Origin: a virus
Length of the DNA: 38,011 nt
Virus record (IMG/VR): IMGVR_UViG_3300042731_001106
Location: 1 to 38,011 of that record
Direction: 5' to 3' (one strand)
Under the pieces are notes generated by a model. It searched no databases and was not told the origin of the DNA. It saw only the letters and a program-made list of their open reading frames with translations. The position numbers and the translations under genes were made by a program. The first letter of the stretch is position 1, and every line of letters begins with the position of its first letter. Below, one piece after another: positions 1-38,011 of this stretch.

Positions 1-233
1 TTGCGTTTGGTTTTAGGTGCTTCATAGTAGCGAAAGTGGAGGATGTTTGGTTTGTATCTTTCAATGTACTTATGAGCGTGTTCTTTACAGGAGAACCAAG
101 CAACTGTTGTACCTGGGGTATTCTTTTTGATTCGTAATGCAATGCGGTATGTGAATGTGGGCTCGTGTGGGAACAGATCTTTATCTGTTGACCTAGTTGG
201 TTCTGGTAGTTTTACTTTCTTGGGGCGTGGCAT
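1..233 (-). CDS. Hypothetical protein, 3' end cut by window edge
   Basis: The minus strand is open from an ATG at 233 to the window edge, giving at least 77 residues starting MPRPKKVKLPEPTRSTDKD. It is basic overall, with a Lys/Pro-rich N-terminus and a later segment TVAWFSCKEHAHKYIERYK. No family is recognised. The start is divergent from the plus-strand gene at 257, with only 23 bases between the two ATGs, so both may be served by one short divergent control region. No clear ribosome binding site is visible. Function unknown. Confidence 0.6.
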   Translation of the reverse strand, partial: MPRPKKVKLPEPTRSTDKDLFPHEPTFTYRIALRIKKNTPGTTVAWFSCKEHAHKYIERYKPNILHFRYYEAPKTKR

Positions 234-256
234 AGATAGTTTGTTTAGGTGTTGTT

Positions 257-439
257 ATGTCGTGTAAGAACTGTGATGAGTTTGACTTAGATGCATTGGA
301 AGATTCGATGTTTGACCACATTATAACAGCTGCTGGCGATAAGTGGACAGTACGTTGTGATAGTGGTAGAATAGTTACATTCGACTCACGTCAAGAAGCG
401 AAGGAGTTTATTTTTAATGGCGGATTACAGGATGTCTGA
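257..439 (+). CDS. Small acidic hypothetical protein
   Basis: A 60-residue acidic protein beginning MSCKNCDEFDLDALEDS, with a Cys-x2-Cys at residues 3-6. The segment KWTVRCDSGRIVTFDSRQEAK looks like a small beta-rich fold. AGGT lies about seven bases before the ATG. Its last 23 bases overlap the start of the oxygenase gene at 417, so the two are probably translated from one message. No family is recognised. The CxxC could bind a metal, but a single pair is weak evidence. Confidence 0.55.
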   Translation: MSCKNCDEFDLDALEDSMFDHIITAAGDKWTVRCDSGRIVTFDSRQEAKEFIFNGGLQDV

Positions 440-1094
440 GACCTTTATACGAGAGTATAGAGATCACGCGCCACAATCATTTTGTCAGGAGCTTTGTGCT
501 TATGCTGATGACATTGTAACTGGTAAGATTACTGGTTTGAATAGTGTGATGGGTGGTTATGATACCCAACACAATCGTAGTGACTTTGCTTTTTGGTTGA
601 CTGAAGGTAGTCGTCCTGATCTTAAGTTTGTACTACATCAACAATGGGCGAAGCTTTGTGGTGGTGAAGGTGGATACTTGGATGAGTTTAGCCAACTTAG
701 TGCTAATGATTTTTATATGGATGCCACTAAGATTCAGGTAACATATCCTGGTGAAGGATTTCATCAGTGGCATTATGATAACAGTGGGTTCTTAGTTCAA
801 GGTAGAGAGTTTGTTATTATTACATACTTGAATGATGGTTTTGAAGGTGGTGAAACAGAGTTCTTACATCAAGGTGTAAGAATTAAGCCTGAAGCTGGTA
901 AAACTGTTATCTTCCCTGCATCTTATACACATATGCACAGGGGCAATCCACCCCTCAATGGTGTCAAATATATTGCTACAACGTGGGCGTCACGTATACC
1001 TAGGATGGATACTGAAACCTGCGCTACTGATATACCTGGGTACATCGTACCATCAGAAGCGCAGATTACATACTACAAAAACAACAAGGGTTAA
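417..1094 (+). CDS. 2OG-Fe(II) oxygenase, prolyl-4-hydroxylase-like
   Basis: A 225-residue protein of the 2-oxoglutarate/Fe(II) oxygenase superfamily (double-stranded beta helix), which hydroxylates a substrate using O2 and 2-oxoglutarate. The visible facial triad is H119-Y-D121 in FHQWHYDN and a distal His in THMHRG (H174 the best candidate). K184 in GVKYIATTW is the expected 2OG-binding residue. Between them lie ITYLNDGFEGGETEF and IFPASYTHMHRG, typical of phage prolyl-4-hydroxylase-like proteins. The start at 417 is chosen because AAGGAG sits ten bases upstream; an alternative ATG at 432 has a poorer site. The substrate is unknown. It is clearly paralogous to 25667-26332. The stop codon overlaps that of the converging gene at 1091. 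Confidence 0.88.
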   Translation: MADYRMSETFIREYRDHAPQSFCQELCAYADDIVTGKITGLNSVMGGYDTQHNRSDFAFWLTEGSRPDLKFVLHQQWAKLCGGEGGYLDEFSQLSANDFYMDATKIQVTYPGEGFHQWHYDNSGFLVQGREFVIITYLNDGFEGGETEFLHQGVRIKPEAGKTVIFPASYTHMHRGNPPLNGVKYIATTWASRIPRMDTETCATDIPGYIVPSEAQITYYKNNKG

Positions 1095-1273
1095 TGAAAC
1101 TCTGAGTATCGAGAGTGCAGATAGTCAATCAGTTCCTGTCTGTACTCCATCAATTCGTGATAACACAACTGATTATGTGCACACTGACGGAGACGATTGT
1201 CAGGCTTGAGTACAGACTCTAGCATCAATGTGAGCGCACGATTGCGCTTCACAGACTTATCTTCAGTGTCCAT
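1091..1273 (-). CDS. Small hypothetical protein
   Basis: A 60-residue protein starting MDTEDKSVKRNRALTLMLES and ending with a charged helical tail ELIDYLHSRYSEFH. The open frame extends upstream to 1342 with ATGs at 1336 and 1315. The ATG at 1273 is chosen because it overlaps the end of the preceding gene by only 11 bases and gives natural-looking sequence. It is probably all-alpha. No family is recognised. Confidence 0.5.
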   Translation of the reverse strand: MDTEDKSVKRNRALTLMLESVLKPDNRLRQCAHNQLCYHELMEYRQELIDYLHSRYSEFH

Positions 1274-1475
1274 TTGGTTTGTTGCGATGGAAAAGATGGG
1301 GCGTTTGTTGTCCATCAAGATACGCGAGGATGGCATTGACACGGTTCAAATTGTCCTGAAAGTAATCCTGTAGACCATAGAGTTCGGTTCGGATGTCAGA
1401 GATGAAATCGTATGGAGATACAGTTGTATCGTTGCTAACGTACTCCAGGATAATATCACTGAGCAACCCTCTCAT
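1263..1475 (-). CDS. Small hypothetical protein
   Basis: A 70-residue protein starting MRGLLSDIILEYVSNDTTVS, followed by a helical segment with alternating acidic and hydrophobic residues. The frame is open upstream to 1634, but that extension is Ser/Thr-rich and antisense in character, and a better gene occupies another frame there (1489-1662). The ATG at 1475 has GGAAG just upstream and lies 13 bases after the stop of that gene, as expected for an operon. No family is recognised. Confidence 0.5.
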   Translation of the reverse strand: MRGLLSDIILEYVSNDTTVSPYDFISDIRTELYGLQDYFQDNLNRVNAILAYLDGQQTPHLFHRNKPNGH

Positions 1476-1488
1476 ATGCTTCCGATAT

Positions 1489-1662
1489 TTATCCTCCGAT
1501 ATTGTCTGTTTTTCCGAGCTCGTGTCCGAGGTGGGTGTAGAGCTCTCCAAGTCGGATGTTATAACTACGCTCAATGGATCCTTGCTGCTTTCTTGAGAGG
1601 AACTGGAGGGAGTCTGCGAGGGCTTTAACTTCATTTTGAGAGAGGCGGATACAGTGACGCAT
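1489..1662 (-). CDS. Small hypothetical protein, 57 residues
   Basis: Reading the minus strand from an ATG at 1662 gives a 57-residue frame starting MRHCIRLSQNEVKALADSLQ and ending in NIGG. The composition (amphipathic helices, balanced charges) is much more protein-like than the overlapping Ser-rich frame extending from 1475 to 1634. It ends 13 bases before the next start. A TATAAC box lies 18 bases upstream of the ATG. No family is recognised. Confidence 0.5.
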   Translation of the reverse strand: MRHCIRLSQNEVKALADSLQFLSRKQQGSIERSYNIRLGELYTHLGHELGKTDNIGG

Positions 1663-1679
1663 AGTGTTGAGAAACTACA

Positions 1680-1685
1680 GTTATA
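1680..1685 (-). promoter_or_regulatory. Possible -10 box (TATAAC)
   Basis: On the minus strand TATAAC lies 18 bases before the ATG at 1662 and just after the end of the 1688-1879 gene. It resembles the TATAATA boxes upstream of other small genes here but has a mismatch and no clear -35 element. Weak. Confidence 0.3.
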
Positions 1686-1687
1686 GT

Positions 1688-1879
1688 CTACATTGTTTCA
1701 TAGTCTAAGTCAAGTACACAGAAGCCATATGTGTCACTGATCTCATCAACCAAGTCATCTTCATCAATGTCCCAGATTTGTTGTTTACAGTTGGCTACAA
1801 TTTTCTCCTGCATCATAGGTGGCAACTCAAAATTGTCATCAGAGAAGTCAAAATTGATGCTGGTGACTTTAAAAGACAT
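1688..1879 (-). CDS. Small acidic hypothetical protein
   Basis: A 63-residue, strongly acidic protein starting MSFKVTSINFDFSDDNFELP. The middle contains PPMMQEKIVANCKQQIWDIDE and the end CVLDLDYETM. The frame extends upstream to 1966, but that extension begins with TTG and reads like noise, so the ATG at 1879 is preferred. This ATG overlaps the stop of the preceding gene by 11 bases, implying translational coupling. No function can be assigned. Confidence 0.55.
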   Translation of the reverse strand: MSFKVTSINFDFSDDNFELPPMMQEKIVANCKQQIWDIDEDDLVDEISDTYGFCVLDLDYETM

Positions 1880-2030
1880 TGGTGTAACGCTCGTGTTGGG
1901 TTTTGGTGATGTGACCTTCAGCCAGCATATTATCACATACGTGGCAGAAGACTTGGAACTTCTCAACCTTGCTTAGTGCTTTACCTTCACAGCACTCGCG
2001 GATCGTCTTGACAATGGTGGCTTTGAGCAT
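1869..2030 (-). CDS. Small Cys-containing hypothetical protein
   Basis: A 53-residue protein starting MLKATIVKTIRECCEGKALS, with Cys pairs CC (residues 12-13) and HVCDN, and ending in KTQHERYTNVF. His and Cys spacing (CC, C, HVC, H) could form a small zinc site, but this is speculative. The longer frame to 2072 begins with TTG and is not favoured. It is coupled to the downstream gene by an 11-base overlap. Confidence 0.5.
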   Translation of the reverse strand: MLKATIVKTIRECCEGKALSKVEKFQVFCHVCDNMLAEGHITKTQHERYTNVF

Positions 2031-2090
2031 AATGAAAATAGGTGAGGGGAGGTCTCGCGGCTGGAGACACAATTACATAGACCCTCAGGA

Positions 2091-2330
2091 TCAGCAGGAG
2101 AGGGGAGCGTAGTCGGGACCGTTGTAGCAGTGGATGTTGAAGTCTGTAACCTGAGCACCGTTGGCGATGTGGTTGTTAGCATCATACATCATCTCAGACT
2201 TGACGATGGTGGAGAATGTGACCATCTCAGTCTCAGCACCAGGATGCCAGGTCACGCGGCGCACGAAGCGGGTGCCAGACGGAGTGACGGGATAGTAGTC
2301 AACTTGAGTGGCGGAGGTGAGGAGTTGCAT
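2091..2330 (-). CDS. Hypothetical protein
   Basis: A 79-residue protein starting MQLLTSATQVDYYPVTPSGT. The pattern RFVRRVTWHPGAETEMVTFSTI suggests a small beta-rich fold. AAGGA precedes the ATG by about seven bases, and TATAATA lies 23 bases upstream, so it appears to have its own promoter. No family is recognised. Confidence 0.6.
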   Translation of the reverse strand: MQLLTSATQVDYYPVTPSGTRFVRRVTWHPGAETEMVTFSTIVKSEMMYDANNHIANGAQVTDFNIHCYNGPDYAPLSC

Positions 2331-2352
2331 TGGTGTCCTTTGCTGATGAACA

Positions 2353-2359
2353 TATTATA
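2353..2359 (-). promoter_or_regulatory. -10-like box TATAATA for 2091-2330
   Basis: TATAATA on the minus strand, 23 bases upstream of the start at 2330 and immediately after the stop of the gene at 2367. No matching -35 hexamer is evident. The position relative to the ATG is shared with five other genes in this block. Confidence 0.5.
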
Positions 2360-2366
2360 GGGCAGA

Positions 2367-2618
2367 TCAGGCGCTGCGCACCTCACCTGCGACCACTACG
2401 TCAGCTGGCACACGGGAGATGGTGTAGCGACGGATCTGCTGAGAGAATTGACGCCAGGCATCGACAGTCTCGTTCACGATGCGGTTGTGCTGGCGATCAG
2501 CGCCCTTAGCAGTTGTGCACTTGCCACACTTGCGGAAGTATACGATGGGGTGCTGGGGAGCGTCCACGGTGTCGATCTCGATCTTGTAGTAGCAGTGCTT
2601 CACGACGGTGGTGGTCAT
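2367..2618 (-). CDS. Hypothetical protein with CxxC
   Basis: An 83-residue protein starting MTTTVVKHCYYKIEIDTVDA. It contains YFRKCGKCTTAKGADRQHNR, where CGKC is a CxxC that could bind zinc or be redox-active. The second half is helical (VDAWRQFSQQIRRYTISRV). A purine-rich GAGGGAGA sequence precedes the ATG, and TATAATA lies 27 bases upstream. No family is recognised. Confidence 0.58.
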   Translation of the reverse strand: MTTTVVKHCYYKIEIDTVDAPQHPIVYFRKCGKCTTAKGADRQHNRIVNETVDAWRQFSQQIRRYTISRVPADVVVAGEVRSA

Positions 2619-2644
2619 CGAGTCTCCCTCGTTTGGTATGTACC

Positions 2645-2651
2645 TATTATA
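2645..2651 (-). promoter_or_regulatory. -10-like box TATAATA for 2367-2618
   Basis: TATAATA on the minus strand, 27 bases upstream of the ATG at 2618, directly following a GC-rich hairpin (2654-2678). There is no obvious -35 hexamer because that position is taken by the hairpin. Confidence 0.5.
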
Positions 2652-2653
2652 AT

Positions 2654-2678
2654 GCCCCCACCGCGATGCGGCAGGGGC
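2654..2678 (-). terminator. GC-rich hairpin after lysozyme-like gene
   Basis: The inverted repeat GCCCC...GGGGC with inner CCGC/GCGG arms lies 28 bases after the stop of the 2707-3207 gene. The minus-strand 3' side reads CATTATAATAGG, so there is no good T-run. It may be a weak or factor-assisted terminator separating that gene from the next one. Confidence 0.45.
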
Positions 2679-2706
2679 TCTGTGCCAGCTCTAGAACTGG
2701 TTGCAA

Positions 2707-3207
2707 TCACTCTACAACAGTGATTTTATTGATATATTCATTTGCATAAGACCACCTGTTCCCCGTGATGCCCCAACGAATCCACGCAAAAGCTGCGTCT
2801 TTATACGAATGGAGCGGAAGTCCAGGTGTTTCAAACACGGAACGCACCTTTTTGAAGTCATATTCATTCAATAGGTAGCGCATTTGTCCCTTGATAGTGT
2901 TGGCATCACACTTGTACTTGGAGCAGAAGTCATTAAGACCCTTGATCCGTAGCTCTGATGTCCACTGAATGAGTCCAAATCCTCCGCGTGTGTTGTTGTA
3001 ACAGTCCCAGTATCCTGTGGCTGAACGTGGATAGTATCCTTCACACGCTAACGGATTGAACCCTGATTCTTGTTTAATGTTAGCAAGAATAACAGCAACT
3101 GCATTTTTATCTGTGATGCCATCTTTTTGTAACTCATTTAATACTACCTGCTCTGAGGGACTACAGAGGGCACAAATGAGTGCGACTGATGTGGATGTAC
3201 CAAACAT
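2707..3207 (-). CDS. Phage tail-lysozyme-like peptidoglycan hydrolase
   Basis: A 166-residue protein resembling the phage tail lysozyme family (Phage_lysozyme2 type), which cleaves peptidoglycan. Visible motifs in order are ILANIKQESGFNP (residues 40-52, with E47 the likely catalytic acid), GGFGLIQWTSELRIKGL (76-91), KGQMRYLLNEY (106-116) and an aromatic C-terminal segment FAWIRWGI (140-147). The first 15 residues (SVALICALC) are hydrophobic and could be an export signal or short anchor. Six or more Cys suggest disulfides. It stands alone between small genes rather than inside a tail protein, so it could be an endolysin for host lysis or a virion lysozyme. No strong ribosome binding site is visible. 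Confidence 0.7.
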   Translation of the reverse strand: MFGTSTSVALICALCSPSEQVVLNELQKDGITDKNAVAVILANIKQESGFNPLACEGYYPRSATGYWDCYNNTRGGFGLIQWTSELRIKGLNDFCSKYKCDANTIKGQMRYLLNEYDFKKVRSVFETPGLPLHSYKDAAFAWIRWGITGNRWSYANEYINKITVVE

Positions 3208-3243
3208 AGTTTAAGAGGCATTGTAGGACGTTGTAGAGGTGTC

Positions 3244-3441
3244 TCAGTTCACTCTTTCAAAGTCTTCGATCTGGTCAACACTAACCTCATACTCACCAGC
3301 AATCAAATAGTAATGATTACCAGCACCTTCTTCTACCTCACGTACACCAAGGTACTTGAGTTCGTTCTCATCAAACTGGTGTTCTCTGAGGGCTGCTTGA
3401 AGTTTTAAATGTAGCAATTCGCTTTTCTGAGGTACCAGCAT
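3244..3441 (-). CDS. C-terminal part of a probably frameshifted gene
   Basis: The downstream half of what looks like one gene with 3371-3670. The coding-like stretch reads KSELLHLKLQAALREHQFDE and continues to a tail ending SVDQIEDFERVN. The frame is open upstream to 3522 but that extension starts at TTG. The first ATG is at 3441, without a ribosome binding site. Continuity of sequence character across the A7 run at 3474-3480 indicates that the protein originally continued from the other frame. As a separate protein it would have 65 residues. No family is recognised. Confidence 0.5.
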   Translation of the reverse strand: MLVPQKSELLHLKLQAALREHQFDENELKYLGVREVEEGAGNHYYLIAGEYEVSVDQIEDFERVN

Positions 3442-3670
3442 AGACCGAGCGTAAGTGATCGAGTGAATGAATCTTTTTTTCGGGGTGTACCACAATAGAT
3501 GACCATTTTTCACGCGGTACAATTACGCACGTTATGTCATATGGACAGCGTGCGTGACTATCTTGGAGATCACATTTGATTGTAACCGTGATGTATTGGT
3601 CATCTATGAACCACACTGCTCCCGAAATATCAGCGTGTGGTACGGTTACCCAATCTCCTAGTTCAAACAT
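3371..3670 (-). CDS. N-terminal part of a probably frameshifted gene
   Basis: The frame begins MFELGDWVTVPHADISGAVW, a compact beta-rich start that looks genuinely coding up to VVHPEKK at about residue 66. After that the sequence turns into noise-like SSSPQRTPV and ends at 3371. Removing one A from the A7 run at 3474-3480 would join it to the 3244-3441 frame in a 141-residue protein. It starts four bases after the stop of the gene at 3675, implying co-transcription. Whether the split is a real lesion, a +1 or -2 recoding site or a homopolymer error cannot be told from sequence alone. Confidence 0.5.
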   Translation of the reverse strand: MFELGDWVTVPHADISGAVWFIDDQYITVTIKCDLQDSHARCPYDITCVIVPREKWSSIVVHPEKKIHSLDHLRSVYAGTSEKRIATFKTSSSPQRTPV

Positions 3671-3674
3671 AAGC

Positions 3675-3908
3675 TTAGCGACGAGATACGGTGTCTTTAA
3701 TGTAACAGGGCTTGCCCGTTAACCATTTAGGATACTCGTTATCTTCGATTGCGAGCGAGAATTGCATCTCATTGTCAAAATAGTACACATCACGCCATCG
3801 TTTAGTGTACTCATCCTGTTCTTGCAAGCGATAATCAGGTTGACCGTTCTCTAGTGTACCAGCTGTGACGAATCGAAATCCGTTCTTCTCAATGATAGTT
3901 TTTGTCAT
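3675..3908 (-). CDS. Hypothetical protein
   Basis: A 77-residue protein starting MTKTIIEKNGFRFVTAGTLE. It is rich in charged and aromatic residues (RWRDVYYFDNEMQF) and ends with KPCYIKDTVSRR. It heads a two-gene unit with the frameshifted gene downstream, separated by four bases. A TATACTA box lies 20 bases before the ATG. No family is recognised. Confidence 0.58.
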   Translation of the reverse strand: MTKTIIEKNGFRFVTAGTLENGQPDYRLQEQDEYTKRWRDVYYFDNEMQFSLAIEDNEYPKWLTGKPCYIKDTVSRR

Positions 3909-3927
3909 AGGATGGCAACAATGGTGT

Positions 3928-3934
3928 TAGTATA
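3928..3934 (-). promoter_or_regulatory. -10-like box TATACTA for 3675-3908
   Basis: TATACTA on the minus strand, 20 bases upstream of the start at 3908. It has one mismatch to the TATAATA boxes seen before neighbouring genes, at the same relative position. Confidence 0.4.
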
Positions 3935-3939
3935 GCAGA

Positions 3940-4386
3940 TCACTTGTACAGGTAACCACCTGCCCAGTCACAATTCTTGAGAACAAACTCACGATCAGAG
4001 ATGAGGCGGAGGTCAAAGCGAACACCTTTGGCAGGTGCTTTGTATGATGCGGCTTTGTACAGTTCGCCAGTCTTCTTGTCAACGAAAGCGTGCACACTCT
4101 TGGACTGTGATTCAGTCTCCATCACAATCTTGTGATACTTGCGACCAGTCTCGATAGAAAACTCATAGAGATGCTTACCATCCTTAAGTTCCTGAATGCG
4201 AGTGTTGTGATACTCAGGATTGTCATCAGAGGCAGCGAAGAACTGCTGACGACGGATAGACTCTTCAAGGAAATCGTCTTGGAGTGCCTCACAGAGCATC
4301 AGGCACCACTTGCGGACGTTCAGTTCAATGGTGTTGCGTGCATCAGCGGTGGCGCAGAAGTCAGCGAAGGATTGAGTGGCGGTCAT
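3940..4386 (-). CDS. Hypothetical protein, 148 residues
   Basis: A soluble protein starting MTATQSFADFCATADARNTI. The N-terminal half is helical (VRKWCLMLCEALQDDFLEES). The C-terminal half is beta-rich, with a segment beginning KYHKIVMETESQSKSVHAFV and then DKKTGELYKAASYK. The latter resembles small phage proteins that carry a conserved DKxTGxxYK pattern of unknown role. A good ribosome binding site (AAGGGA) and a TATAATA box 23 bases upstream support this start. No enzymatic motif is visible. Confidence 0.68.
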   Translation of the reverse strand: MTATQSFADFCATADARNTIELNVRKWCLMLCEALQDDFLEESIRRQQFFAASDDNPEYHNTRIQELKDGKHLYEFSIETGRKYHKIVMETESQSKSVHAFVDKKTGELYKAASYKAPAKGVRFDLRLISDREFVLKNCDWAGGYLYK

Positions 4387-4408
4387 TGCTGTCCCTTGAT
4401 TACCTTAG

Positions 4409-4415
4409 TATTATA
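4409..4415 (-). promoter_or_regulatory. -10-like box TATAATA for 3940-4386
   Basis: TATAATA on the minus strand, 23 bases upstream of the ATG at 4386 and six bases after the stop of the 4421-5038 gene. No -35 hexamer is obvious. Confidence 0.5.
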
Positions 4416-4420
4416 CAGCC

Positions 4421-5038
4421 CTATGGGCGTGGTTTGGGTTGGTATGGACACTTGTCCAAGTGGACCGTGGGGTCCTTGTTCACCACACCAGGGAACGTGT
4501 TGAATGATAGAGTGTATCGCGTGGTATCCTCATCATTGATCTCCACACTATGCTCTAGGTTAGATGGGAATAAGATCATCTTACCTGGCATTGGTGTATA
4601 TGCTTCTCTGTTCATATATCTGTCAGAGATAGGCATACCCATTATATTATCGTATGGGTTTCTCCTACTGAACACAGTTCTACCACCACTACCAGCGAGA
4701 TAGATGATGCCACTGATAACAGACCAGGGATGTACGTGTTCGTGTGTATAATCACCGCGCTCTGCTTTGTTCATCCACATCGCACATACTTCCATCTGGT
4801 AAGCAAATGGATTGGTGAACACATCATTATAGATCTCTACAATAGTTTCATTGATCCAGTCACACACTGGCTCTGCTTCAGGTAAACCAAACACGTCAGT
4901 AAATTTACGTGCATTAGTATCACCCCAATGGTAATCTAATGATGGTGCCCACTGCAAGAGAGGTAAGTATATCTCTTGGGGTACATCAATTTCATACACC
5001 ATTATCGGGAAGATCGGGATCTTGTTTAACTTTATCAT
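4421..5038 (-). CDS. 2OG-Fe(II) oxygenase-like protein
   Basis: A 205-residue protein resembling the putative 2OG-Fe(II) oxygenase family common in cyanophages. The N-terminus IPIFPIMVYEIDVP matches the family's usual FPTPVY-like opening, which favours the start at 5038 over the ATG at 5002. Candidate metal-site residues are H101-V-H103 in YTHEHVHPWSVISGIIYLAG and H163 in LFPSNLEHSVEIN. R174 in TRYTLSFN is the likely 2OG contact. The substrate is unknown. It overlaps the end of the preceding gene (4992-5246) by 47 bases, or by 11 bases with the alternative start. Confidence 0.78.
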   Translation of the reverse strand: MIKLNKIPIFPIMVYEIDVPQEIYLPLLQWAPSLDYHWGDTNARKFTDVFGLPEAEPVCDWINETIVEIYNDVFTNPFAYQMEVCAMWMNKAERGDYTHEHVHPWSVISGIIYLAGSGGRTVFSRRNPYDNIMGMPISDRYMNREAYTPMPGKMILFPSNLEHSVEINDEDTTRYTLSFNTFPGVVNKDPTVHLDKCPYQPKPRP

Positions 5039-5246
5039 AGTTTAGATCTTCGTTGTAGGTAGTATTAAATGCATCGCAAATAAACTTGAGTGAAGGATCT
5101 TCTTTGGGCTTGGGTTGTGCACCACGAGCACGCATTTCACGCCAACTCAGCACATCATTGTGCGGACGTTGTGCACGGTAGAATGGCTCAAGAGCGGCAG
5201 CATCTTTGACACTCAGTGTCAGACGAGATGGAAGTGTACCTTGCAT
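4992..5246 (-). CDS. Hypothetical protein
   Basis: An 84-residue protein starting MQGTLPSRLTLSVKDAAALE. A charged middle (SWREMRARGAQPKPKEDP) is followed by a helical, acidic tail. It precedes and overlaps the oxygenase gene, so the two are probably translated from one message. TATAATA lies 20 bases upstream. No ribosome binding site is evident and no family is recognised. Confidence 0.55.
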   Translation of the reverse strand: MQGTLPSRLTLSVKDAAALEPFYRAQRPHNDVLSWREMRARGAQPKPKEDPSLKFICDAFNTTYNEDLNYDKVKQDPDLPDNGV

Positions 5247-5265
5247 TGTAATTTGTCAATGCTCA

Positions 5266-5272
5266 TATTATA
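5266..5272 (-). promoter_or_regulatory. -10-like box TATAATA for 4992-5246
   Basis: TATAATA on the minus strand, 20 bases upstream of the ATG at 5246 and seven bases after the T-tail of the terminator at 5279-5299. A terminator followed by a promoter isolates this unit from the gene upstream. Confidence 0.5.
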
Positions 5273-5278
5273 GATGAG

Positions 5279-5299
5279 AAAACCCCCTGTGAAGGGGGT
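5279..5299 (-). terminator. Rho-independent terminator after 5314-5562
   Basis: A perfect 7-bp stem (ACCCCCT/AGGGGGT) with a 4-base loop, followed on the minus strand by TTTT. It lies 15 bases after the stop of the 5314-5562 gene. This is the clearest terminator in the window. Confidence 0.8.
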
Positions 5300-5313
5300 C
5301 GTGTGCCAGTTTC

Positions 5314-5562
5314 CTAGCTGTCACTCTCGATAATTTTTTTTAGGAGATTATCACCAATACTTAATTGGTGTTTTCTAAAAAATTCACGTTTTTGCATATC
5401 TGTAGTATTTGAGAATTTAAGAGAAGTCATCTGTTCTGCAAACATACGTTTGTATGTGTGCAACATTTCCTTCAAATATCCTCGTTCTTCGAGAGTGAGG
5501 GTAACGTCACGATATACCGTAACGTCAACGGTTCCTGATTGTGGAATTGAGTGAGCGCCCAT
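5314..5562 (-). CDS. Hypothetical protein, helical
   Basis: An 82-residue protein starting MGAHSIPQSGTVDVTVYRDV. A short beta segment is followed by helices (LTLEERGYLKEMLHTYKRMF) and a charged tail ending LLKKIIESDS. AAAGG precedes the ATG. It is flanked by its own -10-like box and the terminator at 5279-5299, so it appears to be a single-gene unit. No family is recognised. Confidence 0.6.
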   Translation of the reverse strand: MGAHSIPQSGTVDVTVYRDVTLTLEERGYLKEMLHTYKRMFAEQMTSLKFSNTTDMQKREFFRKHQLSIGDNLLKKIIESDS

Positions 5563-5585
5563 TGTGCCTTTGTTAACCGCTCACG

Positions 5586-5592
5586 GATTATA
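5586..5592 (-). promoter_or_regulatory. Sigma70-like promoter for 5314-5562 (-10 TATAATC)
   Basis: TATAAT on the minus strand, 24 bases upstream of the ATG at 5562. TTGCAG lies 18 bases upstream of it as a possible -35. It is the best two-part promoter in the small-gene block and sits immediately after the stop of the large structural gene at 5593. Confidence 0.55.
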
Positions 5593-8500
5593 TCACGACT
5601 GCTTGAATTGCTGCAAGTCTTGTGTAAGAACTGTGAAGGTACCAGCAACACTAACATCACCCACGTTTGTACCACCACCAGCAGCCCATCCACCAACAAA
5701 TGATGTGGTGCCGTGGTAGAAGCGTGTGCCATCGTTGTTAGCTGCGGTAGCATATGCACCCAGGGCTCCAGGATAAGAGGAGACACCATTAACAGCAAAC
5801 GAGAAGTCAGGTTGTGACCAGTTGATTGACAACGAACCAACATTATGGTACAGACTACGCTTCTTAGACATATCAAATGGTACTTTGACTGTCAACAGTT
5901 GACGATCATTAGGTGTACCAGACTGAGCAGCATTACAACTCATCATCACTGTACCGTATGCAGGTCCAAGAGCCACAATACCAGCAGGATCAGTGATACC
6001 AGAGGTGCTCACCTTACCAACACGAGTGATGTTAATGCCATCAGCAATTCTGTTGCCAGTAATACCAGACTGATATGAGTTACTAGCAGATGTGATCTCA
6101 ACCATATATGAGTCAATCTGAGAGAACTGGTTGGTGATAGAACAGGCAACAAATAGTCTATCTTCAGCAAGTGACAGAGGAATAAAGTCTAGTGCTTGAT
6201 CCTCAGCTTCATTACCACCTGAATCACCAGCTCTATTGTCTGTGCTACCACGGATAGCAAGACCAGGTTGCTCAACATAACCCCAACGTAGATCTCTCAC
6301 GATGTCAGCACCGTTAGAGTTGTTGATCTTCAATGATGTGAAACTATATGGTTGATCATTCTGATTAGAGATTGATCCACCAGTAGTGCGAAGGCTGGTT
6401 GCAACAATAACGACACCATTTGTAGTACCAGCAGCAGTATCACTACCACCCACAGCATACTTAAATGCATTGTGACTATTTCTAGCACTATGATAAGAGT
6501 CAAGACCCTTACAGAATGCAAACGATGACAGTTCAAGGTCATCACCAGTCACATATCCCCACTTATCACCACTACCAGTCAAAGGTGCGTTGCCATTGTA
6601 TCTAATGATGCCGTACATACCACGAGTGGTAGTACCAGTGGTGTCATATGTTTTACCAGCGTATCCAACATAGCAGTTGTTTCCATCACCACCATCAGCC
6701 TGGAATACATCCAGACCAAAGATACCATCAATTTGTTGGTTTGGATGACCACCACCCATACTAAAGTTAGCACCGCTGACACTCATACCAGTGTATGCAG
6801 GCAGACCATTTGTGATGTCCATCGGAATCACATTGATGGATGCTAGTTGTGATGGTGTATTGCTACTAACAGATGTATGATGACCGCCAATGAACAACTT
6901 AGCAGTGTTCGCTGATGTCATCGTGACAGCACAACTGTGAATCTGATAGTTCTCAGCAGCATCACCAAGTGTACTAGAGTCAGTGTTGACATACTGTGCA
7001 TCCCACAAGAACACCAGGTTCTTATCATATGCAGTGATATATCCTACACCATATGTGTTACCACCAATAGTATTAGCAGCCCAACCCACAGTGTAGATGT
7101 TACCGATCTCATCGATACATACATCCTTCGGATAGGTGTTGACTCCCATATCATAGAGACGTGCCTCAACACCACCAGTGGGACTGTGACGTGTCAGTAA
7201 CTGTTTACGCAGTCCAGTATCACCATCCCAGTACTGGGACACTGTGATCATACCATTAGGTGCTTCCTGCTTCTTAATCTCTTGTGTATCTTGGATGTCA
7301 CCTTCAGCGTGTGGTTTCTCATAGTTAGAAACATCATAGTCAGAACGTGCATTGTCAGTGTTGACAGCCTGATCAACATACAAATATGCAGGGCAGGATC
7401 TCACTGCTTCAATTCTTGAAGCCTCAGCAGTCTCTTCATATACTTGCAAGAACACAGAAGAAGAACTTCTACGCTTAGCACGATCAAACTGTCTATTCTG
7501 TGTAGTATCTAACTGCAGGTTAGTTGTAGGTGTCTGCCACAACATACGAGATGTGTATGTACCAGTGTCAATCTGCACCAGTCGTGATGGATTACTACCA
7601 AGGAATGCTTCGTAGTTAGGCTGTGTGGTCACAGAACCCAGTGATGTGGGTGATGTAGGTGCTTGGTTAGTTGTATTCCACAGAGCACAAGTACGGAGCA
7701 GTTTGAATGTCTCCATACCAGATCCATAGGCAACCTGTGTATCATACTTCACATCTTCCCAAGATCTAACACACACAGCAGGAGTGTATGAGAAGCGTTG
7801 AACTTGCTGGTTGTGATCATCATTGATCTCAATAGGACCAATCAAGTCACCATTGTGAGGCAGTTTGAAGATAACGTTATTAACCCAGGTACCAACGTTA
7901 CCAACCTGTTGTGCATCAATACTACGACCAGTAACAATCATATTGTTAAATGCATCGAAGTTGATACTATCCAACAACACACCACCATCTTCACGGGCTG
8001 CATAATGATGAGGTGGTTTAGTGCTAGGAGATCCAGCCTGATCAAGAGTATCTAAACCTCTAATCTCACGGATATATTCTACTTCACCATCGTGTGATAC
8101 CTTGGCAACAAATCCAAAGTAGGACAGTTTACTGGTAAAAGGAGTAGAAGTGTGCTCAATACCCTCTTGTGGCATCACAACGTTACCAAGATAGTAAACA
8201 CCACTGGGGTGCACCTTACTATCAGCAACAGAGATGTCAGGCGTACCTAATCCACCCTTCCAATCAGTATTAGATCCACTGTTTTGAGTGGCGTTAGCAT
8301 CTCTAGTAGGACCACGTGGGATAGCAAAGAATGTCTTGATCCAATCAAGAGCATTAGTTGCCTTGTTACGCTTGTGTAGTTGCACCAAATTGGTGTATCT
8401 ACCCAACATATAAGATCTGTTAGCACCATCAGCAATGCGAGAGTTAACTCTCGATGCAGTCGTCATACCTAATCCAATGTTAGGTGCGGGTGTGAGACCA

Positions 8501-9795
8501 GCAGTGGTGACATATTCATACGTTGTACCACCATCAGCATCTGCTTCAACCTTACAAACTTTACACGGTGCATTACCATTCAAAGAATAATATGTGAGAT
8601 CAAACTCATCATTATCCCAATCTAATCTGATGTTAGCACCAGTGTTAGAAATATCAACGTGATGTGCAGTATCACCAACGTCACACAGTTGTGAGTAATT
8701 GTTGAGTGTCTGTGCTCTATACAGTCTCTCTTTATTAGTACCAGTCCAGGGAATCAGCAGGTTATTACTACTGTCTAATGTAATCCTGGCATTCTGATCC
8801 CAACCACCAGGATATACCATCTCCTTAGCGTTGACAGATGTGCCGTTGACACCACCACGCAGGACTTGGAATGTGCTACGAGATCTAGACAGATCATCAG
8901 TCGTAGCATTAGCAGCCACCATCAAATACCAGTAGTCATTAGTCTGATCAATGACAATGTTTGATGTAGACTGAGGACGTCCACCAAAGAGTGGACCATC
9001 TAATGCAAATGCTTGGTGAACTTCTTGCTCACCAGTAAAATCTTGACCCAGAACTCTAAATGTATCTGACTGGAGTGTCGAACGACCTTGACCACCATTA
9101 GTCTCGTGCACAGACTCCATATATGGAGACTGGAAACCATTAAAGTCTTTACCTCTATCAGAGCGCACCTTCATAAGCTTCAGGTCAGGTGCACCTTGCT
9201 TGCTCCAATATACTTCAGTTGTTCCTTCGTTTCTATTCTCAAATGTATTAGCGTACTGGAATGCACCACTTGGTGTACGCTTACAAATAGCAGCAGGATA
9301 GTTCGTAGGGTTAGCAGAACTCCAAGTATTCTCCCAAAGTCTGGTACCAGAAGAACTAAACTTAATTACGTGGTACTGAGCATCATTGGTGTTATCTGCA
9401 TAACCAGGGTTACCATCCTCAGTCTTTTTATTACTATAGTTACCAACACCACTAAGGGTGGTAGTCTTCATACAACAAATAATAATGCTGTTGTCTCTAG
9501 TGTCACAAGCCAGTGCTTGTGGGTAGATATTACTTGCAGCAGAAAGAGTGTACTGCCAAGACACAGCACCAATGGCACCGATCTTTGCAACCACAACGTT
9601 ATATAATCCAGTGAGAACATTACGCTCACCATTCAATGTGTAGACTTCACCAGATGATGACGTGGCAACGTCAAACATACCTGATGGTTGACGGTAACTA
9701 GAGTTATCCGCCGTGTCTTGTTTACTCTCTAGGAGAGTGTAGAAGGCACCGCCACCACCAGTGGCGGACATACCTTTCGCTGCAAATAATGGCAT
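5593..9795 (-). CDS. Large virion structural protein, beta-propeller-like repeats
   Basis: A 1400-residue protein starting MPLFAAKGMSATGGGGAFYT. It has recurring units of about 50 residues in which a short D-x-x-G-N-I/V-Y-x-x-G-like strand is followed by an xKxxxxGxVxWxxxY-like strand. Examples are DVATSSSGEVYTLNG (about 42-56), with VVVAKIGAIGAVSWQYTL shortly after, and VCIDEIGNIYTVGWAA (about 890-905). This is the pattern of bacterial SBBP-type propeller repeats, suggesting one or more propellers. There is no signal peptide or membrane segment. AGGAG lies nine bases before the ATG, and the start is three bases after the stop of 9799-10716. It is last in the structural block and probably belongs to the tail fibre or adhesin apparatus. 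The fold is inferred from pattern only. Confidence 0.75.
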   Translation of the reverse strand: MPLFAAKGMSATGGGGAFYTLLESKQDTADNSSYRQPSGMFDVATSSSGEVYTLNGERNVLTGLYNVVVAKIGAIGAVSWQYTLSAASNIYPQALACDTRDNSIIICCMKTTTLSGVGNYSNKKTEDGNPGYADNTNDAQYHVIKFSSSGTRLWENTWSSANPTNYPAAICKRTPSGAFQYANTFENRNEGTTEVYWSKQGAPDLKLMKVRSDRGKDFNGFQSPYMESVHETNGGQGRSTLQSDTFRVLGQDFTGEQEVHQAFALDGPLFGGRPQSTSNIVIDQTNDYWYLMVAANATTDDLSRSRSTFQVLRGGVNGTSVNAKEMVYPGGWDQNARITLDSSNNLLIPWTGTNKERLYRAQTLNNYSQLCDVGDTAHHVDISNTGANIRLDWDNDEFDLTYYSLNGNAPCKVCKVEADADGGTTYEYVTTAGLTPAPNIGLGMTTASRVNSRIADGANRSYMLGRYTNLVQLHKRNKATNALDWIKTFFAIPRGPTRDANATQNSGSNTDWKGGLGTPDISVADSKVHPSGVYYLGNVVMPQEGIEHTSTPFTSKLSYFGFVAKVSHDGEVEYIREIRGLDTLDQAGSPSTKPPHHYAAREDGGVLLDSINFDAFNNMIVTGRSIDAQQVGNVGTWVNNVIFKLPHNGDLIGPIEINDDHNQQVQRFSYTPAVCVRSWEDVKYDTQVAYGSGMETFKLLRTCALWNTTNQAPTSPTSLGSVTTQPNYEAFLGSNPSRLVQIDTGTYTSRMLWQTPTTNLQLDTTQNRQFDRAKRRSSSSVFLQVYEETAEASRIEAVRSCPAYLYVDQAVNTDNARSDYDVSNYEKPHAEGDIQDTQEIKKQEAPNGMITVSQYWDGDTGLRKQLLTRHSPTGGVEARLYDMGVNTYPKDVCIDEIGNIYTVGWAANTIGGNTYGVGYITAYDKNLVFLWDAQYVNTDSSTLGDAAENYQIHSCAVTMTSANTAKLFIGGHHTSVSSNTPSQLASINVIPMDITNGLPAYTGMSVSGANFSMGGGHPNQQIDGIFGLDVFQADGGDGNNCYVGYAGKTYDTTGTTTRGMYGIIRYNGNAPLTGSGDKWGYVTGDDLELSSFAFCKGLDSYHSARNSHNAFKYAVGGSDTAAGTTNGVVIVATSLRTTGGSISNQNDQPYSFTSLKINNSNGADIVRDLRWGYVEQPGLAIRGSTDNRAGDSGGNEAEDQALDFIPLSLAEDRLFVACSITNQFSQIDSYMVEITSASNSYQSGITGNRIADGINITRVGKVSTSGITDPAGIVALGPAYGTVMMSCNAAQSGTPNDRQLLTVKVPFDMSKKRSLYHNVGSLSINWSQPDFSFAVNGVSSYPGALGAYATAANNDGTRFYHGTTSFVGGWAAGGGTNVGDVSVAGTFTVLTQDLQQFKQS

Positions 9796-9798
9796 TTA

Positions 9799-10716
9799 TC
9801 AGAACTCCTGACCAGATGTGAACCCGTAGTAGATTGTACCGCCGTTAAATGTAGTGAACAGGAAAATATCTGTTGCATTCGGGTTAGTAGAAACTGTGGG
9901 GACCACACTACCAGCCCACTTAACTGTACGACCCACAAAGTTACTTAGGTCAACAGTTCTACCACCTGTTGAGTCTTGCGTCAGAACAAGAATGAATGAG
10001 GTGGATGCACCTGCCTGCTCACCAGAAACATTGAAACCAGTAATATTCTCAGTCAGAGAGACTGTAAAAATTGCCGATTGTGTAAGATCAATAGTAGCAA
10101 GACCAGTTGATATTGACTCTGCTCTAACATTTTCAGAATAAGTAGGAACGTGAAGTCTTGCAGGTGATGATCCTGTCAGGAATGTGAAGTAATCAGCAGA
10201 CTCATTCCACAACAGTTTAGTGTTCAGTTCACTACCGCGCTCGATCTCAATACCAGCAGTGCCATCAACGTGCTGCACACCAGCACCACTTTCACCAGCG
10301 TTGAGGACGATGGTGTTATCGTTGATGCTGGTGTTTGTTGTTGCGACTGTAGTCGTAGTCCCTTGTACAGTAAGGTCGCCAGTAATAGTAGCGTTGGGGG
10401 CAGTAAGCGTATCAGTCCCAGCGTCGTAACTAAAGCCTGTCTCACCCGCGAATCCTGTACCAGATTTGTATTGAATTTGTCCATCGGCACTACCACCAGA
10501 GGCAGATTCAGTACCACGTGCTAAGTAGTTCCAACTAGCGTGGAGGACATTGTTATTAGACGGAGCATTACCTGTACTGTTAGCGATACAGATGTATGCA
10601 GAGGTCGTGGCACCGTCATAAAAACTTACAGCATCATCAATTTCATATGCTGTTGCGGCGTCATAAGTACCACGCCACTTAATTTTAATCTTGCCAACAT
10701 CAATAGTTAGAGCCAT
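9799..10716 (-). CDS. Tail fibre-type structural protein, paralogue of 11361-12620
   Basis: A 305-residue protein. Residues 5-68 (IDVGKIKIKWRGTYDAATAY, then a DD-aromatic-DG stretch, YICIANSTGNAP and SWNYLARG) form a small module resembling carbohydrate-binding modules of the CBM5/12 type. The middle is low-complexity (SADGQIQYKSGTGFAGETGF; NATITGDLTVQGTTTT), typical of trimeric fibres. The C-terminal 85 residues (VGRTVKWAGSVVPTVS to IYYGFTSGQEF) match the end of 11361-12620 in layout. A GATAAATA late-promoter octamer lies 31-38 bases upstream of the ATG. It probably contributes to host-surface recognition, which is inference from domain type and neighbours. Confidence 0.75.
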   Translation of the reverse strand: MALTIDVGKIKIKWRGTYDAATAYEIDDAVSFYDGATTSAYICIANSTGNAPSNNNVLHASWNYLARGTESASGGSADGQIQYKSGTGFAGETGFSYDAGTDTLTAPNATITGDLTVQGTTTTVATTNTSINDNTIVLNAGESGAGVQHVDGTAGIEIERGSELNTKLLWNESADYFTFLTGSSPARLHVPTYSENVRAESISTGLATIDLTQSAIFTVSLTENITGFNVSGEQAGASTSFILVLTQDSTGGRTVDLSNFVGRTVKWAGSVVPTVSTNPNATDIFLFTTFNGGTIYYGFTSGQEF

Positions 10717-10746
10717 CGATCTTTATTGGGTTCTTGTTCCTTTGTT

Positions 10747-10754
10747 TATTTATC
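10747..10754 (-). promoter_or_regulatory. T4-type late promoter octamer GATAAATA
   Basis: GATAAATA on the minus strand, 31 bases upstream of the start at 10716. It overlaps the TGA stop (10753-10755) of the upstream gene. It fits the NATAAATA consensus known for T4-like cyanophage late genes. Confidence 0.7.
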
Positions 10755-11364
10755 AGATAGTATAGTAGGTGAAGACACGCTTGTATGTACCCACACAAGG
10801 GTCGCCATAGTTACTATTGTTAGCATTGATGCCGACTGAAGTCACACCACCACTAGACAATCGTTGTGTACCAGAATTACATCCACCATTACTAGCAGAG
10901 ACACTCTGGGTTGCATCGTTTTGCTGACTCTCTAAACCTTGCCAAGTTGCGTTAGGTGTACCATACGATTCATACTGCTTAGAGATAAGAGTATTACCAA
11001 TCTGTCTGTGAGTAAATGTTCTAGCCTCACCATTAACAGTGATAACAAACTCTCTAGTGACACCATAGTCTGATGCACGTAATGTATAAGTATTACCTTC
11101 ATTCACCTGCACAGCTGCAAATCCAAACTGTGCAAGAGTACCAGACAACACTAACTCGTTACTACCATTAACAGATAGTGACAGTCCACCAAGCAAACTA
11201 TTGGTAAGACGATATGTTTCAACACCAGTAGCAATAACCAAGTTTACACTAGTTCCCGTATTATATGTGGGGAAAGCAGCATTGTCTTCGTAATTCCACT
11301 CTGCTTGTAGAGTAGTGCCGCCACCTGATGTAATGACGGCTTTTGAAATACCAATAGGACTCAT
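10753..11364 (-). CDS. Structural protein, probable fibre component
   Basis: A 203-residue protein from the ATG at 11364 (MSPIGISKAVITSGGGTTLQ). The frame extends upstream to 11397, but the ATG at 11364 overlaps the previous stop as ATGA and has GGAGG about 12 bases upstream. It is beta-rich (YRLTNSLLGGLSLSVNGSNE; TYTLRASDYGVTREFVITVN), and its C-terminal part is rich in Gly, Ser and Asn (SASNGGCNSGTQRLSSGGVT). No domain is recognised. Position between two fibre paralogues suggests a minor fibre or accessory virion protein. Confidence 0.65.
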   Translation of the reverse strand: MSPIGISKAVITSGGGTTLQAEWNYEDNAAFPTYNTGTSVNLVIATGVETYRLTNSLLGGLSLSVNGSNELVLSGTLAQFGFAAVQVNEGNTYTLRASDYGVTREFVITVNGEARTFTHRQIGNTLISKQYESYGTPNATWQGLESQQNDATQSVSASNGGCNSGTQRLSSGGVTSVGINANNSNYGDPCVGTYKRVFTYYTI

Positions 11365-12620
11365 TGAAACTCTGTGCCTCCAACGAAACCTAACCAAGTA
11401 GCACCCTGGTTTACTGTAGTCAGTGTAATAACATCAATTCTACCAGCAACCTGAGATAGAGTAGGGATGTTACCACCAGCCCATCTAGTATTTGCTGGCC
11501 AAGTAATATTATAACTACCGTTAGATGTAATAATCATTGTAACAGACACCGCACGTGAGTTAGCAGGCAGTGTGATGTTCAATGTATTAACAATCTGGTT
11601 CAATGTAATACCAAACACAGATGCTTCAGTAGCATCCAGTGTCAATGTATTAGATGTAATGTTAGGAGTCAGATAGTTCTCATCAAAGCATCCATTTACC
11701 ACCAGAGGATTGTTGACGATCACTTGTGTACCAGTGAGCATCAATCTATTTGTACCACCTAAGTCAACGTTGAACTTAGGAGCAGCAGTATCTTGGTTGT
11801 CAATGGTAATAGTACCATTGTCATTGATAATTCTACATCCATCAACTCTAGTGGAGTTCTTATGCAATACAATACCAGACTTAGATGCCTGTGATGTATT
11901 TGGTTGAACCTCAATAAGAGTAGCGTGGTTGTTTGTGTGATCTGATCTAAATCTAGCAACTACATCATCTTCCGTTGCTAACGCCACGGATCGGACATCA
12001 AGCCTAGTTCCAGGCACTGCAGTACCAATACCAACACGGTCAGTACTAGAATCAAATTTAAGACCACTAGTTTTAATAGTAAGGGAGGTAGTGGCACTAA
12101 GGTCAGTGACGTTAATACTAGCAGGCAAACGGTCATTGTTAACCGTACCCGATGTAATTTGTCCCCCACCAATGTTGTAAGTGAGTCTGTTTGATCCTTC
12201 ATAAATTTCAGCAGCGCGAATGCTACCAGTAATGTCAACGTCACGTGTGGGTGAACCTGCAGCGCCACCAGTTACAGCGATAGCAGGAACTGACATAATG
12301 TCAGTTGCAGGATCATATGTAAATGCTGCCTCACCACCAAGTGCTAAGCCTGATCTGATTTGAATCTGATTAGATCCTGTACCACCAGGTTGCAGACCAC
12401 CAGCGAGACCACCACCAGCAAATAGATTCCAGTAACTAGTGTTTACTGTACCAGTGGCGGATGGTGATTGATTTGTGTTATCAGCCACGCAAATGTACGT
12501 GCTGACGGTGGATCCGTCGTCAAACCATACTAGATCATCCACCACATATGCAGTGGAGTTTGACCAGTTTCCTTGCCAGGTAAGTTTAATCTTACCTACA
12601 TCGATGAAAAATTGTGACAT
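11361..12620 (-). CDS. Tail fibre-type structural protein, paralogue of 9799-10716
   Basis: A 419-residue protein. Its N-terminal module (residues 5-69, FIDVGKIKLTWQGNWSNSTA then YICVADNTNQSPS and SYWNLFAGG) is clearly homologous to that of 9799-10716. Residues about 190-330 contain STDRVGIGTAVPGTRLDVRS, a motif common in phage fibre shafts just before C-terminal domains. The last 80 residues (ITWPANTRWAGGNIPTLS to WLGFVGGTEF) parallel the other paralogue's end. The start overlaps the stop of 12620-14581 by one base (TAATG) and the stop overlaps the next start (ATGA), so translation is coupled on both sides. Confidence 0.78.
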   Translation of the reverse strand: MSQFFIDVGKIKLTWQGNWSNSTAYVVDDLVWFDDGSTVSTYICVADNTNQSPSATGTVNTSYWNLFAGGGLAGGLQPGGTGSNQIQIRSGLALGGEAAFTYDPATDIMSVPAIAVTGGAAGSPTRDVDITGSIRAAEIYEGSNRLTYNIGGGQITSGTVNNDRLPASINVTDLSATTSLTIKTSGLKFDSSTDRVGIGTAVPGTRLDVRSVALATEDDVVARFRSDHTNNHATLIEVQPNTSQASKSGIVLHKNSTRVDGCRIINDNGTITIDNQDTAAPKFNVDLGGTNRLMLTGTQVIVNNPLVVNGCFDENYLTPNITSNTLTLDATEASVFGITLNQIVNTLNITLPANSRAVSVTMIITSNGSYNITWPANTRWAGGNIPTLSQVAGRIDVITLTTVNQGATWLGFVGGTEFQ

Positions 12621-14581
12621 TACCTTACTGTGACGACGAGATGCCCATTACTATCTATATTGAATTCCAGACCGCTTGGTGCGAAGAACTGGTGTGTGTT
12701 CAAAGGTGACGAATACTCATCATATGAGATATTTGTCTGTCTGCCAGCGTACACAATGGTCAAATTAGTTGTACCTGGTTGGGGTTTTCTGATGATATAG
12801 TAGTCACCAGCGTCCCCACTTTCTTTCCAGTTAACACCATTATACGTTTTGAATGTATTCTGGCTAGTATTGTAAAAAATTTGACCATTGACAGGGGATG
12901 AAGGATCAGTAGCACCAGTGATATCAATCTTTTCAGAAGTTGCAGAACCAGCAGCTAACTTAGCAGTGGTCACATTCAAGTTTCTGATGACATCAGTGGT
13001 AACTGCTTCAGAACCACCTGTGCTATTAAGTTTAGCACTGGTGACAGAATCGTCAGTCAGTGCAGTATTAGCGTCCACAGCACCTGGGGCAATCTTGGCT
13101 GTAGTCACTGCTCCGTCTGCCAACTTAGGATTGGTGACAGACAAGTTAATAATTTTAGTTGTAGACACCGACAGGTCGTCCAAAGTATCTGTCTGGACTC
13201 GGGTGAAGTCCTGCAGCGTACCAGTTGCAGTGGACGGTGACATAAACGAATACCCTGCAGAAAATACAGAGTTAATTGCACCGTTATTATACCGTACTCT
13301 CACATAGTATTGTGTAGAAGGACGGATAGAATCTGTCGGAATTGGGAATGTAGTTCTATTTGTAGTGTCAATAGACGCAACAATCACTTTATTGGTGAAC
13401 CCAGCATCAGTTGCAACCTCCCAGTCACTATGTACGTGTGTCTGAGCCGCAGCAGGTGTAGCAACAAATGCACTAGATGCAACGTCAAGTCTATCGTAAA
13501 TGGTAGACTCTACAACACTAGTAATTGCAGGGCACTGCAGTTCAGCAGGAACAGCAGATGTTGCAAAGTAAATAGGTTCTGACCATTCGGAGTACCAGTT
13601 AGCACTCTGAAGGTCAACATACTGATAACGGACACGAACGTAATATGTTCTGTCCTCTTCTAAAATACCACTAGCAATAGTGATAGATGTTTTGTTGTTA
13701 ATATCATTAGCAGCCTCATAGACTAGACCACTAGTGTTACTAATCTGTGATGTTGCTGTGTATCCACCAGCCAGAGGAGCAAGACCAGCATCACTACCAA
13801 AAGTAGGAGTCAATGCAATCTGCCAGGTAGATGACACGTGAGTAGCACCATTGATACCAGAAAAACCAGAACCAGAAATGGTGGGTGTCAGAGTAACATT
13901 CGTCGCGGCATTCACAGGTGCTGTGATGCTAGGACGATTGATCTTGGGACTAACGTTAGTCTGTGTATCAGTATAGAATGATACAGGTGCACTATACTCA
14001 GAGTTAGTACCAGTATTATCCCTGTATCTTACTCTAACGAAGTACAGTGTATTATACGCCAAAGTTTGTGGCGTAAACTGTGTCAGGCTAGATGGTGTAT
14101 CCAGCAGTTCTTCGTGGATATTAGTGAACAGAAAATCTGTTGCAATCTGCCAATCAGTTCTAGCGTGTGTGTTACTACCACTGTAAGCAGATGATAAGAT
14201 CACGGGAATCAACGCCGTGGGCGATGCTATCGTAACCGTTGGGGTCTGAATAGGTAAACCAGTATTAAATTCAGCGACCTTCGACCAGTTTGAGATATTT
14301 GCATCAGGAGTTGCATCGTCACGATGCCTAATTCTAATATAATAATGAGTATTACTCTGCAGTGTTGATGCAGGAAGTGTCAACGACGTTTTATTAACCG
14401 TGTCGTTTTGGTTGTATACCAGTTCACTAGAGCCGAAAGTATCCGCTGTTGCAATCTGCCAGTCAGTTGACTGGTGAGCACCAACCCCAGTCTCTCCACT
14501 GAATGTAGTGGAGAAGATGGTTGGTGTCAAAGACGCTGGCGACGGAATACTGCCCAGTGCGGGTGGGTAGATTAGTGCCAT
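12620..14581 (-). CDS. Tail fibre-like protein with fibronectin III-like repeats
   Basis: A 653-residue protein with four fibronectin type III-like repeats of about 100-120 residues. Each is marked by a TDWQIATD-type strand (residues about 40, 143, 252 and 384) and a downstream YxVRVRYRD-type strand followed by an aromatic or SEWS-like end. After residue 440 comes a shaft of KI/KL heptad-like repeats (KLADGAVTTAKIAPGAVD; later KLAAGSATSEKIDITGAT), then a small C-terminal domain (VNGQIFYNTSQNTFKTYNGV; FAPSGLEFNIDSNGHLVVTV). These domain types are common in tail fibres and adhesins. It starts 24 bases after the stop of the giant gene. Confidence 0.8.
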   Translation of the reverse strand: MALIYPPALGSIPSPASLTPTIFSTTFSGETGVGAHQSTDWQIATADTFGSSELVYNQNDTVNKTSLTLPASTLQSNTHYYIRIRHRDDATPDANISNWSKVAEFNTGLPIQTPTVTIASPTALIPVILSSAYSGSNTHARTDWQIATDFLFTNIHEELLDTPSSLTQFTPQTLAYNTLYFVRVRYRDNTGTNSEYSAPVSFYTDTQTNVSPKINRPSITAPVNAATNVTLTPTISGSGFSGINGATHVSSTWQIALTPTFGSDAGLAPLAGGYTATSQISNTSGLVYEAANDINNKTSITIASGILEEDRTYYVRVRYQYVDLQSANWYSEWSEPIYFATSAVPAELQCPAITSVVESTIYDRLDVASSAFVATPAAAQTHVHSDWEVATDAGFTNKVIVASIDTTNRTTFPIPTDSIRPSTQYYVRVRYNNGAINSVFSAGYSFMSPSTATGTLQDFTRVQTDTLDDLSVSTTKIINLSVTNPKLADGAVTTAKIAPGAVDANTALTDDSVTSAKLNSTGGSEAVTTDVIRNLNVTTAKLAAGSATSEKIDITGATDPSSPVNGQIFYNTSQNTFKTYNGVNWKESGDAGDYYIIRKPQPGTTNLTIVYAGRQTNISYDEYSSPLNTHQFFAPSGLEFNIDSNGHLVVTVR

Positions 14582-14605
14582 TTTACTTTGTACCTATACA
14601 GTAAT

Positions 14606-17600
14606 TTATGCGCAAGTGGGGTTACAGTCACCCAAGTAGCTGAACAGAACTGGCCAAGGAGCAGGGACTTGGAAGTCCAGGGATCTTGGCGAAATGCCGT
14701 CAGTCACTTTAATCTGTGCCACACCCTTCATACCGATGATCGGTTGTTCAGCGTGACCGCGATCACGCAACGGTTTGATAAAGTTACAGAAGTAGTCGTT
14801 CGACGGAGTAATGCAAGCACCGTTAGAGGTGTATGCAAAGTCGTAAGTGTGATCCTGGCAAGGATCAGCAATAGCAGTCAGGTTGATCAGGTCAACCAGA
14901 TCGAACGGCGACTCAACCAGTTCGACCCACAATGTGTAGACCTTCTGAGTACCACGTGCAGGGAAGATAGCAGGTTGAATGTCATTCTTAACTGCGAAAT
15001 CCACAGGCAGGTTGATGCTTGTATCACCACGGAACGGGCAATCGCGGAGCAGACCAGTTGCAGTAGCCAGTTGTCCACTGTAGGTGCTGAAGTCACCAGT
15101 GTTGACTACGGTAGGACCGTTAGCCATATTAGCGTCATTCAGTGTGAAGACAGTTCTCGTACTACCAGTGGTAGTTGCCATATACGGGAACTCGTTAATC
15201 AAACGCAGTCTCCAGGTAAATTGACCAGCATCGATAGTGTACGAGCAGGTCACATCTTGTGTACCATTGTTGGTGACAGTGAAGTTCTGTGCACCAGCGT
15301 AGTAATCCTGAATTTGCAGTGTGTTGATGTCAATGTAAGGCAGTGCACTCAGAGGTGCAGGACCCACGTCAATAACGAAGGAGCGAATCAGAACGTTACC
15401 GAAGTAATCACCACAGGTCAGAGTAGTATCAACGAAGCCTTGATCGTGACGCAGGTAACCGTTAGAAACAGTACCAGTCCAACCGTTGTCGTATTCATAC
15501 CACCACATACCCAGTTCAGGCGGGTTAGCAATCACGCTGATCTCGTTAGAGACAGAGGAGTATGCATCACCATTGCCAAGAACAACATAGTAGGTGTTAG
15601 GATCGTTCTCACCGTGAGGAACACCCTTACAAGGCAAGTCAGTGTTACGGATAGGAACACCAGCGTTGTCTAGCGGGGGCAGCAGCTGAGAGGAGGACTG
15701 AACAGGAATCTCAATATAAGATCCACTGTAGTCAACACGCAGCGGGAACTCTTCATCGAACGAGATATAGTTCTCTCTGTAGATGCTAGCACCGTCCAGA
15801 GTACAGGAGCTATGGTATGCAGTTTGATCGTTACCATAGTCTCTTCTCGATCTGAAGTGAGGAGAGTTAAGAGGGATGTAAGTAGGATAGGTATTTGAAA
15901 GTGTATCCCAGTTGTAAGACTTAGCACCAGTTGTGGTGTTGTAGCTATACAGTTTCTTGTACCAGAGATATTCAATCATCTGGTCACTGCAGTTCAGTTC
16001 CACAGGATAGCGACCCAAGTTAGGCAATCTACCAGAGGACTGATAAGCAAGAGTGTTGGGATAGTGTGTCAACTGACCATACTCTGTGTTAACAGCGTAA
16101 GTGTTACCAGTAATTGCAGTAGCACCAGCATACATCGTGAGGTTAGGCTGTGCAGGCAGAGCAGGTCTGTTAGAAACAGTCAACTGCAGAGTGTTGGAAA
16201 GCAGAGCATTATATGTGCTCGTGAAGTCCAGGTGCTGCGATGCAAATGTGCTACCACCACTTTGACCGAAGTAGATGCTGGACAGTGGTTCACTCTCAAG
16301 TGCAATGTAATCAACAAATGCACCAGCGGTGCCAGGTGTACCATAACGGCGAACCTTAGAACCAGTGATAGTGTTGCCGATAGCAGAGGAGCGCAGTTCC
16401 AGATCCTTACCAGCCCAGGAAGGATCACTGACATCGAAGCGATAGGTAGCACCCTTAGCAACTTCAAACACAGTAGAACCAGACTGGTTCACGACGGTAG
16501 CGTAATCTGTACCAGATGCCACCAGGTCAAACGTCACGCGATAGCGCAGTTTACAGCGGAAGAACTGTTGATCCAGGTTCCACCACTTATTCACGACCAG
16601 GTTACAGATAGCCAGTTCGTGACCAGTGACATCTTCAAATCTCTCAATGTAAGAGTAGAAGTAGTTACGGGCATCGACATTATTTGTCCAGAGGTCAGGA
16701 CCTTCCTGATCACAGGATGTAGCAGCTGTAGTGTTACCAGTCGAGTACTCGTTAATGTTGTGCCAATCAGTGTTACCATCTCTAGTAGCATAGATTTGCC
16801 ACTGAGGCAGATACTCAAACCTTGCATTGTCATATCCAGTCTGATATGCAATGATTCTGAAAGCCTTATAAGTCAGAGGACGTGAATACCACTCATTTGC
16901 TGCCCAGAGAGCATTATCTTGAGGCTGTCCGTATTGCTTGGTAACAGCATCATAGTCGATAGTTTTACTGACACCACCATACTTGATCTCAATGTTCTGA
17001 ACAGTAACTGTAGTGTTAGTAAGTTGAATCGTATAGGTCTGAGTTTGCCCAGAAATATTTTCTTCAACTGTAAGTGTCAGGTCCAGCGTTGTGGTGTTAG
17101 TCAAGACACCACTCAGAACACCAGTCTCAGTATCGAATGAGAGACCAGTTCCTGCAATAGAATCACCAGTCAGAGTATAATCTCTGTCAAGGATTGTCTC
17201 GTTAGCATAGGTTCTCAGGAAAGAGACACCCAGTTGCAGGTTGACGGTATCACCAATGTTGAATGTACCCAGTGCGCCAGCGGCTGTATACCAGGTAGTC
17301 AACAGGTTGATGAACGGAGAAACAACACCACTCATCACACCAGTGTCAACACCACGGTCAACAGGCAGATAGACAATCTCGGTACCTTGACCTTGACCAG
17401 CGTCTTCTTGTGCTTCAGTCTGGAAGTACAGTTTGTTGCCAACAGGGTTCAGATCCATCCAACGTTGGATACCATCACTACGCTGCTTTGTACCTTCCAG
17501 GTTAGCAATCTTAAGAAGGTTACCACCTTGCTCAGAGTAAGAAGCAGTAAACTGTGCGGCGTTGGGCTCAATCTCAATACGATTGTTGCCAGGATCCACA

Positions 17601-20600
17601 TCAGTGATGGTGTGCCAGTAGTTCTCCATAATGTTGAACTCGATACCACCGATGTCATAGACATAGGAGCTACCAGGTGCAGGAGTGCTACCAGGGAACA
17701 CAGGATCAGAGTAGAACTCGTTACCTAAGATGTAAGGATATGCGGGATTACCATTGTCATCTTCAGTGATGAAGTATGCATAGGTACCATTCGGATAGTC
17801 AGGAGTCTTACAGTAGCGACCGTTTCTGCTATCCAGGTCACCAATGATAATACGCTCTGCCATATTAGAATGGTTATAGCAGAAGTAGTACAGAATCTTC
17901 GGTGCACTGCTTGTAGGTGTGATCTCAATAGATCTCTGTGTAGCAGTATCGAAACCAGCAGCATATTCTGCATAGGTGACAGCAACGTTCTCCAGTTTGT
18001 AAACGATACCATCCTGATAGACAGCGTTCACATCACCAACAGTCTGACCAGCCACGTGCCAACCTTGTGCTGTTGCTTCACCATAAGTGGAGAACAACAT
18101 AGCGTGGCTGGTGTTGGAAGCATCACTCTGATTAAAGATATACTTGCAACCTTTACGGAAGTTAAATGCAGGCTTCTCTTCATTACCTGTCAGACCACCA
18201 CCAGAGATATAATAACGACCACCAGAACCAGTATTGGTAGCACTAGAAACCTGAACAGTAAATGTAGTTTCTAATGCATCTTGATCGATGTTACCTTGAT
18301 ACTCATAGTCCTCAACAAATGCACCATAAGGATAGGTGCTAACAGCGGGACGTGAACCAAACATATCAGGCACTCTGTTTGGCAGCTTCAGTTCATATGC
18401 AGTCTTCATACGAATAACAGAAGACGATGCATCTAAAGCATCAGAGTATCCATAAGGACCATAGATCGGATAGCCATCGAAGGACATACCCAAGATCTTA
18501 GAGTGACCATTTGTATGACGCTTATAATCACCCTGAACGTTGCTGTTGACGTTCACAGTGTTACCCATTCTGATGCCTGTACCGACATAGTAGAGGGTGT
18601 TAGGAGCGTCCTGAGGGACGACAATCGTTACCGTACGCTCAGATGCAGTCGCGAAGGAGTTTGCATAGGTCACAGCGTCTACAGCAGCGCCATTAAGGCG
18701 ATATGTGACGCCACTGCTATACTTCACACCACCATTATGCACACCATCGTCTGTAGTTGACAGATAGATGGGGTTGCCAGTGTTGGTAGAGTCGTTCTGG
18801 TTAAAGATATATGTGTTACCTCTGGTGAAGTTAATTGTAGGAGCAGCAGTAGGAGTCGTGAACTCATCACCACGGATCACGAACTGATCATCAGAACCAG
18901 TGCCGAAGTATGGATCACCAGACTCCTTAGCAGCCACAGTAACCACATAGTTGACAGTTCTATAACCCAGATCGAAGTAAGTAGAACTCAGGTAACTAGA
19001 TGCAGTGATAGCAGATGTACCATATGCAGCGAGCAGTTTGCTGCTGTTGTAACCATAAACATTCGCAGCGTTGGGGAAACCACCGTAAGCATCTTCACCG
19101 ACCAAGTTACCATTAGTCACGCTGTTGTAAGTCCAACCAGGAGTCGGTCCTTCTTCCTTACTGTAGTGATACATCAGAACACCAGTGGTAGTAAGACCGA
19201 AGGGGTTGTTACTACGAAGAGGTTTCTCTGTTCTAACAGTAGTACCATAGTTGGTACCACCTCTCCAGTTAAAGTTCTGGTTGAATGAATGACTACCAAC
19301 GCTATTCGGGTTACCAGATGTAATAGCAATCGTGGCAACACCAGTAGCCTGAATACCACCAGCAACGTTCGGAGGATCAATAACAACTGTAGGTGCCAGG
19401 TTGTATCCACTACCAGCATCAACAATCGTCAGACCAGACACATAACCATCCAGCACCGACAGGTTTGCAGTTGCTGCAGCACCAACACCACCGCCACCAG
19501 TAAATGACACGTTAGCGTAGGTATAACCAACACCAGCTTCATCCACTGTGACGCCAGACACAACACCAATCTGTGTACCAATGGTACAACCAGCAGATGC
19601 AGGTTGCTCGAAGACAGGGTTCTGAGGTGCATTCATTGCCTCAGTAACTGCTTCACCATAGTATTGATCACCCAGAATGTACGGGAATGCAGGGTTGTTA
19701 GATGCATCAACCGTCATAAAGTAAGCGTAAGTACCACCAGGGAACTCAGGTGTGATACCGAATCTACCGTTGCGACGGTCAAGAGAACCAGTTCCCACAT
19801 ATTCATAGTCTTCCACAAACGAACCCATCGGATATGCAGTTGTAGAGGGTGCATAACCTTGTGGCTCAGAGAGTGTGATCGTACCCGTCATTGCCTGAGC
19901 ATTCTCAGACACATAGTAATAGGTACCTGCTGCAGCAGTTGTTGTATTCCACAGAATAGTAGCGTTGTGACTACCATTGTTCGTCACAGAAGCAACAACC
20001 TGAGTCGGGTTGTAAGGAGCAGGAACAGTCTGGATCCACATCGGGTGGGTCACAGTTGTACCACCGCCGCCACCAGCAGATTGAATAGTGATCGTACCGA
20101 CCATATTACTGTGATACTCACACTGATAGTAGTAAGTACCAGCAGAACCAGCACCAGGAGTCCAAGAAACAGTACCAGACTCAGTACCTTGGTTAGTAAC
20201 ACCAGTGATCTGGTTACCAGTACCAGTACCAGCCTGTGTCTTCAGGTAGAACGGGTGACCAGATGCAGACACCGTGAAGTTGATAGTATCACCTTCGTAG
20301 AATGTCAATGCAGGGTCAGAACCATTGATATTACCAGATCTGTCGGAACCAGAGACACTGTAGTCACTAGCGCTAGATGCAGTAACAACTAAGTTGTAGG
20401 TATTCGGTGTGCTACCGCCGCCGCCACCAGTGGTGTAAGAAGCGTTAACATTGAACACAAGGTTATCACCAACATTAGCAGCGATTGCAACGTCAGTACC
20501 TGCCGATTGCCCCGTGAAATCATAGTCCAGCGAATCATCTGCGGTAACACTCCAGTTGTAAGTAGAACCAGCATACTGATCACCAGGACGTGAACTTCTT

Positions 20601-23600
20601 AGTGAGTAAGAAGATGTCATTCTCGCCAGTGTAGTTGGCGATGCAGGGCTAGCGTAACCAATGGGACCATAGATGGGATATCCATCATATGCATAACCAA
20701 TGATCGGAGAGTGAGCAGTTGCTTCAGTAATGTCTCTCGTGGTATGAGAAGGCAATGCAGCAGTGTTAGCAGTAGTTGTAACAGATGCAGCGTTACCGTA
20801 TCCAGAATACAGAGAGCAATAGTAGAAAAGGTTGGGGCTGTTAGGTTGCAGCTGCAGATATGTACCAGTTCCAGCCTGTCCATCACCAGGTGTACCCTGA
20901 TAGCGGATACCAACTTCATACTCAACACCACCTTGAGTGTGGATACCGTCTTGAGTAGCAGAGAGACGGAAGGGGTAACCAGTGTTAGAAGAATCAGACT
21001 GATCGAAGAAGTAAGTATTACCTTCAGTCAGAATGATGTTAGGAGTCAAGCCAGCATTCAGATAATACTTAGAAGCAGTGACTGTGACTGTATATGTTGT
21101 AGTAGAACCTTTCCAAGTATTGAGAAGGAACTTAGCATTGTTGTAGTAGTACGCACCACTAGAATCAGTGGCACCACCACCATTGTCAGCACCAAACTTC
21201 GCAGAGTTGAAGATAGTGTTGAATGTATATCCAGTTGGGCAACCAGTACCATCAGGCAGGTCAGTATTAAGACCGTGTGAATAGTGACGCAGTTGAACAC
21301 CATTAAGTGCCAGACCAACACTAGGTTCTGCTGTAGACAGCATAGGTGTCGCATCAGCAAGGTTTCTACCACCACGGTAGATCCAGGTGTGGTTGTAGGA
21401 CTGACCAGTAATGCCGTTAGAGTTGTTAGCATTAGGGAAGTTACCATACAATGCAGGCTGAGGCAGGTTGTCAGAAACTGCAGTCAGTGCACGTGTGGTC
21501 TGGTTCAGAGACACAGATGTAGTAGATCCACCACCGCTAACGAAACTGGAGTCAGGTGCCCAGTTAGTAGCACCTTGGTTAGGTGGAGCAGATGGAGCAA
21601 TCGTGACGGTAGGTGCCTCAGAATATCCAGAACCAGGGTTGGAGATATTAGCACCAGTCACAACACCATCGGTCACGATGGCAGTTGCAGCAGCACCTTG
21701 ACCACCGCCACCACCGAAGGTGATAGCAGGCAGGTTCAGTGGGTTGTAACCAGAACCACCGTTAGTAATGGTGATAGTAGTAACACCACCACCAGTCAGT
21801 GAGATCTGTGCTGTAGCAGTTGCACCTTGACCATCACCAGTAATCTCAACTGTAGGTACAGTAGTGTATCCAGAACCAGGTTGATCAACGTTGATGCTAG
21901 TCACAGCACCACCAGTTAGTGTGATCGATGCAGTTGCAGTAGCATCAGATCCACCACCACCAGTGAACGAAACACCAGGTGTCAAGGTGTAACCAGAACC
22001 TTGGTTCTGCACAGTCAGGTTAGAGATGTAACCAGATGTACCACCAGAGGGGAAGGTACCGACAAGACCAGGAGAAGGGTTGTTGTCAGTGACCATATTC
22101 AGCAGACCACCAGCCACATAGTATGCAGCAGTAGCAGATGAACCACTGCTCACCCACACATCAGTAATGATGTCTTCTGCGGGAGCAGCACGCGGAACAC
22201 GGAACTGAATTTTGTCACCCAGAGTAGGATTAAAGCGAGCGTATTCACTACCCAGTGTGATGCTAACAACGTTAGATGCAGCACCAGTACCAATGAAAGA
22301 GTTGACACCATCCAACGTGATCTCATCGAGATCATTGTAAGGATACTGACTGACAGTACCACCACCAAATTCTTGACCCACAGGAGCAGTGGTAGATCCA
22401 CTATATGCTCTCTCGTAGTCCCAATCAATGTTTCTGCGCAACCATTCTTTTGCCATTGCAGGCACAGATTTACCTTCATAGGTTGCTCTGTTCTGATAGC
22501 CCTTCACACCCAGGTACTGACAGACCACACCAGCAGTCAGAGGACCAGAGAAGGATGTACCTTGAATACAACCGTAGTAACTAGAAGTAACAGTATTGTA
22601 TGCACTGTTGCTGTTCCAGTAATACAGAGGAACGTAAATAGACTCACCAGGTGCACTAGTGGTAACACCAGTACCGTAGTTAGAGAACGTGGTGAAGGTA
22701 TCGATCATCGTGGTTGCACCCACAGAGATCTTGTCACAAATACCTTCCATATTGTACTGATAGTCTTGAGGACCAGCAGTACGAGGACCAGGGTTGAACT
22801 TAGCCTGGTAACCACCATACTGAACGTTGTAACCGAAACCGTTACCAGCGGAACGAACGAACACAATACCAGCATCATTTGCTGACTTCTCGTAATCGTC
22901 CATTGCAGTGTCTGCCTCATAGGCACCACTGTCAAATCCAGGTTCGTTCTGAGGAACGAAACGATAGTTCTCGGAAGGAATGTTAACACCAACAGATGCG
23001 TTGATCACAGCAGGTCTGTTGTTACCCTTCCAGTTTGGATGGCTAGGATCGTTATGGTTGATAATAGCAAGGATAGCATTCACATAACTGGACAACAGTC
23101 CACTACCATTACTACCCTGAGTCTTCAGAGCATAGATCCTAGTTTTTCTAGAGACACCGTGCTGTAAACCAGTAGCACAGATGGCACAGTTTGTACCGTG
23201 ACCATTGTCATCTTCATTAGAGTTTGCCTCACCATTAACAGTGTAACCAGAGTTATACCCAGGAACCTCATAAACACGATAGTTTGCCTGCTCAGTAGCA
23301 CCGTTCAGGTCAGTAACGTGATCAGGGTGATACAGTTCAGGGTGGAGATTAGCACCAGTTGCGTTGACAGGACGTGACGCACCACGCACACCAGCGTCAA
23401 TCACATACAGGTCAACACCATCACCATCTTCGGTGTAGGAGTACAGACCATAGTCAAGACCATTAGTCTGCTGAGAAATTCTTGCCAGATACCACTTACA
23501 GAACATTGTGGCTCTGAAGTGAACTGTAGGAGCAACAAATTCACTGCCACGCACACCCACCTTGGGTGTTTCTTGGGCGTAAATGTAAATCTGCTTTGGT

Positions 23601-24289
23601 GTTGTCTGGGTGTAAGTAAGACTAATCTGCGCACCAGCGGTACCAGGTGTACCAACACGGGTCACACCAACATTATACTCAGTACCACCATTGTGTGTAC
23701 CATCAGGAGTGGTAGAGAACGCAGGAGTATAGTTAAAGTTTGACGGATCAGAGACATTGAGAATCAGCGTATGTCCTGGCATCAGGAATGTCAGCTGAGG
23801 GCACTCGTAAATTACCTCTGCAAAGTACTTCGGACCAGAAGTAGTATTGGTGATAGTAACATCGATTTCATAATTAGTACCAGCACCAACGCTATAGGGG
23901 ATAACGTTACCGTATGCTTGAGGACTGATCTGTTGGGCAAGCAGGTCAGGATCATCATTTTCGGTAGCCAGAGCAGTAGCAACGGCTAAACGATCAGTCT
24001 CAATAGGGAGAACATCACTATCATTCAGATTATTAGCAATCTGTGCATCTTCATAGACACCAGTGATAGTCGTTTCTCTATCCCAGATAGCAGAATGCAC
24101 CTCTGGAAAATCATCACCCTTAAGGATATTGATGAAGTTATCGTCTTTCGACGAGAAATCCAAGAAGATTGTCTTAATTCTAGAAAGATCTTGGAAACTC
24201 TCTAGAGTCGTAAAACGCTGCTTTGCTCTCTCGATTACAGCAGCTGCTTGATTTTCTTTAGAAATCCTTGCAATAATTCTATTGCTCAT
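14606..24289 (-). CDS. Giant virion protein with subtilisin-like protease domain and copper-site-like repeats
   Basis: A 3227-residue protein with no signal peptide seen. Domains in order: a degenerate cupredoxin-like repeat (about 165-245); a subtilase (S8) domain with D298 (YVIDAG), H364 (NGHGTN), N483 (SAGNGF) and S579 (GTSFSGP); Gly-rich GSGY repeats (about 750-920 and 1575-1660); YHYH-like segments (DGYPIYGP at about 1200 and 1935); cupredoxin-like repeats with full His...CxxHxxM sets (H1345/C1390/H1393/M1396 and H2062/C2137/H2140/M2143); further degenerate copies (about 1087-1167, 1415-1465, 1823-1910 and 2609-2684); a putative-Ig segment with GLSFDTETGVLSG (about 2382); and beta-rich sequence to the end. 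A late octamer lies 35 bases upstream. It is probably a fibre or adhesin. The protease might process virion proteins or attack host surface proteins. The fold calls other than the subtilase are inference. Confidence 0.85.
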   Translation of the reverse strand: MSNRIIARISKENQAAAVIERAKQRFTTLESFQDLSRIKTIFLDFSSKDDNFINILKGDDFPEVHSAIWDRETTITGVYEDAQIANNLNDSDVLPIETDRLAVATALATENDDPDLLAQQISPQAYGNVIPYSVGAGTNYEIDVTITNTTSGPKYFAEVIYECPQLTFLMPGHTLILNVSDPSNFNYTPAFSTTPDGTHNGGTEYNVGVTRVGTPGTAGAQISLTYTQTTPKQIYIYAQETPKVGVRGSEFVAPTVHFRATMFCKWYLARISQQTNGLDYGLYSYTEDGDGVDLYVIDAGVRGASRPVNATGANLHPELYHPDHVTDLNGATEQANYRVYEVPGYNSGYTVNGEANSNEDDNGHGTNCAICATGLQHGVSRKTRIYALKTQGSNGSGLLSSYVNAILAIINHNDPSHPNWKGNNRPAVINASVGVNIPSENYRFVPQNEPGFDSGAYEADTAMDDYEKSANDAGIVFVRSAGNGFGYNVQYGGYQAKFNPGPRTAGPQDYQYNMEGICDKISVGATTMIDTFTTFSNYGTGVTTSAPGESIYVPLYYWNSNSAYNTVTSSYYGCIQGTSFSGPLTAGVVCQYLGVKGYQNRATYEGKSVPAMAKEWLRRNIDWDYERAYSGSTTAPVGQEFGGGTVSQYPYNDLDEITLDGVNSFIGTGAASNVVSITLGSEYARFNPTLGDKIQFRVPRAAPAEDIITDVWVSSGSSATAAYYVAGGLLNMVTDNNPSPGLVGTFPSGGTSGYISNLTVQNQGSGYTLTPGVSFTGGGGSDATATASITLTGGAVTSINVDQPGSGYTTVPTVEITGDGQGATATAQISLTGGGVTTITITNGGSGYNPLNLPAITFGGGGGQGAAATAIVTDGVVTGANISNPGSGYSEAPTVTIAPSAPPNQGATNWAPDSSFVSGGGSTTSVSLNQTTRALTAVSDNLPQPALYGNFPNANNSNGITGQSYNHTWIYRGGRNLADATPMLSTAEPSVGLALNGVQLRHYSHGLNTDLPDGTGCPTGYTFNTIFNSAKFGADNGGGATDSSGAYYYNNAKFLLNTWKGSTTTYTVTVTASKYYLNAGLTPNIILTEGNTYFFDQSDSSNTGYPFRLSATQDGIHTQGGVEYEVGIRYQGTPGDGQAGTGTYLQLQPNSPNLFYYCSLYSGYGNAASVTTTANTAALPSHTTRDITEATAHSPIIGYAYDGYPIYGPIGYASPASPTTLARMTSSYSLRSSRPGDQYAGSTYNWSVTADDSLDYDFTGQSAGTDVAIAANVGDNLVFNVNASYTTGGGGGSTPNTYNLVVTASSASDYSVSGSDRSGNINGSDPALTFYEGDTINFTVSASGHPFYLKTQAGTGTGNQITGVTNQGTESGTVSWTPGAGSAGTYYYQCEYHSNMVGTITIQSAGGGGGTTVTHPMWIQTVPAPYNPTQVVASVTNNGSHNATILWNTTTAAAGTYYYVSENAQAMTGTITLSEPQGYAPSTTAYPMGSFVEDYEYVGTGSLDRRNGRFGITPEFPGGTYAYFMTVDASNNPAFPYILGDQYYGEAVTEAMNAPQNPVFEQPASAGCTIGTQIGVVSGVTVDEAGVGYTYANVSFTGGGGVGAAATANLSVLDGYVSGLTIVDAGSGYNLAPTVVIDPPNVAGGIQATGVATIAITSGNPNSVGSHSFNQNFNWRGGTNYGTTVRTEKPLRSNNPFGLTTTGVLMYHYSKEEGPTPGWTYNSVTNGNLVGEDAYGGFPNAANVYGYNSSKLLAAYGTSAITASSYLSSTYFDLGYRTVNYVVTVAAKESGDPYFGTGSDDQFVIRGDEFTTPTAAPTINFTRGNTYIFNQNDSTNTGNPIYLSTTDDGVHNGGVKYSSGVTYRLNGAAVDAVTYANSFATASERTVTIVVPQDAPNTLYYVGTGIRMGNTVNVNSNVQGDYKRHTNGHSKILGMSFDGYPIYGPYGYSDALDASSSVIRMKTAYELKLPNRVPDMFGSRPAVSTYPYGAFVEDYEYQGNIDQDALETTFTVQVSSATNTGSGGRYYISGGGLTGNEEKPAFNFRKGCKYIFNQSDASNTSHAMLFSTYGEATAQGWHVAGQTVGDVNAVYQDGIVYKLENVAVTYAEYAAGFDTATQRSIEITPTSSAPKILYYFCYNHSNMAERIIIGDLDSRNGRYCKTPDYPNGTYAYFITEDDNGNPAYPYILGNEFYSDPVFPGSTPAPGSSYVYDIGGIEFNIMENYWHTITDVDPGNNRIEIEPNAAQFTASYSEQGGNLLKIANLEGTKQRSDGIQRWMDLNPVGNKLYFQTEAQEDAGQGQGTEIVYLPVDRGVDTGVMSGVVSPFINLLTTWYTAAGALGTFNIGDTVNLQLGVSFLRTYANETILDRDYTLTGDSIAGTGLSFDTETGVLSGVLTNTTTLDLTLTVEENISGQTQTYTIQLTNTTVTVQNIEIKYGGVSKTIDYDAVTKQYGQPQDNALWAANEWYSRPLTYKAFRIIAYQTGYDNARFEYLPQWQIYATRDGNTDWHNINEYSTGNTTAATSCDQEGPDLWTNNVDARNYFYSYIERFEDVTGHELAICNLVVNKWWNLDQQFFRCKLRYRVTFDLVASGTDYATVVNQSGSTVFEVAKGATYRFDVSDPSWAGKDLELRSSAIGNTITGSKVRRYGTPGTAGAFVDYIALESEPLSSIYFGQSGGSTFASQHLDFTSTYNALLSNTLQLTVSNRPALPAQPNLTMYAGATAITGNTYAVNTEYGQLTHYPNTLAYQSSGRLPNLGRYPVELNCSDQMIEYLWYKKLYSYNTTTGAKSYNWDTLSNTYPTYIPLNSPHFRSRRDYGNDQTAYHSSCTLDGASIYRENYISFDEEFPLRVDYSGSYIEIPVQSSSQLLPPLDNAGVPIRNTDLPCKGVPHGENDPNTYYVVLGNGDAYSSVSNEISVIANPPELGMWWYEYDNGWTGTVSNGYLRHDQGFVDTTLTCGDYFGNVLIRSFVIDVGPAPLSALPYIDINTLQIQDYYAGAQNFTVTNNGTQDVTCSYTIDAGQFTWRLRLINEFPYMATTTGSTRTVFTLNDANMANGPTVVNTGDFSTYSGQLATATGLLRDCPFRGDTSINLPVDFAVKNDIQPAIFPARGTQKVYTLWVELVESPFDLVDLINLTAIADPCQDHTYDFAYTSNGACITPSNDYFCNFIKPLRDRGHAEQPIIGMKGVAQIKVTDGISPRSLDFQVPAPWPVLFSYLGDCNPTCA
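19320..19560 (-). repeat. Second block of GSGY-type coding repeats
   Basis: Within the giant gene, residues about 1575-1660 contain two more copies of the Gly-rich unit (VDEAGVGYTYANVSFTGGGG; LTIVDAGSGYNLAPTVVIDP). They are separated by about 650 residues from the first block. Confidence 0.6.
21575..22035 (-). repeat. Tandem GSGY-type coding repeats in giant gene
   Basis: Residues about 752-905 contain four tandem units of roughly 38-45 residues. Each carries GSGY or GSGYxxxP, then a hydrophobic-T-GGGG stretch, then an Ala/Thr-rich stretch (ATATAQISLTGG), then V-T-x-I/A-x-I/V. Nucleotide similarity between units is evident from recurring ccaccaccagt/ttgcagtagc patterns. They probably form a repetitive beta shaft. 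Confidence 0.65.
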
Positions 24290-24322
24290 TATCCGAAAAC
24301 GATACAGTACTTACCCTAGAGG

Positions 24323-25003
24323 TTATTTATCAGCATAGGACCTTATGAAGTCGTGGCGGATAGCATCGTAGTGCTGAAATGTTTCCCATAATGGATGATT
24401 AGGATCAATATCATCAGGAACACACCCAAATGCTTTGCACGTAGAGCACATCATTTGGTAGTGATTGAACATAAAATTCCTGTCAGCCTGTTTCCTGAAC
24501 ATAGATTCAGACCAAAACACAGAAACTCTACGCTCTCCCTTGGTGACAGGCATCACTTTATGTGGAGTTCCTGTTGGATAACTGATTGCGTGACCAGCAG
24601 GTAACTTAAAATAAAGATGTTCGGTACCATATCTTAGTACCAATTCTCCACCTTCATACTCACTAGGATCATTCAGAAATAATGTAGTGCTAATGTCATT
24701 TCTGATATCCATCTCTGCAGAATCAACGTGCCAGTTGTAATGCATCCCTTCTGTGTATCTACAGAAGAGACCGACAGTATTTTTCGTCAACTGCATAAAG
24801 TACCGACACTCGTCAGTCACTTCAAAAGCCTGTTGAATGATGTTCCAGCAAGCATCTGCGTGCTCGGGTAACATCTGCATATTATTTTTTAGTTCTTTAT
24901 GATCAGAACCAGTTTTTTCACCATCTTCAAATTCACTAATATCATAGAAGTTCGCAACGTGATTAAGTTGAACTTCATTCAATAACTCATAATTAAAAAG
25001 CAT
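24323..25003 (-). CDS. PKHD-type 2OG-Fe(II) hydroxylase
   Basis: A 226-residue protein of the PKHD/PiuC-like hydroxylase type. The facial triad is H92-V-D94 (YNWHVDSAEM) and H148 (YPTGTPHKVMPV). Arg 158 or 159 in KGERRVSVFW is the expected 2OG contact, and FLNDPSEYEGGELVL is the usual core strand pair. The C-terminus carries a Cys pair (MMCSTCKAFGC) that could bind metal. It starts two bases after the stop of the chaperone-like gene and ends inside the late promoter of the giant gene. Its position between virion genes suggests a virion-protein substrate, which is inference. Confidence 0.88.
   Translation of the reverse strand: MLFNYELLNEVQLNHVANFYDISEFEDGEKTGSDHKELKNNMQMLPEHADACWNIIQQAFEVTDECRYFMQLTKNTVGLFCRYTEGMHYNWHVDSAEMDIRNDISTTLFLNDPSEYEGGELVLRYGTEHLYFKLPAGHAISYPTGTPHKVMPVTKGERRVSVFWSESMFRKQADRNFMFNHYQMMCSTCKAFGCVPDDIDPNHPLWETFQHYDAIRHDFIRSYADK
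24324..24331 (-). promoter_or_regulatory. T4-type late promoter octamer GATAAATA
   Basis: GATAAATA on the minus strand, 35 bases upstream of the giant gene's ATG at 24289. It encodes the last residues D-K and two bases of the TAA stop of the oxygenase gene upstream. Confidence 0.72.
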
Positions 25004-25005
25004 AA

Positions 25006-25665
25006 TCAGGGAACGAAACTAGAAGATTCAGGTGTAACTGGCCAATCAGTCCAATCTGCAGGACTATAGGGATCAGAAAATGTAGAAGGAAAATCTCTCA
25101 ATCTCTGTCTATATGTTGCCCAATTTGCTTTTTCTTCATCAGACAGTTGACAGTCAGGAAGTTGTGTCCAATCACAATTAGTCAGACGAATGTCACGATC
25201 TGCACGCAATGTAGTCATATTGGCAGGAACCATTGTCTCAACATACGCCGCTTGCGCTGCTGCTGCAGCCGCTGCTTCTGCCTGTTCTGCAATCCACGCA
25301 TCTCTTTTTGCTTCAAAGAGAGGATACAAAGCATCAACAATAGCAGTAATGTTTGCAGTTACTGGACCACCAGTGTCAGGTGTGTGGTTGTAATTATTTG
25401 GAAACTGACCAGTTCTATCAGTTTTCTCAATCAAATAATATGGTAGTTCTCCAGATCCTGTTGCTGGTGTCCAATACCACAGGATATTCATATCATCAAC
25501 ACCAGGGACGTTGATGTCATTAAGAGCGGGCAGAACTGTGTTATCCCATTCATCATCAGTTACATAGAAGCACTGCACATCTTGCACTCCACTATTGAAG
25601 GAGCCCAGCATCTTCTGGTAAGAATTGATATAGAAATGTGCTGTTGAAAAATTGAGTGCCGACAT
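25006..25665 (-). CDS. Tail-assembly-chaperone (APC)-like protein
   Basis: A 219-residue protein. Residues 154-215 (LRADRDIRLTNCDWTQLPDC, then LSDEEKANWATYRQRLRDFP and DWPVTP) match the Phage_tail_APC-type pattern (RDxxLxxCDWTQLPD...WxxYRQxLRDxP). That domain occurs at the end of fibre-associated and tail-assembly proteins of many marine phages. Residues 123-145 are an Ala-rich helix (AEQAEAAAAAAAQAAYVE). The N-terminal 110 residues are a mixed domain with QCFYVTDDEWDNTVLPALND. It may help fold or attach a fibre. A GATAAATA octamer lies 36-43 bases upstream of its start, inside the preceding gene. Confidence 0.8.
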   Translation of the reverse strand: MSALNFSTAHFYINSYQKMLGSFNSGVQDVQCFYVTDDEWDNTVLPALNDINVPGVDDMNILWYWTPATGSGELPYYLIEKTDRTGQFPNNYNHTPDTGGPVTANITAIVDALYPLFEAKRDAWIAEQAEAAAAAAAQAAYVETMVPANMTTLRADRDIRLTNCDWTQLPDCQLSDEEKANWATYRQRLRDFPSTFSDPYSPADWTDWPVTPESSSFVP

Positions 25666-25666
25666 T

Positions 25667-26332
25667 TTACGAATTGAGATAGTACCAGCCTGTCAGAATA
25701 TATTTATCGCCAGACAGAAGCGTGTTCCCTCTGTGAGGGTGTGTATAACCAGCTGGCCACATAACAACTGTGCCAGTAGTAGGAGGAACGCGACGACACT
25801 GATCTAAAAATTCAGTCTCGCCACCATATTCAGGAGGAACATCATTTAAGTAGATTGTCCAAACGATAACACGATGAGAGTGGTCCAGCCCCATCGATTC
25901 ATAGTGCCACTTATGATATCCACCACCTTTTTCAGTATGTTGAAACTTAGCAACAACACTAGCTATATGCTGTGTCATTAACTGACCATACCGATGAACG
26001 TAATGATTAAGACAGGACTGCAAATACTGTGCACACGTCTGTGCTAATTCAGGATTATTATGGTGAATCATAATCTGTTTATCCTTTCTACCGAGATGGG
26101 TATCAGGAAACTGCCAGTCACCAGTTGAGATGTTTTGTTCGTTCAGTTCATCACCGAATTTGACACTAGCATTTTGATATGCAGCCTTATACCAGTGAAT
26201 GAACTTCTTACATTCACTCTCTGGCATAAAGTTTTTCCATACCGCAATGTGATCGGTAAAATCAAAATTAGTCAACTTCTCATCCATCATCAGTTCGAGA
26301 GGACGGATGGGAGTCACTCCATTATTTTCCAT
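25667..26332 (-). CDS. 2OG-Fe(II) oxygenase, prolyl-4-hydroxylase-like, HxE variant
   Basis: A 221-residue homologue of the 417-1094 protein. Shared elements are a GGGYHKWHYES triad region, IYLNDVPPEYGGETEFLD, MWPAGYTHPHRGNTLLSG and a final DKYILTGWYY. The first metal motif is H143-Y-E145, with Glu in place of Asp; the distal His is H200 and the 2OG Lys is K210. HxE is tolerated in some family members such as clavaminate synthase, so activity is plausible. It starts three bases after the stop of the collar protein 26336-29197. A virion-protein substrate is possible but unproved. Confidence 0.87.
   Translation of the reverse strand: MENNGVTPIRPLELMMDEKLTNFDFTDHIAVWKNFMPESECKKFIHWYKAAYQNASVKFGDELNEQNISTGDWQFPDTHLGRKDKQIMIHHNNPELAQTCAQYLQSCLNHYVHRYGQLMTQHIASVVAKFQHTEKGGGYHKWHYESMGLDHSHRVIVWTIYLNDVPPEYGGETEFLDQCRRVPPTTGTVVMWPAGYTHPHRGNTLLSGDKYILTGWYYLNS
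25701..25708 (-). promoter_or_regulatory. T4-type late promoter octamer GATAAATA (internal)
   Basis: GATAAATA on the minus strand lies within the 3' end of the 25667-26332 gene (codons for D-K-Y), 36-43 bases upstream of the start at 25665. The spacing equals that of the octamer before the 30866-37351 gene, which supports a functional site despite the coding overlap. Confidence 0.5.
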
Positions 26333-26335
26333 AAA

Positions 26336-29197
26336 TTAAGGATAAATTGCTACACCGCATTCGTTAAAGTTGCCCAGCAGTCCGTTGTACAGAGCACGTT
26401 GACCAAGTTCATTACTTGCTCCAGGAACCAGACCGTTCGCATCATTATAGATTGCAGTGTTGAGGTCTGTCAAGGTTGTGAGGTTTGCATTGTTGATGAA
26501 CTCATTAGTCCAACCATCAAATGCAGTTCCATCAGGCTTACGAGACAAGATATTATCGTAAGAGGTCACAATCTGATCAAACAGTTGCTGATAGGTGATA
26601 GATCCCTTAGCAGTCTGAGTGAGCCAAGAACTCACAAATCCAGTCACATAAAGTTCATTGCTGGTTGTAGTACCATCATTATACTCCAGGTAACCAGTAA
26701 CACCAGTACCATATCCAGCTGTTGTAGTACCTGTACCAGCAGTACAGTTAACAGTCAACACAGCAGTTTCTGTAGTAGAACCAGCAGGACCCTGTACAGT
26801 CAAACTATATGTCGTGGTCTCTGTCGGACTCACAGTTGTACTACCACTGACAGTACTAGCATTGAAGTTCGACGCAGTAACTGTAGTTGCATCTGTCGAA
26901 CTCCAGGTAAGAGTAGAAGATGTAACAGGATTAGACTCACCACTACCAATAGCCAGAGTGGTTGGGTTCAGTGTCATCGTTACAACGGGCAACTGTGTAA
27001 TAGAAACAGTTGTCTGCTGTGTCGTAGTACCCGTGGAGTTAGTAACTGCAAGGGTGTAAGTAGTAGAGGCAGTAATACCATCTGTACTGTACGAACCATT
27101 CAATGTAGTCTGAGCATCCCATCCTGCATCAGTAGGACTGGAAGTAAATACTGCTGTTTCACCATTCTGAGTGCTCCAAGTAACAGTAGCAGGATCTGGA
27201 TCACTAATGTTGTAAGAAGATGGCGATGCAGACAGAGAAACTGTAGGCAACGGCAGAGGATCAACAACTAGATCAGCAGTAGCTGTTGTATTTCCATACG
27301 CATTACTCACAACTACATTATATGTGATTGTACCAGAGGTTGTGGGTGTAACCGAAACAGAGTGAGTAACAGCACTAGATGCACCAGGAATGTTAGAAGA
27401 AACAAACGTAGTAGCGTCAGTAGCATTGTACTGAACAATAGCGGACTCTCCTATTGTAATCGTGGACGGGAAGATCGTCACGAATGCTGTTGGAGGATCC
27501 TGACCCAGTATTCCAACGCTAACACTAGATGTTGTACTTCCATACGTGTTAGCCACCGTCATAGAATATGTGGTAGCAGTAGTTGGGTTGACTACCACAC
27601 TTCCACCTGTAGCAGTAGAACTTGTCGTAACACCAGGAATACTAACAGCCGTGATGCTAGTAGCACCAGGAGAACTCCAAGTAATAGTAGAAGCAGATCC
27701 AGAGGTAACAGCGTCAGGAGAAGCGCTAAGAGTCAGAGCAGGAGCAGCCGCATAAGTAACAGTAATTGTGCTGGTTGTCTTAAGTTCTGTACCATAGAAA
27801 ATCTTGACAGTGTAGATAGCACTAGCACCACCCTCAGCAGGACCCTCAAGGGTCATATTGACAGTATCGCCAGAAATAACATTAGTAGCAGTACCAGAAG
27901 AGTTAGCACCTTGACCATTCACATTGATAGGTGTACTACCGACATTCTGACCACCAGTCTTAGTAACCTGAACAGTGAAAGAATACACAAGATCAGCACC
28001 AGACAGAGTAATAGATGTCGATGCAAGACCACTAGCAGAATTGGTGGTAACTACTTGGTTAGCAGGAGTATCTGGGGTGTTATCACCTGTATCAGTAGGC
28101 GGTGGGGGTGCAGCGTAAACAGTACTATTCACACCCATATAGATCATATAAGCAGTCTCTTGGAATTCAGGTTTGATATCAGGGTTATTGTCAAGACCCA
28201 AATCAACATCCAGTTCAAATCCAATAGCGGTGCCGTTAACAGCAACGTTAGACAGCTGATATGAAAGTTGATTATATTTTGGTTTAATTAAAGCGTGACC
28301 TGCAGATCCATTATCATATGGGGCACCAAGGCGACAAGCACCTTGAGTGTTCATATTCACATTAGATTCTGTACAGAAGTCGTTATACCAACCGTTACCA
28401 ACGCTACCATTAGTGTTTTGGAATCTCTCCCCAACAGCATCACCAAAGCCTTTGTGATAAGAAGTAGTACCAGAGATAGCAGATCTAAAACTCATCCAGT
28501 GGGAATGAGGTTGTGTACCAGACGGGGGTGATGCTGCACCAAAATTATGATTACCTCTTGCTGAAGCACCAGTTTTAATGCCACTATCACCATTACCAGG
28601 AGATGTACGGTCAGCTTGGAACGTTCCACCCATAGGTGAAACGCTGTCGAATGTACCGTGAGAGTGAGCAGGTTGGTTAGGTGCTGTGTGAGTTGACAAA
28701 GCACCAGTAGTAACATCTAAGGTACCACCAGAAAGACTACCATAAATCGTAGCAGTTCTACTAGTATTATATGCAATTTGAACACTACCCTCTTGCACTT
28801 GGACTCTAGGAGCAACGTCAGCAAGTGTTAGGATATTTTGTCCACCTTTTGATCCACAAGTATCAGAATCACCACTATCGTGATCAACTAGTTGGGGAGA
28901 ACTACCATCAGGTCTTAGTCTACCAGTACCAATAGGTCTTCTATCTCTCAAGTCTGGGACTTTGAAGGTACCAGTGATGCTAGGATAATTATTTTCTGCA
29001 CTGGCATTACCACCATAGGTATTACCAATGATCTGATACAAAGCCAAGAACTCATTAGGATTCAGGCTTCTACCATTACATTCTTGCCATCCATCAGGTG
29101 CATAATAAGCGCCATTCTCATCCTTCGGCATCATACAAATGGTACCGACTTGTACACCACTCCAGGATGGTCCGAGTTGTGAGTAATACTTTGCCAT
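26336..29197 (-). CDS. Tail-collar protein with Ig-like repeats
   Basis: A 953-residue protein. Residues 15-92 form a phage tail-collar domain (VGTICMMP, GWQECNGRSLNPNEF, GNTYGG, TFKVPDLRDRRPIGTG). H178-S-H180 and H231-S-H233 resemble the HxH metal motif of T4 gp12-type short fibres. A PPPPT linker at about 366 is followed by about four Ig-like repeats (485-815), each with an LSASPxxxxxG start, a TWSS strand and a TTTYSMTVxNxYG end. The C-terminus contains DNILSRKPDGTAFDGWTNEF (about 875-895), resembling DUF4214-type segments. It probably is a receptor-binding short fibre with an extended adhesive tail. It shares a one-base overlap (TAATG) with 29197-30087. Confidence 0.85.
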   Translation of the reverse strand: MAKYYSQLGPSWSGVQVGTICMMPKDENGAYYAPDGWQECNGRSLNPNEFLALYQIIGNTYGGNASAENNYPSITGTFKVPDLRDRRPIGTGRLRPDGSSPQLVDHDSGDSDTCGSKGGQNILTLADVAPRVQVQEGSVQIAYNTSRTATIYGSLSGGTLDVTTGALSTHTAPNQPAHSHGTFDSVSPMGGTFQADRTSPGNGDSGIKTGASARGNHNFGAASPPSGTQPHSHWMSFRSAISGTTSYHKGFGDAVGERFQNTNGSVGNGWYNDFCTESNVNMNTQGACRLGAPYDNGSAGHALIKPKYNQLSYQLSNVAVNGTAIGFELDVDLGLDNNPDIKPEFQETAYMIYMGVNSTVYAAPPPPTDTGDNTPDTPANQVVTTNSASGLASTSITLSGADLVYSFTVQVTKTGGQNVGSTPINVNGQGANSSGTATNVISGDTVNMTLEGPAEGGASAIYTVKIFYGTELKTTSTITVTYAAAPALTLSASPDAVTSGSASTITWSSPGATSITAVSIPGVTTSSTATGGSVVVNPTTATTYSMTVANTYGSTTSSVSVGILGQDPPTAFVTIFPSTITIGESAIVQYNATDATTFVSSNIPGASSAVTHSVSVTPTTSGTITYNVVVSNAYGNTTATADLVVDPLPLPTVSLSASPSSYNISDPDPATVTWSTQNGETAVFTSSPTDAGWDAQTTLNGSYSTDGITASTTYTLAVTNSTGTTTQQTTVSITQLPVVTMTLNPTTLAIGSGESNPVTSSTLTWSSTDATTVTASNFNASTVSGSTTVSPTETTTYSLTVQGPAGSTTETAVLTVNCTAGTGTTTAGYGTGVTGYLEYNDGTTTSNELYVTGFVSSWLTQTAKGSITYQQLFDQIVTSYDNILSRKPDGTAFDGWTNEFINNANLTTLTDLNTAIYNDANGLVPGASNELGQRALYNGLLGNFNECGVAIYP

Positions 29198-30087
29198 TAG
29201 AATTTGATGATGTACTCTAAGATCATATAAGGAGTGGTCACGTGATCCAAAGCTTCTCTTGGATCTGCAGTAACCATCGCTTGAGCAGATGTTCCTGCAA
29301 AAGAGATATTCTGCGGGGGATGGGTATATTCTAAGTTATTTGTACATCCATATCCCGATATTTGGTGATTATGGGAAAATGATGCTGCAGAAGTAGCGAT
29401 AGTTTTAGTGGTCTTATTAACACCGTTAATGTAGATATCTTTACTATCCTGCATATCGGTGTCAATACCCATATTTACGGTTGTTGTTACGTTAAAGTTT
29501 CCACCAGGGTGTTGGTGAGCAGCAGTAAATGAAGTATCAATAGAAGTTGGTGTTGTAGTTGTCGAACTCAATTGCAAAATTGGTGTACCTTCAAGAGATG
29601 TGTCAGTTCTACCAGGAGTAGTCACATATCCATTGAAAGAACTATAAACTGTGTTTTGAATAATTGCTTGATATCCAATACCAGCCCTTTCATATGTTCC
29701 ATTACCATCCATACGGGCATTACCCATAAATTGCTGACCAGCAGTGGCAGATGGTACCAAAACTTTCGCACCTAAATTCGGAACTGCGAAAGTACCGTTA
29801 ATAAAGTTATTGTCTGAATCAAAAGTAGGATTCAGAAGGGTTCCTCCAGCAACGCCAGTAGGATACCTACAAGCACTGACACCTCCGCCACCACTATTTC
29901 CAACGCCAATAATTCTCGCAAGTTCAGGATAGTCCCTTGCTTGATAGATAGAGCCATCACAGCGCAAATATCCACCAGGAACACGCTCATTCTTAACACT
30001 TACAGTTTGACATTCCCGTGAAAAAGGGAAAATCATCCCAGGTGCAACACCCTGATTCCCCCTTGCTGATGAATATACTCTAGCCAT
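29197..30087 (-). CDS. Tail-collar domain protein, short tail fibre-like
   Basis: A 296-residue protein. Residues 15-110 form a tail-collar domain (APGMIFPFSRE, GGYLRCDGSIYQARDYPELA, NGTFAVPNLGAKVLVPSA). HQH (about 191) and HNH (about 236) motifs in the distal part resemble the metal-binding HxH of trimeric short fibres. The C-terminus PYMILEYIIKF is typical for collar proteins. It lies between two other collar-domain genes, with one-base stop/start overlaps on both sides. Probably a receptor-binding fibre component. Confidence 0.86.
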   Translation of the reverse strand: MARVYSSARGNQGVAPGMIFPFSRECQTVSVKNERVPGGYLRCDGSIYQARDYPELARIIGVGNSGGGGVSACRYPTGVAGGTLLNPTFDSDNNFINGTFAVPNLGAKVLVPSATAGQQFMGNARMDGNGTYERAGIGYQAIIQNTVYSSFNGYVTTPGRTDTSLEGTPILQLSSTTTTPTSIDTSFTAAHQHPGGNFNVTTTVNMGIDTDMQDSKDIYINGVNKTTKTIATSAASFSHNHQISGYGCTNNLEYTHPPQNISFAGTSAQAMVTADPREALDHVTTPYMILEYIIKF

Positions 30088-30866
30088 TAGAATGCTTTGA
30101 TTATATAAACTGCTGTCTGATAAGGTGGTGTCAACTGAAGCGTGGCAGAACCAGCACCAGGATTATTATTTAGGGAGAGATTGTCACTGGAATACTGCTG
30201 TTGATAAGAAGCAGCACCCATACTTCCTTTATTCACAGTATATGTAATCGATCCGTGAGTATGCCCTGAAGAGTTATTTTGACGTGGAGCCTCTGCATCA
30301 TTAGGACCACCAACTCGCGCAAGACTCGCTTCTGTGTTTCCAGTCGCAAAGTCTCTATTTTTCTCACTACCAGTTTCAGCAGTTTTGTTACCACCGTGGA
30401 TCTGGGAATTACATCTCTCGATGGTTTCATTATGAGTGTGAGTGGGGATGTTCTCTCTGGAAAGCATTCTAGGTTGAATATATGCATCTCTACTCCACAT
30501 TGCATTAGAGTTTGTCATCTGCATTGCACCGAAAGAGACGGTTTTATTCGGTCTACCAGAAATACTCCAACTAGCATACAACCCAACGTTTCCTGATGAA
30601 GATCCACCTTGAGAAGTATATGTACTTCCCTTATGAACAGGCACTCTATTATTGTTCAAATTGGGAACATTAAAAGTGCCAGCATTATCAGACCCACCAT
30701 AAGTATAACCCAGGAGGTCCTTTAAAAGAGGATATCTATCATTCGGGAAACCAGCGCCATCGCAAGACAGCCATCCGTGAGGGATGTCACCACTGGATCC
30801 CGACCACGCCATAATTGTACCGATCGCGGCATTTTTAAAGCCGCGAATTTGTGCTAGATTTTTCAT
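30087..30866 (-). CDS. Tail-collar domain protein, short tail fibre-like
   Basis: A 259-residue protein from the ATG at 30866, which overlaps the TGA of 30866-37351 as TGATG; an upstream TTG at 30887 is not used. Residues 13-78 form a collar domain (AIGTIMAWSGSSGDIPHGWL, CDGAGF, RYPLLKDLLGYTYGG, TFNVPNLNNNRVPVHKG). HTH motifs at about 140 and 204 match the HxH metal site seen in T4 gp12-like fibres. The C-terminus PYQTAVYIIKAF resembles that of 29197-30087, consistent with duplication. Confidence 0.87.
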   Translation of the reverse strand: MKNLAQIRGFKNAAIGTIMAWSGSSGDIPHGWLSCDGAGFPNDRYPLLKDLLGYTYGGSDNAGTFNVPNLNNNRVPVHKGSTYTSQGGSSSGNVGLYASWSISGRPNKTVSFGAMQMTNSNAMWSRDAYIQPRMLSRENIPTHTHNETIERCNSQIHGGNKTAETGSEKNRDFATGNTEASLARVGGPNDAEAPRQNNSSGHTHGSITYTVNKGSMGAASYQQQYSSDNLSLNNNPGAGSATLQLTPPYQTAVYIIKAF

Positions 30867-33800
30867 CAGAGTTCGATTAGACGCCAACCATAGAGAGCGT
30901 TGATATAAAGCAGACCAAGACCTGCACCAGGTGTTTGAATTAACAGGTCACCTGCACTGTCACCTTGAATCGGAGTAGATCCAGGTGCCGAAATCAGAAT
31001 AGACTTGTTATAAGTCAAGATGTCAGTCACATCCAGGACGCGAATCTGATCACCAGTTGCAGGAGAAGAAGGCAGAGTCAACGTTACCTGAGAACCAGTA
31101 ACAGCCGTCACATAGTAGTTAGTGTTACTAACGAGAGTGGTGCTTGTAGTAACAGCAACCCACTTACGACCACCAGTCGGTGTGAAGTATCCAGTAACAC
31201 CAGCAACATCAATGTTACCGTCGGTATTAACCTTGAAGCGGTTAGTACCACTATCATTAACGTCAAGTGTGCCACCTTCAAACTCAGCATTACCTGTAGC
31301 GGTAATGTTGCCGTTGCTATTGATATTGCCGTCAACACCCAGACCGCCATCAATGATGGCAGCACCATTAGCGTAGCTAGTAGATTGTGTGTTGCTGTGG
31401 ACTCTCAGAGTACCACTGTTATCGGTATCATTACCAATAATCGTGTTACCGTTAGCAGAATCAACATAGAATGTGGTGTCATCATTGACGTGGAGCTTCT
31501 TAATCAGAAGATCACTACCCAGAGTCAGATCACCAGCAGCACCCAGTTGTGCTCTAGGATCAGTCTCTGTACTACTACCAACAAACTTGATCAGTCCAGT
31601 CGGTTGCATCACCAGTCTGGAATCAGCACCGTCAGTAACCTTAATAACCTCACCACCTTCGATGTCAATACGGGTAGAACCGTTGACACTCAGTCTGTAG
31701 TTAGCCTCAGGAGAAGCAAGGTTGATAGAAACGTTGCTGTTCTGATCCATCTGGATGCCACCATCGGCATCACCAATTCTTGCAGAACCATTTGCCTTAA
31801 TCACCAACTTAGCGGTGGAATCATCAGCAAATACATCAGCGTTATAATCCTCTTCACCAACAACGAAGTTCTGACCGTGATAGGTCACATAGTTGTTTGC
31901 TGCATCTGCATCATCTTGTTTGATGTCAGAACGCAGGTTGTCAGAGCCAGTACCGCTATCGATTCTGAACATCTTAGCGTTGCCGCCACGGACAAACAGA
32001 TCTTGTGTAACAGTCAGGTCACCAACAATCTCGCTGTCACCACCACCCAGAACGGTGAGGTCACCATCGATTGTCAAGTTACCATTTGACTGACCACCAC
32101 CAACGGCTTCGGACGGAGCAGCACCAACAGCACCACCACGAACGATGACGTCACCGCCAACGAACAGACCAGTCATACCAGTCACTTCAGCAGTGTCACC
32201 GACGTTGATCGAGACACGACCGATACCGTTGTTATCGTCATCGAAGACGCGGAAGGCGTGAATACCAGTGGTATTTTGGTTGTCACCACCAACCCACAGG
32301 GAGTTGCTGATAACTGCAGAACCTTCTACATCCAGTGTCTGAGCAGGAATGACACCACCATTTGTAGTACGCTTGTTCTTGAGGTTGATACCCAGGCGCA
32401 TATCGTCGCCTGTAGAACCAGCACTAGAACCAGTACCAGTGGTGTAGGTGGTCAGAGCATCGGTACCGATCAGACCCCACTCTCTCCAGCCATAGGAGGG
32501 AGTTTCACCAGATTGGAATCCACCGATCTGACACCAGATCCAACCAAGGGAGGTGTTGTAGTTGACGTTGGAGATTCTATGTGCTTCACCAACAGTCTGA
32601 GTACCACGCAGTTGGATAGTACCCTCACCTTTGAAGTTGTCAGAGATGGGGACAGTCTTGTCCTTAGATGCCTTGATCTCATACTGGACACCAGAAGAGA
32701 TGTTTCTGGGGTTGATACGCCAGACAGCAAACTCAATAGTGTTAGGCTTGAACGGAGGATTGACATTGATGTCAGTCTCAACCAGAACAGGGTCAACACC
32801 AGAGACGCCAGTGTTAGCAACCGAGACGATCTTCAGGGACGGAGGATCAGCGCTATCATCAGCGAACTGATCGCCCACCTCAATCGTAACAGGGGTGGAG
32901 AAGAAAGTACCGTCAGGAGCAGAAACCTCGAAACTGGTGTTCAGGTCAAACTTAACTTTGTTTGTAACCGTCAGAGTATCGATTGTGAGGTCAGTGGTGT
33001 TCTCCTCTTCATCGACGTTCTCACCAGCAACTCGCAGCACAGAATCATCAATCTTGGTCTCTTCACCAGAGATAGCGTTGATACGCTGGTTACCCACGAA
33101 CAGGTCACCGTTGGCGTTCAGACCAGAGTAGAAGACCACACCACCGTCTTGACGCTTAGCCTGTGAGAACAGGACTTCATCGTCAGAGAGCACATACTCC
33201 TGTCTAGAAGGGAATGCGGTGGAGTAGTTACCAGGACCGAAACCAGTGTATTCAAAGGTGTGGTTACCAGAACGTGCCTGAGAAGGACGACGGAGTTCCA
33301 CATACACACGCTTATCAGCAACATCGGTGCTACTACCTTCGATCGGGATTCTACGATCTTCACGTGAAGCAACTGCCTTACCATCTCTAGCAGACAGTGT
33401 GATAGTAGACGCTCTATCGATATTTGTCAGGAAGTTACTGATTGCTTCCTTGGTGATGCTGTTCTTATTATCGTCAGCCTGCACCAAACCGTGAATATAG
33501 TTATCAGCGGTAGAGATTGTTGCAGGTGCGTCAGGTGTGGTAGAACCATCACCATCGACGTCGAACCACAGCGGATCATCAGCAAACAGTTCAGGATACA
33601 GTCTCTCAGTCGGGTGACCGAACTTAAAGCTGTTGAACTCAGTAACAGAAGGAGAGAAGTCACCACGCAGGCAAGTCAGGTAATAGATACCATCCTGCTG
33701 GTTGTAGATTCTGCGACGCAGAGTCTTAACACGATACACATAGTATGTGTTATCGATCTCATCAACATCCTCAACACTCAGAATCTTATAGTCTTTCTGG

Positions 33801-36800
33801 TTACCATCTGCTTCGTCACGAACAAAGTCGCCAGGAGTCAGCGTGTAAGCAGGAGCATTACGGATAACATACTGTCTACCAAGGTCATCATCGAACTTGG
33901 TGAAGTCGTCGCGACCACCGTTAGGCTTCTCAGCAAGAATACCTGTAGCAGAACCACTAGCAAGAATAGTAGAAGTGCCGTTGTCATACTTCAGATACGG
34001 CAGCAGCGAGAAGTCAGATCTCAGGACCAGGCGAGTAACACCAGATTCTGTGAAGATCTTATGGACGGTAGGCAGGCTACCACTGATAGAAGTGCTGCTA
34101 GAGAATCCAGACCAAGCAACAGCAAGACCCTCTTGGAAAGATCCAGTAACACTACTGAGTTCAATCTCAGTCAGAATAGTACCAGAAGGAAGTGCAGTAC
34201 CAGCAGCGATATTGCTGTTGATAGTGTGGTCGAAGACTGTAAGTTCAATACGGTTAGCGCCGCTAACCATCTTCTGTCGTGCAGACTGAATAGTGAACTT
34301 AATACCAGTGTCAGAAACCAGAGACTTCAGGTTACCAGAAAGATATGGATCATAGTTCAGGTCTTCCTGAATCTCTTGGTTGTTACCGTTAGAATCAACT
34401 GTAGGAGATGCGCCATAGAATACAGGCAGGTCAGATGTACCGTCAACTGCAGCCAGGACGATCTTCTGAGGTCTCAGTCTTCTATTTTCGTCTGTTCTGA
34501 CTTTAAGGACATAACCGAGCAGCGGCTCTCGCACGTTATCGGTTTCCTTGGGAACAACGTATCTGAATCTGTAGATACGGTCATCTTCCCTACGGCGATC
34601 GTTGATACGCTTGATGTAGGTGTTTGCGGTTGTGATGACTTCTTCATTGACATATTCATCCAGCGTAGAAACACGAGTGTAAATCTGGTTGGGTTGAGAA
34701 CCAGTGTTCAACACATTCAGATACCACTGACCATTGCGACCAGGAGATGCAGTCATCTCAGGGTCATATCTCAGCGGGTGTCTGGTATTGCAGGAGTACA
34801 CATAAACTTCATCCTGACCAGAGACACCAACGGTACCGCTAGAGTTGAAGGAGTAAGGAACACCACCACCTTGGATAGCAAGTGCTGCAGTAGTTGCAAC
34901 CTTGAATTTATTGATGTTGCCGCTTGTATTGTCATAGATGACATAATACATTGTGTTGGCATCGATACCACCAGGTAACTGGGAACCAGGCTTAGCACGG
35001 AAGAACACAGGGGTTGCTGCTTTAGTAGCGAAACCCTTATCAAAGACGTGAGCAGACTCCAGGGTGAATTCGTTAGTAGCAGGGTCAGCATTGGTGACCT
35101 TGTACTTAAACGGAGTCGGGTTCACATCGAAGATGTACTGCTGCATTCTGATCTGAACACCAGAGTTCAGAGCCTCAGGAACGTAGATAGCGTTACCAGC
35201 AGCGGCATCGTCCTCAGATGCTGCCAAAAGCAGTGTGTTGAGGTCCTCTGTCGGGAAAGTCTGATCAGGTGGCACAGGGGCGGTGTGACGACCCGCAGAG
35301 ATCACGTAATAGACAGTATTGGGATCCAGACCCTTAGGCAGTCTGACTAGATCGTCAGTAACATTGCTGTTGGTTCTGAAAGGCACCAGACGAACTGGTG
35401 TACCAGTGTAGAGACCGTGTGCTTCAGGGCAGGTAAAGATTGTTGCACGATAGGTGATCGTTTCACCTTGAGCATTCTGTACCGACTGTGTTGCGGTAGA
35501 TAGAGTGTTGATAGTGAAATCGTCAAATCCTGAGGGGAAGAGTTGTGCAGACTTCTCCTGGGGACCAGATTCACCAGACTGAATGTCGGGATCCAACTTG
35601 GCGAAGATCCTATCATCTCTCTTACCACCAATCTTATAATCCTGCAGGATATAAGTCGGAGTGTTATCAGGATCAGCAACCTCTTCAGGCTCACCTGCCA
35701 GATAGACACGTGTTGTACCAGAAGGTTCTTTCGATGAAAGAATATCAATACCATAATAAGGAGGTTGTGCAGTATCCTCGATATCAATGGTTTGAGGCGG
35801 GATAATATCGGTAATGAAACCGTGCTTATCTTGGAAGAATGCAAATCCCTTAAATCCGATAGCATCCAGAGCGGTGTTACCGAAGTTAGAGTTGGAGTTG
35901 GTGATAGAGATGTCAGCACCAGACTCAATCAGGAAGTGATCTGCGAAACCCACCGCGAAGATGGACACAGCCTGAATGAACGCATCGTTCGACAGTCTGA
36001 CGTGAGCGTTTCTCCACTCGTTCTTAAAGTATGCTCTACCATCAGTGTGGTAGGGAGTGGTAGCGAATGATCCTGTTGCCAGTTCTTCAGGGTCAGTAAC
36101 AGCAACGCCATTCCAGGCAGATTCAAACTGTGCTGTTTCTTCGTTGAACTTGGTAAATGCGCGGTCATCCTTCTGCAGTGACACACCCGTATACTGGGCG
36201 CACACCATCGACTTGAAACCAGTAACCTTAGAACCATTGGCGTGCATACCGCACAGACCCCAGGTCGAACGAATCGACAGGTTAAAGATATAAGGAGACG
36301 CAGAGTCAACAGTATCAATCTCAGCCTGAACAACAGCGTTTTCGTTCAGTCTGTTGGGAGGAAGTGATGCTGTAGTATATGTCTGACCAGAGATCAGAGA
36401 TGTAATAGAAGTATTGACACGATAATACAGCAGAGTGTTATCTGCTGGATCAAGACGTGTGATTAGGAAAGAACCGTGTAAGTCGTTTGTAAGACCAGTA
36501 TCATCAATAGTAACAAACTGACCCACGAAATAGCCGTGAGGCGCTTTAGTCTTAACGCGAATCTCGGTGGCATTGCCTCCAAGAGCTTGTGGCGTGATCG
36601 ATTCAATGACCTTCTTATCAGATAGCGGACCCACAATGCGGTTCTCAAGGTCCGTTTCTTCGATGGCTTGATCGACGTTAATATCTGTAACCAGATTTTC
36701 ATAGGCGTCGCCTATCTTGTCGTAGTAGAGAGTCAGATCCTCTGCATCTGCGAACTCGAAGATTGTAATCTTGTGGTGAGAGAACGTCGGGTTAGCCTTG

Positions 36801-37351
36801 TTACCCGAGTTGTCGAAGTATACGCGCTGCTTACCATCAAAGATTGAAAACTGCCAGAAATAACATCCACCCGTCACATTGAAGATTGACGTGCTTGGGA
36901 TACTATTGTCAGTTGGGTTCGGCACGAACAAAGGACGGATCTTCGTCTTACGAAGGTCCATACCCACCAAGGATGTACCACGAGGTACGATAACACCACC
37001 AGTCGTAGAGTTGAACTTATACAAGTCGTTCTGGGAGTTACCCAGATCGAAGTTCACGTTGGTGTTAAAATCAGGAATCAGAGAGGCACTTGCAACACCA
37101 GGACGGTTATCAATGTAGTGGTCTCCAGGAGACAGCACAACTGTAAACTCGTCAAATCGGTCATTATCAGGACCCGATTTATAGGAGAATCTAGCTACTT
37201 CTAGGAAAGCACGCTGAATACTCTTAAAAGGGCGTGTTGGGGAGTTACCCCTGTTGTTTACATCATCTGACGCATTAAAGTCATCAGGTGACACATAAAC
37301 AAAACGTCCAGTCTTACTGGAAATTAGATTCTCTAGTCTGGTAAGTGCCAT
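30866..37351 (-). CDS. Very large virion structural protein, beta-helix-like
   Basis: A 2161-residue protein starting MALTRLENLISSKTGRFVYV. The stretch NSPTRPFKSIQRAFLEVARF followed by TVVLSPGDHYID (residues 37-80) and RGTSLVGMDLRKTKIRP (about 122-140) are typical of the start of right-handed beta-helix proteins. After a long mixed region (about 250-1650) come repeats of the type NLTIDGDLTV and LTVTQDLFVRGG (about 1750-1790) and GNITATGNAEFEGG, a fibre-shaft style. The last 105 residues (GGRKWVAVTTSTTLVSNTNY to YGWRLIEL) look like a discrete C-terminal module. It heads the structural operon with a late octamer 36-43 bases upstream and is probably a baseplate or tail-fibre protein. No catalytic motif is recognised. 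Confidence 0.8.
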   Translation of the reverse strand: MALTRLENLISSKTGRFVYVSPDDFNASDDVNNRGNSPTRPFKSIQRAFLEVARFSYKSGPDNDRFDEFTVVLSPGDHYIDNRPGVASASLIPDFNTNVNFDLGNSQNDLYKFNSTTGGVIVPRGTSLVGMDLRKTKIRPLFVPNPTDNSIPSTSIFNVTGGCYFWQFSIFDGKQRVYFDNSGNKANPTFSHHKITIFEFADAEDLTLYYDKIGDAYENLVTDINVDQAIEETDLENRIVGPLSDKKVIESITPQALGGNATEIRVKTKAPHGYFVGQFVTIDDTGLTNDLHGSFLITRLDPADNTLLYYRVNTSITSLISGQTYTTASLPPNRLNENAVVQAEIDTVDSASPYIFNLSIRSTWGLCGMHANGSKVTGFKSMVCAQYTGVSLQKDDRAFTKFNEETAQFESAWNGVAVTDPEELATGSFATTPYHTDGRAYFKNEWRNAHVRLSNDAFIQAVSIFAVGFADHFLIESGADISITNSNSNFGNTALDAIGFKGFAFFQDKHGFITDIIPPQTIDIEDTAQPPYYGIDILSSKEPSGTTRVYLAGEPEEVADPDNTPTYILQDYKIGGKRDDRIFAKLDPDIQSGESGPQEKSAQLFPSGFDDFTINTLSTATQSVQNAQGETITYRATIFTCPEAHGLYTGTPVRLVPFRTNSNVTDDLVRLPKGLDPNTVYYVISAGRHTAPVPPDQTFPTEDLNTLLLAASEDDAAAGNAIYVPEALNSGVQIRMQQYIFDVNPTPFKYKVTNADPATNEFTLESAHVFDKGFATKAATPVFFRAKPGSQLPGGIDANTMYYVIYDNTSGNINKFKVATTAALAIQGGGVPYSFNSSGTVGVSGQDEVYVYSCNTRHPLRYDPEMTASPGRNGQWYLNVLNTGSQPNQIYTRVSTLDEYVNEEVITTANTYIKRINDRRREDDRIYRFRYVVPKETDNVREPLLGYVLKVRTDENRRLRPQKIVLAAVDGTSDLPVFYGASPTVDSNGNNQEIQEDLNYDPYLSGNLKSLVSDTGIKFTIQSARQKMVSGANRIELTVFDHTINSNIAAGTALPSGTILTEIELSSVTGSFQEGLAVAWSGFSSSTSISGSLPTVHKIFTESGVTRLVLRSDFSLLPYLKYDNGTSTILASGSATGILAEKPNGGRDDFTKFDDDLGRQYVIRNAPAYTLTPGDFVRDEADGNQKDYKILSVEDVDEIDNTYYVYRVKTLRRRIYNQQDGIYYLTCLRGDFSPSVTEFNSFKFGHPTERLYPELFADDPLWFDVDGDGSTTPDAPATISTADNYIHGLVQADDNKNSITKEAISNFLTNIDRASTITLSARDGKAVASREDRRIPIEGSSTDVADKRVYVELRRPSQARSGNHTFEYTGFGPGNYSTAFPSRQEYVLSDDEVLFSQAKRQDGGVVFYSGLNANGDLFVGNQRINAISGEETKIDDSVLRVAGENVDEEENTTDLTIDTLTVTNKVKFDLNTSFEVSAPDGTFFSTPVTIEVGDQFADDSADPPSLKIVSVANTGVSGVDPVLVETDINVNPPFKPNTIEFAVWRINPRNISSGVQYEIKASKDKTVPISDNFKGEGTIQLRGTQTVGEAHRISNVNYNTSLGWIWCQIGGFQSGETPSYGWREWGLIGTDALTTYTTGTGSSAGSTGDDMRLGINLKNKRTTNGGVIPAQTLDVEGSAVISNSLWVGGDNQNTTGIHAFRVFDDDNNGIGRVSINVGDTAEVTGMTGLFVGGDVIVRGGAVGAAPSEAVGGGQSNGNLTIDGDLTVLGGGDSEIVGDLTVTQDLFVRGGNAKMFRIDSGTGSDNLRSDIKQDDADAANNYVTYHGQNFVVGEEDYNADVFADDSTAKLVIKANGSARIGDADGGIQMDQNSNVSINLASPEANYRLSVNGSTRIDIEGGEVIKVTDGADSRLVMQPTGLIKFVGSSTETDPRAQLGAAGDLTLGSDLLIKKLHVNDDTTFYVDSANGNTIIGNDTDNSGTLRVHSNTQSTSYANGAAIIDGGLGVDGNINSNGNITATGNAEFEGGTLDVNDSGTNRFKVNTDGNIDVAGVTGYFTPTGGRKWVAVTTSTTLVSNTNYYVTAVTGSQVTLTLPSSPATGDQIRVLDVTDILTYNKSILISAPGSTPIQGDSAGDLLIQTPGAGLGLLYINALYGWRLIEL

Positions 37352-37386
37352 TACCTAAAATATTATGTGGTGGATATCCTGTTTGG

Positions 37387-37394
37387 TATTTATC
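37387..37394 (-). promoter_or_regulatory. T4-type late promoter octamer GATAAATA
   Basis: GATAAATA on the minus strand, 36 bases upstream of the start at 37351. It overlaps the TGA stop of the glutaredoxin-like gene (37393-37395). It is the presumed promoter of the structural operon reading leftwards. Confidence 0.72.
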
Positions 37395-37638
37395 AGACGA
37401 ACATTCCCTTGTCAGATAAAAACCGTAGTGTGGTCTTCATATCCCCAATATGCTGGTTTCCGAAAGCAACTTGGGGATATGTAGCCTCTGTTCCAAATTC
37501 GTCTAAAAATGCAGATTCATCAAAATGCTTATTGAGACGGTATTCCAAAAATTCGCTGACATCATCCAAACTTGCTAGGAGAGATGCCATACGCTCACAC
37601 TCTTGACTACCGTTTGTGTAGATTACTGCCGTGGTCAT
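37393..37638 (-). CDS. Glutaredoxin-like protein, single active-site Cys
   Basis: An 81-residue protein with a thioredoxin-fold glutaredoxin pattern: first strand TTAVIYTNG, an active-site loop SQEC (11-14), then TYPQV (cis-Pro motif) and IGDMKTTLRFL at the end. The canonical CxxC has Ser in place of the first Cys, so it would be monothiol with only C14. The ATG at 37638 is used; the frame extends to a TTG at 37644. It overlaps the preceding small gene by 32 bases. Small glutaredoxins are common in T4-like phages, where they may support ribonucleotide reduction or redox balance; here the lost Cys makes the role uncertain. Confidence 0.72.
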   Translation of the reverse strand: MTTAVIYTNGSQECERMASLLASLDDVSEFLEYRLNKHFDESAFLDEFGTEATYPQVAFGNQHIGDMKTTLRFLSDKGMFV

Positions 37639-37750
37639 ACTCAATTACGATTTTCTTGTGTTGGGTTTTTTTGTCGCAACAGACGATATATTGGACTTCA
37701 GCGTCTAATAACTCGCCAACCTTCTCTAAGAGATTTTTGGCGATGTTCAT
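37607..37750 (-). CDS. Small hypothetical protein, 47 residues
   Basis: A 47-residue basic protein starting MNIAKNLLEKVGELLDAEVQ and ending NLHKR. The frame is open back to a GTG at 37855, but the ATG at 37750 follows the upstream stop codon by one base and yields natural sequence. It overlaps the glutaredoxin-like gene by 32 bases. No family is recognised. Confidence 0.5.
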   Translation of the reverse strand: MNIAKNLLEKVGELLDAEVQYIVCCDKKTQHKKIVIEYDHGSNLHKR

Positions 37751-37751
37751 A

Positions 37752-38011
37752 TTAGTCACGCTGACGCCAGTCGTCTGGTTTGTCTCTTCCGAACCATTCG
37801 TTGATGTCATCTGCACCGTCAAATCCTGTTTTGTAGTTTGATGGGTCGGGATCACCTAATCCCATCTTGTTCATAAAATCGTCAATAGTGCCCTCTTCGA
37901 TATTGAGAGCAGCCTGTCTTCGTGCCTGGTTTAACCAATCACGGGCAGTAGTATGTCTCTTAGCAAGTTTTTCTGCCCAAATCATATCCTCCAATTTGAC
38001 TTCTTCTTTGT
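37752..38011 (-). CDS. Hypothetical protein, 5' end cut by window edge
   Basis: The frame is open from the right edge to a TAA at 37752, at least 85 residues. The edge sequence KEEVKLEDMIWAEKLAKRHT continues into helical, charged sequence (TARDWLNQARRQAALNIEEG) and an acidic, Asp/Gly-rich tail (DDFMNKMGLGDPDPSNY; INEWFGRDKPDDWRQRD). An internal TTG or ATG near 37985-37994 could be a start, but readthrough to the edge in the same protein-like style suggests the gene begins outside the window. No family is recognised. Confidence 0.62.
   Translation of the reverse strand, partial: KEEVKLEDMIWAEKLAKRHTTARDWLNQARRQAALNIEEGTIDDFMNKMGLGDPDPSNYKTGFDGADDINEWFGRDKPDDWRQRD

Follow-up and report, generated by a model that had tools for sequence, protein, structure and literature searches.

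The window analysed here is a 38,011-nucleotide stretch of viral DNA (IMG/VR record IMGVR_UViG_3300042731_001106, positions 1 to 38,011), and its minus strand encodes P0001, a giant protein with a subtilase (peptidase S8) domain. The features of this gene and its surroundings are listed below.

14606..24289, minus strand: P0001, giant fibre-type protein with an S8 domain, 3227 aa (open reading frame; ~residues 720-2200 match PHROG virion/baseplate families)
24065..24289, minus strand: prodomain-like module, residues 1-75, beta-alpha-beta-beta-alpha-beta (AlphaFold2; ferredoxin-like fold matches)
23525..23884, minus strand: cupredoxin-like module, ~residues 136-255, the window copy having lost its copper ligands (alignment; beta-rich model)
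22484..23500, minus strand: subtilase (S8) catalytic domain, ~residues 264-602 (sequence, profile and fold matches)
23396..23398, minus strand: codon of the catalytic Asp298 (direct check and alignments of relatives)
23369..23386, minus strand: RGASRP, residues 302-307, in the D-H insertion (alignment columns)
23198..23200, minus strand: codon of the catalytic His364 (direct check and alignments of relatives)
22841..22843, minus strand: codon of the oxyanion-hole Asn483 (direct check and alignments of relatives)
22553..22555, minus strand: codon of the catalytic Ser579, TCC in the window (direct check and alignments of relatives)
20060..20407, minus strand: plastocyanin-like module, residues 1295-1410, with CEYHSNM at residue 1390 (plastocyanin 1b3i, E 0.011)
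18257..18514, minus strand: strongest of P0001's four YHYH (PF14240) stretches (Pfam scan)
12620..14581, minus strand: fn3/Ig-type tail-fibre gene downstream of P0001 (same order in relatives)
24323..26332, minus strand: upstream block of a 2OG-Fe(II) oxygenase, a tail assembly chaperone and a 2OG-Fe(II) oxygenase (same order in window-type relatives with room)
26336..37351, minus strand: tail-collar genes and a 2161-aa tail fibre (Pfam/PHROG matches)

The 38 kb hold four 2OG-Fe(II) oxygenase genes, at 417-1094 (+), 4421-5038 (-), 24323-25003 (-) and 25667-26332 (-), the last two immediately upstream of the S8 gene. A phage tail lysozyme (PF18013, E 1.7e-14) is encoded at 2707-3207 (-), and a 1400-aa protein at 5593-9795 (-) had no Pfam or PHROG match.

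No near-identical relatives of the window were found by DNA among sequenced phages. Photosystem D1/D2-type genes occur in its close relatives L002, L003, L004 and L014, and L002 and L014 also encode T4-type gp23, gene content by which the window is a T4-like marine cyanophage. A 189-kb contig (L093, QCLS01000003.1) from the Prochlorococcus AG-418-C09 single-cell genome has the S8 gene adjoining a gp13-like gene, and the same single-cell genome has gp23 on its contig C3. The contig is probably a phage genome captured in or on the single cell, and its occurrence there ties the family to Prochlorococcus in nature.

The initial annotation had placed a subtilisin-like active site formed by D298, H364, N483 and S579 in a 3227-residue protein, and its reading frame, positions and residues all proved exact. 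The four motifs are YVIDAG (residues 295-300, window 23407-23390), NGHGTN (residues 362-367, window 23206-23189), SAGNGF (residues 480-485, window 22852-22835) and GTSFSGP (residues 577-583, window 22561-22541). Their order is that of subtilases as claimed, whereas the claimed match in spacing did not hold: the D-H, H-N and N-S intervals are 66, 119 and 96 residues in P0001 versus 31, 87 and 65 in aqualysin (counted on the PDB phmmer alignment), an excess of 31-35 residues per interval. The motifs do lie within 22540-23410, but the feature is larger than this span, since the N-terminal segment of the S8 domain and the prodomain-like and cupredoxin-like domains reach position 24289. The insertion between Asp and His contains RGASRP, which was invariant in A1 and each of whose columns was kept in no fewer than 82 of the 84 relatives; in the alignments this hexapeptide is a mark of the cyanophage S8 family.

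Profile and fold comparisons agreed with the motifs. When the N-terminal 672 aa alone were scanned against Pfam, PF00082 (Peptidase_S8) matched residues 321-594 with an E value of 3.9e-24 and a score of 85.9 bits, above the curated cut-off of 21.8; Peptidase_S8 was not listed by Pfam when the full 3227-aa protein was scanned. The best PDB match by phmmer was aqualysin-1 (E 5.8e-14, and 3.1e-28 with the family profile). Structure prediction, the check proposed at the outset, returned a proteinase K-type fold and not the subtilase-unlike one that was to count as refutation: the AlphaFold2 model of residues 1-672 (mean pLDDT 65, pTM 0.69, with moderate confidence at the Asn483 region and interior loops) matched keratinase, aqualysin and proteinase K in Foldseek with target TM scores of ~0.7-0.76, and for this moderately confident model the top seven matches had E values of ~1e-12 to 1e-11 and target TM scores of 0.71-0.76. 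A chance set of motifs is ruled out by the PF00082 and aqualysin-1 E values together with the predicted fold. With the D/H/N/S motif order, a profile score above the curated cut-off and the fold in agreement, P0001 is assigned by homology a genuine proteinase K-type subtilase domain, located, as first described, within a giant fibre-type protein with PHROG virion/baseplate families.

The active site was strictly conserved among relatives. In IMG/VR, 117 matching stretches were obtained and 80 were kept, and D, H, N and S were all present in 84 of 84 aligned relatives. Because the pattern of the first scan (NEDDNGHG) contained the catalytic His and could thus bias this count, the search was rerun with N-terminal-module queries that lack catalytic motifs. 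The resulting alignment had 82 distinct sequences, the window included, and all 73 that were uncut kept the four residues; the other nine were cut by contig ends, and each row short of a catalytic residue was such a locus. Selection bias as the source of the conservation is thereby ruled out. The His was retained even in the Prochlorococcus single-cell contig, where AHGTWC replaces GHGT, and among eight close relatives Ser579 had the codons TCC, TCT, TCA and TCG. In each non-identical pair of close relatives compared, dN of the S8 region was well below dS (0.11-0.17 versus at least 0.85) and was among the lowest of the compared regions; the ratios are a rough guide because dS was near saturation. 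The proposal of selection for keeping the active site is borne out by these data, and the subtilase is very probably catalytically active. Enzyme folds are often recruited by structural proteins, so P0001 could in principle carry a dead subtilase fold that serves as a binding or structural module only. We consider this very improbable, as the four residues were perfectly kept in both counts and, together with their surrounding motifs, are conserved with a strictness that one would not expect of a module used for binding alone.

Broken or early-stopping S8 frames were observed in three loci (L053, 2876-8003; L003, 9184-11836; L034, 790-3901); frameshifts or errors of assembly are suggested by how far away the next conserved gene lies.

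The S8 domain was N-terminal in all relatives, behind the beta-alpha-beta-beta-alpha-beta module, residues 1-70 of which were modelled in P0001 with pLDDT of ~84-91. Membership of this module in the propeptide family I9 was unsupported by sequence: Pfam I9 matched none of 47 members, and hhalign to I9 was insignificant (P 0.076, probability 0.7%). Foldseek returned generic ferredoxin-like folds, a common fold, with no I9 structure in the top 50. Given these three results, the propeptide reading is one that we infer from position and fold, both of which fit a subtilase propeptide and would suit a zymogen-like role. In ordinary pro-subtilases the propeptide directly precedes the protease, an arrangement shared by the S-BM3-type relatives, in which the module abuts S8 with no cupredoxin between. 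Hydropathy revealed no signal peptide or membrane segment in the S8 protein, so its synthesis is presumably cytoplasmic and its release due to lysis.

In P0001 the cupredoxin-like module follows residues 1-75 and precedes S8, a placement that is usual among relatives and not universal, as S-BM3 and three metagenomic relatives have such a module within S8, after the His motif and before the Asn motif. Its CxxHxxM motif was found in 56 of 84 relatives and is absent from the window. Beyond the S8 domain, P0001 has, besides the plastocyanin-like module with CEYHSNM, another with CYNHSNM (residue 2137, window ~17840-18160, minus strand), and the sequences of the two suggest possible copper sites within the structural protein. 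The C-terminal 860 aa (window 14609-17188, minus strand) had no match in phage isolates, and residues 2700-3227 were ~80% identical among close relatives.

The S8-bearing proteins were long throughout the family, mostly 1700-3250 aa, with ~1700-2100 aa for the P-HM1 type, ~2650 for the S-BM3 type and ~3240 for the window type; a few frames that were broken, of lesser length or truncated at the edge of a contig fall outside these classes. Room downstream of the S8 gene was available in 54 IMG/VR loci of the P-HM1 type, and in 52 of these the neck gene gp13 came next, usually followed by gp14 and gp15; the two exceptions were L034, with a shortened S8 frame and gp13 2 kb on, and L041, which had no gp13. 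The gp13 gene is also annotated after the S8 gene in P-HM1 and P-HM2. This adjacency is usual, is not known as required, and is absent from the window clade and S-BM3. In the window clade, the S8 gene is flanked by the oxygenase/tail chaperone/oxygenase block and the fn3-type fibre gene, and three collar genes and the 2161-aa tail fibre lie upstream of it. From the domain families and gene neighbours, the S8 protein is probably attached to the particle.

These neighbours would also suit an assembly or maturation protease, one that processes itself and adjacent tail, neck or fibre proteins and plays no part in host contact. Neck genes gp13/gp14 adjoin the S8 gene in most relatives, large structural proteins neighbour P0001 in the window, and the latent-enzyme architecture would suit such a task. 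We nevertheless regard this explanation as unlikely, if a serious contender, because the S8 gene is not accompanied by gp13 in the window clade, and because the gene was matched in only four distinct cyanophage isolates of the phage collection (P-HM1, P-HM2, MED4-213 and S-BM3), so that cyanophages in general build their necks and tails with no S8 enzyme. A narrower possibility, by analogy with self-cleaving fibre chaperone domains, is that the protease would only remove the N-terminal module of its own fibre and then be structurally inert. The N-terminal module and S8 do always occur together at the N-terminus, but maturation of this kind would neither release nor destroy the classical subtilase domain, and an unsystematic look identified no conserved second cleavage site; such a restricted function appears quite improbable.

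We tentatively favour, at a level somewhat short of probable, a reading in which P0001 carries a very probably active subtilase on a giant fibre-type protein, as a latent, self-processing and particle-anchored enzyme that trims host surface proteins. The starting point is the subtilase with its intact, conserved active site, as seen in the sequence. Residues 1-75, by fold and position, may be a propeptide that assists folding and inhibits the enzyme, which would be latent in the host cytoplasm, where the lack of a signal peptide would leave it. One self-cut near the propeptide end (~residues 75-135, or before W266) would then give a mature chain without the original N-terminus. Latency via the N-terminal module followed by self-cleavage is reasonably likely. 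The remaining chain, to judge from its protein family and gene neighbours, would anchor the enzyme at the tail, neck or fibre region. In the last and weakest step, the particle-bound enzyme might, after lysis, trim host surface proteins on contact, by which adsorption or membrane access would be helped. Action on host surface proteins is possible, a shade more doubtful than the reading as a whole and somewhat more likely than assembly processing. The presence of the S8 gene in few isolates counts against the favoured reading, since cyanophages generally do without the gene. More speculative, and in our view rather improbable, is a whole class of marine cyanophages in which a latent, self-activating subtilase on tail or neck fibres digests cyanobacterial surface proteins, with the copper-type domain aiding stability or control.

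If the favoured reading is true, the phage would possess an unusual means of entry or maturation, in the form of a classical protease that is borne on the virion and has a zymogen-like N-terminus; virion-borne sugar-cutting depolymerases, by contrast, are common. The question is directly testable, as P-HM1, P-HM2, MED4-213 and S-BM3 have laboratory hosts.

In Sullivan et al. 2010 (PMC3037559), an S8 peptidase (T4-GC518) is reported among the genes exclusive to P-HM1 and P-HM2, and the genes unique to these phages, the peptidase included, are suggested to be of possible relevance to how Prochlorococcus MED4 is infected. In GenBank the giant gene is numbered T4-GC 519, with S-BM3 annotated as 'peptidase S8' with T4-GC_519, and BFVD holds an S8/S53-domain protein of Synechococcus phage ACG-2014e. 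As these records precede our analysis, P0001 is, on sequence similarity, a member of the known cyanophage T4-GC 518/519 S8 peptidase family. On virion-borne S8 enzymes in cyanophages, our literature search found the 2010 mention alone, and the literature searched held no proteome of an S8-bearing cyanophage. What is added here is the zymogen-like/cupredoxin/S8 N-terminus, the strict active-site conservation in metagenomic relatives, the linkage to gp13 and the second location in which the cupredoxin occurs.

Compared with proteinase K-type subtilases such as aqualysin-1 and proteinase K, P0001 shares the order of the catalytic D/H/N/S and the fold, and differs in its longer intervals (relative to aqualysin), the lack of a signal peptide and the fusion to a fibre-type protein. 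A bacterial-type secreted proteinase matched in the Acinetobacter 'phage' MD-2021a was set aside, as its contig carries cellular genes (transporters, hydrolase). In Agrobacterium phage Atu_ph07, the 'Extracellular serine proteinase' (1251 aa) is, like P0001, a long protein whose S8 follows an N-terminal module, but the identity is 24%, the phage group is another and so is the C-terminal region. The S-BM3 'Peptidase S8' (WDS61281.1; 38% identity) resembles P0001 as a ~2650-aa giant protein with the N-terminal module and S8, encoded in a baseplate/fibre region, whereas its cupredoxin-like module lies within S8 and not before it. The closest counterparts in arrangement are the giant proteins of P-HM1, P-HM2 and MED4-213 (T4-GC 518/519), which match ~43-44% identically over 95-97% of the S8 query and have the N-terminal module, the cupredoxin-like module and S8 in the same order. 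The homology between P0001 and the P-HM1 protein covers these three modules (34% identity over residues 4-697), whereas the C-terminal parts of the P-HM1, P-HM2 and MED4-213 proteins are mostly unrelated to that of P0001. In these three phages the protein is also shorter (~1830-1850 aa versus 3227 in the window), the gene adjoins gp13, and the cupredoxin keeps CxxHxxM.
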